Shown: one piece after another, positions 1-64,000 of the stretch
Layout of the letters: each line of letters begins with the position of its first letter
Numbering within the stretch: position 1 is the stretch's first letter
Source: Persicimonas caeni
GTDB lineage: Bacteria; Myxococcota_A; Bradymonadia; Bradymonadales; Bradymonadaceae
DNA length: 64,000 bases
Assembly (NCBI RefSeq): GCF_006517175.1
Contig: NZ_CP041186.1
Location: forward strand, 124,001-188,000
Reading direction: 5' to 3'
The notes under the pieces: model-generated
Seen by the model: the letters and a program-made list of their open reading frames with translations, nothing else
Databases searched by the model: none
Told to the model about the DNA's origin: nothing
Made by a program: the position numbers and the translations under genes

Positions 1-1250
1 ACAACGACGGGATCAACGACGCCTACGACAACTGCCCTTATAACGCCAACCCCGCTCAAATCGACACCGACGGCGACGGCCACGGCGACGCCTGCGACCC
101 GGACAACGATGGCGACGGCCTCGCCGATGGCTCCGACAACTGCCCCAACGTGAGCAATCCCGACCAGGCCGACGCCGACAACGATGGCGTGGGTGACGCT
201 TGCGATGCCGGTACGGATACCGACGGCGACGGCGTCAACGACGAGGACGACAACTGTCCGCACGTCGACAACCCGAGCCAAGACGACCTCGACGGCGACG
301 GGATCGGCGACGCCTGCGACAACTGCGACTACCTTTCGAGCCCGAATCAGACAGACTCCGACGGCGACGGCGTGGGCGATATCTGTGACGGCACCGACTC
401 CGACGGCGACGGCTGGGCCGACGGCTTCGACAACTGCCCCACGGTGCCCAACCTGCACCAGGAGGACTGGGACGGCGACGGACTCGGAGACGCCTGCGAC
501 AACTGCCCGTCGATCGCCAACCCCGCCCAGGCGGACGCCAACGGCGACGGCACCGGCGACGCCTGCGAGGGCCTGCCGCTCTGCGAGGACTTCCAGGACA
601 ATCGCCTCGACCTTTGGGGCCAATATCGCTGCCACGACTGGGGCGGCACCTCCACGTGCTGTGACGGCATCGACAACGACGGCGACGGCTACGTCGACTT
701 CGGCGCCAACGAGTGTGGCACCGAGTGCACCGATGGTATCGACAACGACGGCGACGGCGTCTTCGACCAGAACGACCCCGGCTGCGCCAGCCCCTGCGAC
801 ATCAGCGAGACCGCCGGAATCTCCGGCAGCCACCCCACGTGCATCGCCGGCGACAACGCCTGCGCCGACAGCAACGACAGCTGTGCTCGAGAGTGCTTGT
901 TCGACGGCAGCTCCGGCCCGGGCAACGACGCGCGCTGTGATCCGTTCCCTGGTTGTGACTGCTGGGGCTGCTGCGGCGGCACGCACCTGCTGACCGGCGA
1001 GTCGTGCACGGTCGACTACGAATGCTACGACAACGGCTCGAGTGAGTGTGACGGGTTGGGTATCGACTGCAGTCAGACGCTCTGCGCGCAGGCCGACGAG
1101 CAGTGCGACGGCGTCGACAACAACTGCGACGGCCAGATCGACGAGAACTGCTCGGCCGGCTGCATCGCCCGCGACGAAGTCTGCGACGGCTTCGACAACG
1201 ACTGTGACGGCCAAGTCGACGAAGAATGCGCACAAGTCTGCTCGCCGTGA
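1..1250 (+). CDS. Thrombospondin type-3 / MopE-like Ca-binding repeat protein (5' end outside window)
   Basis: The reading frame (codons starting at base 3) is open to the left edge, so the true start lies outside the window. The visible part has serial TSP3-type repeats (DxDxDGxGDxCDNCP, roughly the first 190 codons). These are followed by Cys-rich MopE-type repeats such as CDGxDNDCDGxxDE, which end just before the TGA. Such Asp-rich loops bind calcium in secreted and surface proteins of myxobacteria and relatives; the even spacing of Cys pairs suggests a disulfide-rich extracellular protein. No catalytic domain is visible in this part. The family assignment is firm; the biological role is unknown. 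Confidence 0.85.
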
Positions 1251-1258
1251 CTTTTTCT

Positions 1259-1300
1259 GCAGCCGAGGCGCAAACGGTCGCAAGGCCGCGCCTCGGCTGC
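1259..1300 (+). terminator. Hairpin after the TSP3-repeat gene
   Basis: A perfect 13-bp inverted repeat (GCAGCCGAGGCGC at 1259-1271 and its complement at 1288-1300) lies 8 bases after the stop codon. There is no U-tract directly behind it, but T-rich runs follow around 1334-1369. It probably acts as a transcript end or 3' stabilizer. Confidence 0.55.
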
Positions 1301-1591
1301 ATCAGCGATGACTTCCGGTCTTCTGGTTGAGCACTTTTTTGACAGTTTCTTCGACCTTTTTTTCTTTTAGCTGTTGACCTACTTCCCCATCTGCCTACTT
1401 TCCAACTAAGCAAGGGGACAATCCTTAATGATTCTAAGAATTTGCGCCACGGCGCTCGAGGCCGATTTCACCTCGTAACACGACGAGCAAATCGCGCCGA
1501 CATGCCGCAGTATGTGGCGACAACAAGTGGACACGCGCTAGCGCCTGGGGGCGTTCCAGCCCGCCGAATTGGAGCTGGGACGGACTAGCGG

Positions 1592-1632
1592 CGAGGCTAC
1601 CGGCATACTACCGGTAGCCTCGTTGTCCTTCT
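1592..1632 (+). terminator. Strong orphan hairpin in the 1251-1757 gap
   Basis: A perfect 12-bp stem (CGAGGCTACCGG at 1592-1603, complement at 1611-1622, 7-base loop) is followed by a T-rich TTGTCCTTCTT. It looks like an intrinsic terminator but sits about 340 bases after the nearest upstream stop codon. It could end a small RNA or act in the leader of the transglycosylase gene. Apart from this hairpin and the one at 1259-1300, nothing is recognisable in the 507-base gap; no ORF looks coding. Confidence 0.6.
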
Positions 1633-1757
1633 TGGCGGTAAAATTGGTGCGCGGGCATCTTGCCCTCTTAGTCAATCCGAACTGTTTTTTAGATCCATTT
1701 CCTGTTGAGCCCGTTTGTGTTTGTATCGAACACAATGTCCACTGACGGAATGATACG

Positions 1758-3092
1758 ATGAAGCTGCTTCGATTCGTGGCACGGGTCACCAAGGGAATCT
1801 ACGACATTCTGGCGACCTACCTACTCGCCTGGGTTCTCTTCTTCGCGCTGACCGCCTTCGGCTTCCACTTCGGCCTGGAGGCCGCCGCTCGAGCGTTGGG
1901 CTTCGACTCGCCGGACGTCTGGTGGCGGAAACTCGCCGGGCCGCTGGGCGAGACCGGCGTAGTCTGGTTCCGGCTGCTCGCCTTCGGCAGCTTGCACGCG
2001 GCCATCGTCTACTTTCTTCGTGGTCCGCTGGGCGTCATCCAAGAGAAGCTCGAAGCCGGCTTCGACCGCGTCGCCGACCTCTTCAAGTACATCACGCGCG
2101 AGCGCGGAAAGCTCCGCGTCGTCGGCCACATCGTCTTCACCCTCGTGGTGACGCTGCTTCTCGTCCCCTTCGTCCTCCAGCCCACGCTTGTGCCGCAATA
2201 CACCACCGGCCAGGCGTGGCTCGAGCGCGGCGCCAACCTCGCCGACGGCACGGCGAGCCGGTTTGTAGCCGACTCGGTGGTCGGTCTGTACCGCAAGCTC
2301 TACGCCGATCCGGTCGAAGCCGAAGGCGGTGTATCGAGCGCCGAGGTCGACGCAGCTCAAGCCGCACACGACGCTCGCCCTCCCCTGCCCGATGATCCCG
2401 ATGGTACCGACGGACCGACGACGCCCCCCATCCCCACCGGCGACCAGCCGCTGATGGACCGCTGGGACGACCAGATTCGAGGGGCAGCCGGTGGCGACCC
2501 GGTCAAATTCGCGCAAATCAAAGCGTTCATGTGGGTCGAGTCCGCCGGGCGCCAATTCGCCGTGAGCCACACCGGATGCAGCGGGCTCATGCAATTTTGC
2601 GCCGGCACCGCCCGCAGCCGCCCATATCGCAAGGTCTTCGGCGTCGGCCGCGTCTACACCTGCAACTGCGACGGCCCCTGCCGCATCGACCGCCAGACTC
2701 GCCGCGACATCGAAACCGGCATCGCCAATCCGGGCGAACTCGCCGACAAGTTCCCGTGTGACCTCACCGACGCCCGCTTCGACGCCGCCCGAAGCATCCG
2801 CGCCGGCGCCCTCTACATCGACCGGCTCTCGAAGCGCTTCGGCGGCAATCTCTACCTGATGTATATCGGCTACAACTCCGGCCCCGCCGTCGCAGGCGAG
2901 GTCTACAAACGCCTCGGCCGCAGCAACACCGCAAGCCTCGACGAAATCGAACTCCACCTCGCCGACGCTATGCGCCCCCACTACGGCGCAGGCTCCGAGC
3001 GCCGCGCCCGCTCGCTGCTGCGCACGCACCTTCCGAAGATCAAGCGCGCCTACGATCGCTACTACGAACCAACGACGCTTGCCGCAAAATAG
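1758..3092 (+). CDS. Membrane-anchored lytic murein transglycosylase (SLT domain)
   Basis: This is a 444-aa protein. Three hydrophobic segments (about residues 14-37, 66-87 and 121-145) are followed by a low-complexity Asp/Pro linker (about 190-230). A C-terminal goose-lysozyme-like SLT domain (about 240-430) comes last. The SLT hallmarks are present: the catalytic-Glu motif VESAGRQF (Glu about 261), GLMQF about 20 residues later, and a C-terminal YNSGP motif. It would cleave the MurNAc-GlcNAc bond in periplasmic peptidoglycan from the inner membrane. A Cys-rich insertion inside the domain (CNCDGPC) is unusual and may form disulfides. It belongs to the host arm, not the prophage. The ATG is the first one after the gap and has a weak Shine-Dalgarno. 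Confidence 0.85.
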   Translation: MKLLRFVARVTKGIYDILATYLLAWVLFFALTAFGFHFGLEAAARALGFDSPDVWWRKLAGPLGETGVVWFRLLAFGSLHAAIVYFLRGPLGVIQEKLEAGFDRVADLFKYITRERGKLRVVGHIVFTLVVTLLLVPFVLQPTLVPQYTTGQAWLERGANLADGTASRFVADSVVGLYRKLYADPVEAEGGVSSAEVDAAQAAHDARPPLPDDPDGTDGPTTPPIPTGDQPLMDRWDDQIRGAAGGDPVKFAQIKAFMWVESAGRQFAVSHTGCSGLMQFCAGTARSRPYRKVFGVGRVYTCNCDGPCRIDRQTRRDIETGIANPGELADKFPCDLTDARFDAARSIRAGALYIDRLSKRFGGNLYLMYIGYNSGPAVAGEVYKRLGRSNTASLDEIELHLADAMRPHYGAGSERRARSLLRTHLPKIKRAYDRYYEPTTLAAK

Positions 3093-3138
3093 GAGGCAGA
3101 CCTTCCAGGTCTGGACCAGCGCTCGAAGCGCTGCCTCC
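3092..3138 (+). terminator. Branched hairpin after the transglycosylase gene
   Basis: GGAGGCAG (3092-3099) pairs with CTGCCTCC (3131-3138), enclosing two smaller hairpins (AGACC/GGTCT and AGCGCT/AGCGCT). It starts at the stop codon, so it is probably the 3' end of the transglycosylase transcript. No T-run is present. Confidence 0.45.
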
Positions 3139-3247
3139 AAATGCTCCCCTTGCCATTAAGTGAGCGTTTACTAACTTCACCTCAGGTGTTATATCCACCC
3201 ACGTACGAATTGATCACATCTGATGCGAAGCCGAGGGAGACCTACCT

Positions 3248-4876
3248 ATGGGCAAGGACAAGAAGAACGAAACGATGCGCAAGCTCGTCGAGGAGCTGCA
3301 GGAAAAGCGTGAGGACGCCCACCAGATGGGCGGCGAGCGGCGGGTGAACCGCCAGCACGAAAAGGGCAAAATGGACGCCCGCCAGCGCATCGACTACCTG
3401 TTCGACGAGGACACCTTTACCGAGTTCGGCCTGCACGCCTTCTTCCACTCCAACGGCAAGCCGATCTCGCAAGACGAGGTACGCTCGCCCGCCGACGGAG
3501 TCATCACCGGCTGGGGCGAGATCAACGGACGCGTCGCCGTGTGCGCCGCGTACGACTTCACCGTACTCGGCGGCTCGATTGGCGACGTCAACGAGGCCAA
3601 GGTCACCCGCTGCCGCGAGTTCGCGCTGAAGAACCGCGTGCCGATGATCTGGCTGATCGACTCGGCCGGCGCTCGCGTGCACGGCGGAAGCGGCATCGAC
3701 TTCGATCAGATCACGCTCTTTAGCGGCTCGGGCTACCTGTTCCGCGAGCAGGTCACGATGTCGGGCGTGGTGCCCCAGATTGCCGCGATGGTCGGCCCCG
3801 GCGCTGCCGGCACCGCCTACGTGCCCGGCCTGGCCGACTTCGTGCCGATGGTCAAAGACACCAGCTTCATGGCGCTCGGCGGCCCTCCCCTGGTCAAGGC
3901 GGCCGTCGGCGAGGACATCGACGAGCAAGAACTCGGCGGCGCAAAGGTGCACAACAAGGAATCGGGCGTGGCCGACCAGATGTACAAGTCGGACGAGGAG
4001 TGTCTCGACGCCATCAAAAAGTACCTGAGCTACTTCCCGCAAAACTGCGAGGAGAAGCCGAAGGCCATCGAGTTCTCGGGCGACCCCGAGCGTGAAGAAG
4101 GCGGCGAGCTACGCGAAAAGCTCCTCGACGTGCTCCCCGAGAGCCGTCGTCGCGCCTACGACATGCGCACGCTGCTGAGCTACGTCGTCGACGACGGCGA
4201 GCTCTTCGAGATGAAGCCAAAGTTCGCCCGCCAGCTCGTCACAGCCTTTGCCCACATCGGCGGCCAGCAGGTCGGCGTCATCGCCAACAACCCAAAGTAC
4301 ATGGGCGGCGCGCTCGACAACGACTCGGCCGACAAGGCCGCGCGCTTCGTCAACCTGTGCGACTCGTTCAATATCCCGCTCGTCTTCTTCCAGGACGTGC
4401 CCGGCTTCATGGTCGGAAGCCGCGTCGAAAAGGCCGGCATCATCCGCCACGGCGCCAAGATGCTCTACGAGGTGTCGAAGGCGACCGTGCCCAAGATCAC
4501 CGTCATCGTGCGCAAGGCCTACGGCGCCGGCTACTACGTCATGTGCGGCAAGGCCTACGAGCCCGACCTTCTGGTCGCCTGGCCCACCGCCGAGATCAGC
4601 GTCATGGGCCCCCAGGGCATGGTCGAGATCTTCGCGCGCGGCATGATGAACAAGATGGGCGGCGAAGTCGACGAAGAGGCCTTCGCCCAGCAGAAGAAGC
4701 AGATGGTCCAGATGATCGAGCCGCATATCGACATCTACAAGGTCGCCGGCCGCGGCATCATCGACGAGGTCATCGACCCGCGCGAGACCCGCGACTACAT
4801 CCTGCGCGGCTTGAAGCTGTCGCGTAACAAGCACGTCGAGCGACCGTGGCGTAAGTCGGGCGTGCGCCCTGTGTAA
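3248..4876 (+). CDS. Acyl-CoA carboxylase carboxyltransferase subunit (propionyl/methylmalonyl-CoA type)
   Basis: The protein is 542 aa, the usual length for the beta subunit of biotin-dependent acyl-CoA carboxylases. It transfers the carboxyl group from carboxybiotin to propionyl-CoA (or another short acyl-CoA). The N-half has the IDSAGARVHGG motif and a GPGAAGTAYVPGLADF stretch, which form the acyl-CoA oxyanion site. The C-half has QDVPGFMVGSRVEKAGIIRHGAK, the biotin-side oxyanion region, plus a KAYGAGYYVMCGKAY stretch. The biotin carboxylase and BCCP partners are not in the window. A GAGGGAGA Shine-Dalgarno precedes the ATG. Whether the substrate is propionyl-, methylcrotonyl- or acetyl-CoA cannot be settled from sequence alone. 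Confidence 0.9.
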   Translation: MGKDKKNETMRKLVEELQEKREDAHQMGGERRVNRQHEKGKMDARQRIDYLFDEDTFTEFGLHAFFHSNGKPISQDEVRSPADGVITGWGEINGRVAVCAAYDFTVLGGSIGDVNEAKVTRCREFALKNRVPMIWLIDSAGARVHGGSGIDFDQITLFSGSGYLFREQVTMSGVVPQIAAMVGPGAAGTAYVPGLADFVPMVKDTSFMALGGPPLVKAAVGEDIDEQELGGAKVHNKESGVADQMYKSDEECLDAIKKYLSYFPQNCEEKPKAIEFSGDPEREEGGELREKLLDVLPESRRRAYDMRTLLSYVVDDGELFEMKPKFARQLVTAFAHIGGQQVGVIANNPKYMGGALDNDSADKAARFVNLCDSFNIPLVFFQDVPGFMVGSRVEKAGIIRHGAKMLYEVSKATVPKITVIVRKAYGAGYYVMCGKAYEPDLLVAWPTAEISVMGPQGMVEIFARGMMNKMGGEVDEEAFAQQKKQMVQMIEPHIDIYKVAGRGIIDEVIDPRETRDYILRGLKLSRNKHVERPWRKSGVRPV

Positions 4877-4881
4877 ACCAG

Positions 4882-4989
4882 GGGTAACTTAGGGCGACTA
4901 AGTCACTCGCTTTGCTCGCTAGTTACTAAGGGTAACTTAGGGCGACTAAGTCACTCGCTTTGCTCGCTAGTTACTAAGGGTAACTTAGG
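4882..4989. repeat. 48-bp tandem repeat between convergent genes
   Basis: Two identical 48-bp units (4882-4929 and 4930-4977) and a 12-bp start of a third are present. Each unit is flanked by GTAACT...AGTTAC and can fold on itself. The array lies between the convergent carboxyltransferase and corA genes, so it may act as a bidirectional 3' structure. Confidence 0.85.
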
Positions 4990-5012
4990 CAGCCACGCTC
5001 AACCCGGCTGCC
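4988..5012. terminator. Candidate terminator between the carboxyltransferase gene and corA
   Basis: GGCAGCC (4988-4994) pairs with GGCTGCC (5006-5012). A series of CTTAGTCCCC-like repeats then leads to the corA stop. It lies at the convergent junction. No long T-run is seen. Confidence 0.4.
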
Positions 5013-5042
5013 TTAGTCCCCCTTAGTCCCCTTTAGCCCCCC

Positions 5043-6173
5043 TCAATCCCCCCACCCAATCCAACCCTTGCGCCAAAAGAACGCCACCAACGCCACCCCG
5101 ATCGCGAACATCAACACCAGCACGAACGGATACCCGTACGCCCACTCGAGCTCGGGCATATTCCACTTGCTCGCCTGGGGATTGAAATTCATGCCGTAGA
5201 TCCCGGCGATGAAGGTCAGCGGGATGAAGATCGTGGCGATGATCGTCAGGACCTTGGTGATCTCGTTTTGGCGGTGGCTCGAGATCGACAGGTGGAAGTC
5301 GAGAATCTGCACGCCCAGCGCGTGGTAGCTCTCGGAGAGTTCCGCGACGTGGGCGGCGTGGTCGTAGCAGTCGCCCAAGAACGGAATGACTTCCTCGGAG
5401 AAGACCGTCTCGGGGTGGCGCCGAAGCGTCTGGAGGATCTCGCGGTGGGGGGCGACGGCGCGGCGCAGGACCAGAAGCTGGCTGTTCATCGCGTGGATGC
5501 GCGTGATCAACTGGCGAGACGACGGCTCGAGCACTTCGGCTTCGAGTTCGTGGTAGGTCTCGGCGACCGCCTCGAGCACGGGCAGACCCGCATCGATGAC
5601 CCGGTCGATGATCGCATAAGCCAGGTAATCGGCCCCACTCGTTCGAATCTGCCTTCGCCCCGACAGGATGCGGCTTCGAATCGGCTCGAAGTAGTCGGTG
5701 GGTCGGTCGGCGAGCTGGAAGGTGACGACGAAATTCGGCCCCACAAAGAGGTTCACCGGCTCGAGCTCGATGCGCTCTTCACGCCAATGAGCCATGCGCA
5801 AGATCAGATGCATGCGCTCGTCGAAGAACTCGAGCTTGGGCCGGTGCGCCGGGTTCTGGACGTCTTCGAGGGCGAGCTTGGGGATCTGGAACACCTCGCC
5901 GACGTGCTCGAGCAGACGTGAGTCACCGGTCCCCTCGACGTCGAGCCAAACGACGTCCCATTTTTCGAGGTATTGGGGAAGCTCGTCGAGCGTCTCGAGC
6001 TTCTGTTCGACATGATCGTCGGCGTTGTAGGCGAGCAGCCGAACGTCTGGCGGAGGGGCCTCGGGAAGGTCGGCCAAGAGGCCCGGAGGTGCCCCGGGCC
6101 GCGAGCGCATCAGGCGCGGCACGCGCATGTGCGACAGGAGTTGCGCCAGAATCTCCGACGGTTTCTCGGCCAT
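5043..6173 (-). CDS. corA: CorA-family magnesium/divalent cation transporter
   Basis: This 376-aa protein has a long acidic N-terminal cytoplasmic domain, a coiled stalk helix and two C-terminal membrane helices. The CorA signature YGMNF sits just before the second helix (FIAGIYGMNFNPQ), and this loop forms the ion selectivity filter in the pentamer. The C-terminus is basic, as usual for the family. The ATG directly follows the parB stop (TAG then ATG, no gap), so it is co-transcribed with and translationally coupled to parB. The family assignment is firm; transport of Mg2+ rather than Co2+ or Zn2+ is assumed from the family. Confidence 0.9.
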   Translation of the reverse strand: MAEKPSEILAQLLSHMRVPRLMRSRPGAPPGLLADLPEAPPPDVRLLAYNADDHVEQKLETLDELPQYLEKWDVVWLDVEGTGDSRLLEHVGEVFQIPKLALEDVQNPAHRPKLEFFDERMHLILRMAHWREERIELEPVNLFVGPNFVVTFQLADRPTDYFEPIRSRILSGRRQIRTSGADYLAYAIIDRVIDAGLPVLEAVAETYHELEAEVLEPSSRQLITRIHAMNSQLLVLRRAVAPHREILQTLRRHPETVFSEEVIPFLGDCYDHAAHVAELSESYHALGVQILDFHLSISSHRQNEITKVLTIIATIFIPLTFIAGIYGMNFNPQASKWNMPELEWAYGYPFVLVLMFAIGVALVAFFWRKGWIGWGD

Positions 6174-7064
6174 CTACTCGATCCCGAGCCGGTCGAGCAC
6201 CGCCTGCAAGACCTCGTAATCCTCGTAGAAGATCTCGACCTTCCCTTTGCCGTGCTTGTCGCGGAGCTTGACCTTCGTGCCCAGCGCGTGCTGCAGCTGG
6301 TTGGTGATCTGGCGGGTCTGCGCGTCGTCCCGGTAGGTCGGCTTCTTCTTGGGCTTCGCCTGCGCCTCGCCCTGCTCTTTCATCGACTTGGCGAGCTGCT
6401 CGGCCTCGCGCACCGACAAGCCCTTCTTGACGATGCGGGTAGCCAACCGAAGCGCGATGTCGGACGGAAGGCCCACCAGCGCGCGGGCGTGGCCGGCCGA
6501 AAGATCGCCGCTGGCGACCATGTCGCAGACCTTCTGCGGCAACGTGAGCAGACGCACCGAGTTGGCGACCGACGAGCGCGACTTGCCGACCTGCTGGGCG
6601 AGCTCCTCTTGGGTGAAGTCGAACTCCTCGAGCAAGCGCGCGTACGCGGCGGCCTCTTCCATCGGGTTGAGGTCCTCGCGCTGGACGTTCTCGACGAGCG
6701 CGATGGCATACGCCTCGGCGTCGGTCACGTCTTTGACCACCGCCGGCACCTGCTCCTCGCCGGCCATCTGCGCCGCCCGCCAGCGGCGCTCGCCGGCGAT
6801 CAACTCGTAGCCGTCGTCGACTTGTCGGACGACCAGGGGCTGGATAACCCCGCTCTCCTCGATGCTCTCGGACAACTGGCGAAGCGCCGCCTCGTCGAAA
6901 TCACGCCGCGGCTGTGACTCGGCCGGCTGGATATCCTCGACGGCCAGATACTGGTACTCGCGCGGATTGCCCCCCTGCTGCTGGCGCGGGATGAGCGCGC
7001 CGAGGCCTCGTCCGAGGGCACGGCGTCGTTGGCGGCTCGGTGTATTGTCGTTCGAATCAGTCAT
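6174..7064 (-). CDS. parB: Chromosome partitioning protein ParB
   Basis: A 296-aa ParB. It starts with the conserved RRALGRGLGALIP segment, followed by the ParB/Srx CTPase domain with GERRWRA and the ENVQREDLNP motif. A helix-turn-helix for parS binding comes next (FTQEELAQQVGKSRSSVANSVRLL), then a C-terminal dimerization region. ParB loads as a CTP-dependent clamp at parS and works with ParA in origin segregation. It lies 12 bases after parA in the same direction and immediately before corA. No consensus parS was noticed nearby. Confidence 0.93.
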   Translation of the reverse strand: MTDSNDNTPSRQRRRALGRGLGALIPRQQQGGNPREYQYLAVEDIQPAESQPRRDFDEAALRQLSESIEESGVIQPLVVRQVDDGYELIAGERRWRAAQMAGEEQVPAVVKDVTDAEAYAIALVENVQREDLNPMEEAAAYARLLEEFDFTQEELAQQVGKSRSSVANSVRLLTLPQKVCDMVASGDLSAGHARALVGLPSDIALRLATRIVKKGLSVREAEQLAKSMKEQGEAQAKPKKKPTYRDDAQTRQITNQLQHALGTKVKLRDKHGKGKVEIFYEDYEVLQAVLDRLGIE

Positions 7065-7076
7065 GAGTTGGTGAGT

Positions 7077-7874
7077 TTAGGCGCGAGCGGACACACCGCT
7101 CGACGGCCGGAAGTGGTTGCGATTCAGAAACTCTTGGGCCAAACGCCGGTAGGTCTTCGCCCCGCGCGAGCTGTCGTCGTACGAGATGATCGGCTCGCCG
7201 TACGACGGCGCCTCGCTCAAGCGTACGTTCCGCGGGATCTTGGTCTTGAAGACCAGATCCCCAAAGTGACGGTTGACCTCGTCGGCGACCTGCTCGCTCA
7301 GGTTGGTGCGCCCGTCATACATCGTCAGGAGCACGCCCTCCCAGGTGAGCGTCGGGTTCAAAAAATCTTGGACGAGCTGGACGGTCTCGCTGAGCATGCC
7401 CACGCCCTCGAGCGCGTAATACTCGGCCTGGATGGGCACGAGCACCGTGTTGGCCGCGGCGAGCGAGTTGATCGTCAACAGCCCCAGGCTCGGCGGGCAA
7501 TCGACGATGATGAAGTCGTACTCGAGCTCGGCCGCACGAATCTCATCGCGCAAGCGGTACTCGCGCGTGTTGTGCGACACCAACTCGATCTCGGCGCCGG
7601 CCAAGTCGGTGGTGCTGGGCACCAGGTCCAGATTCTCCATGCTCGTCGGCATCGTGAGCTCCTCGAGGGCGACGTCGCCCATCAAAAGCTCGTAGGTCGA
7701 CATCTCGAGCTGCGCACGGTCCACGCCCAACCCGCTGGTCGCGTTGCCCTGCGAATCCATGTCGATCAGCAGCACCCGGCAACCCTCGTCCGCCAGACAC
7801 GCCGCCAAATTCACCGATGTCGTCGTCTTGCCCACGCCCCCTTTCTGGTTGGCAATTGCTACAACCTTGTTCAC
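7077..7874 (-). CDS. parA: Chromosome partitioning ATPase ParA/Soj
   Basis: This is a ParA/MinD-type Walker ATPase. The deviant Walker A motif (QKGGVGKTTTSVNLA) is at the extreme N-terminus, followed by LLIDMDSQGN and, further on, the FIIVDCPPSLG Walker B. I place the start at the GTG at 7874 (265 aa): it has a GGGGA ribosome site 7 bases upstream and gives the normal Soj length. The longer open frame runs back through the tRNA gene and is not credible. It forms an operon with parB and corA. The protein moves origins by ATP-dependent nonspecific DNA binding. Confidence 0.93.
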   Translation of the reverse strand: MNKVVAIANQKGGVGKTTTSVNLAACLADEGCRVLLIDMDSQGNATSGLGVDRAQLEMSTYELLMGDVALEELTMPTSMENLDLVPSTTDLAGAEIELVSHNTREYRLRDEIRAAELEYDFIIVDCPPSLGLLTINSLAAANTVLVPIQAEYYALEGVGMLSETVQLVQDFLNPTLTWEGVLLTMYDGRTNLSEQVADEVNRHFGDLVFKTKIPRNVRLSEAPSYGEPIISYDDSSRGAKTYRRLAQEFLNRNHFRPSSGVSARA

Positions 7875-8084
7875 GTCTATGTCCCCATGCACTTCAAAAA
7901 AACCGCCATTTGCGCGATCACTATCGCGTCTGAGTGCCCAAACTTCAACACCGATTTCGGCACGCGAAACCAGCGGGAATTCCGCCGCACTCAACAATGT
8001 TTCGATAACGACTTGACAGCCGCTAGAACACGGGCTAAACAACGCGTCCCTCGTGGGAGACACCTCCCACCCAAGGGCACAAAT

Positions 8085-8158
8085 CGGAGCGTGGCGCAGC
8101 ATGGTAGCGCACTTGCATGGGGTGCAAGGGGTCCCCGGTTCAAATCCGGGCGCTCCGA
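8085..8158 (+). tRNA. tRNA-Pro (GGG anticodon)
   Basis: A complete cloverleaf is visible: acceptor stem CGGAGCG/CGCTCCG, D-arm GCGC..GCGC with AGCATGGTA, anticodon stem CTTGC/GCAAG with loop ATGGGGT (anticodon GGG), T-arm CCCGG TTCAAAT CCGGG, and discriminator A. CCA is not encoded. The 3' 46 bases are the integration core, and the copy left here is intact, as usual when the element restores the tRNA. Confidence 0.95.
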
Positions 8159-8160
8159 CT
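8112..8160 (+). other. attL: tRNA-Pro 3' core (copy 1 of 4)
   Basis: These 49 bases, from the anticodon stem to GACT after the tRNA, recur exactly at 43100-43148 and 50619-50667, and as a 45-base version at 54554-54598. An integrase gene starts 180 bases downstream. This is the left attachment site of the prophage. Confidence 0.9.
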
Positions 8161-8166
8161 CGAAGA

Positions 8167-8199
8167 AACCCGCTAATCTTCAATAGGTTAGCGGGTTTT
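8167..8199 (+). terminator. Intrinsic terminator of tRNA-Pro
   Basis: AACCCGCTAA (8167-8176) pairs with TTAGCGGGTT (8188-8197), followed by TT. It lies on the phage side of attL and replaces the displaced terminator that is now at the right-hand att copies. Confidence 0.85.
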
Positions 8200-8338
8200 C
8201 TCGTTTCTTGCCCCTCCTCCGACTCCGGCCCAAACAACGATCTGACAAGTTATCTGCCAAGTTTCACTTGCAACCCTGGATCGACGGATAATAACCTAGA
8301 GTTCACGACTACGATTGATACGAATACGAGGGCCCGCC

Positions 8339-9745
8339 ATGGGGAAAGCGATTGAACCCTGCATCTATCCCGTCAAAGCCACCAAGCGCTACCCTGCGGG
8401 CTTCCGCGTGCGGAAGGTCGTTGTAGATCAATGGGGAGAGCAACGGCAGATCACCGAGATCATTCGCCCGATCGACGAATCGAGCGAAGCGAAGGCTGAA
8501 GCGCTCGAGCAGGCGCGCGCCCTGGTTAAGACGCTCGAGCGCGACAAGAGAACCGGCCGAATCTTTCGACGCTTCGACGATCCTGTGAAGCGAGATCTCC
8601 CCAACGTCGGCTACGGAATCAACTGGAGCGAGTACACCCCCGAAGAGGCACTCGCGCTCAACCGCGAGCTCAAGGAAGAAGCGCTCGAGTATCAGAAGGA
8701 CGCTGGCTCCGCCACAATGCGTGAGTTCGCCGAGGAGACGTTTCTGCCTTGGTACGAGGCCAACACCTCCAAGTCGAACTTCCAGAAGAAGCGCGCGGCT
8801 TGGAAGGCTGTTCTCGCGTATGACAAGGCCACCGCCGCCGGTCTCGGCCACCGCAAGTTATCGAGCCTCCGTCCGTCGGAGATCGACGATTTCGTGTCGT
8901 GGCTGGCCGGCCGCCAGAAGAAGGACGGCTCGTCGTACTACTCCAAGTCATCAATCAAAGGCTACTTCGCCGTGGTGCGATCACTGGTCAAGCAGTGGGC
9001 CGCCGACGAAGGCAAGGCCAACCCAGCTGATCCCGCGAAGCTCAAGACAGACCCTGCCAAGATCAAGGGCCGAAACAAAACCGAGAAGGTCGCTGGCGAG
9101 GGGCAACTCGCAAAGCTCGAGAAAGGCATCGAACTCGCGATCAGCAAGTCCCAGAAGCGCTATCTCTACTGCCGCGTCATCCTTCGGTATCTGCACCGGG
9201 TTCTGACGGGGACCGGGATGCGCGTGTCCGAGGCCCTTTTCCTCCGAACCGAGCATGTGGATTGGGACGGCGGCACCATCACGATTGAAGGCGCGGCTGT
9301 CGATGGGGTCCCCGGCCCAACCAAGACAGGCAAGAAATTAGGCGACCCCGCCAAGGGGGTGCGAGTCATTCCGATGTCTGAGGCCGTGGCCAGCACGCTT
9401 CGCGAGTGGCTCGACCTACGAGAGCAGTACGACTACCCCAGCGCAGACGAGTGCCCCACTATCTTTTGCACGATCGACGGCGGCTACTATACTGACGACC
9501 AGGTGCGTGACTACTACAAGCGCGCTCGCAAGATGTTCAACAAGCACACCGGCGGCGACCGACTTGAGAAGGCCATCACGCCCCATGACCTGCGTCACAC
9601 GTTCAACGACCGCCTGAGAAAAGCTGGCGTGCCATCTGAGGTAAGGGAGGCCATCCTTGGCCACGCCGATGGCGAGACTAACCGCGGATATACAAATCCC
9701 AAGGCGCTCGAAGGCCGTGATGCCATTGAAGCCGTCACGAGTTAA
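8339..9745 (+). CDS. int: Phage integrase, tyrosine recombinase
   Basis: This 468-aa tyrosine recombinase has a SAM-like core-binding domain in the middle and a C-terminal catalytic domain. The catalytic residues are readable: Arg in GTGMRVSEALFLR, the HDLRHTF box (His and Arg), a GHAD motif His, and the nucleophile Tyr in NRGYTNPK. I use the ATG at 8339, which has a GAGGG site 6-7 bases upstream; an in-frame TTG at 8315 would add eight residues. It sits 180 bases from the tRNA-Pro att core and should catalyse integration and excision there. No separate excisionase was identified. Confidence 0.93.
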   Translation: MGKAIEPCIYPVKATKRYPAGFRVRKVVVDQWGEQRQITEIIRPIDESSEAKAEALEQARALVKTLERDKRTGRIFRRFDDPVKRDLPNVGYGINWSEYTPEEALALNRELKEEALEYQKDAGSATMREFAEETFLPWYEANTSKSNFQKKRAAWKAVLAYDKATAAGLGHRKLSSLRPSEIDDFVSWLAGRQKKDGSSYYSKSSIKGYFAVVRSLVKQWAADEGKANPADPAKLKTDPAKIKGRNKTEKVAGEGQLAKLEKGIELAISKSQKRYLYCRVILRYLHRVLTGTGMRVSEALFLRTEHVDWDGGTITIEGAAVDGVPGPTKTGKKLGDPAKGVRVIPMSEAVASTLREWLDLREQYDYPSADECPTIFCTIDGGYYTDDQVRDYYKRARKMFNKHTGGDRLEKAITPHDLRHTFNDRLRKAGVPSEVREAILGHADGETNRGYTNPKALEGRDAIEAVTS

Positions 9746-9763
9746 GGGCCAGGACGAAGAGAA

Positions 9764-10744
9764 ATGGAAACCTGCGCTTTCTGTCAGAAACGGCGATCTC
9801 TTGAGGAGAGCCACATCATCCCGAAAGCGGTCGGCCGCGCAGCCAAGAGGCGACTACTGGAGGAGCACCCGACATTTGTGACAACCTCGGGTGAACGAAA
9901 TGTTCAGGACATCGACAAGCTCGACTTGCTGTGCCGGGAATGTGAGCGGCTACATGCAGAGCTCGGCGATGATCCGTTTCTACGATATTTGTTCCATCCA
10001 TTTTTTGGGCAACCAGTTGGCCTATCGGCGCAAGAGAACAGCGAAAGGCTCGCCTTCATCAAGTACGGGGAGTGGCTGCGTCGTTTTGCCGCGTCGGTTT
10101 CTTGGCGAGTGATCGCCGCTGCGTCCAAGAGAGGGGAGCTCAGTGATGAATTCGGCCCTGCCGATCTGCGCCGAATCGGACGTGCGAAGCAAGTCTGGAA
10201 GCAGTACCTCAACGGCAGGCGAGATGATGTCGGCCCGTTCCATCACTACGCCCTCCCGCTGCATGTCGTCTTTGAATGGGAGCTGCTGGACGTTCAGCCT
10301 TCGAGCTACCTCAACCGGTTCTTGGGATTGAGCTTTCACACAGCGGTGAAGAGAGTCGCCGGCACTCTGTGCACCTATGTAAAGATGCCCCGCTTTATCT
10401 TCATCGGCAAAATTCATCCCACTTCCGCCACAGCGATTGACGTCTGCCCGCGAATACATGCAGACGGTACGCTGCGACTCGACGGGTGGCACACTCTACC
10501 CGAGGCATTGCTTCGCTACCTGAATGAGCAAGCAGAATGGCATAGTCAGGCCCACGATAATCCGCCTGAGTACTTCCGCGAGAAGAGCAAAGCTAACGCG
10601 CAAAGAGTTCTAAGAAAACGCACCCGCGATGAGATCTTCGACTCGGACGAAATTCGCCTGTTCGCCATGGATGAAGAGCTTCAACGGAACTGGACCAAAG
10701 CAAGTCCCCTTGGTTTGCAATCGGCTTCTGGGTCAGACCAGTAG
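9764..10744 (+). CDS. HNH-like zinc-binding protein (ESHIIPKA motif)
   Basis: The protein is 326 aa. Its N-terminus has CxxC (CAFC), then ESHIIPKA, then a second Cys pair (LLCREC) near residue 60. This is the pattern of a family of HNH-fold proteins in which SHIIPK supplies the catalytic His and the Cys pairs bind zinc. The remaining 250 residues are of unknown fold, with aromatic-rich stretches. It follows int in the same direction after 18 bases and converges on the KH gene with a 12-base overlap. It may be a nuclease used in phage exclusion or genome processing. The nuclease role is inferred from the motif only. Confidence 0.6.
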   Translation: METCAFCQKRRSLEESHIIPKAVGRAAKRRLLEEHPTFVTTSGERNVQDIDKLDLLCRECERLHAELGDDPFLRYLFHPFFGQPVGLSAQENSERLAFIKYGEWLRRFAASVSWRVIAAASKRGELSDEFGPADLRRIGRAKQVWKQYLNGRRDDVGPFHHYALPLHVVFEWELLDVQPSSYLNRFLGLSFHTAVKRVAGTLCTYVKMPRFIFIGKIHPTSATAIDVCPRIHADGTLRLDGWHTLPEALLRYLNEQAEWHSQAHDNPPEYFREKSKANAQRVLRKRTRDEIFDSDEIRLFAMDEELQRNWTKASPLGLQSASGSDQ

Positions 10745-11155
10745 TTCGACGCGACAACGAACCGAGTGCTTACCGGCCAACGCGCCGGCGAGAGCCTTGA
10801 GCGCCTCAATGACTCGTCCGCCCTTCCCCACCAGTTTCGGAGCGTCATCCGGGTGACATGTGATCTCGATGAGGTGAGTGTCCGATGTCGATACGAGCGC
10901 GACGTCGATGGCGTCGGGCTTCGAGACGAGACTCCGCACCCATAGCTCGATCGAGGCGCGAATCGTCTCAGCGGCAAGCTGGTCGGGCCGCAGCGCCTCT
11001 TTGTTTGTGCGATCATGCCTGTTGAAGAGAGCGAAGAGCACCTCGTCGAATTCTCGGCTGGCTTGAAGCCGGAGTTGGTCAAAGCGGTCCTGCCGGTCAA
11101 CGTGGCGGTCCAGTTTGTCGAGGTGGCGTTCGATTCGTTCGTCGGTCGTCGTCAT
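10733..11155 (-). CDS. KH-domain RNA-binding protein (KhpA-like), phage-encoded
   Basis: The protein is 140 aa. An N-terminal charged helical region is followed by a C-terminal KH-type domain ending HPDDAPKLVGKGGRVIEALKALAGALAG. It contains the GxxG loop (GKGG) that grips single-stranded RNA, and resembles KhpA of cellular bacteria. KhpA is usually about 76 aa, so this version carries an extra N-terminal half. I choose the ATG at 11155 because AGGA lies 7 bases upstream. The 14-bp palindromic operator at 11182-11195 is just upstream, so the gene may be transcribed separately from the rest of the early operon. Confidence 0.75.
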   Translation of the reverse strand: MTTTDERIERHLDKLDRHVDRQDRFDQLRLQASREFDEVLFALFNRHDRTNKEALRPDQLAAETIRASIELWVRSLVSKPDAIDVALVSTSDTHLIEITCHPDDAPKLVGKGGRVIEALKALAGALAGKHSVRCRVELLV

Positions 11156-11181
11156 CGTCGTGTCCTGGTCGTTATCGTGGT

Positions 11182-11195
11182 TGCAATCGGTTGCA
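11182..11195. promoter_or_regulatory. Palindromic operator candidate TGCAATCGGTTGCA
   Basis: It lies 27 bases upstream of the KH-protein start. The same 14-bp palindrome, with A or G in the centre, occurs at 15182, 32695, 41902 and 49361. Here it is followed by a further half site (GTTGCAAT). Confidence 0.7.
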
Positions 11196-11300
11196 GTTGC
11201 AATAAGGGAAGGGGCGCCCGCCGAGGTTGGAGACCGATTCGGCCTCCCGGGCGCCCCCTTCACTTCTATCTGGTGAAGATCGGGGGGCGCGAATCCGGGC

Positions 11301-11825
11301 TCATTCTCCCCCCCACGTCTTGCCACGCAACGCCCGACTCATGGTCGAGCTGTCCACGCCGGCCGCGCGTGCGAGTTGGTTTACCGAGTAGCCCCTCGCG
11401 CGCCGGAGGCAGCGCATCGTGCTTACGACGCTCTGTGTGAGCTTGCCGCGCCTGCGATTCCTGTAGGCATCCCGCAAGTTGTCACCACGAGTACCGTACT
11501 CAAGGTTCTCGAGTCGGTTGTCGGCGGGGTTGTCGTTCGCGTGCAGAACGATTTGATCGTCTGGCCGCGGCCCTACGAATGCTTCCATGACGATTTCGTG
11601 CACTCTCGCGCGCGCTTTTCGGCCATCATGGCGAAGGGTTACCTGCGGATAGCCGTGCCCGTCGGTCCCCGTTCCGACCCATTGACTGCGGTGGGTCGAC
11701 CACAAGCGGCCCTCCGAAGTGATGTAGTAGATCCCCTCGAATCCAGGCACGTGACGCACCTGTTCGCCCGGCTGGAGCTTGGCGGCGAGAGTCTTAGGGA
11801 GAGTGCTTCTGGAAAGATCATTCAT
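11301..11825 (-). CDS. HNH homing-type endonuclease with NUMOD4 domain and C-terminal HTH
   Basis: The protein is 174 aa. The NUMOD4 motif (VPGFEGIYYITSEGRLWS) is at residues about 26-43. An HNH module follows (VHEIVMEAFVG ... VLHANDNPADNRLENLEYGTRGDN). The C-terminal helix-turn-helix is RGYSVNQLARAAGVDSSTMSRALRG. This is the standard layout of free-standing phage homing endonucleases. Its start overlaps the previous gene's end by 8 bases and has a GGAG site. Confidence 0.88.
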   Translation of the reverse strand: MNDLSRSTLPKTLAAKLQPGEQVRHVPGFEGIYYITSEGRLWSTHRSQWVGTGTDGHGYPQVTLRHDGRKARARVHEIVMEAFVGPRPDDQIVLHANDNPADNRLENLEYGTRGDNLRDAYRNRRRGKLTQSVVSTMRCLRRARGYSVNQLARAAGVDSSTMSRALRGKTWGGE

Positions 11826-12150
11826 CGTCGTACTCCTCGTTGAAGAGCGCCTGCAGTTCGTTATCGTCGAGCCCGTACTGGCGGCGCAGATACCAGCGCA
11901 GCTCGTTGTCTTCGTCGTTCTTCCGCTCGTTGTCGTTATCGAAGGCCTCTCGCACCATCACCGAAACTCGTCGCCGCGTGCGCTGCCCGTGCCTGTAGAG
12001 CTCGACGGTGCGGTGGCCGTGCTCTGTCCAGACCGCCTTCCGCTGCCACTCACCACTCTTGATCGACCAGACCGCGCCGTCGGTGCAGATGGCATAGTCT
12101 CCGCCGTGCACGAGTCGGCACTCCGCCGATGTCGGTGGGAAATCCTTCAC
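11818..12150 (-). CDS. NUMOD4-like small protein without HNH
   Basis: The protein is about 110 aa. The middle (GGDYAICTDGAVWSIKSGEWQ ... GHRTVELYRHGQRTRRRV) matches NUMOD4-type DNA-binding modules, but no HNH residues follow; the C-terminus is acidic. The start is the GTG at 12150: it overlaps the upstream TAG by one base (TAGTG) and follows a GGGGG site. A homolog with the same layout lies at 46667-47050 in the neighbouring element. It may be a DNA-binding regulator derived from a homing endonuclease. Confidence 0.65.
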   Translation of the reverse strand: MKDFPPTSAECRLVHGGDYAICTDGAVWSIKSGEWQRKAVWTEHGHRTVELYRHGQRTRRRVSVMVREAFDNDNERKNDEDNELRWYLRRQYGLDDNELQALFNEEYDDE

Positions 12151-12647
12151 TAGCGCCCCCCTTCGTCTAGGTGATGCGAGTCCATCATGCCGCGGCGCGC
12201 GAGCACCCAAGCGAGCACGTCCCGGCACTCAATGATCCAGTCGGACATTGTGCTCGTGCTGACACCCTCGTCTTCGGCAAGGTGGGTCTGAGGCACACCT
12301 TGGAGATCATGCTGGCCCCAGCGCCAAAGACGGTGCTCGTCGACGTGCTCGGCGGCGTCGAGAAGAACGGCGCGTACCGTAGCGAGGTGGTCCACCACTA
12401 CGGGCTCGTAGGCCCCGACCGGCGGCATCGAAGTGTCAACGCGCGTCCCGAGCCGTTCGAGCTCTAGAAAAGCGGCCGTAGGCGAGGATACGCCGGGCAC
12501 CTGCCATCGATCGGCCGCGTAACGGGCGAAAGCCGCGAATTCTTCGACCGACTGGAAGCGCGGCCGACGGCGGTAGATAGCCCGCTCGACCCGCCTCATG
12601 TCCACATGGGCATGATCGACTGCGGAGGTGTCGTCTTGGTATCTCAC
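12150..12647 (-). CDS. Phage HTH protein, possible transcription regulator
   Basis: The protein is 165 aa. The N-terminus is rich in Arg and aromatic residues. The C-terminal part holds a helix-turn-helix (THLAEDEGVSTSTMSDWI), as in sigma-like or resolvase-like DNA binders. A diverged relative with the same length and C-terminal HTH (WSLWSNVDVLDATQSKVARALDIS) is at 48385-48894. It overlaps the upstream gene by 4 bases (ATGA) and the downstream gene by one base. I do not recognise a named family; a late-gene activator role would fit its position in the early operon but is a guess. Confidence 0.6.
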   Translation of the reverse strand: MRYQDDTSAVDHAHVDMRRVERAIYRRRPRFQSVEEFAAFARYAADRWQVPGVSSPTAAFLELERLGTRVDTSMPPVGAYEPVVVDHLATVRAVLLDAAEHVDEHRLWRWGQHDLQGVPQTHLAEDEGVSTSTMSDWIIECRDVLAWVLARRGMMDSHHLDEGGR

Positions 12648-12925
12648 GACTCCACCTCATCGTTGTCGAGGAGGGATAGGTCGAGGCCACATCCCTTGAG
12701 CAGGTGGCGACGATCCGCGCGGAAGTTGCCCGTGCGATCGTACTGAAGCGGGCGGCGGGCAGCCCGGTTGTCCTCGAGCTTTCGCTCAAGCCGCTTGGGC
12801 ATGCGCACGGCGCCTTTGCGGACAAGCTCGTCCCACTCCGCGTAGAGTTCGCGACGCTCACCCTCGAGTTCGAGCAAGCGCCGGTCTTCGGCAGATATTC
12901 TCGGTCGTTGGTCGTTTTCAGACAT
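12644..12925 (-). CDS. Small charged helical phage protein, unknown function
   Basis: The protein is 93 aa, rich in Arg, Glu and Leu, and probably fully helical (EDRRLLELEGERRELYAEW). I place the start at 12925, because AGGAG lies 6 bases before that ATG; the ATG two codons earlier directly abuts the AGGAG. It overlaps the next gene by ATGA. No family was recognised. The 184 bases upstream, up to the replication gene, show no gene. Confidence 0.55.
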   Translation of the reverse strand: MSENDQRPRISAEDRRLLELEGERRELYAEWDELVRKGAVRMPKRLERKLEDNRAARRPLQYDRTGNFRADRRHLLKGCGLDLSLLDNDEVES

Positions 12926-13109
12926 GGTCATCTCCTATTTCCTTTTCGTCAGCTTCGACGATCCGGGAGGAGCGACCACGGTTGGGCGGGGCCGGAATCC
13001 TTACGCGCCGTTCTGGGGCCTCGGTCCCAGAGTGGAATCGGCGCGCTGGATCAATGTTCTACAGCTATTCTGACATGGTTAGATCTCGAATCAAGGCCTT
13101 TTTCGAGAA

Positions 13110-14498
13110 TCAATTCCAGTCGATTTCGTCGGGCGTCGCATCCGGGTGCTCGCCCCGGTTGACCGCCCGGCGGCGGCGTCTTTCGCGCCGGCTCGGCGGC
13201 GTTATCCGGCCGGTCTCGGCCCACCTAGATACCAGGGTGGCTCGCCATACAAGAAGATTTGCGTCTACACTTTTGTCAGCCCCCAAAAATCCAGTGGTGT
13301 AGTGGTGCTCGAGCACCGCCGTGAGCATGCTTACGGCGGCGTCGACGCCGCCGAGCAGCTCGATCGCTTCCGCTATCTCTTCGCGATACTTTGGCTTCGG
13401 TGGGCCCTGCATCTGGAAGACGCCGGTGGCCGGCCATTCGGCGCGCAGCCTCGAGTCGAGCTCGGCGGCCGGGTCCGCCGCGGGGGCGGGGGTTTGGGGG
13501 TGGGGGCCAAGACTCGCCTTCGACGCGATCTCGCTACGCTCGATCTCATCTTCGGCTTGGACCCTATGGTCGGGGGGGAGGGGGTCGTCAGAGGGCGAGT
13601 CGCCAGCGTGCGAGGCGTGAGGCGAAGCCGAGCGGCGACGCCGCTGGTGGGTGGGTGGTGAATCCTCATGGGGACCCTCATAAAGGCCATCATCGAGATC
13701 CTCATGTAGGAGACCGACAGATTCTGCCACCACCCCGTCAGATTTTGCCACCATACCGACAGATTCTGCCACCACCCCGTCAGATTTTGCCACCAGCATT
13801 TTGACGCTTGTCAGATCGGCAATCTCGAGCTCGTCGAGGCGTATTGACCAGCAGCCGGAAGCTGGCTTCACGAGGATGCCGGTATCGACCAGATCAGCGA
13901 GTGATCCGTCGATAGAGGGCCTCGACCACGGCAGCTTTCGAGCAAGCGCCCTCCGGCTGTCCCACGTCACGAGCCAGCCGGAGACCCGGTCCTGGTCCCT
14001 ACGCTGGCATATGCCCCAGAAGATTTCTTGGAGGATGACGGCCTTTCGCAGTCCTTTGGACCCGCCGCCCATGGCATCGACAAGGGACGGGAGGATGGGG
14101 ATGGAGGGAGCGTCGAGGACGAGGGGGGCGCGCGGCTGAACGCCGCCGACGAGCTCGTCGAGCGCCTCGTAGTCCACTCTGTACCACACCGTACGGTCGC
14201 GCGACCGGCGGTTGTATTCGCCGACGACCAGCACGCCGGCCTCGCGGAGCGACCGCGCCAGACGCTCGTTCGTCCGCTCTGACCAAAGCCCGATGTCGTC
14301 GGCCCACTGGGCGTGGGTCCGATAGGTCCACCAGGAGCCATCCTGCTGGGCATGGCTGGTCCGGGCCAGCCGATTTTTGCGCGCGTAGTAGTGCACTTGC
14401 TGGAGGAAAATGGCCTCTTTGCGGCCCAAGGCGTCGGCCAGCTTGGGGATGAGCATGCCGCAGGGGGCTTCGTCGACGATCCGTGCCTTACGAGTCAT
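13110..14498 (-). CDS. Phage replication organizer / initiator-like protein
   Basis: The protein is 462 aa from the ATG at 14498, which has a strong AAGGGGGG site; a longer open frame upstream is a shadow of the preceding gene. The N-terminal 220 residues form two winged-helix-like units typical of phage replisome organizers, with GSWWTYRTHAQWADDIGLWSERT and DRTVWYRVDYEALDEL. A linker with 7-residue repeats and a Pro/Ser-rich stretch follows. A C-terminal helical domain then ends in an Arg-rich tail. It probably loads the host helicase at the phage origin. Its start overlaps the previous gene by 11 bases. No phage helicase or primase is nearby. Confidence 0.7.
   Translation of the reverse strand: MTRKARIVDEAPCGMLIPKLADALGRKEAIFLQQVHYYARKNRLARTSHAQQDGSWWTYRTHAQWADDIGLWSERTNERLARSLREAGVLVVGEYNRRSRDRTVWYRVDYEALDELVGGVQPRAPLVLDAPSIPILPSLVDAMGGGSKGLRKAVILQEIFWGICQRRDQDRVSGWLVTWDSRRALARKLPWSRPSIDGSLADLVDTGILVKPASGCWSIRLDELEIADLTSVKMLVAKSDGVVAESVGMVAKSDGVVAESVGLLHEDLDDGLYEGPHEDSPPTHQRRRRSASPHASHAGDSPSDDPLPPDHRVQAEDEIERSEIASKASLGPHPQTPAPAADPAAELDSRLRAEWPATGVFQMQGPPKPKYREEIAEAIELLGGVDAAVSMLTAVLEHHYTTGFLGADKSVDANLLVWRATLVSRWAETGRITPPSRRERRRRRAVNRGEHPDATPDEIDWN
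13714..13797 (-). repeat. 21-bp in-frame tandem repeat (x4) inside the replication gene
   Basis: Four 21-bp units in alternating pairs (42-bp period, two copies) encode the heptads VAKSDGV / VAESVGM in the linker. Such repeats in initiator genes can double as origin iterons; here this is only a possibility. Confidence 0.8.
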
Positions 14499-14904
14499 GG
14501 CGCCCCCCTTCGATGACTTCGAGGTCGACGCCGGCTCGGTGCTCCGACCGACGCTTGAGGGCACGCGGCCCCGTCTCCTCGGCGAGGATGCGATCGAGGC
14601 GACGAGCCTCTTGCTCGCGCCGCTCGATGAGGACGCTCGACAGGGATGATGCCCTCTGCAGTGCGTCTTGCGCGGACAGGTGCGGCCAGAAGGCGACGCG
14701 CCAGTCGCCGTCGTCATCCTTGAAGACCCGGAAGCCGGCCGCTTCCATGGTGAGCTTTTGACTGCTCCAGGCCGACCAAAAAAGCGTGTTGGGGGGCGCG
14801 TAGTACACCTCGCGCGGACCCTGCTTGGTGTCCACGCCTTGGGGCGCGCCGAAGTCGAGATTGAACAGGTAGCCGGTACGGCTACTCGATGGGTGGTCAG
14901 ACAT
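14488..14904 (-). CDS. First gene of the phage early operon, unknown function
   Basis: The protein is 138 aa. It starts MSDHPSSSRTGYLFNLDFGAP and has the stretch FRVFKDDDGDWRVAFWPHL, followed by an Arg/Glu-rich helix (ERREQEARRLDRILAEE). No family was recognised. It is the promoter-proximal gene of the minus-strand operon 14904 to 10733 and overlaps the replication gene by 11 bases, suggesting coupled translation. Confidence 0.6.
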   Translation of the reverse strand: MSDHPSSSRTGYLFNLDFGAPQGVDTKQGPREVYYAPPNTLFWSAWSSQKLTMEAAGFRVFKDDDGDWRVAFWPHLSAQDALQRASSLSSVLIERREQEARRLDRILAEETGPRALKRRSEHRAGVDLEVIEGGRHDS

Positions 14905-15020
14905 AGCGAATCCTCAATCAACGATAACGAGTTGACTGAGAATCTGCCGTCTGGGATGATGTGGGCGAGCGAGGGGCGTCTCGCTCAAATCACCGAGAAG
15001 GCGAATTCTCGGTATTTTTC

Positions 15021-15052
15021 GCCCGGCCAGCCTCTAACTGGTCGGGCTTTTT
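15021..15052 (+). terminator. Plus-strand intrinsic terminator in an apparently gene-free gap
   Basis: GCCCGGCCAG pairs with CTGGTCGGGC (one G-T pair, 6-7 base loop), followed by TTTTTCC. No plus-strand gene ends here, so it may close a small RNA made from the 14905-15020 region, opposite the early-operon leader. The rest of 14905-15197 shows no gene. Confidence 0.6.
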
Positions 15053-15181
15053 CCTTCTTGCCGGATTCACCAACCTACCTCGAAAAGCGGTTGGGGTCGC
15101 TGCCCCTCAGATGCGGGAGAGTCCGGCGCAAGAACGAGTTTATCGCCTGACGATCGCGATGCAACCCCATTTTTTAACGAT

Positions 15182-15195
15182 TGCAATCGGTTGCA
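15182..15195. promoter_or_regulatory. Palindromic operator candidate TGCAATCGGTTGCA
   Basis: Identical to the site at 11182. It is 280 bases upstream of the early-operon start (14904) and just after the stop of the lipoprotein gene. It may control early-operon transcription. Confidence 0.65.
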
Positions 15196-15197
15196 GT

Positions 15198-16370
15198 TCA
15201 GGGACTGAATTCAGCCTGTCCCTGTATCTTCTCGCCGGTCAGCGCTTTGAAGGTAACAAGTAGGCGCATGGGTCCGACGCGCCCTCCGTACTTCACCTCT
15301 CTTGCCTGCTCGGCGCCCATGAACGGGAGGTTGTAGTAGAACTTGCCGAACGGCACATGAGTCAGAAACGCCACGGTCTTCTCTCTTCGCAGACCAACCC
15401 TGCCAGCCTTGTAGTCGCCCTCGCGCACCCACTTTCGCGCAATGGCGTGATACCGGCCATATACCTCTAGGCCGAACTCAACCCGGCCCGGCACCTTCAC
15501 GAACTCACCGTCATCGTCGACCAGGCTGAAGTACATCTCATAGCCGGACGCGTCTCTCGTCGTGGCAAAGTGCTTGACCCGCGCCGGCCGCACTGAGGCT
15601 AGCGCGGCGTCCAGCTTGCCCTCGAGCTCGGTGCACCCTTCGTGTCCCGGCTTCTTCTCTTGGCAGTCTCGAATAGCTCGGTACGCCTTGACGTATCGGC
15701 CCGCCGACAAGTGCGCCGTGGCATCCGTCATCTTCTCGTTGGCCTTCTCGAGAGCCTTCTCTTTCGCTTCGGACAGTCCCGTTCTCACGTTGGCCGCGAG
15801 TTCGTGATCCGGGTAGGTTCGGAGCCACTGCTCATACGCGCTTGGGGTGCCGCGAAATCGCGCCAAGTTGGCGGCTGTCTCGGCCGGCAGCTTCACACTG
15901 GCGGGAGAGCAGCTCGACTCCCCCCTGCACTCTACCGATGCGAAAACAGAATCGATCGGAAACTCATCTTCCCCGAATTTCTGAAAGCCAAACAGGGCTT
16001 CACCGTCCTCGTCTAGCGTCCCAAGGAAGCGGTGACTGGTCCCCCCGCTCTTCACCACAAGATACAGATCACCAGCAGGCTCGGTGCCACAGTCGACTTC
16101 ACCCACTGACTCGCTGAAGTGGTCTTTTTGGCTTCCGTTGACTGTCTCGACGTGCCGTATCTTCTCGCACCTTAGAATTCGACTGCCTTTGACCTGAACC
16201 GTGTGTTTGTCGAATGCCATCGACAGTTCCACCCGGCCCTTTTGGCGGTCTAGTGGCTTCTCCTCAAAGGTGACATTCTGCTGCGTCATCGGCCGCGGCT
16301 GACTTGCGCAACTTGCCACACCGACAATCAGTACGATCACAGTGGTCCAGGTCTTCGCGCGTTCTCGCAT
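15198..16370 (-). CDS. Lipoprotein, prophage accessory (moron-type) gene
   Basis: The protein is 390 aa from the ATG at 16370, which has GGAGG 6-7 bases upstream; longer frames lack such a site. The N-terminus MRERAKTWTTVIVLIVG...ASC is a lipoprotein signal with a Cys lipobox. A beta-rich N-half is followed by a helical TPR-like part (about 180-270; ATAHLSAGRYVKAYRAIRDCQEKKPGHEGC). The C-terminal beta region has no recognised family. An exported protein within a prophage, transcribed away from the XRE gene, looks like a lysogenic-conversion gene. An analogous exported protein, not obviously homologous, lies at 47196-48236. Confidence 0.65.
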   Translation of the reverse strand: MRERAKTWTTVIVLIVGVASCASQPRPMTQQNVTFEEKPLDRQKGRVELSMAFDKHTVQVKGSRILRCEKIRHVETVNGSQKDHFSESVGEVDCGTEPAGDLYLVVKSGGTSHRFLGTLDEDGEALFGFQKFGEDEFPIDSVFASVECRGESSCSPASVKLPAETAANLARFRGTPSAYEQWLRTYPDHELAANVRTGLSEAKEKALEKANEKMTDATAHLSAGRYVKAYRAIRDCQEKKPGHEGCTELEGKLDAALASVRPARVKHFATTRDASGYEMYFSLVDDDGEFVKVPGRVEFGLEVYGRYHAIARKWVREGDYKAGRVGLRREKTVAFLTHVPFGKFYYNLPFMGAEQAREVKYGGRVGPMRLLVTFKALTGEKIQGQAEFSP

Positions 16371-16411
16371 TTTCTCCCTCCGCATCTTGTCGTTTTTGGT
16401 TACCGGCCCAA

Positions 16412-16429
16412 TGTACCAAATCTGATACA
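16412..16429. promoter_or_regulatory. Inverted repeat in the divergent lipoprotein/XRE promoter region
   Basis: TGTACCAAATCTGATACA reads as TGTAYCA-N4-TGRTACA, a near-perfect palindrome 68 bases before the XRE start and 41 bases before the lipoprotein start. This is a typical place for an autoregulatory XRE operator. Confidence 0.6.
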
Positions 16430-16497
16430 TACGTCCAGGCAACACCGCCCTACTCTCCCGCTCACGAGTTCGTATCACGATCACTCGCGCGGGAACG

Positions 16498-16728
16498 ATG
16501 GCCGAAGATGTAGGCATAAAGGGGCGGAAGCTAGTCGCGGACAACGTCCGTCGGTTACGGAAGGAGAAGGGCCTGTCTCAGCAGGAGCTCGCCGAGCGCG
16601 CAGACATGCACCGCACCCACCTGGTGAAATTCGAGAACTACCACGTGAGCCCGTCGATCGACGTGCTGTTTCGGTTGGCCCACGCTCTTGGAGTACAGCC
16701 AGCTGCCTTACTCTCGAAAGACGACTGA
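16498..16728 (+). CDS. XRE-family transcriptional regulator
   Basis: The protein is 76 aa and consists almost entirely of one HTH_XRE (Cro/C1-type) domain: VRRLRKEKGLSQQELAERADMHRTHLVKFENYHVSPSIDVLFRLAHALG. Without a peptidase or dimerization domain it resembles restriction-modification C proteins or small phage repressors. It is divergent from the lipoprotein gene, sharing a palindrome, and converges on the nuclease-like gene. It may control the accessory genes or the prophage itself; the 14-bp phage palindrome has a different sequence from the local one. Confidence 0.85.
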   Translation: MAEDVGIKGRKLVADNVRRLRKEKGLSQQELAERADMHRTHLVKFENYHVSPSIDVLFRLAHALGVQPAALLSKDD

Positions 16729-16739
16729 CGCGTCCGAGT

Positions 16740-17681
16740 TCATTCTTCAAATTCAACCGACGGCTCATTTCCGAGCGAGCCAAGAGTCCAAAGTGAGCCC
16801 TTACCGGAAAACTCACGGGATATGCTGAAGCCGATTGGCGCCGCGGAATCTCCGGTGACGCTGAGATTCGTGCACTCTTGAAATGTCCTTTCCACCAATT
16901 TTCGGAGCATTGGCGGTGTTTCGGTGCTGCTGCCGCTTTCCAGATACTCCTGGACACGTTTTTCAAGCGTCGACACCGCAATTTCCGCTGCGGCTTCTTT
17001 GTCGGTGATTCCGAAACCACGTAGGTAGATCGCGGCGTTGGCGATCACCATTTTCCCAGGCTCCACAACCGTGACCGCAATACAGCGCGAGGATTCATCT
17101 TTGGCCGTAGCTTGAATGAGGAGTGGCGAAGCATGTTGGATCCGCCCTTGTTCACTCAATCGCCTGAGAAACAGCCGCGAGTTGTGAGATATCCACAACG
17201 GGAATCCTCCGTGAGTTCCCATCATCGACATCGGGTCAACGTACTCGAACGCCGGGATAGTGCCGTTTTCATATGCTTCGTCAATTGCCCGTTGCGCGAA
17301 GTACATCTCAGCCAGCCATTCCACGTAGCTGTAGCCGCGCACTTGCTCGAATACATGCCTCCGAGTGACCCGAGCAAGAGGCAGCTCAAGTTCACGGCAA
17401 GCCATGTTCGTGAACCGCGAAACTTCCGGGTCCTGTGGTTGGGCGCGCCTGTCCGCACCCTCGTACTCCACCGCAAAGAGCGGTGACCACTCGTCGTCGA
17501 TCACAACAAAGTTGACGTCTGAGTCTCCGAGGCGCGCCAGCCGATCTTCATCGGCGGTAGCATCGTCAAACAGGTACTTGAGCTTGGGCCGTGCGATCAG
17601 ATGTGCCCGGTGCTCACCGGCCAGTGGCTCCAGAGTCTTCCAAATCTTGAACTCACTTAGGCTTCGCAGATTTCCCGCCAT
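16740..17681 (-). CDS. DUF2726-like protein with predicted PD-(D/E)XK nuclease core
   Basis: The protein is 313 aa. The segment SDVNFVVIDDEWSPLFAVEYEG, followed by a lysine-poor helix and ELPLARVTRR, resembles DUF2726 and related endonuclease folds: Asp, then E-x-E on the next strand. The canonical Lys of D-(X)n-(D/E)XK is not obvious, so activity is uncertain. The N-terminus MAGNLRSLSEFKIWKTLEPL also fits the family's lead helix. It is in the accessory island beside the XRE gene, and a defence or DNA-processing role is plausible but unproven. The 257 bases behind it (17682-17938) hold no convincing gene. Confidence 0.5.
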   Translation of the reverse strand: MAGNLRSLSEFKIWKTLEPLAGEHRAHLIARPKLKYLFDDATADEDRLARLGDSDVNFVVIDDEWSPLFAVEYEGADRRAQPQDPEVSRFTNMACRELELPLARVTRRHVFEQVRGYSYVEWLAEMYFAQRAIDEAYENGTIPAFEYVDPMSMMGTHGGFPLWISHNSRLFLRRLSEQGRIQHASPLLIQATAKDESSRCIAVTVVEPGKMVIANAAIYLRGFGITDKEAAAEIAVSTLEKRVQEYLESGSSTETPPMLRKLVERTFQECTNLSVTGDSAAPIGFSISREFSGKGSLWTLGSLGNEPSVEFEE

Positions 17682-17938
17682 AACCGTCCCAATACGTAAT
17701 CGCTATCTTAGTTCACGATGAGGTAAGACTACGGGCAATGCGTTCCTCGCGCAAGTTGCTGGCGGTGATGAGTGGATGTTACCTGGAAGACGCGAAATGG
17801 CCGAGCGGCACGCGTAGGCGCCACCCGGCCGGTAAAATACGGGAGTCTTGCGGCCCTCCAGTTGTTCAGCTCGCGAGAATGTGCCTTCGATCTGTCAAGT
17901 CAGAAGCGGACCTGTTCGAGAGTATGCCCTGGAGTTGC

Positions 17939-18652
17939 CTACTGGTCTCGTTTGGAGTCAAATACGAAGTGGTCTGGATCATACCAAAGGACATTCAGGT
18001 GAGGAGAATCTCCCGCGAAGAAGCCCCACAGACGCGTGGGACCATTGATTCGAAGTTGGACTAACTGATCGATCATATCGAGCTTTAATGCTTTCAGTCG
18101 GTCGTGCGCTGGCGTAACGATCTTATCGAGCGCAGTGAAGTGGTTGCTCCCTCTATCTCCGAACAAGATCTCATTCCACGTTCGCTGCTCAAACGACCTG
18201 AGCCGCTCTAGCAATTCGTCATACTGTTGTTTATCCAGCACAAACCCAAACTGGTCAGGTTCGGGATCCACCCTATGGAATCGCCACGTAGGCTTCTGAT
18301 TCCTGATAACGTCGAACTCGGCATTGTCGGGAATCTTAGGCTGTTTTTCCGAACGCGGAACGATTTCGGAGGCGTATTTGGGACCCTGTTCCGATTTGAG
18401 AAAGTCTCGATAGGATTTTTCAACGCCTTGGATTTGCTCAAGGACGTTATCTCTTTCAGCCTTATACTGATCCAGGTCGCCCGGCTCGCCACCGTCCGCC
18501 AGCAAGCCGCTCCACTCGAGGAAGTCAGGACGTAGAGCTTTGTACGGCTCAATAAATGCACGAAAGCGGCTGAGTTCGTTTTCTAACGATCTGCACTTCT
18601 CAAAGAGGTCTTCGAGAATCCGGGGCAACTCCCCCACAACAACCTCGTCCAC
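17939..18652 (-). CDS. Toxin of a Panacea-type toxin-antitoxin pair (candidate)
   Basis: The protein is 237 aa. A helical N-half (about 1-110) is followed by a domain ending RLWGFFAGDSPHLNVLWYDPDHFVF. The Gly-Phe...LWxDPxH ending is shared by many small toxin-like and Panacea-partnered proteins. The gene starts with GTG directly after the antitoxin's TGA (no gap), so expression is tightly coupled. The local base composition is visibly richer in A/T than the phage structural genes, which suggests separate transfer. The toxic mechanism cannot be read from the sequence. Confidence 0.6.
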   Translation of the reverse strand: MDEVVVGELPRILEDLFEKCRSLENELSRFRAFIEPYKALRPDFLEWSGLLADGGEPGDLDQYKAERDNVLEQIQGVEKSYRDFLKSEQGPKYASEIVPRSEKQPKIPDNAEFDVIRNQKPTWRFHRVDPEPDQFGFVLDKQQYDELLERLRSFEQRTWNEILFGDRGSNHFTALDKIVTPAHDRLKALKLDMIDQLVQLRINGPTRLWGFFAGDSPHLNVLWYDPDHFVFDSKRDQ

Positions 18653-19081
18653 TCACAGAGAAGCGTAGTACTGTTGCATCGTCTCAAGAGAGATGGGCTT
18701 CTTGCCGCGCTCAGTAGGATCGAGTCCCTTGCGTGCCTCTTTCCACGGCAACTCTTGATGAGTGAGTTGACTGAGCCATTGACCGGATTTATCGCCATAA
18801 AACTTGATAACAGCGGTCACTGTCTTTCTTTCCTCATCCGTGAGGTTGGTACAGTCTCCTTCTTGCCACGAATCTACGGTAAATTGGCCAGCGTGCCAGT
18901 TATAAAGCTCACGCACGACAGGCCCGTTAATCCACGCCTCAATATCAGCGTCGAAAATTGGCTTTCCGTCCCATACCAGCGACCATGCTTGGCAGTAATA
19001 GACGAGCTTTTGGAGCTTCATCGTCGTGAGCTCCCCCGCTTCTTCTAAAATGCATGCAGCGACATCGTGTACGCTAGCCAT
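18653..19081 (-). CDS. Panacea-domain (DUF4065/SocA-like) antitoxin
   Basis: The protein is 142 aa, essentially one Panacea domain: MKLQKLVYYCQAWSLVWDGKPIFDADIEAWINGPVV is the family signature. The domain occurs in SocA and in many antitoxins that neutralise unrelated toxins. It starts with ATG after a GGAGG site and precedes the toxin without any gap. Two TTGACA-type palindromes lie 67-121 bases upstream. Confidence 0.85.
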   Translation of the reverse strand: MASVHDVAACILEEAGELTTMKLQKLVYYCQAWSLVWDGKPIFDADIEAWINGPVVRELYNWHAGQFTVDSWQEGDCTNLTDEERKTVTAVIKFYGDKSGQWLSQLTHQELPWKEARKGLDPTERGKKPISLETMQQYYASL

Positions 19082-19147
19082 GACAACCTCCGTGTTCCTC
19101 GTATTGGAGGTAAACTCGTAAAATGGCCGTTACTCCGTGGCCACAAC

Positions 19148-19202
19148 TTGACATCCGTGTCAATTTCAAAGCGAAGGTAGGTGCGAACTTGACACCTGTC
19201 AA
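19148..19202. promoter_or_regulatory. Paired palindromes upstream of the Panacea operon
   Basis: TTGACATCCGTGTCAA (19148-19163) and TTGACACCTGTCAA (19189-19202) share TTGACA...TGTCAA arms, with 4- and 2-base centres. Two such sites 40 bases apart suggest cooperative autoregulation of the toxin-antitoxin operon. The rest of the 370-base gap (19082-19451) shows nothing else. Confidence 0.75.
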
Positions 19203-19451
19203 TCTCTCTAGATTTGCCGGTTTCCGACCTCACTGGAGGACCTCGCTACCTCAATAAGAACAGAAATGTCGGAAACATTCCACCTTCCATGCCCATTCTG
19301 ACAGCTTGAATCATAGAAGAACGATCGTAGCTCGAACGAAGTTTGCACCCTGGAAAGTTCTGAATGCTCTGCCGCCTCCATCTCAATGGTCGTCCTGTCG
19401 ATTCTGAGAGTAGATCACGAAAACACGAAACTCTGCTTCGCGACAACCTGC

Positions 19452-20213
19452 TCAGACGCTGGAGCCATCCAGAGCGATCCGATTGCCCCGGTAGTTAACG
19501 ATGCCAGCTTCGAGCTCAAATACACGACAATGGAGATGGCTGGCGTCTGCCCTGGTACTCTTACCGGCGGCCACAATCCAACCAACTCCGAACACTTCGC
19601 TCCAAACCGCCGAAACGTGACGGTGTCCGAACAGAAGCAAGTCGCACCGACCCGCCAGCGTGGCCAGCAGCTCGTCCGCGTCGACGAGTTCGAGCCCCAG
19701 ATCTCGGTAGAACGGATGGTGGTGCAACATCACCACGCGGGTGTGCGGCGAACCCATCTCGAGATAGTCGGCGACCTGCATTCGCTGCGCGTACCCTATC
19801 TTTCCGCGGGCCAAGTCAACGGTATCGTTGGCGGCCATGCACGAGTCGAGCGCAATCAATTGCACACCGTTGATCTCCATCACGTAGGGATAGCCCGCCC
19901 TCGCCTTCGTCAGCTTCTCGCGAAACTCGAAGAATCGCTCCGGCCCGCCGTCTGACTCGACGTTCCCCCATAGCTTGTAGTCGTGGTTGCCCGGCATCGT
20001 CATCACGAGACGGCAGTGCTCTGCGAGCGGCGCCAGCGCTTCCCTGACAACCTCAAATTCCGACGCCTTGGCGCTGTTCACGAAGTCGCCAGTGATCACT
20101 ATCGCGGCGTCCTGGTGGTGCCGCGTGATGTGGTCGACGATGTGCTGAAGGTTGCGGTACTCGGGATCGTCGCGGGTGGAGACGTGGAGGTCGGAGAGAT
20201 GGATCAGCTTCAT
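19452..20213 (-). CDS. Calcineurin-like metallophosphoesterase
   Basis: The protein is 253 aa from the ATG at 20213, which has a GGAG site. All metal-binding motifs of the family are present: DLH near the N-terminus (LIHLSDLHVS), GDF (VITGDFVN), GNHD (MPGNHDYK), LHHHPF, and GHRHVS. This is the CpdA/Icc-like class that hydrolyses phosphodiesters such as cyclic nucleotides. In a phage accessory island next to a toxin-antitoxin pair it could degrade signalling nucleotides, but this is speculation from context. The first residues MKLIHLSDLH begin the fold directly, supporting this start. Confidence 0.88.
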   Translation of the reverse strand: MKLIHLSDLHVSTRDDPEYRNLQHIVDHITRHHQDAAIVITGDFVNSAKASEFEVVREALAPLAEHCRLVMTMPGNHDYKLWGNVESDGGPERFFEFREKLTKARAGYPYVMEINGVQLIALDSCMAANDTVDLARGKIGYAQRMQVADYLEMGSPHTRVVMLHHHPFYRDLGLELVDADELLATLAGRCDLLLFGHRHVSAVWSEVFGVGWIVAAGKSTRADASHLHCRVFELEAGIVNYRGNRIALDGSSV

Positions 20214-20535
20214 TTGATCTCCAAGAAATGGAAATGGACCCCGAAGGGTCCGTGACAGCAAGACAATATCGATCTCGTACCAGCGCCAGCCGAGATACGG
20301 CGTGGGGGATTGACGCTAAGCCGTCATGCTGCTGCGGCGGTTGCAGCATAGGCGGTCGACCCTGGTCAAGCCGACTCGGTAAGGAGCGCACATGTGTGCA
20401 CGATATTCGTGCGTCCTGTTCCACCAGCTCGGTTGATCGCGCTGCGAGGGAGAATGATGTCGCGTAAATTGACGGCTCGCTTCTCTGCCTGCTAGCGTCT
20501 CGGCATTCACAAGACCCGACTGCGATGGGGGCACG
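20214..20535. other. Gene-free gap
   Basis: In these 322 bases between divergent genes I see only a small hairpin (GGACCC/GGGTCC at 20236-20251) near the metallophosphoesterase start. It should hold the promoters of both flanking genes; none can be assigned with confidence. Confidence 0.4.
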
Positions 20536-20892
20536 ATGAAGACAAAGGATATGGTTTGGCTGGGCGTTCTCGGCGTGTGCTTTCTGGTGTTGTTCGGCGC
20601 TGTGCTCGCCAGTAGCGACTGCAGCTTCGAGGCCCGACCGAGCGCGGGAGACGCGCAAGAGTTGTGCGAGGAGAGAATCAAGGCCCGCCTGAAGGCGCCG
20701 TCAACGGCGGAGTTCGGCACCGACCCGGTCATCGAGACTGAGGAGGACGGCACCAATGTGACGATCGAGTCTTGGGTGGACGCGCAGAATCCGATGGGCG
20801 CGATGCTCCGAAGCGACTGGACGTGTGAGGCCACGTACGATGAAGCTTCCGGGAAGTGGCGACTAGATGAGCTGAACCTACGTTCACGCTGA
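20536..20892 (+). CDS. Small exported protein with a PSTAEF motif
   Basis: The protein is 118 aa. An N-terminal hydrophobic segment (about residues 7-25) is an anchor or signal. It is followed by LCEERIKARLKAPSTAEF, a motif recurring in small exported phage and plasmid proteins of unknown function. A beta-rich tail follows (NVTIESWVDAQNPMGAMLRSDWTCEATYDE). A GGGGG site precedes the ATG. It lies in the accessory island on the plus strand. Confidence 0.6.
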   Translation: MKTKDMVWLGVLGVCFLVLFGAVLASSDCSFEARPSAGDAQELCEERIKARLKAPSTAEFGTDPVIETEEDGTNVTIESWVDAQNPMGAMLRSDWTCEATYDEASGKWRLDELNLRSR

Positions 20893-20935
20893 CGTCTGGC
20901 ACCTGTTGGTGCTGTTTGGGTGAAGGAGTAGAAGA

Positions 20936-21568
20936 GTGAAGGGATGTCTTGTAAACGTAGTTCTGATAGCTGTTATTTTTGGCGCGCTTGGATTTGCGGC
21001 AACTGAGCTCGAGCCGAAGATAACGGCAGCTTTGGTAGCGGGAGTTGCCACGGTACTCGTGGCTGTTTGGACTAAGTATCGCGAGACGATGCACGAAGTG
21101 GAAGTGGACCTTCGGAAGCGCAGAATCGAAGTCTACGAGAATCTTCTCGAAGTCATCTTCGATATGTACCGAAAACAGCAAAAAGACGAACCGGTTGATC
21201 AGGAGGGCCTAGCTGACCGAGTTGCCGCCTTCACACGCGACCTGACTCTTTGGGGAAGCGACGACATTGTACGGGCGTGGCAGGAGATTCAGTTGAAGGA
21301 ATCGCACGGCGCATATGAAGGGTTCAACGAAGAACGCGTTGTTGACTTGGACAAGCTATTGCTCGCGATTCGGCGCGACTCAGGGCATCAAGACACCACA
21401 CTTGGCCCCGGCGACCTCACGTCGCTCTATGTTACTGACGCTGTTCAATTGTTTCCGTCCATCATTGAACGTAGAAAATCGGCGTTCGAGTTGATCACTC
21501 AACGGCTTAAAGAGCGAGAGGAAACTGAACGCGCTCCTGACGAGTCTTCAGACGCCGGCGAAGACTAA
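20936..21568 (+). CDS. Membrane protein of unknown function
   Basis: The protein is 210 aa, starting with GTG at 20936 (AAGGAG 7 bases upstream). Two hydrophobic segments (about 5-22 and 30-46) form an N-terminal hairpin. A long helical cytoplasmic domain rich in charged residues follows, with an acidic tail (ERAPDESSDAGED). This shape is common in accessory membrane proteins, including some phage-exclusion effectors, but no specific family is recognised. It converges on the late operon's last gene with a 4-base overlap. Confidence 0.55.
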   Translation: MKGCLVNVVLIAVIFGALGFAATELEPKITAALVAGVATVLVAVWTKYRETMHEVEVDLRKRRIEVYENLLEVIFDMYRKQQKDEPVDQEGLADRVAAFTRDLTLWGSDDIVRAWQEIQLKESHGAYEGFNEERVVDLDKLLLAIRRDSGHQDTTLGPGDLTSLYVTDAVQLFPSIIERRKSAFELITQRLKEREETERAPDESSDAGED

Positions 21569-21744
21569 GTGCCGCGCTGTACCCACCACTCCCCGACGTT
21601 CCCGCCGCAGTAGGCGGTGTACGCGCCGATGAGAAACCCCGCCGCGGTCGCGTCGAGCATCCCATTGAAGGCGAGCGCCACCCCGACACCGATCACCACC
21701 ATCACGAGCAACAGCTTTCGACTCAGAAACTTCTTGAAGTTCAT
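21565..21744 (-). CDS. Small membrane protein, last gene of the late operon (possible holin partner)
   Basis: The protein is 59 aa with two hydrophobic stretches (LLLVMVVIGVGVALAF and TAAGFLIGAYTAYCGG) and a short basic N-terminus. It directly follows the XhlA-like gene (4-base gap). Size and position fit a second lysis protein, like XhlB. A longer open frame upstream is a shadow of the preceding gene. Confidence 0.6.
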   Translation of the reverse strand: MNFKKFLSRKLLLVMVVIGVGVALAFNGMLDATAAGFLIGAYTAYCGGNVGEWWVQRGT

Positions 21745-21748
21745 CGGT

Positions 21749-22072
21749 TCATCCTCCGGCAAATTTGAGTAGGAATTGAAGTGCGGCCATCGCGGCAACG
21801 ATGCCACCGGCCCATTTCGCGAGTTTGAGCGCGAGGTCATCGACCTTCGTTTCGAGGATGTCGATGTCGGCGCGGGTTGCGTGACCGTCTGACTCCAGCC
21901 GACTGACCCTTTCGTCCAAGCGAATGACGTCGTCGAAGCGATCCGCCAGACGGTCGATGCGGTCGGGAAGCTCGGCGAGTGACACGAGGGCTTGCTCGAC
22001 GGTACGAAGCCGTTCAGCATGGCTCTCGTCGCGTCGCTCCAGCCCCTGAACTCGGCGCTCTAGATCGGACAT
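21749..22072 (-). CDS. XhlA-like holin / coiled-coil membrane protein
   Basis: The protein is 107 aa. A long coiled coil (MSDLERRVQGLERRDESHAERLRTVEQAL...LETKVDDLALKLAK) is followed by one C-terminal membrane helix (WAGGIVAAMAALQFLLKFAGG). This is the layout of XhlA-family haemolysin/holin proteins of phages. I use the internal ATG at 22072, preceded by GAGAG; a start 7 codons earlier has no ribosome site. No endolysin was recognised beside it. Confidence 0.65.
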   Translation of the reverse strand: MSDLERRVQGLERRDESHAERLRTVEQALVSLAELPDRIDRLADRFDDVIRLDERVSRLESDGHATRADIDILETKVDDLALKLAKWAGGIVAAMAALQFLLKFAGG

Positions 22073-22173
22073 TGTAGCTCTCTCATCGGACACAGTTCGG
22101 CCCCGTCTTCGCAGTGGTGCTCAAAGTTGGTCGGTACGTCGAGGGATAGGTTGGTGTGGCGTGTTCTCTCAAT

Positions 22174-23406
22174 TCAATAGAGCCCGTGAATTGATCGCCG
22201 CCACTGCATGAACCGCTCGACCTGCCGTCGTGAAAACGCACCGTCGAGCACAATCGGCATCGCCATCACGCCATCGACGTGAAAGCCGTTGTTGTAGCGC
22301 TTGCCCAAAAACACCCGCCAGTCCTCCGCAAGTGACGTAGCGCCGATGAACCATGAGCCTATCTCCGAGCCGTTCTTGAACAGCCGTAAATCGGCCCCGT
22401 CGTACCACGCAAGAACGTCCATCCACCCCGCATGGGCGTCGCTGATCGACCCGCCCAAATAGGTCGACCCGTCGTTGATGAATACGGCTATTTGATTGGT
22501 TGGCGCGCGCAGTTGAACGGCCTCGCCAGTCTGCGACTGCAAATCCATGAGCCAGTTGTAGTCAGATGCCGACGCCTGATCGACGGCGACCCCGAGCAGG
22601 AACCCTTCGTCGAGCGTCATCGGGTCGAACTCGGTCACCAAGTAGTCGTTCGAACCATCGAACTCGGCGGCGTGAACACCTGCCGCCACTGCGTCTCGCC
22701 GCATCAACGGTGCGTACGCCGAAGACGTTGCGAATGCCTTCGATGCCCCGTCTTCGTCCCAGGCTCTGACCACCACACCCTCGGGATACGCACCGATCCA
22801 CTCGCTACCGTAGGCTTTGAGCGAAGGAAGCTGCTCGTAGGCCAAGTTGACGTAGCGAATCTCCTCGAGAGTCGCCGCGTAGAGCTCGCCCCGATCGCTG
22901 CCGCCGCTTTCGTTCCACTGGAATTCGAGCTTCGTCTTGAAGGCCGATGCGTTGCTGTCGTCGACGACAATGACGGCGCGTTGCCACGATGTAGACTCCC
23001 CGAATGAGAGCATCGCTTGCGCCTCCTGCGCTCCCGGTGCGTAGCCGTTGCGGCAGCCGTCGAGGGAAATCCTCAGATCGAGCGCTGAACCGAACGCTTC
23101 GAACACCAACACGAACGCCTCGGTGCCGCCGGAGGGGTCGAGCCCACCGATCTCAGCGCGAGAAGGCCGAATCGTCGTGTTGTAATCGTCGAGGTCGTCT
23201 TGGTTGGTCGCATTCTGTTGCGTCCAGGTGGTCGACGTGGTCCAGATTGGAATGGTCCAAACGCCGATATTGGTCTTGAGCCCCGACGTCGCAAAGCCGT
23301 GGTTGACGGCCTCGACAATGGCGTCGATACCGCGCTCATCAATAGCCTCTCCGTAGGTGTACGATGCCTGCCCAGGCAGCGTGATTGCTTGCTGTAGCTG
23401 AATCAT
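22174..23406 (-). CDS. Phage tail fibre / receptor-binding protein with LamG-like domain
   Basis: The protein is 410 aa, starting at an ATG that overlaps the preceding stop (ATGA). The N-half is a beta-rich adaptor. The C-half (about 210-400) resembles concanavalin/LamG-like domains of phage fibres: EFDGSNDYLVTEF ... WMDVLAWYDGADLRLFKNGSEIGSW ... FLGKRYNNGFHVDGVMAMPIVLDGAFS. Such domains bind surface glycans. It is the last gene of the tail-tip module. Confidence 0.7.
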   Translation of the reverse strand: MIQLQQAITLPGQASYTYGEAIDERGIDAIVEAVNHGFATSGLKTNIGVWTIPIWTTSTTWTQQNATNQDDLDDYNTTIRPSRAEIGGLDPSGGTEAFVLVFEAFGSALDLRISLDGCRNGYAPGAQEAQAMLSFGESTSWQRAVIVVDDSNASAFKTKLEFQWNESGGSDRGELYAATLEEIRYVNLAYEQLPSLKAYGSEWIGAYPEGVVVRAWDEDGASKAFATSSAYAPLMRRDAVAAGVHAAEFDGSNDYLVTEFDPMTLDEGFLLGVAVDQASASDYNWLMDLQSQTGEAVQLRAPTNQIAVFINDGSTYLGGSISDAHAGWMDVLAWYDGADLRLFKNGSEIGSWFIGATSLAEDWRVFLGKRYNNGFHVDGVMAMPIVLDGAFSRRQVERFMQWRRSIHGLY

Positions 23407-24227
23407 GAAATGCCCCACGCGCTGAATCCGAGCATCCAAAGGTGCATGTTGCTCTTCATCGGAAGCCCTTCGTTATCGGCCGGCAGATTCGCGCCGTTGC
23501 CGCCGTCGTCATTCCAGCCGGAGTGCTCGGTGAAGGGATAGCCGGGGTCGCCGCCGTCGCCCTTCACCCACACCTCGACGTTCATGTTGATTCTGAGCGG
23601 CAACTCGGGGTTGTAGGCGCCGGTGAGGCCGAAGGATATCCTTGCGGGAACGGTCTCGACACTGGCGTCGAGAACTCGGTCCCAGGTCCCCTCCTGGTAG
23701 GCGAACGAAGTCCCGTCTTCCGATTCCTCGAAGAGCAAGAACATATTGCGAAGAACGTGACTCTCGGCGAGGAGATTCGTCGGCGTGTAGACCACGGTCT
23801 TGTAGAGCCATTCTGAGAGGCTGCCGCCCACCGTCGACCAAGACGTCTGCCCGTCGTCGATTTGCTGGGCTTCGGCCGAAAAGCGGATGACTCCCTTGGC
23901 CCCCTTCTGCTTGGAATCGGAGAAGGACTCAGCCTGAGCGTAGCGCCCGTAGTAGATCGGCAGGATGTCGGCGTAGACCTCGACCTGAGACAGTGACTGC
24001 CGAGGCGGAGCTGCCACTTCGTAGACATAGAGCGACTTGCTCGCGTTCGTGCCGTGCCAGTTCCAGTGATAGTCCCGGTAACTCCAGTCATATGGTGCGT
24101 TGTATTGCTCGCGGCCCAGGACAAGACATTGACGTCTCTGCGAGACCCGGTTGATTTCCGAAGCCATCTTTGACGGCGTCTGGCCCTTCGTCGGCTGCAG
24201 AGGCTTGATTTCGAGATCATCGATCAT
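23403..24227 (-). CDS. Tail-tip protein, unknown function
   Basis: The protein is 274 aa from the ATG at 24227, which overlaps the previous stop (ATGA). It is rich in aromatic residues (NAPYDWSYRDYHWNWHGTN) and predicted beta-strands. No named family was recognised. The four-base overlaps with both neighbours place it in the tail-tip/fibre operon. A baseplate or fibre-anchor role is inferred from position only. Confidence 0.6.
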   Translation of the reverse strand: MIDDLEIKPLQPTKGQTPSKMASEINRVSQRRQCLVLGREQYNAPYDWSYRDYHWNWHGTNASKSLYVYEVAAPPRQSLSQVEVYADILPIYYGRYAQAESFSDSKQKGAKGVIRFSAEAQQIDDGQTSWSTVGGSLSEWLYKTVVYTPTNLLAESHVLRNMFLLFEESEDGTSFAYQEGTWDRVLDASVETVPARISFGLTGAYNPELPLRINMNVEVWVKGDGGDPGYPFTEHSGWNDDGGNGANLPADNEGLPMKSNMHLWMLGFSAWGIS

Positions 24228-25132
24228 GCGTAGACCTCGCGGACTTCGAATGAGACAGGCTGGATGTAGGAGGCCACGAGCCGATACGCCTTGCTGTACC
24301 CGCCGACTTCGAGACCGGGCGACGAGACGTATAGACCCTGCCCCGACACGTTGGACTGGCGCCGCTGCGCGTCTGCGAACCTCCCCGAGAGGGTGTGGTT
24401 TCCATCCGCTCCGACGATCCCTGTACCGAAGCAACAAACCTCGTTCGCCTTGTGAGCGGGCGCGGAGCTCGACGACCCTTCGTCAAATGCGCCGGTTTGC
24501 TGGACCTTGAGCCGGTGGTTTGAGGCTCGGCTATCGATGTCGTAGGCGTTCAGCACCGCGTCGTGGTAGGTCCCATCCTTGACGTCGTAGACTTTGTCAC
24601 CGGGGTTGATCGGGCAGCGGCTCTTGATCGCAAGATGCAGGTGCGAATAGCCGCCCTCACCACCTGCGGAAGTCAGGACTTCCGACGAGAGGTCATAGTA
24701 CCACGAGGCCCATTGCCAATAGACTTCGTTGCCGCTCAAGACAGGCACGATCGTCTGCGTGCCCGACCCGCTGTCGGTCTCGAAGAAGGTCCGCACGTCG
24801 AGCCCCAGCCCCTGGTAGAGGGAATCAGAACCGATGTCGTCGAGGTCCGTGTTCGAGACCCTGCACAACAGGCCGCATTCGAGGCGCTGGAGCCCCGCCG
24901 GCACGAAGTACGGCGCTCGAAAGATCGTGAGCCAGCGACTCACCGAGCAATATGGCCGGATGTGGTCTTTCTGTGTGTCGCTCGACGATGACGTCTTGAA
25001 GTTGTGGACAATGTGGTTGCCCCGGTTCTGACGCACCCATCCGGCGTTGTCCTTCAGCCGGTTCAACAGAAGCGTATCGTAGGGTCGGTCGGGGTCGTGC
25101 CCCTGACCTTCCCACCATCTGAATTCAGGCAT
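24224..25132 (-). CDS. Tail-tip protein, unknown function
   Basis: The protein is 302 aa from the ATG at 25132 (AAGGGG site), overlapping the upstream gene by 8 bases. It begins MPEFRWWEGQGHDPDRPYDTLLLNRLKDNAGW, a pattern often seen in tail proteins that attach fibres. No catalytic motif is visible. The function is inferred from its place between the large tail protein and the fibre. Confidence 0.6.
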   Translation of the reverse strand: MPEFRWWEGQGHDPDRPYDTLLLNRLKDNAGWVRQNRGNHIVHNFKTSSSSDTQKDHIRPYCSVSRWLTIFRAPYFVPAGLQRLECGLLCRVSNTDLDDIGSDSLYQGLGLDVRTFFETDSGSGTQTIVPVLSGNEVYWQWASWYYDLSSEVLTSAGGEGGYSHLHLAIKSRCPINPGDKVYDVKDGTYHDAVLNAYDIDSRASNHRLKVQQTGAFDEGSSSSAPAHKANEVCCFGTGIVGADGNHTLSGRFADAQRRQSNVSGQGLYVSSPGLEVGGYSKAYRLVASYIQPVSFEVREVYA

Positions 25133-27473
25133 ATTTATCCCCTTCATCGAGGGCGGAACCGAGAGTCCCGGCCTCGTCAGAAATGAATGCTGTGCGCCGC
25201 TCCGCGGCCTTACCGTGGTTGTAGTACGCGTTGCCGACAGCCGGATTGCTGTAGTCGTCGTAGTCAGCGAGACGGACGTAGAGCCTCTCGGTCGAACCGA
25301 TGGTGTAGCCAATCCCCGAGACCGTCAGAGTCTTCGTCGAATTGTTCACCGCCGAAACCGTCAGGGACCCGGGGTCCTTGAACGAATGCCTTCCGCTTTC
25401 TTCGACGAGCACAATCTCGTCTCCGGCGGTGAAGCCTGTGTCTCCCGAGACGGTCTCGTAGTCCCCGGCCAGAACCATCTCGTCGGTGCTGGTGCTGTAC
25501 GAAATGACTCGATCGGCCGGTGCGATGAGCATCGACGGATGGTCATTCATCGACCAGTTCACGAGAAGAACATCGACGTCGACGCGCTGGTCTTTGAACC
25601 GGAGCGTTCGCGCGATCACGAGGCCGATGAAGGTGATGTCGGTGTCGCGTGGGCTTACGCGACTCCCATCGGGGCCGATCAGCTCGGGACTGTCACCGGC
25701 GAGGTTGTCGGTGGAAACGGCGACCCACTGGAGAAGCTGAGGAACCCGGCCCCGTTCGCCCAATGAGCGGTAGCTATCGCGTGTATGAAGCGGCAGCACG
25801 CATTGAAGAACCGGCGGCGTCTCCCGGCGCTTCTTGCTTTGCTCGTCGAGCCAGATTTGGACTTCATCACGTCTGCTCTTGAACCTGAGCGACATGTCGA
25901 ATTTGAACGGAGACTGGTTGCCCTGATAGTCGGTTCTGTTTCCGACCAACTGAGTTGAGGTCACTGCATCCGGCTCCGCACCGTAGGGTGTGCCTCCGAG
26001 CTTGGCTCGGACCTGAGCGTTCACCTCGTTCACTCGCCAATCAGTCTCGATCCGCTCCGGCAGCAGGTAGGCAAACGAGCCGGTGCCGTCATCGTTCGTC
26101 AGCTCTTCGATGGTCGAGTGAGTCCACGTCTCGAGATGGCGTAGCGCGAGCTTCCCTGCTTCGGTCGGGACAGGCCGGAAGCCGTAGGGAATCAGTAGCT
26201 GATTGAGAATCACGTCTTCGAGGCTGAACCGCTCATCCCAATTCAAGACGAGCCGATCGACCGGTGCCGGTACGGTGTCGATGCAACGCTTCCATGACTC
26301 GGCGTCGATCATGTCGACGGGGATCCCCATCCCCCACGACTGACCGAATACGTCGAAGACGAGATACTGACCGTCGACGACCGGGTTGTTGTCGGACGTC
26401 CCGCCGTTGGACAGCATCAGAGCAAGCGCGATCGCGGCGGCATGACCCTCGGGCCCGTAGATGGCCGAGAAGACATTTTGTACGAAAGTGTCAGCGGGTT
26501 GACCGTTGTCTTGCTCGCGAAGCAGGCAGAGCACCTCTCTGACCGTCTTGTCTCGGACCGGTGTCCCCTCTTCCTCGTCATGCGTGGTGAGGTCGAGCGG
26601 TACCAACGGAGTCAGGCTCCCGCCCTCCTGCCGGAAGCGGTAGAGTTGGTCTCCGACCTGAAAGACCTTCGACGATGACGACGTCGCCCAATCTGGCTCA
26701 CTCCCTGAGTAGGACAGCGAGCCGCTGAGTTCCCCGTTCTTTGCGTAGTGGAGGTCCGTCGTGTCCCAGGGGTGGTCGGTGCCGCCCTCCGCCCCGTATA
26801 GCGTGACCAATGCGTCAGATCCGCCGATCTCAATCAAAGTCTGTTGGTCGTTCGAGCGGATGGAGTCGAGAAAGCCGTGCCAGACCCGCTCCTTCGTACC
26901 CCGGAGATTGTCGAAGAGGTACAGCCACAGACGTCGGTGCTTGTAGTACGGCGGCCGCCAGTAGACCTTGTCCCCCGCGAGGTGACTTTGCCCTGGTGAC
27001 TCGGCGACATCCCGCCAGACGGTGCACTCGTGCTCGATGCCAGCCGATGAGACGGCTCGCACGTAGACGGTCTCGTCACCGATGTAGAGGTATTCCCCGG
27101 CCTCGGGGATGCGGGAGCTCGTGACGGTGATCGTCTGGGTCGAGCTGGTGACGTCGGCCGTCACGTACCCTTCGGCCCGCGGCGATGCACACAGCCTCTT
27201 GGTCACTGCCTCGGAAGCGACGAGCCGGAACGTGCCCGCCTGGAGCCCGAGTCCCCCTTCCCAGAAGTCGGCAGACCCGTCGATATTGTCGGGAATCATC
27301 TCCTCGGAGAGCGGCTGTGCTTCGACCCCGTAGCTCGGAACGAGGTCGCTATCTGGAATCCCCCAGGTGAACAGAGCGCCGAATGGCTTGTAGTCGTCGA
27401 GGTAAGGCACCCCTTCGATTTGAAGCCCGAGCGCGACGCTCTGAAACGCGGTATTTTGAGTGTTGAGAGCCAT
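25125..27473 (-). CDS. Large tail-tip / hub-region protein
   Basis: The protein is 782 aa and starts MALNTQNTAFQSVALGLQIEGVPYL. It is mostly beta-structured, with repeated strand-loop segments such as YLYIGDETVYVRAVSSAG and TLTVSGIGYTIGSTERLYVR. Its size and place after the tape measure and the 297-aa tail protein fit a tail hub or central fibre protein. No lysozyme motif was seen. It starts at the base where the upstream gene ends. Confidence 0.6.
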   Translation of the reverse strand: MALNTQNTAFQSVALGLQIEGVPYLDDYKPFGALFTWGIPDSDLVPSYGVEAQPLSEEMIPDNIDGSADFWEGGLGLQAGTFRLVASEAVTKRLCASPRAEGYVTADVTSSTQTITVTSSRIPEAGEYLYIGDETVYVRAVSSAGIEHECTVWRDVAESPGQSHLAGDKVYWRPPYYKHRRLWLYLFDNLRGTKERVWHGFLDSIRSNDQQTLIEIGGSDALVTLYGAEGGTDHPWDTTDLHYAKNGELSGSLSYSGSEPDWATSSSSKVFQVGDQLYRFRQEGGSLTPLVPLDLTTHDEEEGTPVRDKTVREVLCLLREQDNGQPADTFVQNVFSAIYGPEGHAAAIALALMLSNGGTSDNNPVVDGQYLVFDVFGQSWGMGIPVDMIDAESWKRCIDTVPAPVDRLVLNWDERFSLEDVILNQLLIPYGFRPVPTEAGKLALRHLETWTHSTIEELTNDDGTGSFAYLLPERIETDWRVNEVNAQVRAKLGGTPYGAEPDAVTSTQLVGNRTDYQGNQSPFKFDMSLRFKSRRDEVQIWLDEQSKKRRETPPVLQCVLPLHTRDSYRSLGERGRVPQLLQWVAVSTDNLAGDSPELIGPDGSRVSPRDTDITFIGLVIARTLRFKDQRVDVDVLLVNWSMNDHPSMLIAPADRVISYSTSTDEMVLAGDYETVSGDTGFTAGDEIVLVEESGRHSFKDPGSLTVSAVNNSTKTLTVSGIGYTIGSTERLYVRLADYDDYSNPAVGNAYYNHGKAAERRTAFISDEAGTLGSALDEGDKYA

Positions 27474-28366
27474 TATCCCACCCCGTAGTTGCCGATGGTC
27501 GGGTGACGCTCGACAACAAGGTCGATCGTCCAGAAGTCGGCCAGTTCGCCCCGCTCCTGGAGGGTCTCACCGAAGTCACTCGCGAATGCCGACTCGGCTC
27601 CGGCGTAGACGATCTCGAATGGATGAGAGGCTACTTCGAGGTCGTCTGCGCCTTCGTCGTGAATAAGAATCGAGTGCCGATAGGTCGACAGCCCGTGCTC
27701 CCACACATCAAACCAGAGATTCCCCTCGTCGCCCTGAGCGAGACGAGCAACTTCCGCATATCCGGGCTCGCTGACCTTGCCTTCATGGACATGCGCCGCC
27801 GGTATCCAGCCATAGCGAACGCGGCGGACCCTCAAAGAGCCCCATCGCGTGTTCTGGATGGTTCTCGAGGTGTGGCCAGGATTGCGGAACTGGATCTTCT
27901 TGGCGTTGCCTCGCTTCTTTCGAAAGCTAATCTCCGGTTCGAGCCAACATCCCGAGCGAGCGAGGTCGCCAACGAGCTCGGTGCCGCTGGTGAAACGGTT
28001 GGAGTCGGCCCCGGCGAACCCGAGCACATCCTTGAGCGTGTCGTCGAATGTGCCGTAGCTGAAGGCCCACCCGAAGTTGCTGACGGACCCGCTCGTCTTG
28101 ACGAGCTTGATGCCCCCGTCGCTGAAGTCGCTCGACAATGTCGGTGTCGCGACCTGGAACTCGTAGTTTCCGGTCAGCACCCCGCCGTTGAGATTCCCTT
28201 CGATGACGTCGAAGAGGGACGGATACTCGGCGCTGAACTCATTTCGATAGGCGTAATAGATGCCCGCGGGAATCACGAAGAGGTAGACCGCGCCCGACTC
28301 GATGAAGCGAAAGGAGACGTTCTCGGCGAACTCGATAGGATAGAGCCACAAGTCACGTTTAATCAT
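27473..28366 (-). CDS. Phage tail protein following the tape measure (distal tail-like position)
   Basis: The protein is 297 aa. It starts MIKRDLWLYPIEFAENVSFRFIESGAVYLFVIPAGIYYAYRNEFSAEYPSLFDVIEG and has a later KKIQFRNPGHTSRTIQNTRWG stretch. It overlaps the tape measure gene by ATGA and abuts the hub-like gene. Siphophages encode the distal tail protein at this place, but the sequence match is not evident to me. Confidence 0.55.
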   Translation of the reverse strand: MIKRDLWLYPIEFAENVSFRFIESGAVYLFVIPAGIYYAYRNEFSAEYPSLFDVIEGNLNGGVLTGNYEFQVATPTLSSDFSDGGIKLVKTSGSVSNFGWAFSYGTFDDTLKDVLGFAGADSNRFTSGTELVGDLARSGCWLEPEISFRKKRGNAKKIQFRNPGHTSRTIQNTRWGSLRVRRVRYGWIPAAHVHEGKVSEPGYAEVARLAQGDEGNLWFDVWEHGLSTYRHSILIHDEGADDLEVASHPFEIVYAGAESAFASDFGETLQERGELADFWTIDLVVERHPTIGNYGVG

Positions 28367-30762
28367 GCGCGACCTCCACCAAGTTGCAGACGTCGTCGGC
28401 GCTGCATGGCCGCATCGACGCGCCGCTGGGTTGCCACATTGCCGTCGAGCAGCGTGGCCCCTTGGAAGTTGTAGTTGTTGACCACGCGGGCCTCTCGACG
28501 TGCCTCTCGCAAGGCTTCGAGGTTGGCGCGCTTCATCGATTCAAAGGCTGCGCGCTGATCGATACCGGCACGAATCGACGGGGACGTGCTTCCACCACCG
28601 GCGGACCCGCCCGAGGCTCCCGATCCCGTCTTCACGTTGGGTGCAGTCCCGGCAATGATCCCGAACATGCCCGCGGCAACGCCGTGTTGCGCCGCACTCG
28701 CCCAGAACCCCGGATTCGCCGGGAAGAAATACGCGGCTGCGGCAGCAGCAGCGGCGGAAGCCGCTTCAAAGGCCGCCCGGATCGCGGCCTGTTCTTTGAC
28801 TGAATCGCCTAGGATACCGGCGGCTGCACCTCCGGCCGTTGCCAGCGCATCGATACCGGCCGTCGTAGCATCAACGGCCTTGCCAAAGTCCCACTGCTTG
28901 TTGAAGGCTTCATCGATCGCGCCTGCCATCGTGCCGACTTCACTCGACAGATCGCCGACGAGTGAGACCTGCTCGGCGAGTCGGTCGTTGTACTGACCGA
29001 TGAGGTCTGCCCCGGCCTGCGTGAACCCGCCAATCTCGAAACTGGAGGTCAGGGTCTCTCGTCTGGCCGCTACTGCGTCGAGAGTCTCACGCGTCCGTTC
29101 CCGGTGGCCTTCCAGCCACTCATCGTGCGTGCGCTTGATCTCATCGATCTCAGCGTCATATCGGGCCCGCATCGCCTCGATGGCTTTCTGACGATTCTCC
29201 TTCCGCCTCTCGGCTCGAAGGTCAGCCAAACGCTCTTGTAGCCGCTGTTGCGCCTCGAAGCGGATGTCGGCCTTTCGGCGCTCCATCTCCTCTTCGGAGA
29301 GCCCTTGGTCGGTCTCTGTGGCCTTTTCGCGAGACTCGGCTATCCGGTCCCATTCGTCGCCACGCTTGCGCAGTAGGTTGTTGACCTTGAGCGAGTAGAA
29401 GGTCCTGAGCTTCTCTCTTTCCGCCTCTGCTGCGGCAGCGTTGAGATCCTTCTGACGCTGGTAGTAAATCTCTTGCAGCAGCTTCTGCGTTTTAAGGTCG
29501 AAGCGCTCCTGTTCGGACTTTGCCTCGAGGATATCGCGTTCGAGTTCCGCGAGCTTGATCTTGGCGTCGAGGTTGGCGGTGGTGCCCACACGCTCGACTT
29601 GATAGCGTTCGCGAATTTCAGCAATACGGTCCTGCTCAAGCTGATTGACTCGTTCGAGCGCCGCCTCTTCACGAGCCCACCCGAGATTGCTCTCCTTGAT
29701 GAGGCGTCGACGCTGGTCGGCTTGCCACTTTGCGCCCTTGATGAGCTTCTTTTGGAGATCGCGGCGAAACTCGTAGGAGTCTGTGTCGATCTCACCGGCG
29801 CCCTCTTCCCCTTCCTTCTTCGGGAGCTTGTCGATCTCCTTGCCGACGTCGCGAATCCGCTCCGGCGCCTTTTCCCATGCCTCGACGAACTCTTCGACCC
29901 AACCGGCGGCGCCTTCGACGGCCGTGGCCATGCCGCCGACAATCTCGTCGACACCCACAAGGTCGGAGAAGGCAACCTCCAGACGCTCCAATGAGGCGTC
30001 CAGACGACCGGCCGCCTTTGCACTCTCGGGCAGCCCCTTGGCAAAGCCGCGGGTCTTCTGGTCGAGCACGTCCAGGGCACGCGCGACACCTTCGCCCCGG
30101 TCGGCCATCCCCTTGAAATTCTGGATTTGAGCATCCGACAGGATGCCCATCTCTTTGAGGGGACCGAGGTCGCCGGTGATCGCCTGCCCGAGCGCCTTGG
30201 CGACTTCGGTGTAGTCCTTGCCCGACTGGTGAGACAGCGCGAGGATGCGGTTCAGGTTCTTCGAGGAGTCCTCGACGGTGTCTGTGCGAGTCGTCAGTTC
30301 GCGCATCGCGGCCGACAGTTCGGTGACCGACGCGCCGACGTCCTCGGAGACGTCGCGAATCTCACCACGCATCGACTCGAAGTGACCTTCGGCGACTTGG
30401 GCACCGAGACCGGTATTCTCGATCGACTGACGCAGGTCCCCCTGGACGGCCTGATAGTCGGCCAGCTTCTCGTTGAGCTCGATGGTCTTCTGGAGCCCCT
30501 GTTGGAAGAGCACAAGCCCGCCAGTGGCGGCCGCAAGCGGCCCGGCAAACTTGGTGACCGCCCCGCCAAGGGATCCGAACGAGCCGCCAAGGCCCTTCGT
30601 CGCGCCCTTGCTCTTGACCGCCTGGACGTTCCACTCGTCGGCCTCCTTGTTGAGGTCGCGGAACTCCCGGCGGTTGCGCCTCAGCCCATTCTCGACGTCC
30701 TTGAGCGCCGCGGTGGCTTTGTCTCGCACCTCGTAGTCAATTGTGAGTTCTTCATTTGCCAT
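28363..30762 (-). CDS. Tail tape measure protein
   Basis: This is the largest phage gene (799 aa) and lies right after the G/GT chaperone genes, as in nearly all long-tailed phages. It has a Gly/Ala-rich hydrophobic segment near residue 60-90 (GGSFGSLGGAVTKFAGPLAAATGGLVLF), a tape-measure hallmark. Long coiled coils rich in Glu/Arg/Lys run from about 330 to 560, and Ala-rich hydrophobic stretches lie near the C-terminus (AASAAAAAAAYFFPANPGFW). At roughly 0.15 nm per residue, the tail would be near 120 nm. Confidence 0.88.
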   Translation of the reverse strand: MANEELTIDYEVRDKATAALKDVENGLRRNRREFRDLNKEADEWNVQAVKSKGATKGLGGSFGSLGGAVTKFAGPLAAATGGLVLFQQGLQKTIELNEKLADYQAVQGDLRQSIENTGLGAQVAEGHFESMRGEIRDVSEDVGASVTELSAAMRELTTRTDTVEDSSKNLNRILALSHQSGKDYTEVAKALGQAITGDLGPLKEMGILSDAQIQNFKGMADRGEGVARALDVLDQKTRGFAKGLPESAKAAGRLDASLERLEVAFSDLVGVDEIVGGMATAVEGAAGWVEEFVEAWEKAPERIRDVGKEIDKLPKKEGEEGAGEIDTDSYEFRRDLQKKLIKGAKWQADQRRRLIKESNLGWAREEAALERVNQLEQDRIAEIRERYQVERVGTTANLDAKIKLAELERDILEAKSEQERFDLKTQKLLQEIYYQRQKDLNAAAAEAEREKLRTFYSLKVNNLLRKRGDEWDRIAESREKATETDQGLSEEEMERRKADIRFEAQQRLQERLADLRAERRKENRQKAIEAMRARYDAEIDEIKRTHDEWLEGHRERTRETLDAVAARRETLTSSFEIGGFTQAGADLIGQYNDRLAEQVSLVGDLSSEVGTMAGAIDEAFNKQWDFGKAVDATTAGIDALATAGGAAAGILGDSVKEQAAIRAAFEAASAAAAAAAAYFFPANPGFWASAAQHGVAAGMFGIIAGTAPNVKTGSGASGGSAGGGSTSPSIRAGIDQRAAFESMKRANLEALREARREARVVNNYNFQGATLLDGNVATQRRVDAAMQRRRRLQLGGGRA

Positions 30763-30765
30763 ATG

Positions 30766-31131
30766 TCACGTCGGGATACCGGCCTTCTGGAGCATCTCTC
30801 GCGACTTTCGTTGTTCCTTCTCGTCGCGGAGCTGCTCGGTCTGGGCTTGGGCGCGAAAGTGATCGACCAGTTGGGCGACCTCTCGCATGTAGTAGGGCAA
30901 GTCGATGAGGTTGGTGCGCGGGGATGCCACCGGCTGATAGGGGCTCATCGGCGGCGGGTCGAGATAGACGCGGTAGGCGTCGTGCAGTCGAACGACGTCG
31001 GGGCGCACGTCCGTGTACTTGCAGCCGAACCGCTCACGGTGTTCTGGCGTATCTGGATGGCTGCCTCGGCAAATAGGGCACCGGCAGCCGTCGGCGTAGA
31101 GCAACTCCAGATACGCCCTCAGTCGTTTTTT
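30766..31131 (-). CDS. Tail assembly chaperone T extension, expressed by -1 frameshift from the G gene
   Basis: The frame has no convincing own start (only a TTG at 31104 without a ribosome site). It is open back to the slippery site at 31125-31131 at the end of the G gene. Shifting by -1 there gives a G-T fusion of about 293 aa (31646 to 30766). The extension has a zinc-ribbon-like CRCPICRG start, a middle rich in Pro, and a charged C-terminal helix. It is followed directly by the tape measure gene, as expected for the phage lambda G/GT arrangement. Confidence 0.8.
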   Translation of the reverse strand, partial: KKRLRAYLELLYADGCRCPICRGSHPDTPEHRERFGCKYTDVRPDVVRLHDAYRVYLDPPPMSPYQPVASPRTNLIDLPYYMREVAQLVDHFRAQAQTEQLRDEKEQRKSREMLQKAGIPT

Positions 31132-31646
31132 TGGTCGACCGTCAGCGCGATGGTCTTGCGAATCTCACCGTACAGCGAGGCGATCTCGTGCGGCGGGATG
31201 TCGGCGAGCACTTCGAGCCGATCGGCCTTGGGGATGTCGTCCCACTCGGTCACCGGTTCGCCCTGCCGATCGCGGATGCCGTCGACCTTCATGATGTGGT
31301 CGTCGATGAAGTCGAGAACGGGCTCGACGTCCTTCGAGGTGATGCCGCTCTTGAGCGTGGTGAACTCGTCGAGCCACTCGTCACGAAGATCGTCGGGCAA
31401 TCGAGCGAGAAGCTCCGCCGTCTTGATGTCGGCGGCGTCGTCGCTCTCGATGTAGGGTTCGAGCTCGTCGAACAGACGGGACTTCGCCCTGGACCAGTCG
31501 GTCCACTTCTGCTCGAACTCCGCCGCGTGAATCTCGATGTCGAGCAGTTCGGGGTGCGACGTCTTTCGGTACTTCAGCGTGATTTCGAGCTGCGAGACGT
31601 CAAAGGCTCCGGCCACGCGCTCTCGTTGTCCAAGCTGGTATGCCAT
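31119..31646 (-). CDS. Tail assembly chaperone (G-type)
   Basis: The protein is 175 aa, acidic and largely helical. It sits between the tail tube gene and the tape measure gene. The last codons are CAA AAA AAC GAC TGA, which contain a perfect A_AAA_AAC slippery heptamer in the correct frame, two codons before the stop. The product should bind the tape measure protein and recruit tube subunits, with a minor G-T fusion also made. Confidence 0.85.
   Translation of the reverse strand: MAYQLGQRERVAGAFDVSQLEITLKYRKTSHPELLDIEIHAAEFEQKWTDWSRAKSRLFDELEPYIESDDAADIKTAELLARLPDDLRDEWLDEFTTLKSGITSKDVEPVLDFIDDHIMKVDGIRDRQGEPVTEWDDIPKADRLEVLADIPPHEIASLYGEIRKTIALTVDQKND
31125..31131 (-). promoter_or_regulatory. 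Programmed -1 ribosomal frameshift site (A AAA AAC)
   Basis: The minus strand reads CCAAAAAAACGACTGA. In the G frame the codons are CAA AAA AAC, so the heptamer is A-AAA-AAC. The T frame (30766 onwards) is exactly -1 relative to the G frame. The stop codon lies 4-6 bases downstream. Confidence 0.85.
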
Positions 31647-31668
31647 AGGGGCACTCCGGGAGTCAGAA

Positions 31669-32655
31669 TCAGGTGAAGGTGATGGACAGGCCGTCGAGGA
31701 ACGTCAGCGGCACGTCGAAGGTGTAGTTGCTGCCCGCGAGGTTCTTGGCATAGGCGCCAAGCGCGCACCCGCTGCCGACGATCTCGATGGTGTCGGAGCC
31801 GTGCGACAGCGTAATGGTGAGCGTCCCCTTCGGCACGACGTTATCGGCGGGAACCTGCACCTTCGGCAGGATGTTGGTCATCTCCTGCGAGCGGGCCTTG
31901 AAAGTGGTCGACCCGCCGGGCTTGTTGCCGTTCGGAAGATAGAGCCCGACCTCGTCGACGGCGTTGTCGGCGGTGAGGTTGCGGTCTTCGTCGACCTCCA
32001 TTCCGGTGACGATTTCCAAGGCAGTGATGTCGTACTGCGTGCCGTCGAGGTCGAAGACGATGCCCTGGACCTTAAAGCGGTCTTTGCCGCCACTGTAGCC
32101 CGTCGGGTTATTGATCGCGGTGGTCGCGGCCGACAGCTCCGAGTACAGGCCGGTTCCGCTGAACTGGACGCGCACGTCTTGGCCGTCCTCAAACGTGATG
32201 GTCGGTGTTCCGCGCACGCCCTTCACCAGTCGGATGAAGTAGTCGCCGGACTCGTCGTCGCGGATCGCCTCGTAGACTGTCATCGACGGCACCAGACTCA
32301 TTGAGCGGCCGAAGGCGAGGTCGTATGTGACGTCCGTACTGGCGTTGACGGTCTCGGCGAGGTTGCACGCCTTGAACAGGTCGGCGAGCACCGACGGCGG
32401 CGGGTCACCGGCGGCCGAGTCCTTACCGACCAGATAGGTCGTAAACTGCACGTCCGTCTTCTCGCCGTAGCGAAGGATTTGGCCGCCCAGGCCGTCGGCG
32501 GTCTTCTCCTCCGGGCCGACTTCGACTACGGACTCTTGGATGGAGGGCTCGCCGATGATGCCCAGCCATTCGGAAGGGGTAGAGCCGGTAAAGGCGTCGT
32601 CGCCATAGGCCGGTTCGGCTTTGACGGCGAGGAGATGTCTGTCGGTGAGTGCCAT
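31669..32655 (-). CDS. Major tail tube protein
   Basis: The protein is 328 aa, rich in beta-strand segments and ending LTFLDGLSITFT. Position directly upstream of the chaperone pair and downstream of the tail terminator-like gene, together with its size, fit a major tail protein with an extra Ig-like part. The N-terminus MALTDRHLLAVKAEPAYGDDAF resembles many tail tube proteins. The palindromic operators at 32695-32733 are just upstream, so tail genes may have their own promoter. Confidence 0.75.
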   Translation of the reverse strand: MALTDRHLLAVKAEPAYGDDAFTGSTPSEWLGIIGEPSIQESVVEVGPEEKTADGLGGQILRYGEKTDVQFTTYLVGKDSAAGDPPPSVLADLFKACNLAETVNASTDVTYDLAFGRSMSLVPSMTVYEAIRDDESGDYFIRLVKGVRGTPTITFEDGQDVRVQFSGTGLYSELSAATTAINNPTGYSGGKDRFKVQGIVFDLDGTQYDITALEIVTGMEVDEDRNLTADNAVDEVGLYLPNGNKPGGSTTFKARSQEMTNILPKVQVPADNVVPKGTLTITLSHGSDTIEIVGSGCALGAYAKNLAGSNYTFDVPLTFLDGLSITFT

Positions 32656-32694
32656 ATGTAGCCTCTAGGGGTGACGTGGGTGCGTTCAGGCGTG

Positions 32695-32733
32695 TGCAAT
32701 CGATTGCACTTTCAGCGGGTGCACACGTTTGCA
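32695..32733. promoter_or_regulatory. Two palindromic operator candidates upstream of the tail tube gene
   Basis: TGCAATCGATTGCA (32695-32708) is a perfect palindrome. A related TGCACACGTTTGCA (32720-32733) follows 11 bases later, ending at the stop codon of the upstream gene. They sit between the connector genes and the tail genes, a natural place for an internal late promoter. Confidence 0.7.
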
Positions 32734-33300
32734 TTAGTGCGGAATCTTCACGGCGACGTGCTGCGTGCATTCGATGAGCACGGCCGCTTCGCGATAGGTC
32801 TCGTTGTCCTGGTTGATGGGCGGCGATACGGCCGACCGAACGAGCTCGGTCTTCTGGATGACGTCGAAGTCGGTCACATGCTCGGTCAGCACGTCGGTCA
32901 CCGCCCCGCGGTACAGCTCGGTGCGATGCCGCATCCAGTCCTTCATCAAGAGCTTGCGGCCGTTTCTGGTAGGCAGGTTGAACCCGGCCGGTTGCTTGAG
33001 CACGATCGAGACGGCGACCCGCGTGAGCTGGTTGTAGGTCTCGGCGGTCCCGTCCCCTGAGCCGCGGGCTTCGAGTTCGGACGGCTCGTAGACGATCGAA
33101 CAGTACAGCTCCGGGCCGCCCAACTGTCGGAAGGCTTCGGAGATGGTCTCGTCGCCAACGATGTAGTTGTGCTCGTCCGGCACCGGCAGCGGGTACTCGG
33201 GCGTGTCCTTGGCGTCCAAGGGCGCCGGTAGCTCCGCCTTCACCACGGCCTCGATCCGGTCCGTCAGTTGGATGATGCTGTCGGCGATGGGTATTGGCAT
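32734..33300 (-). CDS. Tail terminator-like / head-tail joining protein
   Basis: The protein is 188 aa and starts MPIPIADSIIQLTDRIEAVVKAEL. It has an alpha/beta pattern with a long strand region (VAVSIVLKQPAG). It lies between the gpG-like gene and the tail tube gene, where tail terminator proteins are encoded. The assignment is positional. Confidence 0.6.
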   Translation of the reverse strand: MPIPIADSIIQLTDRIEAVVKAELPAPLDAKDTPEYPLPVPDEHNYIVGDETISEAFRQLGGPELYCSIVYEPSELEARGSGDGTAETYNQLTRVAVSIVLKQPAGFNLPTRNGRKLLMKDWMRHRTELYRGAVTDVLTEHVTDFDVIQKTELVRSAVSPPINQDNETYREAAVLIECTQHVAVKIPH

Positions 33301-33309
33301 GAACGACTC

Positions 33310-33858
33310 CTACAGGTTGCTTCGCACGTCGCCGATACGAAGGCCCCGACGGGCCAGTCGCTGCTTCAGGCGGCGTTGCATATTCGTGGTCAGGCGCTTT
33401 CCGTGTGTGGGTCGCATAGCGAGCACGTCGCGCCCTGGAGACGGTTCGCCGAACGGCCCTTCGGTGTCTGTCGTCAGGCTGTAGGCGTGGTCGACGGCGG
33501 AGCCGATGCTCACCGACGTCCGTCCGACTCGGAAGATGTGCAGGTCGTGGTTCGGGTCGGTCAGCGACGGGTAGAGCTGCTCGAAGGTGCCGCCCTTCTG
33601 CCACCGGAGTAGGTCGAGGTGCCCGACCTTCATGAGCTTGTACGCTGCGTAGAGCGGCTCCTGCGAGTAGTCGGCCCACGGCCTGCCGCCGTGGCGGCCC
33701 TCGGTCGCAAACTGCTTCTTGGAGTGCGCCAACATGAACGGGTGAACCACCTCAGTTGCGAGGTCGGGCCATACCCGCTCGATGTGAAGGTCGTTGGTCA
33801 CGCCCAGCAGCCGCGCGAAGGCGTCCTCGGTTCCGGCGCCGATGCGGACTTCAAGCAT
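33310..33858 (-). CDS. Phage virion morphogenesis (Mu gpG / neck-type) protein
   Basis: The protein is 182 aa. The central part (FMLAHSKKQFATEGRHGGRPWADYSQEPLYAAYK) matches the F..EG...W..Y pattern of the phage virion morphogenesis family. An Arg-rich C-terminus (TNMQRRLKQRLARRGLRIG) follows. These proteins take part in tail completion and head-tail joining. It overlaps the upstream gene by 8 bases. Confidence 0.7.
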   Translation of the reverse strand: MLEVRIGAGTEDAFARLLGVTNDLHIERVWPDLATEVVHPFMLAHSKKQFATEGRHGGRPWADYSQEPLYAAYKLMKVGHLDLLRWQKGGTFEQLYPSLTDPNHDLHIFRVGRTSVSIGSAVDHAYSLTTDTEGPFGEPSPGRDVLAMRPTHGKRLTTNMQRRLKQRLARRGLRIGDVRSNL

Positions 33859-34126
33859 GGGTCAACCGCTCGATGAGCTCGGGCTTGTTTCCCGACGTGG
33901 CAAGGTCGCGCTCGCGAAGGTGCTCTTTGAGTTCGTCGACGGTCAGCTCTTCCAGGGCTTCGGCCGGACGGTCTTCGACCGGCACGTCTTCGATGAGCTG
34001 GAACCAGTCGGGATGCGCCTCGTAAAGATCGTTGGGAATCACCGCGTAGTCCCGGTGACCCTTGGGCTCTTCGCCCTTCTCGAGGACGAGTTGCATCTGA
34101 CGAGTGATGACGACGTTCTTCGGCAT
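33851..34126 (-). CDS. Small phage protein with C-terminal SAP motif
   Basis: The protein is 91 aa. The C-terminal part LTVDELKEHLRERDLATSGNKPELIERL is a SAP-type helix-extended-loop-helix, which binds DNA in other contexts and is common in small phage head proteins. The N-half is of unknown fold. It lies in the connector cluster of the late operon. Confidence 0.7.
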   Translation of the reverse strand: MPKNVVITRQMQLVLEKGEEPKGHRDYAVIPNDLYEAHPDWFQLIEDVPVEDRPAEALEELTVDELKEHLRERDLATSGNKPELIERLTHA

Positions 34127-34129
34127 GGG

Positions 34130-34570
34130 CTACCACCCTGTGAACCCGTCCGTGTCCCACCTTTTCGGGGTGGGGTTGGCCGGGTCGACGTTGGAAGCGA
34201 TCTGATTCTCGGCTTTCTGGCTGTCTCCGAGGTCCTGTGGCGAGTCGCGCAGGGTCTTGCGAACCGAGCCCCACGTTTCCCACTGGCGGCGCACGTCGGC
34301 ATCTGAGGCGTTCGTGCGCGTGAGGCTCTTGGCCGCTGCGAAGGCGATGATGCCGCTTCGCACGAGCTCGGACTCGTCGTCGCCCAACGTGGTTGGTTCG
34401 ATGCCGTGCCGCGCCATGATGGCGTTGAGCTGGCCGGACGCCTGCGCGACCCACCGTTCGATCTGCGTCGTGTTCAGGGGCTCCGATGTCGCGTCCACAT
34501 GCGCGGTGCGCTGCGGCAGCTCGTCGAGTACGTCCTGAGCAGTGACGCTATGCGTGGTGGACACGGTCAT
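34130..34570 (-). CDS. Head-tail connector-like protein
   Basis: The protein is 146 aa and helical (TTQIERWVAQASGQLNAIMARHG ... AIAFAAAK-type helices). This resembles gp6/Gp15-type connector proteins in size and place, after the capsid and before the neck genes. It starts at the last base of the upstream gene. No family was recognised with certainty. Confidence 0.6.
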   Translation of the reverse strand: MTVSTTHSVTAQDVLDELPQRTAHVDATSEPLNTTQIERWVAQASGQLNAIMARHGIEPTTLGDDESELVRSGIIAFAAAKSLTRTNASDADVRRQWETWGSVRKTLRDSPQDLGDSQKAENQIASNVDPANPTPKRWDTDGFTGW

Positions 34571-34917
34571 TACTGAGCCTCAATGAAGTCTCGGAGAGCC
34601 TGTTTGCGGTCTTCGGTGCCCTTCGGCGTGGGCTCCTCACGATGCTCGGCGAGGAAGCTGCCCATCTCGCGCCAGTCTTCACGCTCGAGAACGCCGCGGG
34701 CTTCGGCCACCAGTCGCTTCTGTTCGAGGTCATCGGTGGGCGGCCCCAGCTCGATGGCGTCCGGCGGGGTGTCCTGCTCACTGTCGTCGGTCGCCGGCGG
34801 GGTGTCGGGCCCCCCTTCGCGGTCCTGACTCGGTGGGTCGGCATTGGTCGCCGTCAGCTTCTCGAACTCCTCGAGAGTTACCCATTTGCCCTTATGCTTG
34901 CGGTATGTCTTACCCAT
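34570..34917 (-). CDS. Acidic hypothetical phage protein
   Basis: The protein is 115 aa. It has a basic N-terminus (MGKTYRKHKGKWVTLEEFEKL), a central Asp/Pro-rich disordered stretch and a C-terminal helix. No family was recognised. It lies between the capsid and connector genes and may decorate or stabilise the head. Confidence 0.5.
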   Translation of the reverse strand: MGKTYRKHKGKWVTLEEFEKLTATNADPPSQDREGGPDTPPATDDSEQDTPPDAIELGPPTDDLEQKRLVAEARGVLEREDWREMGSFLAEHREEPTPKGTEDRKQALRDFIEAQ

Positions 34918-34961
34918 GAAGGCCTCGTGTACTCTTGTGGTGATGCGTGTTTCTGCGTTGG

Positions 34962-35201
34962 TCAGTTCGGCAGTGCGGCTTTCGGCTGCAGCGTCGCCCG
35001 CACAGCGCAGTCCTTGGCCTCCAGCAGCTTGCGCAACGCCGCGGTCAGCTCCGGGTTACTCGGCAGTTCAGCTGCCAGCTCTTCGGCCAGTTCACAGAAC
35101 GGACGAGAGACCGCCTGGAGGTGCTCCGGCAAGTGCTCGTAGGTGAAGAACTCGAGAAGGTGCGCGACCGACGGATGATGGTCTGTGGCTTCGTTCGCCA
35201 T
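34962..35201 (-). CDS. Acb2/Tad1 hairpin-domain-like protein (possible nucleotide sponge)
   Basis: The protein is 79 aa. The sequence LEFFTYEHLPEHLQAVSRPFCELAEELAAELPSNPEL...ALRKLLEAKDCAVRATL matches, as I recall it, the pattern of a widespread small phage family with the Acb2/Tad1 helical hairpin (HLP, PF..LA..L, LP..E, ALRKLLEAKD.AVRA). Acb2 and Tad1 sequester cyclic nucleotide signals of CBASS and Thoeris. The relation is from memory of the pattern; ligand binding here is inference. Its place right after the capsid gene ensures late expression. Confidence 0.55.
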   Translation of the reverse strand: MANEATDHHPSVAHLLEFFTYEHLPEHLQAVSRPFCELAEELAAELPSNPELTAALRKLLEAKDCAVRATLQPKAALPN

Positions 35202-35241
35202 CTGTTGCTCCGGTAGTGTTGATGAGTGCGGCAGATGAAGA

Positions 35242-35285
35242 AGGGAGAGGGGGAGTCGAACCCCCTCCGAGGCTACCCGCTCCCT
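35242..35285 (-). other. tRNA-like T-arm hairpin after the capsid gene
   Basis: On the minus strand, AGGGAG (35285-35280) pairs with CTCCCT (35247-35242), and inside lies AGGGGG-TTCGACT-CCCCCT. That is a 6-bp stem with a 7-base loop of exact T-loop form (TTCRAnn). Together they look like an acceptor stem plus T-arm with the D and anticodon arms missing (44 bases). It could be a tRNA relic or simply a stable terminator-like structure behind the capsid gene. Confidence 0.45.
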
Positions 35286-35314
35286 TGGTTCGGTGTGACG
35301 TCAGCCGCGGGGGC

Positions 35315-36235
35315 TTATGCGACGTCCTGGAAGGCGATGAAGAAGTCCGGGACGACAACGATGATGGAGCCGTGCACGATGCCGTGGAGCTTGCGCACGT
35401 TGTCCGACTTGACGTCCTCGGTGACGAACTCCATGTCGCTCCAGTCGAGGTACAACAGGTTCGCCGAGTTGTAGGCGCACGCCTGGTCGGCGTTCAGCCG
35501 CTTGACGTCGGCCGTGTCGGTGATGGCGCCGTTCTGATAGACGACGTCGTTCAGGATGACCCGCTGGACCTTGAGGTAGTCCTCCAGGAAGCTCGCGATC
35601 TGACTGGAGGTCGCGTACTTCCAGCCGGTCTGGCTCTGGAACTGGTCGTGGTCTTGAAGCTGGTTCTGTTTCGTGGTGCCCAGGTAAACCGTGTCGGCCA
35701 AGCTATCCTGCACGGCGCTTCGCAGGTCACCCAACGGGTCGGAGTTGGGGTCGTCCCAGGTCTCGCTCGCGCCCGCCGAGAGCTGACGGACGGTGACGTC
35801 CTGCGCGTTGGTCACGGCGGTGCCGCTACCGGACAGGATGGTGTTGAGTTCGAAGTCCTTCTCGAAAGCCGCCTGCGTGTCGAGGTGCGGGACGAAGCTC
35901 TCTTTGATCTTCTGGAAGAGCTGGTCGCCCTCTAGGCCGCGGGCGTACGACTTGTGATTCTGGATCTTCTGAATCTTGAAGTCGCGGTCGCTGACCGGGG
36001 TCCCCATCTCCTCGGACGTGGCGTCGAGCGCGCGGAAGCCCGACAGGCTGTTGGTGGCGACGATGGCCTGAAAGTCGAGGGACTTGATTTTCCCCTCGAT
36101 GCCGGGGATGGCCGACTTCGGCACCTTCTGGCACATGACGTCGACCATGCTGGTCTTGAGTTCGCCCTCTTCCTTGAGGCCCTTGTAGACCTCTTTGGCG
36201 CGGGCGTCGTTGATTTGCGTCTGATCGAAAGGCAT
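35315..36235 (-). CDS. Major capsid protein
   Basis: The protein is 306 aa, starting after a perfect GGAGG site. It follows the protease/scaffold gene, and its size fits a phage major head protein. The sequence includes DFQAIVATNSLSGFRALDATSEEMGTPVSDRDFKIQKIQNHKSYARGLEGD and GSIIVVVPDFFIAFQDVA near the end. No exact family was named, but the genome position between scaffold and connectors is diagnostic. It is probably the most highly expressed gene of the element. Confidence 0.8.
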   Translation of the reverse strand: MPFDQTQINDARAKEVYKGLKEEGELKTSMVDVMCQKVPKSAIPGIEGKIKSLDFQAIVATNSLSGFRALDATSEEMGTPVSDRDFKIQKIQNHKSYARGLEGDQLFQKIKESFVPHLDTQAAFEKDFELNTILSGSGTAVTNAQDVTVRQLSAGASETWDDPNSDPLGDLRSAVQDSLADTVYLGTTKQNQLQDHDQFQSQTGWKYATSSQIASFLEDYLKVQRVILNDVVYQNGAITDTADVKRLNADQACAYNSANLLYLDWSDMEFVTEDVKSDNVRKLHGIVHGSIIVVVPDFFIAFQDVA

Positions 36236-36356
36236 AGATCCTCCAAAGGACTGGAGGCCCCTTTCGTGGTCGTATCAATCGTGGTCGTGGGTGGAGCCGT
36301 GATTCACTGTTAAATGGCTGGTGGTACGGGTTAGCGGGCCTCGTCAGCCCTTGGGG

Positions 36357-36887
36357 CTACTGGTTCATCTCGAGCTCGATCGCTTCGAGCCGCGAGCAGT
36401 CGTGCTTCTTCATCAGGCTGTCGATCTTCTTCTCGTAGCTCAGGTTGACCGCCGGTGCCTCGGGGTCGCCCTGGTGACCGAGCTCTTCGGTCTTGAGCTT
36501 CGACAGCCGGGGGATCGTCTTGTCGTGCCCGGCGAGCTTCTCGAAGCCGGAGTTGACCTTGTCGACCAAGTTGGCGAGCTTCGACAGCTTGGCTTCGGCC
36601 GCACTCGTGTCGACGTCCAGAACGGTCGTGGTGCTGCCGGGCCCGGCGTCGCTGTCATCGGTCTCCGACTCGTCTTCGGAGGCGGACTCGTCGTCGCTGG
36701 CGCCCTCCTCTTCGGGCTCTTCGTCGGTGGCGCCGACGTCTTCGGTCTCTTCGGACTCGTCGACGTCGGGCTCGGGGTCTTCGTCGGCCTCCAGGGCGTC
36801 GAGACGAGCGGCCACCGAGTCGACGGTCTTACCCATCTGGTCGACGGTCTTGGTCAGGGCTTCGAGCTTCTTGAGTAGTTCTTCCAT
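36357..36887 (-). CDS. Nested scaffold protein (internal start in the protease gene)
   Basis: An in-frame ATG at 36887 (MEELLKKLEALTKTVDQMGKT) marks the start of the coiled-coil/acidic scaffold half. GGGAG lies 8 bases upstream. The product would be 176 aa, matching the nested scaffold arrangement of lambda C/Nu3 and Mu I/Z. This is predicted from the start signal and domain boundary only. Confidence 0.55.
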   Translation of the reverse strand: MEELLKKLEALTKTVDQMGKTVDSVAARLDALEADEDPEPDVDESEETEDVGATDEEPEEEGASDDESASEDESETDDSDAGPGSTTTVLDVDTSAAEAKLSKLANLVDKVNSGFEKLAGHDKTIPRLSKLKTEELGHQGDPEAPAVNLSYEKKIDSLMKKHDCSRLEAIELEMNQ

Positions 36888-37454
36888 GTCATCTGCTCCC
36901 AGTTGGATGGAGAGTTGCGTGAGTGCGTCTTGCGACAGGTTGACGGCCAAGGTGTCTTGAATGGTGCCGATCGACTTCAGAAACGGGTCGGCCGTCAGCG
37001 ACACCTCACGGATGACCGGCCCGAAGGACTCCCCGCTCTCGACGGTGTACTCGGGGACGATGCCCGCGGAGACGTACTTGATCTTTCCGGCGTCGATGGC
37101 CTTCTGAGCGTCTTCGGTGCGACTGAGCTTGACCCACACGCCGTTGAACCCGCCGTGCTTCGTGAGCTTCACGTCGTCGACGGAGCCGTCGCGCTCGGTC
37201 TTGGGTTGGTGCTCCCTCCAGATCGGTTGGCGGTAGGCTTCCCCGCCCCCTTCTCGAGCCTTCTGGTCGAAGTAGGCGTTGAGCCGCTGCGTCTCCGACA
37301 CGAGATTGGTGAGGTAGTCGGCCGACAGCTCGATGGTGCGGCCGTGGTAGTCGATGGTTTCCCCCAGGGGGAGCACCTTGACCCACGAGGTGCGCTTGCC
37401 CTCCGCGTCGGCGAGCTTGATCCAGTAGTTGAGCTGTTCGGGTGCCTTAGTCAT
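36357..37454 (-). CDS. Prohead protease fused to scaffold region (Mu gpI-like)
   Basis: The protein is 365 aa. The N-terminal 170 residues resemble phage head maturation proteases of the gpI type, with KYVSAGIVPEYTVESGESFGPVIREVSLTADPFLKSIGTIQ in place of the usual Ser...sLT..P motif. The C-terminal half is a coiled coil and a very acidic Asp/Glu/Ser stretch ending in a helical domain, the typical scaffold. In Mu and lambda the scaffold is also made from an internal start in the same frame, and one is visible here at 36887. Confidence 0.75.
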   Translation of the reverse strand: MTKAPEQLNYWIKLADAEGKRTSWVKVLPLGETIDYHGRTIELSADYLTNLVSETQRLNAYFDQKAREGGGEAYRQPIWREHQPKTERDGSVDDVKLTKHGGFNGVWVKLSRTEDAQKAIDAGKIKYVSAGIVPEYTVESGESFGPVIREVSLTADPFLKSIGTIQDTLAVNLSQDALTQLSIQLGADDMEELLKKLEALTKTVDQMGKTVDSVAARLDALEADEDPEPDVDESEETEDVGATDEEPEEEGASDDESASEDESETDDSDAGPGSTTTVLDVDTSAAEAKLSKLANLVDKVNSGFEKLAGHDKTIPRLSKLKTEELGHQGDPEAPAVNLSYEKKIDSLMKKHDCSRLEAIELEMNQ

Positions 37455-39840
37455 GGGCGGTGTCCTGCGTCAGCGTGATGACGTGGCGGAGGTAGGGGTC
37501 GGCGAAGCCTGTGACCTTGCTGCCGCCGGCGTCGAGCTCGGCGAGGATATCGCGGTAGCCCTGCTCCGCCGGCAAGATCGCGTTCATCAGGCACAGGCAG
37601 GTATCCGACGGCCCCTCGTGGTTTCGGTACGGCGGCTTGTCGCGCTGGTACGGCTTGGAGTTCAGGAAGTAGCGGCGGCCGTCGTTCTGGCGGCACGGCT
37701 CGCACGAGTCCTCTTCCATCACCGAGCTGAACTCCATGACGATACGGGTGTCCCCGATGCCGCGGGCTTCAGCCTCGTTGCGGATGCGCTGGACGATCTG
37801 CTCGCGCCCGTAGTTGAACGTTCGCTGGGTGTAGCGTTGGGCGTGCTTGGCAAAGGCGGACGCCGTGGGAATCTGAGGCTTGAGCTTCTCCGGGGCGTCC
37901 TCGGGGAGCTCCACCACGGCGTTGCTGTCCAAGTAGCTCTGCGTCACGTTGATCGCGTGCTGGGCGATCCGCTGGGCCTGCATGTCGATGTGGCGGTGGA
38001 ACTGGTCAGACAGGCGCTTGAGGCCGTAGACCTTGTCGGGGTTGCCCGCCGACTTGGACACACGCGGCAGCGGCAGTTGGCCCTGCTCGACTTCGAGCGC
38101 CCCGAGCTGGCGGAGCTGTGCCGCGCTACCCTTGAGGGCCAGACGGTTGAGCTCGAACTTGATGGTATCGGCGTACCGATCGAGGTACTGATCTCGGACG
38201 GCCCGGCTCATGCGCATCAGTCGTTGCGGGTCCGAGACGTTGCGCGTCAGCTCGACGTACCGGTCACGATATTCGGCCGCGGTCTTTCTGAGCGCCCGAC
38301 CGATCTCGTTGTTGCTCTCCAAGACCCACTTTCGCAGCTTCTCCGGGTCGTAGTTGAGCTCCGTCGGCCGCTCCAGTAGTACGAAGTCACCGACGCGGAT
38401 GGCGCGTTCTGCGTGCGACTCACCGGGCCGCGGCGGCTCATGCGAGAACTGACTCTCTTGGTCGTCCGTCGCGTCTTCTTCGTCCCCGTCGGGGTTGGTC
38501 GGAGGCGTCTTGCTCTCGTCGACCGGAGCGAGGTCGAGATACTCTCGCACCTTGTTCTGGACCTCGGTGTCATTCGGGTCGATGAAGCCCGCCTGCGTCG
38601 CTTTGGTCAGATTCTCCAGCCAGTCGGGGTCCTTGGTATCCGAGCCCAGCGAGAACGTGAGCTTGGGCATGAACCGCGGATTGATCGGCGCGCCGAACGC
38701 GTTGCGGATGATGCGCGGGACAATGTGCTCGTTGATGAGCGCACACACCTGCTCGCCGAAGTAGCGGATACGCCGGATGTTCTCGACGTTGTCCTTGATT
38801 TCGGCGAGGTTGTACGTCCCGGTGTCCCCCAGCCCCACGAGTGAGCCCGTCGACTTGAGCGCGAGGCTGATTTGCTCGTCGCAGTAGCGGCGAAGGGCCT
38901 CGAAGTCGGGCAGGTTCCCGTTCGGGGAGATGCGCTCGTAGAGAAAGCGCCCGATGTAGACGATGGGATCGTCGGAGGCCGCGGCCGCCTCGAGCTCGGC
39001 GATGACCTTCTTGAGGTCGTCGGTGTCGGCCTTGCCCTCGGGGTCTCGAACGACGCCGGTGCCGTTTCCGTGGGACTCGGCAGCAGCCGTCTCGATCTGC
39101 GTGATGAGCTGCTTGATTTCGACCCAGCGCACCACCGGCCGAAGTGCCGATAGTCCCTCCAGGTCGAGCCCGATACCCGTCGAGTACAACAGCAGGTGCT
39201 CAGACGAGATCGTGACGTCCGGGAAATTGGAGCCGTCGTACTCGAAGGACGTACCGGCCCAGTCGCGCCCATCCTCGGTAAACAGCCACTTTCCGACGGT
39301 GCCCGGCCGACGGTACTTGAGCGCGTTGATGCCGCCGTCGGTGGCGTCAACGATCTCCCACAGGCTGAAGCCGTAGACGCGGTCGCCGAACGTCCAGCCC
39401 TTGAGGAAGTCCGACCAGTGCGACGGTCTGGAGTCGATCAGCGTGTGCTGGCAGAACTTCGCGTGGCGCTCTACACTCTTGCGAATGCCCGCCGGGGTCT
39501 TCTCGGGAACGACGAACGTCCACTGCCCGCTCGCAAGCCCCTCGTGGGTCGCGTCGACCGATGACTTGACCAGCGGATCGCTCACATACGTCTGCCACAG
39601 GACGCCGGGGTCGCCTTTGACGCCGCGGGCCCGATAGCTGAAGTCGGGCGTGTTGTCTTTGCCCCGCGGCAGCCCGCGCTCGTAGCGCACGTTCGGGTAG
39701 CCCTGCTCCTCGAGGTTCTGAACGAGCGTGAAGGCTTTGCCCCCGTCGATGACCTCCCACGCGGGGTTGTCGTCGGCCTCGTGCAGACGTTTGCACAGCT
39801 TGGTGACGCCGTACTTCTTGTGAAGGTCGGGAGCTCCCAT
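37447..39840 (-). CDS. Portal protein fused to gpF-like head morphogenesis domain
   Basis: The protein is 797 aa, too long for a portal alone. Residues 1-430 resemble Mu gp29/DUF935 portals (LKGWTFGDRVYGFSLWEIVDATDGGINALKYRRPG ... VGLGDTGTYNLAEIKDNVENIRRIRYF). A charged linker follows. The C-terminal 250 residues form a gpF-type head morphogenesis domain ending in a Cys-rich motif (EEDSCEPCRQNDGRRYF ... HEGPSDTCLC). The two are separate genes in Mu. It overlaps the protease gene by 8 bases. Confidence 0.82.
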   Translation of the reverse strand: MGAPDLHKKYGVTKLCKRLHEADDNPAWEVIDGGKAFTLVQNLEEQGYPNVRYERGLPRGKDNTPDFSYRARGVKGDPGVLWQTYVSDPLVKSSVDATHEGLASGQWTFVVPEKTPAGIRKSVERHAKFCQHTLIDSRPSHWSDFLKGWTFGDRVYGFSLWEIVDATDGGINALKYRRPGTVGKWLFTEDGRDWAGTSFEYDGSNFPDVTISSEHLLLYSTGIGLDLEGLSALRPVVRWVEIKQLITQIETAAAESHGNGTGVVRDPEGKADTDDLKKVIAELEAAAASDDPIVYIGRFLYERISPNGNLPDFEALRRYCDEQISLALKSTGSLVGLGDTGTYNLAEIKDNVENIRRIRYFGEQVCALINEHIVPRIIRNAFGAPINPRFMPKLTFSLGSDTKDPDWLENLTKATQAGFIDPNDTEVQNKVREYLDLAPVDESKTPPTNPDGDEEDATDDQESQFSHEPPRPGESHAERAIRVGDFVLLERPTELNYDPEKLRKWVLESNNEIGRALRKTAAEYRDRYVELTRNVSDPQRLMRMSRAVRDQYLDRYADTIKFELNRLALKGSAAQLRQLGALEVEQGQLPLPRVSKSAGNPDKVYGLKRLSDQFHRHIDMQAQRIAQHAINVTQSYLDSNAVVELPEDAPEKLKPQIPTASAFAKHAQRYTQRTFNYGREQIVQRIRNEAEARGIGDTRIVMEFSSVMEEDSCEPCRQNDGRRYFLNSKPYQRDKPPYRNHEGPSDTCLCLMNAILPAEQGYRDILAELDAGGSKVTGFADPYLRHVITLTQDTAHD

Positions 39841-39843
39841 TGG

Positions 39844-41085
39844 CTACCACTTTTTGGACATACGCCCGCGGTTCGGCAGCGTGCCGACCGTGGTGGGCTC
39901 GGGTTGGTTCTTCTTGACTCGGTACAGGCCGTCGAAGTGCTTCCAGGCAAGAGCGAGCGAGCAGACGCAGTCGTCGTGCAGGCCCTCCGGCGCCGAATAC
40001 TTCACGCCGTTGCGGCGGTACTCGTACTCGAAGGTGTCGAGCTCGGCCTTGATCTCGTTGTCGGGAAAGCTCGTCTTGTGGCCCTGGATGGCCGTCGACA
40101 GCCCCTCCATGAGGTACTGCTTGGACTTCGGGGTAAACGTGTACCCCTCGAAGTTGCGGCCGTTGCGTTGCAGGTACTGAATGAGAACGTCGCCCACGCC
40201 GGTCGAGTCGACCAGTGCGTCGACGCCGTCGGTCAGGCGAACAATGGCTCGCTCGGTCGCTGGCCAGTCCTTCTGGAAGCGGTGGAACTCACAGACCTTG
40301 CCCTCGGAGTTCAGGGCGATGCCTACCGTCCAATCCGTCGAGCGTGCGAGGTCCCAGCCCCAGACGACCGGCGGGCCGGGGGCGAGTTGGGCGACGCAGT
40401 CGTCGATGGCTTTCATGCCGAACGGATTGCCGCCGTCGTCACTTGGCTCTGCGAGGTAGAGCTCCCGGAAGACGTGCTCGGGAAGCGCCTCTCGGGCGTC
40501 CTCGATCTCTTCACGAGGAATGATGCCCGCGTCGACCGCATCGTAGGCGGTGAGCTTGGCGTAGGCGTGTCCCTTGGCGCCCTGCTCTGCCCGGCGGCAG
40601 CCTTTGTAGAACCAGTTCGACCGGCCCTTGACGTTGCCGATGATGCGAATCGGCCCCTGCGTCGCCGTCAGCGTCGAGCGAACGGCCGTCCAGGCGTCCT
40701 CTTTGACGCGGGAGGCTTCGTCGATGACCGCGGCGTGGACGTCTTCGCCGTACAGCGAGTCGGGCTTGTCCGCCGACTTGAACCAGAGCTTGCCAGCGCC
40801 CTTGATGGCGATGGACTTCTCGGACAAGTTCTCGCGGTAGATGGCCCGCGGCAGGTACTTGCGCAGTCGGTCGAAAGCGATCTGCGCCTGTGAGCCAACC
40901 GGGGCGACCCACCACACGTTCTGTCCGTCCGCGCAACGCAGCGCCTGGACCAAGAGCCAGACGAGACAGCCAAAGGTCTTACCGGCCTTCGTCGACGCCT
41001 CGATCCACGCGTAGCGCGTCCCAGTGAAGATCGCCCGGCGCTGCTTGTCGTACAGCTCCGGGATCTGAATTGTTATCTCAGGCAC
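39844..41085 (-). CDS. Terminase large subunit
   Basis: The protein is 413 aa. The ATPase part has a Walker A (ASTKAGKT, residues 30-37) and Walker B (HAAVIDEAS). The nuclease part begins VVWGWDLARSTDWTV, with a second acidic motif in DALVDSTGVGD and a final HDDCVCSLALAW, giving the three Asp sites of an RNase H-like terminase nuclease. It is somewhat short but complete. It packages DNA with the portal encoded next to it. Confidence 0.92.
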   Translation of the reverse strand: MPEITIQIPELYDKQRRAIFTGTRYAWIEASTKAGKTFGCLVWLLVQALRCADGQNVWWVAPVGSQAQIAFDRLRKYLPRAIYRENLSEKSIAIKGAGKLWFKSADKPDSLYGEDVHAAVIDEASRVKEDAWTAVRSTLTATQGPIRIIGNVKGRSNWFYKGCRRAEQGAKGHAYAKLTAYDAVDAGIIPREEIEDAREALPEHVFRELYLAEPSDDGGNPFGMKAIDDCVAQLAPGPPVVWGWDLARSTDWTVGIALNSEGKVCEFHRFQKDWPATERAIVRLTDGVDALVDSTGVGDVLIQYLQRNGRNFEGYTFTPKSKQYLMEGLSTAIQGHKTSFPDNEIKAELDTFEYEYRRNGVKYSAPEGLHDDCVCSLALAWKHFDGLYRVKKNQPEPTTVGTLPNRGRMSKKW

Positions 41086-41091
41086 GCCCCT

Positions 41092-41514
41092 TTACAACGA
41101 CTCGGCATCGTCGCCCTTCTCCCACGGCACGTCGAGCTTGTAAGTCACTTCGCCCTTGTGTTCGGTGATGGTCCGATCGACGAAGTCGCCCTGGCTCTTG
41201 GCGAGCAACGTGGAGGCTTTGAGGCGGTCGGACATGGTCGCGTTGGGGTCATACATCACGCCCGTCCAGAACCGCTGTCTGTCGATCCTGTCGGCGACCA
41301 GCGGGTCTTCGTCGGTACGTTCGTCGATAGCCTCCTGAATCTGAGGTTTTCTAAGGTTCTCGTAGCCGGTCGACGAAAGGGTATCGTCGTCCCCGGAGTA
41401 GCCAGCGATCCTTGCGGCCTCAGTGGCATTGCCGCACGCCTTCCCCAGGTAGGCTTCGACAAACCGACGCTGTTTCTCAGTCAGCTTCGTCATCTTTGGG
41501 CTCGACGTCGTCAT
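41092..41514 (-). CDS. Terminase small subunit
   Basis: The protein is 140 aa of the Terminase_2 type. The N-terminus TEKQRRFVEAYLGKACGNATEAARIAGYSG is the DNA-binding HTH signature, and the C-terminus is acidic. It is followed by the large subunit after 6 bases. It overlaps the upstream gene by 38 bases if the ATG at 41514 is used; an ATG at 41493 is possible. Confidence 0.88.
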   Translation of the reverse strand: MTTSSPKMTKLTEKQRRFVEAYLGKACGNATEAARIAGYSGDDDTLSSTGYENLRKPQIQEAIDERTDEDPLVADRIDRQRFWTGVMYDPNATMSDRLKASTLLAKSQGDFVDRTITEHKGEVTYKLDVPWEKGDDAESL

Positions 41515-41881
41515 GGGTTACAAAGCAGCGGTTGTCGTCGATCTTGACCAGCGGTGCGGTCTTGACGGGACGGCCGTCGTCTACGGTGATGAAGTCGGCG
41601 GCGTCATAGGGGTTGTAGCGCACGGCCACCGGCAACGCGGGCTCGTCGTCTGGCTCGACCCAGCTCCCATGCACCTTGGCATGGACGTTCCGGCAGCCGG
41701 TCAATACGACGCGGTCGCGCATCTTCTCACTGACTCGGAACTGGGCCTTCTCCAGGAAGGCGGTTTCGCACCGGTAGATGACGCGCCCCTTCGTATTGGT
41801 CACGGAGAGCCCGCCGACGTGCAGGTTGTAGTGCACCCGCACCCATTGGCCGGGCTCCGGCTTCTGGTCGTAGTCGCCCAT
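41477..41881 (-). CDS. Hypothetical protein, first gene of the late operon; has a frameshifted paralog
   Basis: The protein is 134 aa and starts MGDYDQKPEPGQWVRVHYNLHVGGLSVTNTKGRVIYRCETA, predicted beta-rich. It has a close paralog at 48949-49340 in the next element. Its promoter region, shared with the divergent AlbA-domain gene, holds the TGCAATCGATTGCA palindrome. Function unknown; being first in the late operon it may be regulatory or packaging related. Confidence 0.65.
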   Translation of the reverse strand: MGDYDQKPEPGQWVRVHYNLHVGGLSVTNTKGRVIYRCETAFLEKAQFRVSEKMRDRVVLTGCRNVHAKVHGSWVEPDDEPALPVAVRYNPYDAADFITVDDGRPVKTAPLVKIDDNRCFVTHDDVEPKDDEAD

Positions 41882-41901
41882 GGCACCCCTTGGGTATGAA
41901 G

Positions 41902-41915
41902 TGCAATCGATTGCA
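41902..41915. promoter_or_regulatory. Palindromic operator in the divergent late/AlbA promoter region
   Basis: A perfect TGCAATCGATTGCA lies between the start of the late operon (41881) and the AlbA-domain gene (41984). A TATGCT -10-like box at 41940 follows. The same arrangement is kept at 49361-49374 in the second element. Confidence 0.75.
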
Positions 41916-41983
41916 CTCGTAAGTTCACGACCGGGTCGCTATGCTACGGCCCGACCAGGAAGCTCGAGATTTCAGGGAGAGGT

Positions 41984-42955
41984 ATGCGCAAAATCGACGT
42001 GGAGGCGTGGGCACGCCGAGTCATCGACATGGTGCTTGAGGGAAACCGAGTCGAGGACAGCCGTGTCGAACTCAAGGCTCATTTTCCGGGGGACCACCCA
42101 CACATCCCCGAAGACGTTCACGTCTTCAAGCACGCGCGGCAGTTGGCCGGACATGCGAACGCAGCTCGAGGTGCAGAGTTGCTGTGGTTATTCGGCCTCG
42201 ACGACGAGGCAAACTGCATCACGGACGTGGCCACAGACAAACGCGAGCACTGGTACCAGCGCATCAGCTCGAAGTTCGAGTCACTAGTACCTGAGCTTCT
42301 CGAGTGCCTCACGATCGACCACGCTGACGGAGTGGTAGTAGCCTTCTATTTTGGGACGGAGCGGGCGCCTTATCTCGTCAATAATCCGAAGGGCGGACGG
42401 ATTGACTATGAAGTGCCTTGGCGCGAGGACAATACGACAAGGACTGCCAAGAGACGCGATTTAGTCCGAGTTCTCGTGCCGGTGCAAAAGCTGCCTGGAA
42501 TTGAGTTGCTTCATGGTGAAATTGAGATTCAAAGACGCTCCCAAGGTGGCGGCTTTCTAAAAGCGACGGCCAAGATCTACATTGAGCCGTTTCCTGGAGA
42601 CAGCCTGTTCTTGCCTTTTCATCGGCTCCAGTTGATGACGTCGTTTATCTCTCCTGAAGAGCTGGAAAGTTGCACAGTTAAGTACGAGAATGCCAAAGTC
42701 GGCAAGTTACGAAGAGAGGTTCGATACGAGTCAGCGACCATCTCTTGTGGTCCAGCCGGCGTGCTAGTTTCAGGCCCTGGAGTATTCGAGTTTTGCCGAC
42801 AATGGGAGTTCCCGAACAACTTGCCAGCCATTTCGAACGGGCCTTCGTGGATCAGGTTCCTAGCCACGCCATCACATCAAGACCGGCATGTGGAGGAAGA
42901 AAGCGAATTGCACCATCTCAAGTCCGAAGGAAACCGAGCGTACTGGCGAACATGA
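41984..42955 (+). CDS. AlbA_2/Schlafen-like N-terminal domain protein, variant 1
   Basis: The protein is 323 aa. Residues about 25-125 carry the AlbA_2-type pattern (DSRVELKAHFPGDH ... ARQLAGHANAARGAELLWLFGLDDEANCIT ... PELLECLTIDHADGVVVAFYFG), in which a conserved E-x-K is followed by an A..N..GG-like helix. The C-terminal 150 residues are beta-rich and unlike those of the paralog at 49443. It is the last gene before the right att core and reads opposite to the late genes, the usual place of cargo or anti-phage genes in prophages. Role inferred, not shown. Confidence 0.65.
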   Translation: MRKIDVEAWARRVIDMVLEGNRVEDSRVELKAHFPGDHPHIPEDVHVFKHARQLAGHANAARGAELLWLFGLDDEANCITDVATDKREHWYQRISSKFESLVPELLECLTIDHADGVVVAFYFGTERAPYLVNNPKGGRIDYEVPWREDNTTRTAKRRDLVRVLVPVQKLPGIELLHGEIEIQRRSQGGGFLKATAKIYIEPFPGDSLFLPFHRLQLMTSFISPEELESCTVKYENAKVGKLRREVRYESATISCGPAGVLVSGPGVFEFCRQWEFPNNLPAISNGPSWIRFLATPSHQDRHVEEESELHHLKSEGNRAYWRT

Positions 42956-43099
42956 AGCGTGACCCCACCAAATCTGACAAGTTTTCTGACAAGCCCAAAA
43001 AAGACCACACATTAACGGACCAAAAGACCCCAAACCCGCCCAAACCCTCTAAAAGCGGACTTTTTCGCCGCCATGTGGGTACAAACGAGACGCCCAAGG
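42956..43099. other. Gap before the att core
   Basis: These 144 bases hold short plus-strand TCTGACAAGTTTTCTGACAAG repeats and no gene. Related TGACAAGTTT elements occur just right of attL near 8240-8270 and before the third att core near 50492-50515, so they could be integrase arm-type sites. Confidence 0.4.
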
Positions 43100-43148
43100 C
43101 TTGCATGGGGTGCAAGGGGTCCCCGGTTCAAATCCGGGCGCTCCGACT
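43100..43148 (+). other. att core copy 2 (right end of the prophage)
   Basis: It is identical over 49 bases to the 3' part of tRNA-Pro (8112-8160). The tRNA 5' half is missing, so it is not a functional gene. It is followed by the displaced tRNA terminator. Confidence 0.9.
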
Positions 43149-43352
43149 TAGAAAACCCGACCGGCAACGGTCGGGTTTTTGCGTTCTTGCCCCACTCTCC
43201 CCACACCGTCACAACAAGCCCACCCGATAAGCGTAGCCGTAGGCGAAGCGCGCCGCACGAGGCGTAGCCGAGTGAGGCCTCTGTAGCCCCATCCGACCGG
43301 AGCGCAAGCGTAGGGAGGTTGGGGGGACAAATGGTGAACGCTCGACACGTGG
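43149..43352. repeat. Att-flanking repeat (copy of 54599-54798)
   Basis: About 200 bases after the att core, including a GTAGCC-rich segment (AAGCGTAGCCGTAGGCGAAG ... GGAGGTTGGGGGGACAAATGGT), are nearly identical to the bases after the fourth att copy. A more diverged version follows the third copy (50668-50870). Together with the core, this gives direct repeats of about 245 bp flanking the 43149-54598 block. Confidence 0.85.
43152..43180 (+). terminator. Displaced tRNA-Pro terminator with GNRA loop
   Basis: AAAACCCGACCG pairs with CGGTCGGGTTTT around a GCAA tetraloop, then T. The same sequence follows the other two right-hand att copies (50671-50699 with minor changes; 54602-54630). Confidence 0.88.
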
Positions 43353-43450
43353 TCGATCGCTCGACGTCACAACCTGGCTGGGCGTCGCAACGTGCGGGCG
43401 AATCGAAGATTGCCATTTCGATCGAAGCGGGTCGTTGGGAGATCGCCACA

Positions 43451-43640
43451 CCGACCACGTGTCGAGGCGTCCCACGGCGCCCCGGGCCCTCTCCTCGCTG
43501 GCGCTCGGGTCGGACCCGGCTACAGCGGCCTCAGCAAACAGCGCTTCGGCGTCGCTTCGCCTGCGGCTCAGCTCATCTTACGACGTCGCGCGACCGCATG
43601 AAGTGGACATCGTCGGGGAATGTACTTCCCTTCCGACGCG
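43451..43640 (+). repeat. Dispersed repeat family A, copy A1 (fullest copy)
   Basis: 190 bases run from CCGACCACGTGTCGAGG to the terminal hairpin CGTCGGGGAA-TGTAC-TTCCCTTCCGACG. Further copies are at 51941-52062, 52651-52827 and 58411-58513, plus a hairpin-only relic at 56591-56619. Its right part overlaps the end of the tail gene at 43568. Confidence 0.85.
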
Positions 43641-44044
43641 GGGAGCCGGTAGTCGCCCTTGCGTTGGAAGACATGCTTGCCGAGCTTCTTCGGCACGAAG
43701 GCATGCTTGATGAGCTTGCGGCCGGAGCTCTTCTTCACTCGGACGCTGGTACCCTTTCGGATTTGTCGGGCGCCATCGTGCTTGAGGGGGATGGGCTTAG
43801 CGTCGACGTCGAGGGTGGCCCGCGGGTTCGGCCGCCGCTTTGCCTTGTGCCTCTTGAGCGAGTCTTTGACGCTGCTCGCCTTCAGTGCGACCTCTTGGCG
43901 GACCCCTTTGCTGATTTCGGTGCGTAGGCCGCGGGCCGTCTTGTTGATGGCCCGGACTTGGGCGTTGATGACCTTCTTCGGGTGAAGGTTTTTTATCTCC
44001 GCCCTTACGTCACGGTCAGTCGGTCTGGCAGTGACTGCGAACAC
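43568..44044 (-). pseudogene. Prophage minor tail protein Z-like gene, 3'-truncated by repeat A1
   Basis: The open frame is 158 aa. Residues about 20-125 (VINAQVRAINKTARGLRTEISKGVRQEVALKASSVKDSLKRHKAKRRPNPRATLDVDAKPIPL...) match the GPZ minor tail family. From ASEGKYIPRRCPLHAV onward the frame runs through dispersed repeat A, so the native C-terminus is lost. The start is probably the GTG at 44044, which lies in the 7-bp target duplication of the IS21 element. The native promoter is now separated by the insertion. Confidence 0.65.
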
Positions 44045-44232
44045 AGGGTGTCACAGACCGGGGTAAGTGATCGTAGCTGGTTCGCCCAAAGTGACCACGG
44101 CTGGTTCGGCCAAAGTGATCGGCCCTGGTTCGGCCAAAGTGATCGCAAAATCGGGCGGATGTCGATGACCTGAAACGCTCAGACTGGGAGAATGCAGAGC
44201 AGATGGCTTTAGCCCCTGCTCTGGAGGACCCG

Positions 44233-45825
44233 ATGAGCAATGAGAGGATCGACATGCATCGATTACAAGACCTGGTGCGGATGCACCGTGAGGGCGTTGG
44301 CTGCCGCGAGATTGCCCGCCTTCTAAAGATGAGTCCCAATACCGAGCGCAAATACCGCCACGCGCTCGATGAGGCTGGATTGCTCAAAGGCGAGCCTTCC
44401 GAGATCATCCCACTGGACGAGCTCAAGCAGGCGGTCGCAGAGCTCCTTCCGACGAGCACGCCGCCCCAGGAGACCTCCACGGTCGAGCCGTGGCGCGCAC
44501 AGATTGAAGAGATGTACGAGCGCACGCGCTCACCCCGAGCCATCTGGGACAGGCTTCGGCTCGAGCACGCCGATTTCGACGGCAGCCTGTCCGCCGTCAA
44601 GCGCATGTGCGCCCGCATCAAAGCCGACAGAGGCCCACGTCCGCAAGATGTGGTCATTCGCGTCGAGACCGCGCCAGGAGAGATTGCCCAGGTCGACTTT
44701 GGCTATGTCGGCCGACTCTTCGACCCGATGAGCGGCAAAGTCAGAAAGGCTTATGCCTTCGTGATGGTCCTGGGCTTCAGCCGTCTGATGTACGTCGACC
44801 TGGTTTTCGACCAAAAGGTCGACACCTGGCTTCGCCTGCACGTCGACGCCTTCGAGTACTTCGGCGGCGTGCCCGAGACGGTGGTGCCGGACAATCTCAA
44901 AGCGGCGGTTGTGCGCTGCTATTTCGGGCTCAAGGACAAACCGGAGCTCAACCGAAGCTACCGTGAGCTTGCTCGCCACTACGGCTTTATGATTGACCCG
45001 ACCCCGCCGTATGCCCCTGAAAAGAAGGGCAAAGTCGAGTCGGCGGTCAAGTACGTCAAATCAAACTTCTTTGCGCCGCGCGCCCTCGAGAAGCTCGACG
45101 AGGCCAAGGAGCAATTGAGCCTGTGGCTCGACCAGATTGCCAATCGGCGAGTCCACGGCACCACTCACAGGGTGCCCCGCGAGCACTTCGACGCTGAGGA
45201 GGCAGAAGCACTTAAAGCACTGCCGCCGACGCCCTTTGTGCCGGTGGTCTGGAAGAAGGCCAAGGTCCACCGCGACAGCCACGTCGAATTCGAGCGCCGG
45301 CTCTACTCGGTGCCGTTTCGGCTCATCGGCCAGACCGTCTGGATCCGAGCTCGAGGCGCAAGCGTCGATATCTTCTATGACGACGAGCTGTGCACCTCGC
45401 ACAAGCGAAGCGGTCCCAGAAAGAGCACCCATGAGGCACACCTTCCTGAGGGGCGGCGCGATCTGCGCCACCGAAGCCGTCAGTGGTGGCAGGACAAGGC
45501 TGACCGGATGAGCCCGATCGTCGGCGAATATGTCGAGGAGGTCTTCGGGGCCGACGATGTCTTCAATCAGCTGCGCGCAGTCCAGGCGATCGTGTCGTAC
45601 CTCGAGCAGTTCCCCGTCGAGCGTGCCGAGGGCGCCTGCCGAAGGGCTCGCGCTTTCGGAAACTACACCTATCAAGGCATCAAGCGGATTCTGGTGGAGG
45701 GCATCGACTTAGAGCCTGCCATCCCGCAGGCCGTCTACGTGCACGGCAAGCTCGCCCACCCGCGTTTTGCCCGAAATTTCGAGGAGCTGGCCCTGGCCGA
45801 GGAGGTCTACCATGAGCGCTCGTGA
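44233..45825 (+). CDS. istA: IS21-family transposase IstA
   Basis: The protein is 530 aa from the ATG at 44233, which has GGAGG 5 bases upstream. An N-terminal HTH (MHREGVGCREIARLLKMSPNTERKYRHAL) is followed by an rve integrase core with the DDE residues: Asp in AQVDFGYVGR, Asp in VVPDNLKAAV and Glu in PEKKGKVESAVKYVK. A C-terminal beta domain follows. It catalyses cut-and-insert of the element with IstB. Confidence 0.93.
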   Translation: MSNERIDMHRLQDLVRMHREGVGCREIARLLKMSPNTERKYRHALDEAGLLKGEPSEIIPLDELKQAVAELLPTSTPPQETSTVEPWRAQIEEMYERTRSPRAIWDRLRLEHADFDGSLSAVKRMCARIKADRGPRPQDVVIRVETAPGEIAQVDFGYVGRLFDPMSGKVRKAYAFVMVLGFSRLMYVDLVFDQKVDTWLRLHVDAFEYFGGVPETVVPDNLKAAVVRCYFGLKDKPELNRSYRELARHYGFMIDPTPPYAPEKKGKVESAVKYVKSNFFAPRALEKLDEAKEQLSLWLDQIANRRVHGTTHRVPREHFDAEEAEALKALPPTPFVPVVWKKAKVHRDSHVEFERRLYSVPFRLIGQTVWIRARGASVDIFYDDELCTSHKRSGPRKSTHEAHLPEGRRDLRHRSRQWWQDKADRMSPIVGEYVEEVFGADDVFNQLRAVQAIVSYLEQFPVERAEGACRRARAFGNYTYQGIKRILVEGIDLEPAIPQAVYVHGKLAHPRFARNFEELALAEEVYHERS

Positions 45826-46564
45826 TGATCTGGTCCCCATCCTCAAGCGCCTGCGGCTGTCGGGGCTTCTCAATACGCTGGAGCTTCGCGCCGAGCAGGC
45901 CGTCGACGACAAGCTTGGCTACGTCGACTTTGTCTATCGACTGCTCCACGACGAGGTGGAGCGCCGCGATGCCAATAAGCTGACGCGCTTGATTCGCCAG
46001 GCTGATTTCGAGGCCCACAAAACGCTTCAGGATTTCGATTTCAGCTTCAATCCCAAGATCCCACGCGAGCGGATCATCGAGCTCGGCACCACAAGCTTTG
46101 TCGAGCGCCAAGAAAACGTGCTCCTGGTCGGCCCGGCCGGCACGGGCAAGTCGCACATCGCCCAGGCGCTGGGTCACCGGGCCTGTCGAGCCGGCTACAA
46201 GACCAGGTATGTCGCCGCACATCAGCTTTTGAGCGAGCTTCGAGCAGCCCGCGCCGACCGCAGCTGGGACAAGCTGATGTACAAGCTGTGCGCGGTCGAC
46301 CTCCTGATCATCGACGATCTTGGGCTGCGTCCGCTGGCCCAGGACGAGCCGGTCGACCTGTACGAGCTGATACGCCGCCGCTACGAGCAGGGCTCGCTCG
46401 TGATCACATCCAACCGCGCCATCGACGAGTGGTACGCCATGTTTGGTGACGCGCTGCTCGCCAGCTCGGCGATGGACCGACTGCTACACCACTGCCACGT
46501 CGTCACGCTCGACGGGCACTCGTATCGAAACCCGCCGTCGAAAGCCCGAGCCAAGACGGCCTAA
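45812..46564 (+). CDS. istB: IS21-family helper ATPase IstB
   Basis: The protein is 250 aa from the ATG at 45812 (GAGGAGG site), overlapping istA by 14 bases. It is a AAA+ ATPase with Walker A GPAGTGKSHIAQAL, Walker B VDLLIIDDLGLRPL and sensor STSNRAIDEW-like ITSNRAIDEW. It forms the DnaA/DnaC-like ring that selects target DNA for IstA. Confidence 0.93.
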   Translation: MSARDDLVPILKRLRLSGLLNTLELRAEQAVDDKLGYVDFVYRLLHDEVERRDANKLTRLIRQADFEAHKTLQDFDFSFNPKIPRERIIELGTTSFVERQENVLLVGPAGTGKSHIAQALGHRACRAGYKTRYVAAHQLLSELRAARADRSWDKLMYKLCAVDLLIIDDLGLRPLAQDEPVDLYELIRRRYEQGSLVITSNRAIDEWYAMFGDALLASSAMDRLLHHCHVVTLDGHSYRNPPSKARAKTA

Positions 46565-46666
46565 ACCCGATCACTTTGGCCGAACCAGCACCTTGAGGAG
46601 AACGACGAGAAATCGCCCATGACATCCGCCCGAAAATCGCGATCACTTTGGCCGAACTGAGCGCGA

Positions 46667-47050
46667 TCAGTTTGCCCGTCCGTTGACACACAGGGAGTTC
46701 TTAGTTCGTCTGTCGGCGTCCGGGCGCCCGAAGGTCTGGTCTGCCCATGCTGTTACGTCAGGATCGTCTCCGTACTGCTCTCGGATGTACAAGGCGAGCG
46801 AGTCGTCAGGCTTCACGTCGTCGTCGCCGAAGGCTTCCTTGATGAGGACGTGCACGTAGCGCTGTGTACGTTTTCCGTGGCGCCACAGGGTCACTCGTGG
46901 ACCGAGGGCGCCGGCGAAGGTCGACAACCGATTCGGGGAGGGTCCTTTGAGCGACCACACCTCGCCATCTCGAGAGATGACATAGTCGCCGTCGTAGCCA
47001 TCGACGGTGGCGTAGTCGGCCGCGGGTAGTTCGTCGAAATGCTCAGCCAC
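46667..47050 (-). pseudogene. NUMOD4-like gene, 3' end altered by IS21 insertion
   Basis: The start is the GTG at 47050 with a GGAG site; an upstream in-frame ATG lies beyond a terminator. The protein (about 127 aa) contains GDYVISRDGEVWSLKGP and VTLWRHGKRTQRYVHVLIKEAF, homologous to the 11818-12150 protein. Its last codons run into the IS right end. Removing the IS and one target copy joins it to SQSLPDRLTVT and a TAA, so only about 11 native residues were replaced. It may still be functional. Confidence 0.65.
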
Positions 47051-47068
47051 GAATACTCCAAGAAGCAG

Positions 47069-47095
47069 AAAGAGCCTCCGGATAGGAGGCTCTTT
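47069..47095. terminator. Bidirectional terminator
   Basis: AAAGAGCCTCC (47069-47079) and GGAGGCTCTTT (47085-47095) form a perfect 11-bp stem with A and T tails on both sides. It ends the exported-protein transcript (47196) before the NUMOD-like gene. Confidence 0.85.
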
Positions 47096-47195
47096 CACTC
47101 TCATTTTCTCTACGCGGAAAATGAGTAGGTGGGGCTTTCACTGCTTAGCCTTCTCTCGCTTCTGGAGAGCCGCGGAAGCAGTGTGGTCGGACGAC

Positions 47196-48236
47196 CTATT
47201 TCTCACTTTCTGCGGTCTTCTCCCCTTTCTCGTCCGGTGTCAGCTTGATCCGCATCTTGTGCTGGCGATCGGTATTCTGTGCATAAGTGAAGTGGAATGT
47301 GTATTCACCTTCGGTGAGTTCCTTGCCGGAAATCGGGGTACTTAGAGTCATGTGGGTGCAACCGTACTGACTGCAGTCCAGAAGTGTTGGCGTGTTGTCG
47401 CCCAAGCGGCCCTTGAACAAACGTTTTCCATCTCGGCTTGCGATCAACTGCCAAGCCTTTCCATAGACTAAATGCTCACGACCTCGGACAAGGACGCGAA
47501 CCCGCGGGATCTTGTCATCATCGAGGGTCTTCGGAGCGCCCACTCGCATGCAGACCTCGATGGTGACCCTATAGCTACCGCTAGAGGGCGCCTTGAGGCT
47601 GCGTCTTACGCATGCACCCTCCCGACTCCGTAGTTGGCTGTGCGGAAACGTCACATCCGCATCCAGGCCGTCCTCGAGAACGTAGAAGACGTCGTTGGAG
47701 GCCATGAAGTCTTGCAGCGCTGTCCCGGACTTTGGTGAACCAAGAGTGCTGGTATACACTTTCGAGCAGTCATCGAGAACGACCTGATAGTACTGTTCCT
47801 CCAAGCCACTGCTACTGTGGGAAATAGGCTTACTGAGCAGCTTTCCCTTCCGCCCTTGTAGCTTGTCATATGCCACGCCATCACCAACAAGCTTCGGCCG
47901 TTCACTCCAAAGCTGAAAGCCGTATTTCTTCAGGTCCTCTGCCTTATCGAACTTCACTAACTGCCCATCGAAGCTGTCGAGATCGCACTTGCTGCCAGCG
48001 TCGGCAGTCTTTGTAGAGTCGGCCGTGGAGCCGCTCGTGCCGGTCGAAGTCGCTGCGGTCTGCGAATCAGTGCTTGCAGGCGTCTTTTTCGTCGATTCCG
48101 ACTTGTGGCAGTGATAGTCCGAGCCGTCATTCTTCGTGTGACAGCCCTTCTTGTCCTTGAGCCCTTCATGCGCGGACGCAGCCAGCGGCGCGCTCAGTAC
48201 CAGGGCGCTCAGACCGGTTAGCCAAAGCTTCTGCAT
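47196..48236 (-). CDS. Exported protein with YHYH-like (YHCH) motif
   Basis: The protein is 346 aa from the ATG at 48236 (GGAGGGGG site). A Sec signal peptide (LWLTGLSALVLSAPLAASA) is followed by HEGLKDKKGCHTKNDGSDYHCHK, the conserved metal-binding-like motif of YHYH/YHCH proteins. A Thr/Ser-rich linker and two beta-rich domains follow. The C-terminal domain includes RVRVLVRGREHLVYGKAWQLIASRDGKRLFKG. It is probably periplasmic. It occupies a similar place to the lipoprotein at 15198 in the first element, so exported cargo seems typical of these elements. Confidence 0.75.
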   Translation of the reverse strand: MQKLWLTGLSALVLSAPLAASAHEGLKDKKGCHTKNDGSDYHCHKSESTKKTPASTDSQTAATSTGTSGSTADSTKTADAGSKCDLDSFDGQLVKFDKAEDLKKYGFQLWSERPKLVGDGVAYDKLQGRKGKLLSKPISHSSSGLEEQYYQVVLDDCSKVYTSTLGSPKSGTALQDFMASNDVFYVLEDGLDADVTFPHSQLRSREGACVRRSLKAPSSGSYRVTIEVCMRVGAPKTLDDDKIPRVRVLVRGREHLVYGKAWQLIASRDGKRLFKGRLGDNTPTLLDCSQYGCTHMTLSTPISGKELTEGEYTFHFTYAQNTDRQHKMRIKLTPDEKGEKTAESEK

Positions 48237-48384
48237 GTCCCCCTCCAGTGTGGGATTCGTGGCAATTCTGGCGGAGCGTGTCCGCCTAATATACGAGGGT
48301 CTTCGCGGCGATGCTAACAACGGCGGGGAAATTTTTCCAGCGGTTAAGATGCGTCTGTGAGCACCGGAGCGGCATCTTCGATCG

Positions 48385-48894
48385 TCACACGTGCAATCGA
48401 TTTCGGTCGGCGAGCTCGCGCTCGACATATCGGCGAGCGGTTGCGATTCGACGGCTGGCCGTGGCGTTCGAGATATCCAGTGCCCGCGCCACCTTGGACT
48501 GCGTGGCGTCGAGGACGTCGACATTCGACCAGAGGCTCCAGGCTTCCTCCCCTCGAGCTCGCCCCACCCCGCCCTTATGCTTTGATGCTGTCAGTCGGTC
48601 ACGGGCCGCATGGAACGCCTCGAGGATCCAATCGACGTGCCACACCAGCACCGGTGCCTCGACCCGGCTGTAATCCGGCGACGTCTGGACCCGGCAGCCG
48701 AGCTCGGCGATTTCGGCGTACACCTCAGTGAGCGAGCTAAGCCCGGGGCGGCCGTCTCGCCAGTGGTCGAGCACGATGCCGACGAAGAAGCCGAACTTGC
48801 GCGCGCTCTCAAACTGCGGATCACGCCGGTACAGGAGCGCAGATATCCAGTCAGGCTTGGCATGAATCGTAGCGAGTTGCTGGGACTGATACAT
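48385..48894 (-). CDS. HTH protein related to the 12150-12647 protein
   Basis: The protein is 169 aa. The C-terminal part DVLDATQSKVARALDISNATASRRIATARRYVE is a helix-turn-helix. The layout (YRRDPQF near the N-terminus, LGCRVQTSP in the middle, HTH at the end) matches the prophage protein at 12150 (YRRRPRF, LGTRVDTSM, HTH). It lies 54 bases after the frameshifted 48949 gene on the same strand. It is likely a regulator. Confidence 0.65.
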   Translation of the reverse strand: MYQSQQLATIHAKPDWISALLYRRDPQFESARKFGFFVGIVLDHWRDGRPGLSSLTEVYAEIAELGCRVQTSPDYSRVEAPVLVWHVDWILEAFHAARDRLTASKHKGGVGRARGEEAWSLWSNVDVLDATQSKVARALDISNATASRRIATARRYVERELADRNRLHV

Positions 48895-48948
48895 GATGAC
48901 CTCGTGCGTCTCGATGAGGTGGGTGGGGTGCGAATCAGAAGGGGGATC

Positions 48949-49340
48949 TCACTCGAGGGCCTCCACGTCTGCATCGGTGACGTAACAGCGGTTGTCGTCG
49001 ATCTTGACCATGGGGGCTTCTTTGACCGGCTGGCCGTCCTGACGGTGATGAAGTCGCCGGCGACGAAGGGGTTGTAGCGCACCGCCACAGGTAGCTCCGG
49101 CTCCTCCTCGGGCTCGACCCAATGACCGTGCACCTTTGCGTGTACGTTGCGACACTCAGTCATCACCACGCGCTGGCGCATCTTCTCACTGACCCGGAAC
49201 TCGGCGTCCTCGATGTAGGCGGTCTGGCACCGGTAGATGTCGCGGCCCCTCGTGTTGGTTACGGAGAGCCCGCCGATGTGCAGGTTGTAGTGCACCCGCA
49301 TCGATTGGCCGGGCTCCGGCTTCTGGTCGTAGTCGCCCAT
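48949..49340 (-). pseudogene. Frameshifted paralog of the 41477 gene
   Basis: The N-terminal 97 codons (MGDYDQKPEPGQSMRVHYNLHIGGLSV...YNPFVAGDFITV) match the intact copy. After ACC GTC a single base is missing (about 49041). The homologous ending DGQPVKEAPMVKIDDNRCYVTDADVEALE then continues in another frame to a stop at 48949. The total length (392 bases) is one short of a whole number of codons, consistent with a one-base deletion. Confidence 0.8.
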
Positions 49341-49360
49341 GGCGCCCCTTGGGTTTGAAG

Positions 49361-49374
49361 TGCAATCGATTGCA
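49361..49374. promoter_or_regulatory. Palindromic operator in the second element
   Basis: TGCAATCGATTGCA lies between the frameshifted gene and the second AlbA-domain gene, in the same position as 41902-41915. A TATGCT box follows. Confidence 0.75.
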
Positions 49375-49442
49375 CTCGTAACTTCACGGCCAGCCCGCTA
49401 TGCTACGGCCCAACCAGGAAGCTCGAGATTTCAGGGAGAGGT

Positions 49443-50489
49443 ATGCGAAAAATCGACGTGGAGGCGTGGGCACGCCGAGTCATCGACATGGTGCTCGAGG
49501 GAAACCGAGTCGAGGACAGCCGTGTCGAACTCAAGGCTCATTTTCCGGGGGACCACCCACACATCCCCGAAGACGATCACGTCTTCAAGCACGCGCGGCA
49601 GTTGGCCGGACATGCGAACGCAGCTCGAGGTGCAGAGTTGCTGTGGTTATTCGGCCTCGACGACGAGGCACACTGCATCACGGACGTGGCCACAGACAAA
49701 CGCGAGCACTGGTACCAGCGCATCAGCTCGAAGTTCGAGTCACTAGTACCTGAGCTTCTCGAGTGCCTCACGATCGACCACGCTGACGGAGTGGTAGTAG
49801 CCTTCTATTTTGGGACGGAGCGGGCGCCTTATCTCGTCAATAATCCGAAGGGCGGACGCATCGACTTTGAGGTGCCATGGCGTGAGGACAATACGACACG
49901 GACCGCAAGACGTCGCGATCTCGTATCGGTCTTGGTGCCGGTTCAGCGCTTACCTGATGCAGAAATGCTACTAGCTGCAGCCTCGGTCGGTCGACCAAAG
50001 GACAGGCTCGTTTTCTGTCTCGATGCTCAAATCTACCTGGAGCCGCTTGGCGAAGGACAAATCGTGTTTCCGTTCCACAGGATCCGATTAGAGTCCCCTG
50101 AGCTAGAATCCATTCATCTTTCTAGGTGGTCGCCGTATTTCGCATCAGCCGAGCCTGCAGGGGCATTCGGAGACGGCAAACATACCTCAATGGTAGATTG
50201 TCGCGGTCATGCGATTGTTCTGGGAGGACCGACGAGCATTGCGCTGAGACTCAAATGGTTCCCGACTGACATGGGGTACGACGTCTTCCCCGACAAGTTC
50301 GACGTAACGCTACGCCTGCAACCCTCAAGACTCGGGACCGATGTCGTTTTGCGTGCAACCTTCAGCAGCGAGCGCCCAATTCGGAACAAGGGGACAATTG
50401 CTCCCATCGCGCTTGATATCAGCGATTACGAAAATGCAGAACGCATTTGGATTGCCGAACCGACTAACTCTTGCGGACAAGCCCCATAA
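49443..50489 (+). CDS. AlbA_2/Schlafen-like N-terminal domain protein, variant 2
   Basis: The protein is 348 aa. The first 415 bases differ from the 41984 gene at only about four positions (for example V45D and N76H). Similarity drops from codon 139 and is gone after about codon 170. The remaining 175 residues (from LPDAEMLLAAASVGRPKDRL) are unrelated to the other copy and beta-rich. It lies directly before an att core, like its paralog. This pattern suggests a constant sensor or nuclease-type domain with exchangeable C-terminal parts. Confidence 0.65.
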   Translation: MRKIDVEAWARRVIDMVLEGNRVEDSRVELKAHFPGDHPHIPEDDHVFKHARQLAGHANAARGAELLWLFGLDDEAHCITDVATDKREHWYQRISSKFESLVPELLECLTIDHADGVVVAFYFGTERAPYLVNNPKGGRIDFEVPWREDNTTRTARRRDLVSVLVPVQRLPDAEMLLAAASVGRPKDRLVFCLDAQIYLEPLGEGQIVFPFHRIRLESPELESIHLSRWSPYFASAEPAGAFGDGKHTSMVDCRGHAIVLGGPTSIALRLKWFPTDMGYDVFPDKFDVTLRLQPSRLGTDVVLRATFSSERPIRNKGTIAPIALDISDYENAERIWIAEPTNSCGQAP

Positions 50490-50618
50490 CCTGACAAGTT
50501 TCCTGACAAGTCGAAGATCGGCATTTTTCGCGACCAACGAAGACCAACAAGCGCCGCCCAACCCCGCATAATGCGGGCTTCATCGGTCACACCAAGAAAT
50601 TCATATCTAGACCCCTTG

Positions 50619-50667
50619 CTTGCATGGGGTGCAAGGGGTCCCCGGTTCAAATCCGGGCGCTCCGACT
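50619..50667 (+). other. att core copy 3
   Basis: 49 bases identical to 8112-8160, followed by a close version of the displaced terminator (50671-50699, loop GGCAAA). The flanking repeat after it (50725-50870) is diverged compared with copies 2 and 4. Confidence 0.9.
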
Positions 50668-51108
50668 TAGAAAACCCGACCGGCAAAGGTCGGGCTTTTG
50701 CGTTCTTGCCCTCTCAAAACCCACAACAGGCCCACCCGATAAGCGTAGGCGAAGCCGAAGCGCGCTGGGAGCGCAGCGACCGAGTAGTCTTGGGCTGCGC
50801 CGAACGAGGCGTAGCCGAAGTGAGGCCTCTGTAGCCTCATCCGACCGGAGCGCAAGCGTGTGGCTCCTTGCGGGGCACGTGGTGAGGAGAGCCGTCAAGC
50901 CTACGGAAGTCCGCGCATCCTCTGCCCCCAACGGCATCAAAACTCCACTCAACCACGATTGCATCGACTCGCACAGCAGCCTACACTTCGAACATAAACC
51001 TTTTACTCAGGGCGGGCCGAGATGCCGTGGGCGACACTCCGTACAATGCGTGTTCGATCGCCGGACTGCATCACGTGCCAAATACAACGGATCATGTGGA
51101 GATTACTG
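50668..51108. other. Gene-free stretch after att copy 3
   Basis: Contains the terminator and a diverged flanking repeat (AAGCGTAGGCGAAGCCGAAG ...). From 50870 to 51108 nothing is recognised; a promoter for the following gene is expected there. Confidence 0.5.
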
Positions 51109-51717
51109 ATGGAAACCTTGATGATACTCTCGCTTATCGGGCTTGCGCTCTTCATCTTCTTTGGCGTGCGTTTCATTCATCGACGCAATGGCGGCGGCGC
51201 GACTGATAAAGAGTCCAAGGAACCTACAGGAGTTCGTCGGTTTCGCGAGCAGCACCAAGAGGCGGACGAAAGAATCATTGGCGCTGTCGATGCATGGATC
51301 GGAGAGATTTTCGAATTGAAAGCCTCCGATCAATTCACCGGCTCTTTGCTCCTCACCAACAAGCGTTTGGTTTTCGTCGGCACTTCCTTCCGTCTGGGCT
51401 CGGCGGACGCGGAGAGAACCCAGCAGATTTCTGTCGACAAGATCCGCACTCTGGATATTTCGGCCGACAAAGCGCTTCTCGCGCTCGAGGTAAATGACGA
51501 GTATGAGTACGGCATGCGAGACAATCCAGAAAACCGCGAGTTTCTAGAGTCAGTGAGGCGCGCGAAGTCGCAACCGTCCGCACCATCTCATTCGAGCTCC
51601 ACCGGGGGCGCCGACCCGCTGGAGCAGCTCGAAAAGCTCAAGGGACTCCATGACTCAGGGGTGTTATCAGACGCCGAGTTTGAACAGAAGAAGCGCGCAC
51701 TCCTAGAGAGAGTTTGA
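51109..51717 (+). CDS. Membrane protein with bacterial PH-like and SHOCT domains
   Basis: The protein is 202 aa from the ATG at 51109, which has GGAG 7 bases upstream. One membrane helix (TLMILSLIGLALFIFFGVRF) is followed by a PH-like domain (FTGSLLLTNKRLVFVGTSFRLG ... ISVDKIRTLDIS) and a C-terminal SHOCT motif (DPLEQLEKLKGLHDSGVLSDAEFEQKKRALLERV). SHOCT is an oligomerization motif. Its exact role is unknown. The end overlaps the next gene fragment. Confidence 0.78.
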   Translation: METLMILSLIGLALFIFFGVRFIHRRNGGGATDKESKEPTGVRRFREQHQEADERIIGAVDAWIGEIFELKASDQFTGSLLLTNKRLVFVGTSFRLGSADAERTQQISVDKIRTLDISADKALLALEVNDEYEYGMRDNPENREFLESVRRAKSQPSAPSHSSSTGGADPLEQLEKLKGLHDSGVLSDAEFEQKKRALLERV

Positions 51718-51876
51718 TAACTCGCCCAGGCAATCAATCGCCATAAACGCATCGACAAGCCGCGCGTAGTCCTGCTCATCGACACAGCACCGGCAGTAAT
51801 CGTCCATTGGCGTTCGCCGGTCCAGGACGAATACCCGATACAAGTCTTCGACAGCGGCTTTGCGTTCGTCGGTCAT
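51703..51876 (-). pseudogene. 5' fragment of a CxxC-containing DUF gene
   Basis: About 57 codons start MTDERKAAVEDLYRVF and include YCRCCVDEQDYARLV. As I recall, longer myxobacterial-type proteins begin similarly (aromatic helix, then CxCCV) and continue for about 150 residues more. Here the frame stops at the end of the PH/SHOCT gene, so the gene looks cut. Confidence 0.5.
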
Positions 51877-51940
51877 TGTGCTGCACATTCGTCGGCGCAA
51901 TCCTCAGCTCTCGAAGTTGCAAGTCGACGTCCCCTCCAGG

Positions 51941-52062
51941 GGCTACCCATGCCTCAGCAAACAACGCATCGGCACCGCTTCGCCTGCGGCTCCGCTCATC
52001 CAAGAACGTCGCGCGACCGCATGGAGTGGGCTTCGTCGGGGAATGTACTTCCCTTCCGACGC
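51941..52062 (+). repeat. Dispersed repeat family A, copy A2 (right part)
   Basis: Contains GCCTCAGCAAAC ... CGCTTCGCCTGCGGCTC ... GACCGCATGGAGTGGGCTTCGTCGGGGAATGTACTTCCC (positions 51951-52062), with the left 80 bases of the A1 copy missing. It ends 6 bases before the VOC gene's stop codon. Confidence 0.82.
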
Positions 52063-52067
52063 CCCCA

Positions 52068-52487
52068 TCACGTCGCAAAAAGCTGGTCCGGGTCCCGAAA
52101 CGACTTGAACTCCAAGGCGTTGCCGCTCGGGTCCTGCACGAACATCGTCGCCTGCTCGCCTGGCTTGCCCTCGAACCGGGTGTGCGGCTCGATGAGAAAC
52201 TCGACCTCCGCATCGCGCAACCGGTCGGCGAGTTCGTGCCACTTCTCCCACGCCAAGACGACGCCAAAGTGGCGCACCGGCACGGCGTCGCCGTCGACCT
52301 CGTTGGTGCGCGAGGCGCTCACCTCTTCGGGTCGCAGGTGCGCCGAGATCTGGTGGCCGAAGAAATCGAAGTCGATCCAACGCTCGTCGGTTCGGCCGAC
52401 GCGGCAGCCGAGAACGTCCACGAAGAAGGCGCGCGTCGCCTCGAGGTCGGAGACCGGAAAGGCCAGGTGAAATGGTGATTCGGACAT
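52068..52487 (-). CDS. VOC-family (glyoxalase/dioxygenase-like) protein
   Basis: The protein is 139 aa. Paired beta-alpha-beta-beta units are evident: [26 protein letters not shown] and [29 protein letters not shown]. The ending [15 protein letters not shown] supplies the metal-ligand Glu. The start has an AAGGAG site. The substrate cannot be told. It looks like an ordinary chromosomal gene, which supports capture of host DNA between the att sites. Confidence 0.88.
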
Positions 52488-52539
52488 GTGTCTACTCCTT
52501 GCTCAGGTGTTGGGGCTCAGAACGCGAGCGCGTTGCCGG

Positions 52540-52644
52540 GCATAAACCGACCACGCCGCCGATCCGCAAGATGCTCCTCCCTGTGGCGCGTTTTCCAGCG
52601 CCATGGGGAGGTGTCGAGTGTTGTTCACGAGACGGAGGGGCGGG
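52540..52644 (+). repeat. Dispersed repeat family B, copy B1
   Basis: 105 bases including the hairpin CCTCCC-TG-TGGCGC...GCGCCA-TG-GGGAGG (about 52577-52611) and TCGAGTGTTGTTCACGAGAC. The second copy is at 59448-59549, over 90% identical by eye. B1 is followed 6 bases later by repeat A3. Confidence 0.85.
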
Positions 52645-52650
52645 CCACAT

Positions 52651-52827
52651 CGACCACCTGTCGAGGCATCCCACGGCGCCCCGGGCCCTCTCCTCGCTGG
52701 CGCTCGGGTCGGACCCGGCTACAGAGGCCTCAGCAGACGGCGCTTCGCCTGCGGATCCGCTCATCAAAAACGTCGCAGATGCGCATGGAGTGGACATCGT
52801 CGGGGAGTGTACTTCCCTTCCGACGCG
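52651..52827 (+). repeat. Dispersed repeat family A, copy A3
   Basis: Nearly full length. It shares the left part with A1 (CGACCACCTGTCGAGGCATC ...), the central GGACCCGGCTACAGAGGCCTC and the terminal hairpin. It shows a short deletion in the middle (GCTTCGGCGTC missing). The gap 52488-52877 contains only B1 and A3. Confidence 0.85.
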
Positions 52828-52877
52828 GCTCGATTGGAGTTCTGGCCAATCCTCACCGCTGATGACATCGACACCCT

Positions 52878-53219
52878 CTAGGTACGTCGGGCAACAACTA
52901 ACTCTCCGTCGACTTTGCGAAACTCGAAGTGATCCTCCTTCCCTAGGAATCGCGCAGTTGCCATAAATGCCGCGATGCGCACTGCTCTGGCCGTGGTATC
53001 AGTAAGAAGCCGCGTGACCTCACAGCACCTTACCCGGTGCGAATCGATGTCTGGGAATCCGGCTAACGCCTCTCTAACTCCCTCTTGAGCACCACGCAGC
53101 CACTCATTTGGGATCACGTTGAGAGACTCTGAATAGTCTTCAGAGTCGCATACGGTCACCTCCGCAAACATGCCTCTGCCATCTACCTGACGCCACAACC
53201 TGTAGGTTACAGATGTCAT
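52878..53219 (-). CDS. Hypothetical protein
   Basis: The protein is 113 aa from the ATG at 53219, which has GAGG 5 bases upstream. Sequence MTSVTYRLWRQVDGRGMFAEVTVCDSEDYSESLNVIPNEWL; predicted alpha/beta. The phrase HVIPN-like NVIPNEWLRGAQEGVREAL resembles the last part of some elongation factor G-like domain IV proteins of myxobacteria, but the match is weak. No function is assigned. Confidence 0.5.
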   Translation of the reverse strand: MTSVTYRLWRQVDGRGMFAEVTVCDSEDYSESLNVIPNEWLRGAQEGVREALAGFPDIDSHRVRCCEVTRLLTDTTARAVRIAAFMATARFLGKEDHFEFRKVDGELVVARRT

Positions 53220-53293
53220 AGGAGCCTCGAAGAGGTACCAATAGTCCAAGTGCCGCCGGCAAAACAGCTGCCCCGGTCGAAGCGCGGTGAGCT

Positions 53294-53452
53294 TTACGGG
53301 ACCAGAAACACTAAAAGAAAGCCTGGAGTGAGCAACAGAATCAGAAGAGCAAACACAGCAATAAACCAAATCAGCACCACAAAGACCCCAATGCGGACAA
53401 GCTTCTTCCGACGTTCCTGCTGCGCACTGCTTTCTGAATCTTGCTTTGCCAT
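53294..53452 (-). CDS. Very small membrane protein
   Basis: 52 aa: a basic N-terminus (AKQDSESSAQQERRKKLVRIG) and one long or two short hydrophobic helices (VFVVLIWFIAVFALLILLLTPGFLLVFLV). No ribosome site is evident. It might be a toxin-like peptide or the rest of a longer gene. Confidence 0.4.
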   Translation of the reverse strand: MAKQDSESSAQQERRKKLVRIGVFVVLIWFIAVFALLILLLTPGFLLVFLVP

Positions 53453-53602
53453 CGCTGCCGCTGACAGTGTTCTATGATTAGCGCGCCCCTGCAATTCAAT
53501 GGAGTGTATTGAGTATACCCGCGCAGCGGCCTCTTGACCATCACGAGCAACGCTGTGCGCCGGTCGGCGTGATGGGAAGACTACTCGCATACGAGATACC
53601 TG

Positions 53603-54418
53603 ATGCCACCGCTTCCCGTTGCCACAATCGAGCTTGAGCTCCCTGAGCCCATCGAAGACCTCGACGTCGACGACCTGGCGGAGTTTGTCGCACTTTCCCG
53701 ATGGAAGGGTTTCCACGGTCAAGCTGAACTGTGGCCGCCACCCAATGTATATGTCGGTGGTTTTACGTCGTTTCCCGCCCCAGAAGACTGCACCGGCGGC
53801 TGGATACGCGGGCTGAACGACGGGAGGATTTTGATCGTCGGTCAAAGTGCACGTAGTAAGCGCGACAGATACGCTTGGATCGTCAGCTGGGATGGTGAAC
53901 TCGACGCTGAGTTCATCGTCGGCGACGATTGGATGTGGGACGTGCTTGTGCTCGACGATGCATTTGTCGTCATCCACGACGATGAGCAAAGGGACTTTGC
54001 GGACATGAAGGGAATTCGCGCCTACGGATGCAACGGCGAACTCTTGTACAGCTACGAGCATGTCTTTGGGTGCTATGCCGCTTGCGCAACAGGGCCGCGC
54101 AGCTTCCTTTACGTGCCGTTCTTCAAAGACTCGGCATGCCATGTTGACCTCGATGCCGAGGGCACGGGCGAGACCTATTGGCCGATCCCAAAGAAGCTCA
54201 GGCTCCCGTTGGCGATTAGTACTGTCGGCGAGGTGACGTATTTCTGGAGGCCATACAACGACAGAGATGGCGTCTATCGCTGGAAACTCGGAAGCGAAGA
54301 TTGTGAACGTATCGCCGATGCTCAGGACTGGCTCGCTGTGCGCGGTTTGACTGGCGGGCGCTTCTTATATCCGAGACAGGACAGTTACAACATCGTATAT
54401 GCCGAGCGCTCCACCTAA
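53603..54418 (+). CDS. Hypothetical protein with beta-propeller-like repeats
   Basis: The protein is 271 aa. The repeated W/G pattern (GGWIRGLNDGRILIVG, YAWIVSWDGELDAEFIVGDDWMWDVLVLDD, IRAYGCNGELLYSYEHVFG) suggests blades of a propeller. No signal peptide or catalytic motif was seen. The reading frame continues after the stop into a zinc-ribbon-like fragment. Unknown function; it lies in the third att segment. Confidence 0.55.
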   Translation: MPPLPVATIELELPEPIEDLDVDDLAEFVALSRWKGFHGQAELWPPPNVYVGGFTSFPAPEDCTGGWIRGLNDGRILIVGQSARSKRDRYAWIVSWDGELDAEFIVGDDWMWDVLVLDDAFVVIHDDEQRDFADMKGIRAYGCNGELLYSYEHVFGCYAACATGPRSFLYVPFFKDSACHVDLDAEGTGETYWPIPKKLRLPLAISTVGEVTYFWRPYNDRDGVYRWKLGSEDCERIADAQDWLAVRGLTGGRFLYPRQDSYNIVYAERST

Positions 54419-54529
54419 TGCGCAGAATGCTGGACACCTTCATGCACCGAACCTTGGCAGGTGGAGTTCGAGGGTGAGATGGTCGAGTGCCCGGCCTGTC
54501 ACCGGTACTGGCTGCGGCCCAACACTTGA
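54419..54529 (+). pseudogene. Zinc-ribbon gene fragment before att copy 4
   Basis: After the TAA of the preceding gene the same frame reads CAECWTPSCTEPWQVEFEG, then EMVECPACHRYWLRPNT and a TGA. There are two CxxC pairs and no start codon. It looks like the 3' remnant of a small zinc-ribbon phage gene. Confidence 0.45.
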
Positions 54530-54553
54530 GCAACATTGGCCCGAGAAACCTGA

Positions 54554-54598
54554 CATGGGGTGCAAGGGGTCCCCGGTTCAAATCCGGGCGCTCCGACT
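54554..54598 (+). other. att core copy 4 (rightmost)
   Basis: 45 bases matching the tRNA-Pro 3' part; the upstream match ends at CATGGGG (the anticodon-stem CTTG is replaced by CTGA). It is followed by the terminator (54602-54630) and by what looks like the original chromosomal flank. It is the most likely original attR. Confidence 0.88.
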
Positions 54599-54798
54599 TA
54601 GAAAACCCGACCGGCAACGGTCGGGTTTTTGCGTTCTTGCCCTCTCAAAACCCACAACAAGCCCACCCGATAAGCGTAGCCGTAGGCGAAGCGCGCCGCA
54701 CGAGGCGTAGCCGAGTGAGGCCTCTGTAGCCCCATCCGACCGGAGCGCAAGCGTAGGGAGGTTGGGGGGACAAATGGTCGACGCTCGACACGTGGTCG
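54599..54798. repeat. Att-flanking repeat (partner of 43149-43352)
   Basis: Nearly identical to the bases after att copy 2, including the terminator, the GCGTAGCC-rich stretch and GGGAGGTTGGGGGGACAAATGGT, ending near CACGTGGTCGATC. Confidence 0.85.
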
Positions 54799-54817
54799 AT
54801 CACACCTGCAAACCACC

Positions 54818-55927
54818 TTATCCCGAAGAATCGCCCAACCGCTCGCGCATCGCCGCCAGCTCGGCCCACTCGTCGTCGGACAACTCACCGAGCTTCTCTC
54901 GGGCCGCGTCGAGCGCTCCAGCGGCTTCCTCGAGCACTTCGACGGCCTTGTCGGGCTCGCCTGCTTTGACAAAAGCGTTGGCGCAATACGTCCACGTCTC
55001 GGGCGAGACGTTCACGTCGAGTGGCTTCGATGAGGACGCCAAACCTGTGGTCGCTTCGAAGTACCCTGCAGCTTCCTCGCGTGCGACCTCGAGCCACGCT
55101 CTGGCCGCCTCGCCGATTCGGCCGAGGTCTTCGAGGCATCTGGCGTACGACTCACGGGCGCCCAGGAGGTGCTCGTCGATGGCGAGAGCACGCTCGAAGT
55201 CGGCGCGCGCGGCGTCAAACTGGCCGCGTTCGGCCTGGGCGACGCCGCGTTGGTAGCAGGCTTGCGCATGCTGGGGGTCGATCTCGAGGGCGCGATCGAA
55301 GAGTTCGAGCGCCTCCTCGTGCTCTCCCTCGTCGCACAGCTCGATGCCCCGGTAGGTCAGCTCCCAGGATTCCGGAAGCAACGCCCCCGCCAACAACTGC
55401 TCGCTGGTCGCGGGGTTGGTTTCGCGCTGGTACACCGCCAGATTCCCGCCACTTTTGAACGATCTGGGGAACTTGCGCGTGTCCTTCGCCCAGCGAATCC
55501 GAAGCTCGTCGTCGTTCACGCCAATGAGCCCGATGTGGGACTCCTCGCCGTCGCGGCTGACCGTCAGACGCCCCACCTCGTCGTCCCACTCGATCTGGTA
55601 CTCGTGCTTGGAGTGCTTGGAAATGTAGCCGGCGAACGACGGCCTGACCGGCCACAGCCGCTGCTCCTCGATGACCAGATGAGACTGATCGGTCCGCACC
55701 GGGCTCCCCTCGCGCGTCAGCGACTGCAATCGCCAGGCACCGAGCGCCGGCTTGGGGTCGAATGCCTCCATCTTCAAGGCACGCTTGAGCTGGGCGACCT
55801 CATCGGGGGTCAGCGCCGACATGGCGTTGTCGACCGAGATGTCTAGTTCCAGCGAATTGATGGCGTCAATGAGCTCGAACTTGCCCAGACCCAGCTCTGC
55901 TGCGAGTTGATATACACGCGTCGTCAT
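54818..55927 (-). CDS. TPR protein with IF2N-like N-terminal domain
   Basis: The protein is 369 aa from the ATG at 55927 (AGAGGAAC site). Residues 1-50 (TTRVYQLAAELGLGKFELIDAINSLELDISVDNAMSALTPDEVAQL) match the IF2_N module of translation initiation factor 2. A central beta region follows (EEQRLWPVRPSFAGYISKHSKHEYQIEWDDEVGRLTVSRDGEESHIGLIGV). At least three TPRs come next (GIELCDEGEHEEALELFDRALEIDPQHAQACYQRGVAQAERGQFDAARADFERALAID). The combination is unusual; a scaffold role is likely. Confidence 0.75.
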   Translation of the reverse strand: MTTRVYQLAAELGLGKFELIDAINSLELDISVDNAMSALTPDEVAQLKRALKMEAFDPKPALGAWRLQSLTREGSPVRTDQSHLVIEEQRLWPVRPSFAGYISKHSKHEYQIEWDDEVGRLTVSRDGEESHIGLIGVNDDELRIRWAKDTRKFPRSFKSGGNLAVYQRETNPATSEQLLAGALLPESWELTYRGIELCDEGEHEEALELFDRALEIDPQHAQACYQRGVAQAERGQFDAARADFERALAIDEHLLGARESYARCLEDLGRIGEAARAWLEVAREEAAGYFEATTGLASSSKPLDVNVSPETWTYCANAFVKAGEPDKAVEVLEEAAGALDAAREKLGELSDDEWAELAAMRERLGDSSG

Positions 55928-56069
55928 TGAAGTTCCTCTCAGAAAGACCCGCTCATTGCGGCATGTCAGCGGTGCGACGCCTACCACGGCAGACGCGGCG
56001 TCCGAAAGTCATAGAATTCATTCGTCTTCAGATCCCGTCGCTTCGTCCTAGTTGTCCGAACGGAGCCCC
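55928..56069. other. Upstream region of the TPR gene
   Basis: About 140 bases before the tandem repeat; it must hold the TPR gene promoter. No other feature is seen. Confidence 0.35.
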
Positions 56070-56412
56070 CCTCTTGCGAACTCTGCACCGCCGGTGCGAG
56101 GCCCGATCACCCCTCTTGCAAACTCTTCAACGCCGGTGCGACGCCCGATCACCCCTCTTGCAAACTCTTCAACGCCGTTGCGGCGCACGATCACCCCTCT
56201 TGCAAACTCTTCAACGCCGGTGCGGCGCCCGATCACCCCTCTTGCAAACTCTTCAACGCCGTTGCGGCGCACGATCACCCCTCGTGCAAACTCTTCAACG
56301 CCGGTGCGACGCCCGATCACCCCTCTTGCAAACTCTTCAACGCCGTTGCGACGCCCGATCACCCCTCATTCAAACTCTGCAACGCCGTTGCGAGGCCCGA
56401 TCACCCCCGCCG
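56070..56412. repeat. 42-bp tandem repeat array (eight copies)
   Basis: Units of the type CAAACTCTTCAACGCCGGTG + CGACGCCCGATCACCCCTCTTG repeat every 42 bases. Two unit types (GGTGCGRCGCCC and GTTGCGGCGCAC) alternate, giving an 84-bp higher-order period. Degenerate further copies lie near 56501-56560. All three frames and the opposite strand are open because 42 is a multiple of three. No start, ribosome site or codon pattern supports a gene, so I call it non-coding. Confidence 0.88.
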
Positions 56413-56718
56413 CAAAAATCGCGACGGCGTTGCCCTGTCGACAAACCCTTGCTGCAGGTCTTTACAAGAGGGGTTGATCGACGGGGCAAAGCCCCTGCAG
56501 ACTTCGCAACGCCGTTGCGACGCCCGATCCCCCCCTCGCAAAAATCGCGCCGGCATCCGATCGACACCGCAACGCACGGGTCGGCTCCATCGTCGGGGAA
56601 TGTACGTCCCTTCCGACGCCCTTCCCTTCTGACGCCTACCACTCTCTTACTTCTGGACGTCGACGCGATCCGACAGTACGACGGTGATTCTACAGTTCTA
56701 CGACGGGAGATTTGAACC
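56413..56718. other. Degenerate repeat region
   Basis: Contains decayed copies of the 42-bp unit, a GGGGCAAAGCCCC hairpin near 56480-56492, and the family A hairpin relic at 56591-56619. No gene is seen. Confidence 0.5.
56591..56619 (+). repeat. Family A terminal hairpin only (A5)
   Basis: CGTCGGGGAATGTACGTCCC followed by TTCCGACGC matches the right end of the A1-A4 copies with one change. Confidence 0.7.
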
Positions 56719-57222
56719 ATGACGCAATCCATCATCGAAGCGGCGAAATCGAGCCGCTCCAAATGCGGCGAATGCAAAAAGAAGATCGACAAGGGCGAGC
56801 TGCGTTTCGGCGTGTACCAGGAGCGGTGGGATAGCTACCGATGGTACCACCTGGCCTGCGGCGCGGCCCAGGACCGCGAGGCCTTCCTCGAGGCTGCCGA
56901 GAAGTACGGGAAGCTCGAGAATCTCGACCAAATCCTCGAGGACGCCAAGAGCGTGGGCAAGGGGACCAAGACGCCGCGCGTCGAGGTCGCTCCCAGCGCG
57001 CGATCGAGCTGTGTGGTGTGTGAGGAGAAGATCGAGCCGAAAGGGACGCTACGCGGCGTGCTCTTCCGTGAAGTCGAACCGGACACCTGGCGCAAGGGAT
57101 TCACCCACGTCGAGTGCATGACCCAGGTGTCCGACCTCGACCGTGAGGTTCTCCTCGAGCAGGTCCTGGAAAACTCGCTGCTGACGGACGAGCAAGCCGA
57201 GCAGGTCGTCGACGAACTCTGA
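56719..57222 (+). CDS. Tandem PARP-type zinc-finger protein
   Basis: The protein is 167 aa. Two zinc fingers with PARP-type spacing are visible: C16-x2-C19-x24-H44-x2-C47 (SKCGECKKKIDKGELRFGV...RWYHLACG) and C98-x2-C101-x28-H130-x2-C133 (SCVVCEEKIEPKGTLRGVLF...GFTHVECM). The G(T/E)LR(F/G)G(V) stretch after each first Cys pair is typical of nick-sensing PARP fingers. No PARP catalytic domain is attached. A link to DNA break recognition is inference from the eukaryotic family. Confidence 0.8.
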   Translation: MTQSIIEAAKSSRSKCGECKKKIDKGELRFGVYQERWDSYRWYHLACGAAQDREAFLEAAEKYGKLENLDQILEDAKSVGKGTKTPRVEVAPSARSSCVVCEEKIEPKGTLRGVLFREVEPDTWRKGFTHVECMTQVSDLDREVLLEQVLENSLLTDEQAEQVVDEL

Positions 57223-57282
57223 TTGAGTTCGAGACGAGGCGCGCCCAACGAGGCTAAGGATCACCCATACTCTTCGAAGTCG

Positions 57283-57444
57283 AGTGGTGTGACACCGAAG
57301 TGAGATTCAACCTTTCGGCGAGGATAGCGCCGCCAGATTCGGATGCGAACCCCGCAGGCGATGCAGCGCATCGTCGAGGAGTGAGCGCCGAAGCTGGTGG
57401 TGCTAGACCGGCGAAGGTGAATCGAATCTCGGTGTCACACCACT
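57283..57444. repeat. 162-bp segment bounded by long inverted repeats
   Basis: AGTGGTGTGACACCGA (57283-57298) and its exact complement (57429-57444) face each other, and the match continues imperfectly inward (GATTC..ACCTT..CGGCG). The right arm contains the stop codon of the RIO kinase gene. It could be a MITE-like insertion or a large 3' hairpin between the convergent genes. Confidence 0.75.
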
Positions 57445-58280
57445 AGATCTTCATCGATCGCGGCGAGCGCCTCGTCTTCTTCGACCTGTTGCATCTCGAG
57501 CAGAAGAATGTCCGGGTCGACGTCGTGCTGCGGGACGTCGAATTTGCCGGTGAGCTCCGAATCGGGTTTAAGCTCACCGCGCTCGTACAGGTCCCACATC
57601 TCGTACCCATAGCGCAGCTCGTGCGGGGGGCGCCCGAACCTCAACGCGTCGGTGATGTTGGCGACGTCGCGCAGCAAGATTTTGCGCGCATGATTGTTGC
57701 GGGCGGCCGCGATGGACTGCGGAAAGTCGATGATGACCGGCCCATCCTCTTCGAGCAGCACGTTGAACACCGACAAGTCTGCGTGGACGACGTCTGCGCA
57801 CAGCATCTTGACGACCTCCCTCAAGATCTGGTCGCACAACGCCACGCCGCGCTCTTTGTCGAGCGCACAATCGGCGATGCGCGGCGCGACCCCGCCGTCG
57901 GGTCCCTCGACACACTCCATGACCAGAACGCCGTCGACGAACGTGTGCGGCTTGGGCACGCGCACGCCGGCGGCGTACAGTTTCTTGATCATGTCTGCTT
58001 CGGCGGAGTTCCAGGCGGCCTCTTCCTGCTCGCGCCCGTAGCGACTGCGCTTGCCCATCGCTCGCCGGTCACGCGAATTGCGCACCTTGCGGCTTTCGGT
58101 GTACTCGGAGCGATTGCGAAACGAGCGCTTCTGCATGTCCTTGTAGACCTTGGCGGCGCGAAGCTCCCCGCCGGACTCGACCAGATAGACCTGCGCTTCT
58201 TTTCCGCTCAATAGCGGCCGAACGACGCTTTCAATCACACCGTACTCGATAAGCGGCACCAGCCGCGGTGGCATCCTCAT
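57435..58280 (-). CDS. RIO-family serine kinase/ATPase
   Basis: The protein is 281 aa. RIO hallmarks are present: GKEAQVYLVES (ATP loop without the usual Gly-rich P-loop, residues about 26-36), AAKVYK with the ATP-binding Lys, VVHADLSVFNVLL (catalytic Asp and Asn) and VIIDFPQSI (metal Asp). It carries the RIO1-type flexible insert (RSEYTESRKVRNSRDRRAMGKRSRYGREQEEAAWNSAEADMIKKL). Bacterial RIO proteins are of uncertain substrate. The last residues and the stop codon lie in an inverted repeat. Confidence 0.92.
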   Translation of the reverse strand: MRMPPRLVPLIEYGVIESVVRPLLSGKEAQVYLVESGGELRAAKVYKDMQKRSFRNRSEYTESRKVRNSRDRRAMGKRSRYGREQEEAAWNSAEADMIKKLYAAGVRVPKPHTFVDGVLVMECVEGPDGGVAPRIADCALDKERGVALCDQILREVVKMLCADVVHADLSVFNVLLEEDGPVIIDFPQSIAAARNNHARKILLRDVANITDALRFGRPPHELRYGYEMWDLYERGELKPDSELTGKFDVPQHDVDPDILLLEMQQVEEDEALAAIDEDLVV

Positions 58281-58410
58281 AAGACTCCTAGGGGGAAGCA
58301 GAACCTCCGGCTAACGCACGTGTGCGCCCGTCGATTCCGCGAACACCCGGCCACCTACATGATTCGCCCCTCGCGCGCCATCGTAATGTAGCGATACTCA
58401 ATCAGCCCTA

Positions 58411-58513
58411 TCGACTACGTGTCGAGGTATCCCACGGCGCCCCGGGCCTCAGCAAACGTCGCATGGCCGCATGGAATGGGCTTCGTCGGGAAATGTGCTT
58501 CCCTTACCGACGG
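58411..58513 (+). repeat. Dispersed repeat family A, copy A4 (internally deleted)
   Basis: It shares TCGACTACGTGTCGAGGTAT and CCCACGGCGCCCCGGGCCTC with A1. It then jumps to AGCAAACGTCGC ... CATGGAATGGGCTTCGTCGG and the terminal hairpin with small changes. The rest of the 58281-58554 gap shows nothing. Confidence 0.8.
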
Positions 58514-58554
58514 CCGACATGGTGTCTGGCACCGTGAGGACTCAGGATTTGGCC

Positions 58555-59433
58555 TTACGGGCTTGCGAGCGTGATGTCGCGTGACATGTCGGCGCAGACG
58601 TACCACTCGGCATCGTCGGCGAAAGCATGGACGAGCGCCGGGCAATCGAGAGTAGCAACCGCCTCGAGAAATGTCTTCGGCTCCTTCGACAGAGCCTCTT
58701 CAAGTGCGGCGCGAGCAAGTGACTGCTCGCAAAGGTAAAGCCAGAAATCTCCGCAGTGCAGGTGGTCGATGAGGTCCGTTGGTGTCACCGTCGACTCGAC
58801 CTGCCAGTGGCGCTCTTCCACCTGTATCAAATGCGGCTCGAGCGTTGGGGCGTCGATCTTCGTTTCGCAAACTAAGAAGAGAGGAAAGAACGACGACAGA
58901 AGTCGCGCTAGTACCTCTTGCCTCGTTTGCTCGAAGCTACGCCTCCGCTTGCCCCACCAGGCGAAGAGCGGCCTCCTGAGGTGCCAGAGGCGCAGTGAAC
59001 CACGCGCCCAACGATCTGTGTACTCGCCGATCAGCACGTCCGCGACCGAATTGATGATGTCGAGCCCTTGTCTTGCGTCCGCGTGGGGACAGCTAAACCA
59101 CTCGATCGCCAGCGCCTTCAGTTCCGCGAGCGACATCTGGGGGATGCGCGCGAGGTCGTGCTGACTGCCACGAAGCTCGTAAAGCTGGGTGAGAGTCTGG
59201 ATCAGGCGAGCCTTGAACTCATCGCACGCAGGTTCGATCTGCTCGCGGAGAACAGGAAAAACTCGACCGTCATCGGCACATTCGAGCTCGAAGGGAACTC
59301 CCTCGGCGTCAAACCCGGTATACAATCCAGCTTCGATCTCGGGCGGTTCATAGTACCCCCAGAGTTCTCGAGTCTCGAAGTGGACATCGAGTGTGCTGGG
59401 ATCGTCGTCGAAAATGAACAGGGGTTTCTTCAT
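58555..59433 (-). CDS. Hypothetical protein
   Basis: The protein is 292 aa from an ATG at 59433 (an upstream in-frame start would lie in repeat B2). It begins MKKPLFIFDDDPSTLDVHFETREL and is Trp/Leu-rich, with a helical middle (LRRPLFAWWGKRRRSFEQTRQEVLARLLSSFFPLFLV). No family was recognised. The N-terminal IFDDDP could recall HAD or response-regulator starts, but the other motifs are absent. Confidence 0.55.
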   Translation of the reverse strand: MKKPLFIFDDDPSTLDVHFETRELWGYYEPPEIEAGLYTGFDAEGVPFELECADDGRVFPVLREQIEPACDEFKARLIQTLTQLYELRGSQHDLARIPQMSLAELKALAIEWFSCPHADARQGLDIINSVADVLIGEYTDRWARGSLRLWHLRRPLFAWWGKRRRSFEQTRQEVLARLLSSFFPLFLVCETKIDAPTLEPHLIQVEERHWQVESTVTPTDLIDHLHCGDFWLYLCEQSLARAALEEALSKEPKTFLEAVATLDCPALVHAFADDAEWYVCADMSRDITLASP

Positions 59434-59447
59434 TCGCGTTACCGGGC

Positions 59448-59549
59448 GCAAACCGGCCACGCAGCCGATCCGCTAGATGCTCCTCCCTGTGGCGCGCTTT
59501 CCAGCGCCATGGGGAGGTGTCGAGTGTTGTTCACGAGACGGAGGGGCGG
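59448..59549 (+). repeat. Dispersed repeat family B, copy B2
   Basis: Matches B1 over about 100 bases with the same hairpin (CCTCCC...GGGAGG) and TGTCGAGTGTTGTTCACGAG ACGGAGGGGCGG. The hypothetical protein start lies 15 bases to its left. Confidence 0.85.
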
Positions 59550-59638
59550 CTCGACCATCGACCCCTTCACGAAGCGAATTGACCGGCCCAGGCGAAAGCG
59601 TGCGCAGGACGCGCAAATCCCTCGAATACCCGCATAAG

Positions 59639-59950
59639 CTAGGCTTCGTCAGGTCTCGTAGTTGCCAGCCGACGACCCTTCCAGAGCGCATGAACGGCCA
59701 CTACGGCAAGCACGACGCTGAGAACCCAAACCGTGTAGCCGCCAATGACCACGTACATCGGCGTGTGGCAAACCTCGTTCTCCAAGGCTAACCGTCCGGC
59801 ACATCGCACTCCGTGAACACTACGGATGGAGTTCGCCATCGAACCGGCATAACTCAGCGCCCAATAGCCAGCATACGCTGAGAGCGCGACGCCACCGAAG
59901 CAGAGCTTGGCGCGGCGAGCCAGGTTCACAGTGTCCGCATCTCTATCCAT
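59639..59950 (-). CDS. Small two-helix membrane protein
   Basis: The protein is 103 aa from the ATG at 59950. Two hydrophobic helices (CFGGVALSAYAGYWALSYAG and YVVIGGYTVWVLSVVLAVVAV) flank a loop with two Cys (VRCAGRLALENEVCHTPM). A longer upstream frame is not convincing. Unknown function. Confidence 0.5.
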   Translation of the reverse strand: MDRDADTVNLARRAKLCFGGVALSAYAGYWALSYAGSMANSIRSVHGVRCAGRLALENEVCHTPMYVVIGGYTVWVLSVVLAVVAVHALWKGRRLATTRPDEA

Positions 59951-60247
59951 TCGTTGATCGAGCCAAAAGGAGTCCGCCCCCCTGCCTTGCAGGGACTGAT
60001 GCTCCAACTCTAATTGACTGAAGCCTCGATTGCCACAGTTGGGAGCCGTGACCGGAGACCGGACACCGTGACCGGTGCCGGCCGTCGACTCGGCGCGCTG
60101 CGCGCGCCATAGAGGTGGGTGGGCGCGCATCTAGCTTTCAGGCTTTCCGTCCACCGGGACAAGCCCGGTGGGGCGGCTGCCTCGCCGAACTGCGAAAAAG
60201 AACCGCAGCTCAATCGTTGAGCGAACCAGGCCGCCCCCCAGAAGCCA

Positions 60248-61054
60248 TCATGGACGAGGAATAAACCCGCCCTTGGGCTCGACCTGATAACAGGTGGGTA
60301 TTTCGACGGGAACCGTGGTTGAGGGCACCAGCTTCGCATCGGCCGGGACCCGAACATAAATCCGGCGCAGAGGGCTTTTCCTTCCACATCCGTTGGCCCC
60401 CATTGACTCACATACGGGTACCGTCTTTGTCTGCTGGCACTGCTGCTCGGGATATACCGGGAAGACGTCTTTTTCGGCGTCGAGAAAGAAGTCGACCGTG
60501 ACTGGCTCACACGAGGTCGTCTCGTAGGCGACCAACCAATGGTGACCGTCGGGGTCGACGAAGAGCGCCCCGAGCCCGTCGCCTCGGGCTCCTCCGGGCC
60601 GAACTCTGGTCAACGTTTGGCGTTGAATCGAAAACTCCCGGACATCGATGAGTCGTTTCCAGCCCCGCCCATACGCCTCACGTAGTTTTGTTTCGCGAAT
60701 AAAGGCGTTCGACTCTTCCATGATGCGTCGCCCCTCTGCTCTCGTCGCACAACCTTCCGAGCCGAGCTCGGGTGGCCTCGGTTCAGCGGGAGCTTCGCTG
60801 TCGAGCACGTCTTCTTCGACCATGGGGCCGAGCTCGGGAGCTTCAGCCGGAGACTCTTCGTCGCCCGTGGCTTCTATCCCAGGGTCAGCGCTTTCGTCGG
60901 GGTCCGCCTGCTCGGATTGCTTCGTGTCGGTGGGTTCTCCAGCCGACGCCCGCGACTCCTCGGGAAGCCGATCTGCCCCCTTCCCGGTCGCTGAGCACGC
61001 CGCGAGGCAGAGAACCGTGAGCGAGAGGACGCAGCATTTCTTCCAAGTTCTCAT
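60248..61054 (-). CDS. Lipoprotein
   Basis: The protein is 268 aa. The signal and lipobox (VLSLTVLCLAAC) are followed by a long disordered acidic Glu/Pro/Ser stretch (about 25-100). A compact Cys-containing C-terminal domain follows (SCEPVTVDFFLDAEKDVFPVYPEQQCQQTKTVPVCESMGANGCGRK). The acidic linker after a lipobox is repeated in the 62623 lipoprotein and is typical of this organism group. Function unknown. Confidence 0.75.
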   Translation of the reverse strand: MRTWKKCCVLSLTVLCLAACSATGKGADRLPEESRASAGEPTDTKQSEQADPDESADPGIEATGDEESPAEAPELGPMVEEDVLDSEAPAEPRPPELGSEGCATRAEGRRIMEESNAFIRETKLREAYGRGWKRLIDVREFSIQRQTLTRVRPGGARGDGLGALFVDPDGHHWLVAYETTSCEPVTVDFFLDAEKDVFPVYPEQQCQQTKTVPVCESMGANGCGRKSPLRRIYVRVPADAKLVPSTTVPVEIPTCYQVEPKGGFIPRP

Positions 61055-61148
61055 CGAGCAGATCCTTTAGAAATCGTACGTTGCAACGATAGAGGCCCGT
61101 GAACCCTATGGGTACCACCGTTTGTCTTAGTGCTACAACGTCACCACC

Positions 61149-62288
61149 CTACCGCCTCATCTGCCGATACGCATCGGGGCCAAAATGGTGGATGGCAGCC
61201 CCTGCACAAGTGGCGGCCCCCGCCCGCGCTCGACATCGACCGCGCAACTCGTCGAGAACACCGTAGAGCGCCTCATAACCCTCCTGGTAAAAGGAGCAGG
61301 CATCGGGCGCGATACGCTCCGGGCCGGTCTCGACGCCGAACACGACCGGCGTGTGGCGCCACAGGTCGAGGTTCTGCTCGACGCCGCCGACCACGCCGTT
61401 GCCGTCGTGCGCCCCATGGAAGAACGACGGCTCGCCGTCACGGTTGGGGCGATTGTCGTAGTAGTTCAACACGGTGACGTAGTCCGTGGGCGCGTCCACC
61501 TGGTCGAGAAAACGACGCATGGGGGCGTTGTAATGGGCCAGGTCTGCGCCCACGTCGACCGCCAACGTCAGGTGCTGGCCGGTCTTCTGCTCGTAGGCGG
61601 CGAAGCTATCCCTGCACGAGTCCAAAATGCGCTTCCAGCGCGCGGTCCACTCGCGGTTGTAGCCGTTTGGGAGCCGCTCCTCCCACCACATGCCGGCGTG
61701 GGGTCCTTCGGTGACGGTGTGAGGCTCGATGTCGAAGTGGACCCCGTCGAAGCGCGCCTCGGCGTCGTCCGTGGCCAGATTGAAGTCGACGATGTCGCGA
61801 CAAATCCGCACGGGCACCTTGGCGTTTTGCTCGCTCGCCAGCCAAATGGCCTGGCCGTCCAGGTACTCCACGGCGACTCCCTGCTGGTGCGCGCGCCGCA
61901 AAAAGGCGCGAAGCGCAGGCCGCTCATCCTCGTCGCCAATCGGGTCGTAGGTCACTCTTCGTAGCCGCGCCAATCGTCCGTCGTTGTTGTGATTGCGCGC
62001 CTCGAAGTACAGCCGGTCGACCGCCTGCGCCTCGCGTCCGTGTGGGGCACGCAAAAACTCGAACAGCTCGTCGGCCGCGCCATCAGCGTTCTCGATAAGC
62101 GCCTGTGCGTTCGGCGACTCGCTCCACAGCCACATCGCTCGCATTTGACCGGCCCGGCGCTCCCCGGACTGACTCGCCTGCACCTGGTTGGCCGGTGGCG
62201 ACTGAGGCGTCGAGCAGCACGTCATTCCCCCACCCACCGCCAGGAGAACACAGCTCAGCGTGACGGCTTGGAAGACACGGGTCGGCAT
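61149..62288 (-). CDS. Lipoprotein with glycoside hydrolase-like TIM-barrel
   Basis: The protein is 379 aa from the ATG at 62288 (MPTRVFQAVTLSCVLLAVGGGMTCC has a signal and lipobox-like Cys). The core shows barrel strands such as RAMWLWSES, VDRLYFEARNHNN, GVAVEYLDG, FDGVHFDIEPH, LTLAVDVGAD, YVTVLNYYD and VVFGVETG. The FDIEPH with an acidic residue at a strand end resembles glycosidase-type catalytic sites. Substrate unknown. The gene is separated by 94 bases from the preceding lipoprotein gene on the same strand. Confidence 0.65.
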   Translation of the reverse strand: MPTRVFQAVTLSCVLLAVGGGMTCCSTPQSPPANQVQASQSGERRAGQMRAMWLWSESPNAQALIENADGAADELFEFLRAPHGREAQAVDRLYFEARNHNNDGRLARLRRVTYDPIGDEDERPALRAFLRRAHQQGVAVEYLDGQAIWLASEQNAKVPVRICRDIVDFNLATDDAEARFDGVHFDIEPHTVTEGPHAGMWWEERLPNGYNREWTARWKRILDSCRDSFAAYEQKTGQHLTLAVDVGADLAHYNAPMRRFLDQVDAPTDYVTVLNYYDNRPNRDGEPSFFHGAHDGNGVVGGVEQNLDLWRHTPVVFGVETGPERIAPDACSFYQEGYEALYGVLDELRGRCRARAGAATCAGAAIHHFGPDAYRQMRR

Positions 62289-62622
62289 AGGTCGGCTCTG
62301 GATCGAAGCGGAGGAACGGTGATGAACGGGCGTGCTCCAAATGTATGCACGTCGTGCCGCTGCTTCCGAGGAGTCGACCGTTCTAGAACCCCGTCCGACC
62401 CACCTTCGAGCGTTTCGGCACCAAAACTGCACCGTCGACGACGAGGGGCACGACCAAAGACACGTAAACCACTGAAGATCCACACCTTTCACATCCTTAG
62501 ACTGTTTTAGTTGTACCTTATGGCCTCGGGCGGGACGATATAAATGTCAACGATGACCGAGGTCGCTAGGCAGGTGGCCGAGGAACTCGATCTGCTAATT
62601 CGATGTGTCATGAGGGCAAACG
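62289..62622. other. Gene-free divergent promoter region
   Basis: 334 bases between two divergent lipoprotein genes. Promoters are expected; I see no clear boxes or palindromes. Confidence 0.4.
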
Positions 62623-63801
62623 ATGAGAAACGGAACGAAATCTAGGCGACTGATGATGGTGGCTTGTCTAGCGGCGTCGGTGGCGTTGGCGGCTTGTGGC
62701 GGCGACGACAACCCTGCCGGCAATAACGCGAATCTCAGCGCCAACAACGGTGCGGACACAGGCGAGCCGGACACTGGTACCCCCGATGCCGACGAGCAGG
62801 ATGCCGGCGATGAGGACGGCGGCGAGCAGGATGCCGGCGATGAGGACGGCGGCGAACAGGATGCCGGCGACGAGGACGCCGACGTCGAAACCTGCGAATT
62901 CGACGACATGCTCAGCCAGGCGGCCGACCTCGAGCTCGACGAGAGCGCCAACAGTTGGTCGCTACAAGCCGAGACCGGCGCGCAGATGCTCTCGCTCTGG
63001 ATCGGCAAAGACGCCGGAGCGACGGGCACCGGCTCGGTCGACTTCGCAGACTCCCCGCTGGCCGACCAAGACAACGCGCTGGTCGTCGGACGAGGCTGTT
63101 CGTCGGAGGGCTGCGATGCCTACTTCATGGCGATCGGGGGCTCGATGGATATCACCACCTGGGATAAGGACACCGCCGGAAGCTTCGAAGCCGACATCTC
63201 CGACGTCGAACTGGTCGAGATTGCCGCGACAGCGAACGGCTTCGAGCGCGTCGACAGCGGCCTAACCTCGTGCATCGACAGCCTCAGCCTCACCGCGGCG
63301 ACCGATCCGATGGACGCCTTTCCGGACGTCACCACCTGCGACCGCGACGGAATCACCACCGCTGGTGGAAACTCGGCGGTTCCGACCGATAGCGGCGCAC
63401 TGATCGTCGAGGCGGCTACCGACGGCCAAGCCACTCAGGACTTCCTGTCGCTGCAGATCTATCCCGACCTCGCCGGCGCGGCGACCTCCGCAGGCACCTA
63501 CCAGCTCACAGACTTTAATTACGCGACCTGCGAGAACTGTCTGCTGATCTACGCCGGCTGCGACGATCAGACCTGCCAGAAGACGTTTATCGCCGGCGAA
63601 GGCACCCTCGAGGTCACCAACGCCGGCACGGTCGACGGCGCATTCACCGCTGGAGAGCCGTTCACCGCGGCGCTGACAAACGCCAAGCTCGTCGAGGTGA
63701 CCATCGACGCGAATTACGACACCGAGGTCGTCGAAGGCGGCGAGAGCTGGTGCATCAGCCAGTACTACTGGGACGGCGCGATTCAATCTCCCCTGCCCTG
63801 A
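62623..63801 (+). CDS. Lipoprotein with acidic 10-residue repeats
   Basis: The protein is 392 aa. The lipobox (LAASVALAAC) is followed by a Gly/Asn linker and Asp/Glu repeats (three copies of EQDAGDEDGG or EDA). A Cys-rich C-terminal region with two similar beta-rich halves follows (VVGRGCSSEGCDAYFMAIGGSM and LIYAGCDDQTCQKTFIAGEG). It is surface- or periplasm-anchored, with unknown function. Confidence 0.78.
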   Translation: MRNGTKSRRLMMVACLAASVALAACGGDDNPAGNNANLSANNGADTGEPDTGTPDADEQDAGDEDGGEQDAGDEDGGEQDAGDEDADVETCEFDDMLSQAADLELDESANSWSLQAETGAQMLSLWIGKDAGATGTGSVDFADSPLADQDNALVVGRGCSSEGCDAYFMAIGGSMDITTWDKDTAGSFEADISDVELVEIAATANGFERVDSGLTSCIDSLSLTAATDPMDAFPDVTTCDRDGITTAGGNSAVPTDSGALIVEAATDGQATQDFLSLQIYPDLAGAATSAGTYQLTDFNYATCENCLLIYAGCDDQTCQKTFIAGEGTLEVTNAGTVDGAFTAGEPFTAALTNAKLVEVTIDANYDTEVVEGGESWCISQYYWDGAIQSPLP

Positions 63802-63813
63802 GCCGCGGCTCAT

Positions 63814-63847
63814 CGCGCCATCACACCGAGCGGTTCGTGGTGGCGCG
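63814..63847 (+). terminator. Hairpin after the 62623 lipoprotein gene
   Basis: CGCGCCATCAC (63814-63824) pairs with GTGGTGGCGCG (63837-63847) with one mismatch. It has no T-tract directly behind it; a T-run occurs 30 bases later. Confidence 0.5.
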
Positions 63848-63896
63848 TGTCTCACCACCGAATGTTCAACGCCTGAATTTTTTTAAAGAGGACACC

Positions 63897-64000
63897 ATGA
63901 AGAATCTCCATGACAGAACGCAACATCTCTCCCCGCGTCTTGCGGGACTCGCCCTGACCGCCGCCGTTTCGCTGGCAGCAGTGGGATGCGGAAACCTCGA
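63897..64000 (+). CDS. Lipoprotein, 3' end outside window
   Basis: It starts with ATG at 63897 after an AGAGGA site. The visible 34 residues (MKNLHDRTQHLSPRLAGLALTAAVSLAAVGC...) form a lipoprotein signal with a Cys lipobox. The mature part is cut by the window edge. It may be a neighbour paralog of the preceding lipoprotein. Confidence 0.65.
   Translation, partial: MKNLHDRTQHLSPRLAGLALTAAVSLAAVGCGNL

Follow-up and report, generated by a model that had tools for sequence, protein, structure and literature searches.

The window analysed here is a stretch of 64,000 nucleotides (positions 124001-188000) from the 8.05-Mb single-contig genome of Persicimonas caeni, and it carries an ORF for a 79-aa protein whose gene is present in that genome in a single copy (Table 1). 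A sequence-only reading of the window had taken this ORF for a probable anti-defence sponge of the Acb2/Tad1 type, encoded in a phage head operon. The minus-strand ORF, the sequence motif quoted in that reading, an ATG start and a GGAG ribosome-binding site are all present, and the ORF is a real gene, far from a chance frame. The assignment to a head operon is likewise borne out, because the genes recognised as a major head protein (PHROG 1005), a Mu-like protease (PF10123) and a Mu portal (PF06074) lie upstream on the same strand. The carrier of the gene is a Mu-like prophage (a dormant phage).

Table 1. Features of the 79-aa gene and its operon (window coordinates)
Feature	Position	Strand	Evidence
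79-aa three-helix protein, predicted nucleotide-signal sponge	34962..35201	-	ORF, PHROG matches, homology, AF2 model
GGAG ribosome-binding site, 6 nt before ATG	35208..35211	-	read from sequence
Major head protein gene, directly upstream of the 79-aa ORF (gap 113 nt)	35315..36235	-	PHROG 1005, E 7.6e-6
Mu-like head protease/scaffold gene	36357..37454	-	PF10123, E 4.4e-8; PHROG 328
Mu-like portal gene with head-morphogenesis part	37447..39840	-	PF06074, E 2.4e-22; PHROGs 113 and 1657
115-aa gene directly downstream of the 79-aa ORF, without informative match	34570..34917	-	ORF list, Pfam and PHROG scans

The same operon also encodes a 91-aa protein with a SAP domain (33851-34126, minus strand; PF02037, E 3.6e-13), which is unexpected among head-tail genes. 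The intergenic region that separates the 79-aa gene from the capsid gene contains an inverted repeat that appeared tRNA-like by eye; ARAGORN and Rfam gave no match there, and its predicted fold is no better than that of shuffled sequences (z 0.17), so that the tRNA reading was discarded.

The 79-aa protein matches PHROG 1761 (3.9e-31) and PHROG 5120 (4.8e-28), both of function unknown. Consistent with the claim of a widespread small phage family, relatives are found in 332 of 50,697 phage records (tblastn, E ≤ 0.01) and are encoded by at least 583 IMG/VR stretches (583 of the 600 listed). Their carriers include phages of Gordonia, Vibrio, Erwinia, Acinetobacter, Mycobacterium and roseobacters. 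All 60 of the 332 matches that were listed are annotated 'hypothetical protein', and among the 60 listed of 365 records at E ≤ 1 the gene is otherwise named only 'Pas23' or 'occludin homology domain protein'. Within the host phylum, 6 of the 377 sampled genomes carry the family (E ≤ 1e-5), and 4 of the same 377 contain a match to the Acb2_Tad1_hairpin model PF24729 above its cut-off. In the literature and PDB searched, we recognised no paper that describes the PHROG 1761/5120 branch and found no experimentally tested member.

Two alignments of the family were used. The first (A1) combines the window protein with 70 relatives: of the IMG/VR stretches 80 loci were kept, three of which had no usable start, and from the resulting 77 proteins seven were omitted as near duplicates or long versions. 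The members of A1 share 49-72% identity with the window protein. Residues 58-65 are invariant in A1 partly by construction, because both the search seed (KLLEAKDC) and the extraction pattern (LLEAKDC) select for it. The second (A4) comprises 17 proteins, the window protein and 16 phage proteins obtained by tblastn with no motif required. In A4, L28, L59, E61, K63 and V67 are invariant (n = 17), and H23, L24, P25, S32, A39, E51, L56, D64 and R68 are conserved in at least 90% of members.

The check proposed in the sequence-only reading, a search with the Acb2/Tad1 hairpin profile, came out negative for the protein itself: PF24729 gives no match at E ≤ 1 to the 79-aa protein, which lies below the curated cut-off of 27 bits, and none in its own genome. 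Among relatives, 3 of 71, 2 of 17 and 1 of 4 members of overlapping sets match the model, all below the cut-off and with a best E of 0.0079. The 79-aa protein gave nothing meaningful when scanned with Pfam, NCBIfam or PADLOC. Since PF24729 does not recognise the protein, a canonical hairpin family was built for profile comparison from two seeds, L087 (which PF24729 matches with 79.7 bits) and L088; these and 48 of the 52 distinct proteins recovered at 80 IMG/VR loci form the alignment A2. In hhalign, A1 and A2 align in register over 53 columns, with a probability of 39.5 and E 3e-4. A rerun on trimmed columns gives a score of 28.25 (probability 74.8), against maxima of 21.5 for 300 column permutations and 25.0 for 300 block shuffles, and 9.8 for the reversed profile.

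Reciprocal searches were made in a database of 13,382 ORFs, consisting of 98 family, 84 canonical, 24 T4-type and 13,176 other sequences, in which family and canonical members were labelled by profile matches below 1e-6 and T4-type members by motif. At E ≤ 1, the A4 profile matches 59 of the 84 canonical hairpin proteins and 3 of the 13,176 others, and the A1 profile matches 54 of the canonical proteins and 3 others. In the reverse direction, the A2 profile matches 41 of the 98 family members, all 24 Acb2-type proteins of T4 kind and 11 others, and at least four of the six best others given are themselves T4-type sequences missed by the motif. The window protein alone reaches only E 7.4 against A2. 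PHROG 1454 is shared by the canonical L087 (1.2e-30), T4 Vs.4 (7e-4) and the 79-aa protein (0.0034). The best PDB match of the A1 profile, Gp22 (8jaj, E 0.0076), covers part of a 529-residue chain and was judged unrelated; matches of the 79-aa protein to TetR_C_11, DPS and 'occludin' were rejected as sub-threshold helical noise, and designed helical repeats and Dps, found by phmmer in the PDB, were set aside.

The AF2 model of the 79-aa protein (pLDDT 90.4) contains helices at residues 10-16, 26-45 and 50-71, of which the two long ones (pLDDT about 95-98) form an antiparallel hairpin. By comparison, the helices of the canonical family span residues 3-11, 21-40 and 45-67, so that the long helices are equal in length and spacing. 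As modelled, the 79-aa protein thus resembles Acb2 in helix order, with a short helix followed by two long ones. In a Foldseek search of BFVD, a set of predicted structures of viral proteins, the first six ranks are 35-55% identical to the 79-aa protein, and named Acb2/Tad1 hairpin proteins appear at ranks 8 (probability 0.99), 14 and 46 (0.44 each). Against the PDB, neither Foldseek nor VIA lists a chain of Acb2 or Tad1 for the 79-aa model. The canonical control model likewise finds no Acb2, but VIA lists Tad1 for it (Z 5.1, rmsd 2.5, 44 aligned), so the missing PDB match of the 79-aa model is a weak but not nil negative. Because the profile matches are reciprocal and decoy-controlled, the hhalign score lies above all 600 shuffles, and the three-helix fold and the Foldseek matches agree, profiles and model together place the 79-aa protein as a homologue of the Acb2/Tad1 hairpin at superfamily level, wider than the Pfam model. 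Of the kinship originally claimed, superfamily homology therefore stands and membership of PF24729 by the Pfam cut-off does not; the best reading is that PHROG 1761/5120 form a separate, large and so far unannotated sister branch of the superfamily.

T4 Acb2 (Vs.4) is described (PMC10097602) as a hexamer binding three cGAMP molecules, with Y8, H11, K23, R79 and F82 contacting the ligand, L29, A66, A73 and A77 lining the hexamer interface, and S74N perturbing binding. These residues were mapped onto the 79-aa protein through the hhalign registers of A1 with A2 and of A1 with T4 Vs.4 alone, the latter being weak (probability 3.2, E 0.014). In this register, the ligand contacts Y8, K23, R79 and F82 correspond to Y21, S32, R68 and L71, and the interface residues L29, A66, A73 and A77 to L38, A55, A62 and A66, respectively; S74 corresponds to K63, and His23 is a possible counterpart of H11 across an alignment gap. 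In A4, position 21 is aromatic in 16 of 17 proteins, Arg68 is kept in 16 of 17 and Lys63 in 17 of 17. At the interface, position 38 is hydrophobic in 15 of 17, and positions 55 and 62 are small in all 17. By comparison, position 66 is small in only 8 of 17 and often bulky, and Lys23 and Phe82 of T4 have no conserved counterpart, being replaced by Ser32 and by Leu/Val71 (an aromatic residue in none of the 17). By this alignment the majority of oligomer contacts and roughly half of the ligand contacts are retained and the others changed, which suggests that the ligand site of this branch is related but not identical to that of T4 Acb2.

Our comparison with known systems reveals both shared and distinct features. 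The canonical PF24729/PHROG 1454 proteins, a few actinophage members of which are annotated 'cyclic nucleotide sequestering protein', are homologous to the 79-aa protein over the approximately 53 columns in register, and share its three helices, an aromatic-x-His/His start and a P...E...A..KL.EA core. The 79-aa protein differs from them in scoring below the Pfam cut-off, in a loop before helix 2 that is 4 residues shorter, and in Lys63, Arg68 and Ser32, where the canonical family has Val, Ala and Arg, respectively. Acb2 of T4 (Vs.4, PDB 7uq2) and of p26 (8h2j) likewise consists of a short helix and two long antiparallel helices, and the 79-aa protein has counterparts of Tyr8, Arg79, Leu29, Ala66 and Ala73 but not of Lys23 and Phe82, with an often bulky counterpart of Ala77. 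T4 Acb2 is a hexamer that binds cGAMP, properties that are hypothetical for the 79-aa protein. Tad1 belongs to the same helical hairpin superfamily and has an N-terminal beta sheet (PMC12043709); by comparison, the model of the 79-aa protein is all helical, with no strand. PDB 9ptq, 'Acb2 homolog 43', is matched by the canonical L087 (E 4e-4) and weakly by the A1 profile (E 0.81, rank 6 of 10); judged by its title and a partial alignment, it is no close relative of the 79-aa branch. The statement that known members bind cyclic nucleotides holds for the distant cousins Acb2 and Tad1, and does not extend to the 79-aa branch, for which the searches named above yielded no tested member.

The position of the gene varies among phages. 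By our own classification of 16 annotated phages, it lies in the head module in 4 (martha, DumpsterDude, Perlina and Aclw_8), in tail or lysis regions in 3 (Morrissey, AGM5 and Camerico), and elsewhere or unassigned in 9; besides the head operon, relatives occupy lysis, tail and early regions as well as regions that are unassigned. At 19 IMG/VR loci, twenty long neighbouring genes, picked for length rather than at random, comprise 8 head or packaging genes, 3 lysis genes, 2 integrases and 1 recombination gene; for the other 6 no function is named. The distribution of the gene is that of cargo, frequently lodged in late operons, and the capsid operon is one of several sites. Production of the protein alongside capsid or packaging genes is suggestive, because TIR systems are reported to sense capsids (PMC12578639) and a CBASS-triggering RNA to derive from terminase genes (PMC10686824).

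The host genome was searched for corresponding defences. No SMODS cyclase was found, with controls matched; a SAVED search gave no match, but its controls were likewise without a match, which makes this negative uninformative. One TIR_2 protein is present, at most a candidate for Thoeris: a stand-alone TIR-domain protein of 358 aa at locus L244 (C1:4174336-4174620, minus strand), beside an ORF that resembles a tyrosine recombinase by eye.

Several other explanations of the 79-aa protein were weighed against the sponge. If the resemblance arose by convergence of helical hairpins, the protein would be an unrelated small helical protein; single sequences indeed match PF24729 weakly or not at all, and helical bundles yield many middling structural matches, but the decoy-controlled reciprocal search, the shuffled-profile controls, the matched helix lengths and the aligned P...E...A..KL.EA register make this account very improbable. 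The protein could also belong to the head module, its gene lying between that of the major head protein and the head genes further downstream; it might then be a small factor that aids assembly, decorates the head or forms part of a connector. Such a role would agree with the gene order in the window, with the identical placement behind the capsid gene in Perlina and DumpsterDude, and with the head-module sites in martha and Aclw_8. It is improbable, however, given that the gene lies outside the head module in 12 of the 16 annotated phages, that its IMG/VR neighbours include endolysin, integrase and recombination genes, and that the protein is homologous to Acb2.

The hairpin could also have been inherited and turned to another job, such as directly blocking a host protein (in anti-defence or takeover) or regulating a housekeeping nucleotide. 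The partly kept pocket, which has lost the counterparts of Lys23 and Phe82, would fit such a change, as would the strongly conserved E61, K63, D64 and R68, which could form a protein-binding face, and the extra N-terminal modules of some relatives (P0001; L017, L026 and L031). Against this stand the retained counterparts of Tyr8 and Arg79 and of most small interface residues, and the binding of nucleotide signals by the tested superfamily members cited (T4 Vs.4/Acb2 and Tad1); we consider this explanation unlikely.

The best explanation is that the 79-aa protein represents the PHROG 1761/5120 branch of the hairpin superfamily and is most likely a small-oligomer sponge for a nucleotide immune signal, with a probability of roughly 0.62. 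By analogy with the Acb2/Tad1 sponges, it probably soaks up a bacterial immune signal. The protein would form a small oligomer, most probably hexameric like Acb2, and bind a phosphate-bearing nucleotide signal at its subunit interfaces, with Tyr21 stacking on a base and Arg68, perhaps together with Lys63 and His23, contacting the phosphates. Candidate ligands are a cyclic di- or trinucleotide or cyclic ADP-ribose, whose sequestration would keep the defence effector off. Transcribed after the major capsid gene, the sponge would be made late, as capsid accumulates. Besides the homology, the model and the conserved residues, the cargo-like spread of the gene speaks for this explanation. Against it weigh the score below the PF24729 cut-off, the E of 7.4 of the window protein alone with A2, the lost counterparts of Lys23 and Phe82, the often bulky position 66, the PDB fold searches that list neither Acb2 nor Tad1, the weak direct alignment with T4 Vs.4, the lack of a SMODS match in the host genome and the lack of any tested member of the branch in the literature and PDB searched.

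A bolder version of the sponge reading, which we put forward tentatively and regard as rather doubtful, is that the branch, with its own pocket of H-L-P loop, Lys63 and Arg68, captures a signal outside the known Acb2/Tad1 range, and that head-operon carriers make it together with the capsid and packaging proteins, whose products can trigger CBASS or Thoeris. Should signal sequestration extend to this branch, hairpin sponges would prove much more widespread, hundreds of 'hypothetical proteins' would acquire a function that can be tested, and the changed pocket would point to signals beyond the reach of known sponges.

Some relatives carry additional sequence. In a 142-aa protein of Erwinia phage pEa_SNUABM_18 (L236:2779-3207), the hairpin is preceded by a fused N-terminal portion that has the P-loop motif GPVGAGKS and a weak AAA_30 match (E 0.0062). 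In-frame N-terminal extensions of about 70-100 residues in L017, L026 and L031 share a common module, 'MGQAFD...REVF.KL', and have no Pfam match; the protein at L079:2531-2911 bears an in-frame N-terminal extension with a Cys-rich, zinc-ribbon-like stretch. At one end of locus L047, the minus strand encodes 78 residues (ORF L047_-1_0) that match the family profile (E 3.6e-5) but lack the core motif; this may be a remoter hairpin protein on a phage contig that also carries a family member.

Follow-up and report, generated by a model that had tools for sequence, protein, structure and literature searches.

A prophage-borne pair of Schlafen AlbA_2-like genes with near-identical N-terminal halves and strongly diverged C-terminal halves in Persicimonas caeni

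Introduction

Two paralogous genes of Persicimonas caeni, here called A and B, are best read as members of a rare and unnamed branch of the bacterial Schlafen (AlbA_2) proteins, RNases with a hypervariable C-terminal sensor that temperate phages carry at their integration end as cargo for defence, an interpretation that we consider reasonably probable. For both proteins we infer the RNase activity, the sensing role of the C-terminal half and the function in defence. Bacterial Schlafens have been linked to anti-phage defence only recently. Schlafen-family RNases are described as backup effectors in BREX systems (PMC12839542), and an anti-phage role of bacterial Schlafens is attributed there to a preprint (doi 10.1101/2025.07.24.666596, as cited in PMC12839542).

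The window, that is, the whole stretch of 64,000 nucleotides that was analysed, comes from a single-contig genome of 8.05 Mb. The family comprises A, B and five relatives of about 320-350 aa, seven loci in all. The relatives are found in a Planctomycete MAG (L004), on plasmids of Gordonia (L005) and Rhodococcus (L006), and on two viral contigs (L032 and L007, the latter a truncated homolog).

Genes A and B close two elements stacked at one tRNA gene

Four exact tRNA-Pro att cores of 45 bp lie in tandem (Table 1; the fourth starts at 54554), and their succession from tRNA-Pro(GGG) onward indicates a stack of several elements at a single site. The sequences 3' of the cores are near-identical tails of 90-230 bp, whose repeats recur elsewhere in the genome. 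Element 1 (prophage 1, 8.1-43.1 kb) looks like a complete tailed prophage, with an integrase, replication proteins, HNH, tail, head, protease, portal and terminases, and gene A is its final gene before the right att. At 17939-19081 this prophage also carries a likely toxin-antitoxin pair, in which a 237-aa gene adjoins an antitoxin gene of Panacea/SocA type (18653-19081; Pfam E 5e-20). Element 2 (prophage 2, 43.1-50.7 kb) contains a connector gene, an IS21-type pair, an HNH fragment and a Phage_L5_gp82-like gene, with gene B last before the att. A third small element with a SHOCT-domain gene (51022-51717) lies behind both prophages at 50668-54554.

The original prediction placed both genes at a fixed cargo site, between a gene of the type found at 41477 and a tRNA-Pro att core, in related prophages. 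Each gene is indeed the last before the att at a prophage end, and the neighbours are as described, except that the gp82-like gene on the B side is frame-disrupted. The description of the elements themselves needs correction, as that of gene A looks complete and that of gene B is an IS21-carrying remnant of 7.5 kb, not a whole prophage.

Table 1. Features of the att array, of genes A and B and of their surroundings, in window coordinates
Feature	Position	Strand	Basis or remark
att core	8116..8160	+	inside 3' half of tRNA-Pro(GGG); left end of array
Integrase, prophage 1	8315..9745	+	phrog_1, E 5.7e-43
Putative operator, third copy	32693..32710	.	1 edge mismatch; unrelated flanks; 38 bp upstream of tail gene 31669-32655
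Terminase large subunit, prophage 1	39844..41085	-	late operon begins at operator
Phage_L5_gp82-like gene	41477..41881	-	Pfam E 9e-26; phrog_586
Near-identical tract, gene A side	41891..42430	.	operator, promoter region, codons 1 to ~140; sliding identity, codon analysis
Putative operator	41900..41917	.	palindrome AGTGCAATCGATTGCACT, between divergent late operon (41881 leftward) and gene A
Gene A, Schlafen AlbA_2-like, 323 aa	41984..42955	+	intact ORF; putative catalytic E24, E29, K31; family alignment, profile-profile, structure neighbours
att core	43104..43148	+	right of gene A
IS21-type istA/istB pair, element 2	44203..46564	+	by eye, from ORF sequences and layout
Phage_L5_gp82-like copy adjoining gene B	48591..49340	-	frame-disrupted (fused ORF)
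Matching tract, gene B side	49350..49880	.	approximate ends
Putative operator, identical copy	49359..49376	.	upstream of gene B
Gene B, paralog of A, 348 aa	49443..50489	+	intact ORF
att core	50623..50667	+	right of gene B

The N-terminal half is a Schlafen AlbA_2 domain

By sequence comparison, the N-terminal half of A and B is a Schlafen AlbA_2 domain covering approximately residues 20-160, in line with the AlbA/Schlafen-like module originally proposed. Profile-profile alignment (hhalign) of the family N-domain with 17 Pfam SLFN_AlbA_2 (PF04326) proteins gave a probability of 97.4% (E 1.4e-11), while the best of 40 column-shuffled control profiles reached 1.4%. Among the homologs, L006 matches the full Pfam domain with E 1.8e-4 and 22.5 bits (cut-off 25.3), and L007 gives a further sub-threshold match (E 0.0037). 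Neither A nor B has a match in Pfam or PADLOC, and alignment scans against PHROGs and NCBIfam returned nothing convincing. The AlphaFold models, made from an input alignment of four sequences, are of low confidence (pLDDT 54 for A and 46 for B, pTM < 0.4). With VIA-align, the N-domain of model A matched DIP2311 (Z 7.0), 2kyy (6.6), SLFN14, SLFN11, SLFN13 and SLFN5; the matches listed are all AlbA_2 or Schlafen structures, with Z values of 4.9-7.0, none reaching 8. CbCash (PDB 9ylu), whose AlbA_2 domain aligns and carries E-x4-D-x-K, is the sole PDB sequence that the family profile finds, weakly (E 0.98).

Residues E24, E/D29 and K31 are kept in 6/6 aligned homologs, giving the motif E-x4-E/D-x-K, with a spacing identical to that of E209, E214 and K216 in SLFN11, where mutating any one of the three abolishes tRNA cleavage (PMC9482658). 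A and B resemble the mammalian SLFN11/13/14 core in this spacing and perhaps, by the low-confidence model, in fold, but that core is pseudo-dimeric, whereas A and B have one AlbA_2 domain per chain and lack the helicase part. As E-x4-E-x-K is widespread among AlbA_2 proteins generally, the motif is no proof of an RNase.

A recombination tract ends inside the N-domain

The two proteins are identical at 138 of 140 positions in residues 1-140 (99%) and at 27 of 31 in residues 141-171 (87%); from about residue 172, where the hypervariable, beta-rich C-terminal half begins, identity to the end is about 20%. DNA alignment agrees with the roughly four base differences reported for the first 415 of the ORF, and the promoter regions match, including the same perfect 18-bp palindrome. 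The tract is 97-100% identical at its centre and 90% at its edges, the 97-100% block running from the intergenic region, which it largely covers, to about coding base 420. Upstream, inside the Phage_L5_gp82-like gene, which is about 80% identical, DNA identity decays (70-95%, dropping to 70-85%), and after codon 171 it is about 50%. Outside the att region, the only DNA that elements 1 and 2 share is a 990-bp block made up of the gp82-like gene and the N-terminal half.

Purifying selection was rejected as the reason for the near-identity, because synonymous sites match too. Four-fold sites differ between A and B at 2/27 positions in residues 1-60, at 0/29 in residues 61-120 and at 7/14 in residues 141-171, and their near-identity in residues 1-120 rules out selection on the protein and identifies a recent recombination tract. 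A clean swap at the domain border was rejected as well, since the 99% identity ends within the N-domain, near residue 140; on its upstream side the tract takes in the operator and reaches toward the adjacent gene, which makes it a homologous-recombination patch. The original prediction took the drop in similarity for a module boundary, but the border in the sequence is this recombination breakpoint.

One may ask whether plain gene conversion between tandem copies is enough to explain the pair, with an N-terminal tract homogenised by chance and C-terminal halves that drifted without a role in specificity. A near-identical tract within otherwise diverged DNA, with its breakpoint inside the N-domain, speaks for such an event, as does the decay of gene B's element, with its IS21-type insertion and broken neighbour gene. 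Nevertheless, A and B retain 87% identity in residues 141-171 and about 80% in the adjacent gene, so that drift alone is insufficient for a C-terminal half at 20%, a value unexpected from drift over the same time, and the frame of B is intact over its 348 codons. We therefore regard plain gene conversion as unlikely. As far as can be read from the alignments, the divergence of the C-terminal half is explained by replacement with an older allele or by exceptional diversification.

The C-terminal halves are diverged versions of one domain

The C-terminal half is, as anticipated, far more variable than the N-terminal half (20% vs 99% identity), but the two versions, which had been described as unrelated, are homologous. 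BLASTP of A against B from residue 176 to the end gives E 2e-6, and the local score of 73 lies above the 28 +/- 5 of shuffled sequences, whose maximum was 55 (n=500). A-x-I-Y-x-E-P ... P-F-H-R is common to both halves, as is a G-P farther on, and all six aligned homologs have an invariant P210-x-H212. A single domain, and not exchangeable domains of different families, thus stands behind the common N-domain.

Identity in this half is 20% between A and B, 22-23% between either of them and L032, and 32% between L032 and L004; A and B are as distant from each other here as from relatives in other phyla. AlphaFold predicts, at low confidence, an all-beta structure with the same strand order in both. 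Aminopeptidase N, an OST subunit and CBM3, suggested for this half by Foldseek and VIA, were rejected as generic beta-sandwich matches (Z ~5) to a low-confidence model.

Relatives lie near restriction and other defence-type genes

Closer homologs with the N-terminal half of A and B were found neither in 379 genomes of the phylum, nor in 57 genomes of the class searched with an enlarged profile, nor in the phage records, plasmids and viral contigs searched; the many C-terminal variants that had been expected behind the same N-terminus did not appear. The more distant relatives do lie beside or near restriction or other defence-type genes, as had been proposed. L032 starts 11 bp 3' of a 1146-aa type IIG restriction-methyltransferase gene (REase_MTase_IIG, 1608 bits), L007 comes after an Mrr-type PDC-S02 gene with HsdR nearby, L006 has a Fic protein (candidate family PDC-S04) in its vicinity, and the neighbours of all three match PADLOC models. 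In its position immediately 3' of REase_MTase_IIG, L032 resembles type IIG restriction-linked accessory genes, whereas A and B have no adjoining RM gene within the window and no defence-gene neighbours there. As only seven loci of the family are known, its association with defence rests on few cases.

Some of these loci deserve mention in their own right. The type IIG restriction enzyme and the Schlafen-like gene (L032:4549-8960) form an apparent two-gene defence operon. L007 (L007:8001-8657) holds a truncated Schlafen-like N-terminal half, a decayed gene in a defence island, and by eye it looks as if it runs into the C-terminus of a type III restriction subunit. The gene 3' of the Planctomycete homolog (L004:9119-9727) matches HEPN_RiboL-PSP weakly (E 0.005) and contains an R-N-A-F-A-H-G motif; its product is possibly another RNase.

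A putative operator shared with the late genes

The perfect 18-bp palindrome upstream of both genes, for which shuffled sequences give a chance expectation of none, is a putative operator. Beyond these prophages, the 8-Mb genome has only two copies of its 16-bp centre, each with two mismatches, about the chance level; the palindrome is thus virtually confined to the prophages, as a phage-specific operator would be. No sigma-70 promoter was found in a scan of the region. The gp82-like gene heads a leftward late operon (gp82-like, terminases, portal) that is divergent from gene A, and the palindrome between them puts gene A at the same control point as the late genes, so that its expression may be limited to the lytic phase.

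This arrangement would also suit a nucleic-acid-binding phage regulator of the AlbA_2 type, acting on late genes or lysogeny, in which the C-terminal halves diverged to fit phage-specific partners. For many AlbA_2 proteins the only annotation is DNA-binding, which counts in the same direction. However, no HTH or other regulator domain was found in A or B, the homologs on plasmids and viral contigs adjoin restriction or Fic genes and not phage late genes, and the operator is absent near L032. A regulator of this kind seems to us quite improbable.

Discussion

Among the alternatives, we give very little credence to the idea that mobile elements use the protein against restriction or other defences: most members are on or near such elements (prophages, plasmids, viral contigs), often beside restriction genes, but L032 is in one apparent operon with its element's own RM enzyme, which fits co-defence better, and the nuclease motif is conserved.

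Under the defence-cargo reading that we favour, the AlbA_2 domain (residues ~20-160) would probably be a metal-dependent RNase with tRNA or another RNA as its most likely substrate, and the beta-rich C-terminal domain would probably be a sensor or regulator that recognises a product of infection and releases the nuclease, which would then stop translation in the infected lysogen. The C-terminal domain would diversify fast, and co-resident phages might recombine homologously via the conserved N-domain, the operator and the adjacent gene, setting the same N-terminus before different C-terminal alleles. It is conceivable, although here we are doubtful, that the C-terminal domain acts in recognition, is hypervariable and is renewed when phages stacked at one tRNA recombine in the conserved nuclease half, which would leave every lysogen with a differently aimed exclusion protein in the same cargo position.

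With the bacterial Schlafens (PF04326), as far as the sources cited above present them, A and B share an AlbA_2 N-domain with E-x4-E-x-K, a variable partner domain and, through their family relatives, defence neighbourhoods; they differ in falling below every library threshold. The BREX-linked Schlafens have a minimal histidine kinase and a wHTH tail (PMC12839542), whereas A and B have a beta-rich hypervariable C-domain with an invariant P-x-H and without a recognised Pfam domain. Current defence finders miss this branch, and models made from it would detect more of its kind. The pair amounts to a natural experiment in which, within one strain, the nuclease half and the promoter are nearly the same and the C-terminal halves are very different, and it thus bears on how the partner domains of bacterial Schlafens sense infection.
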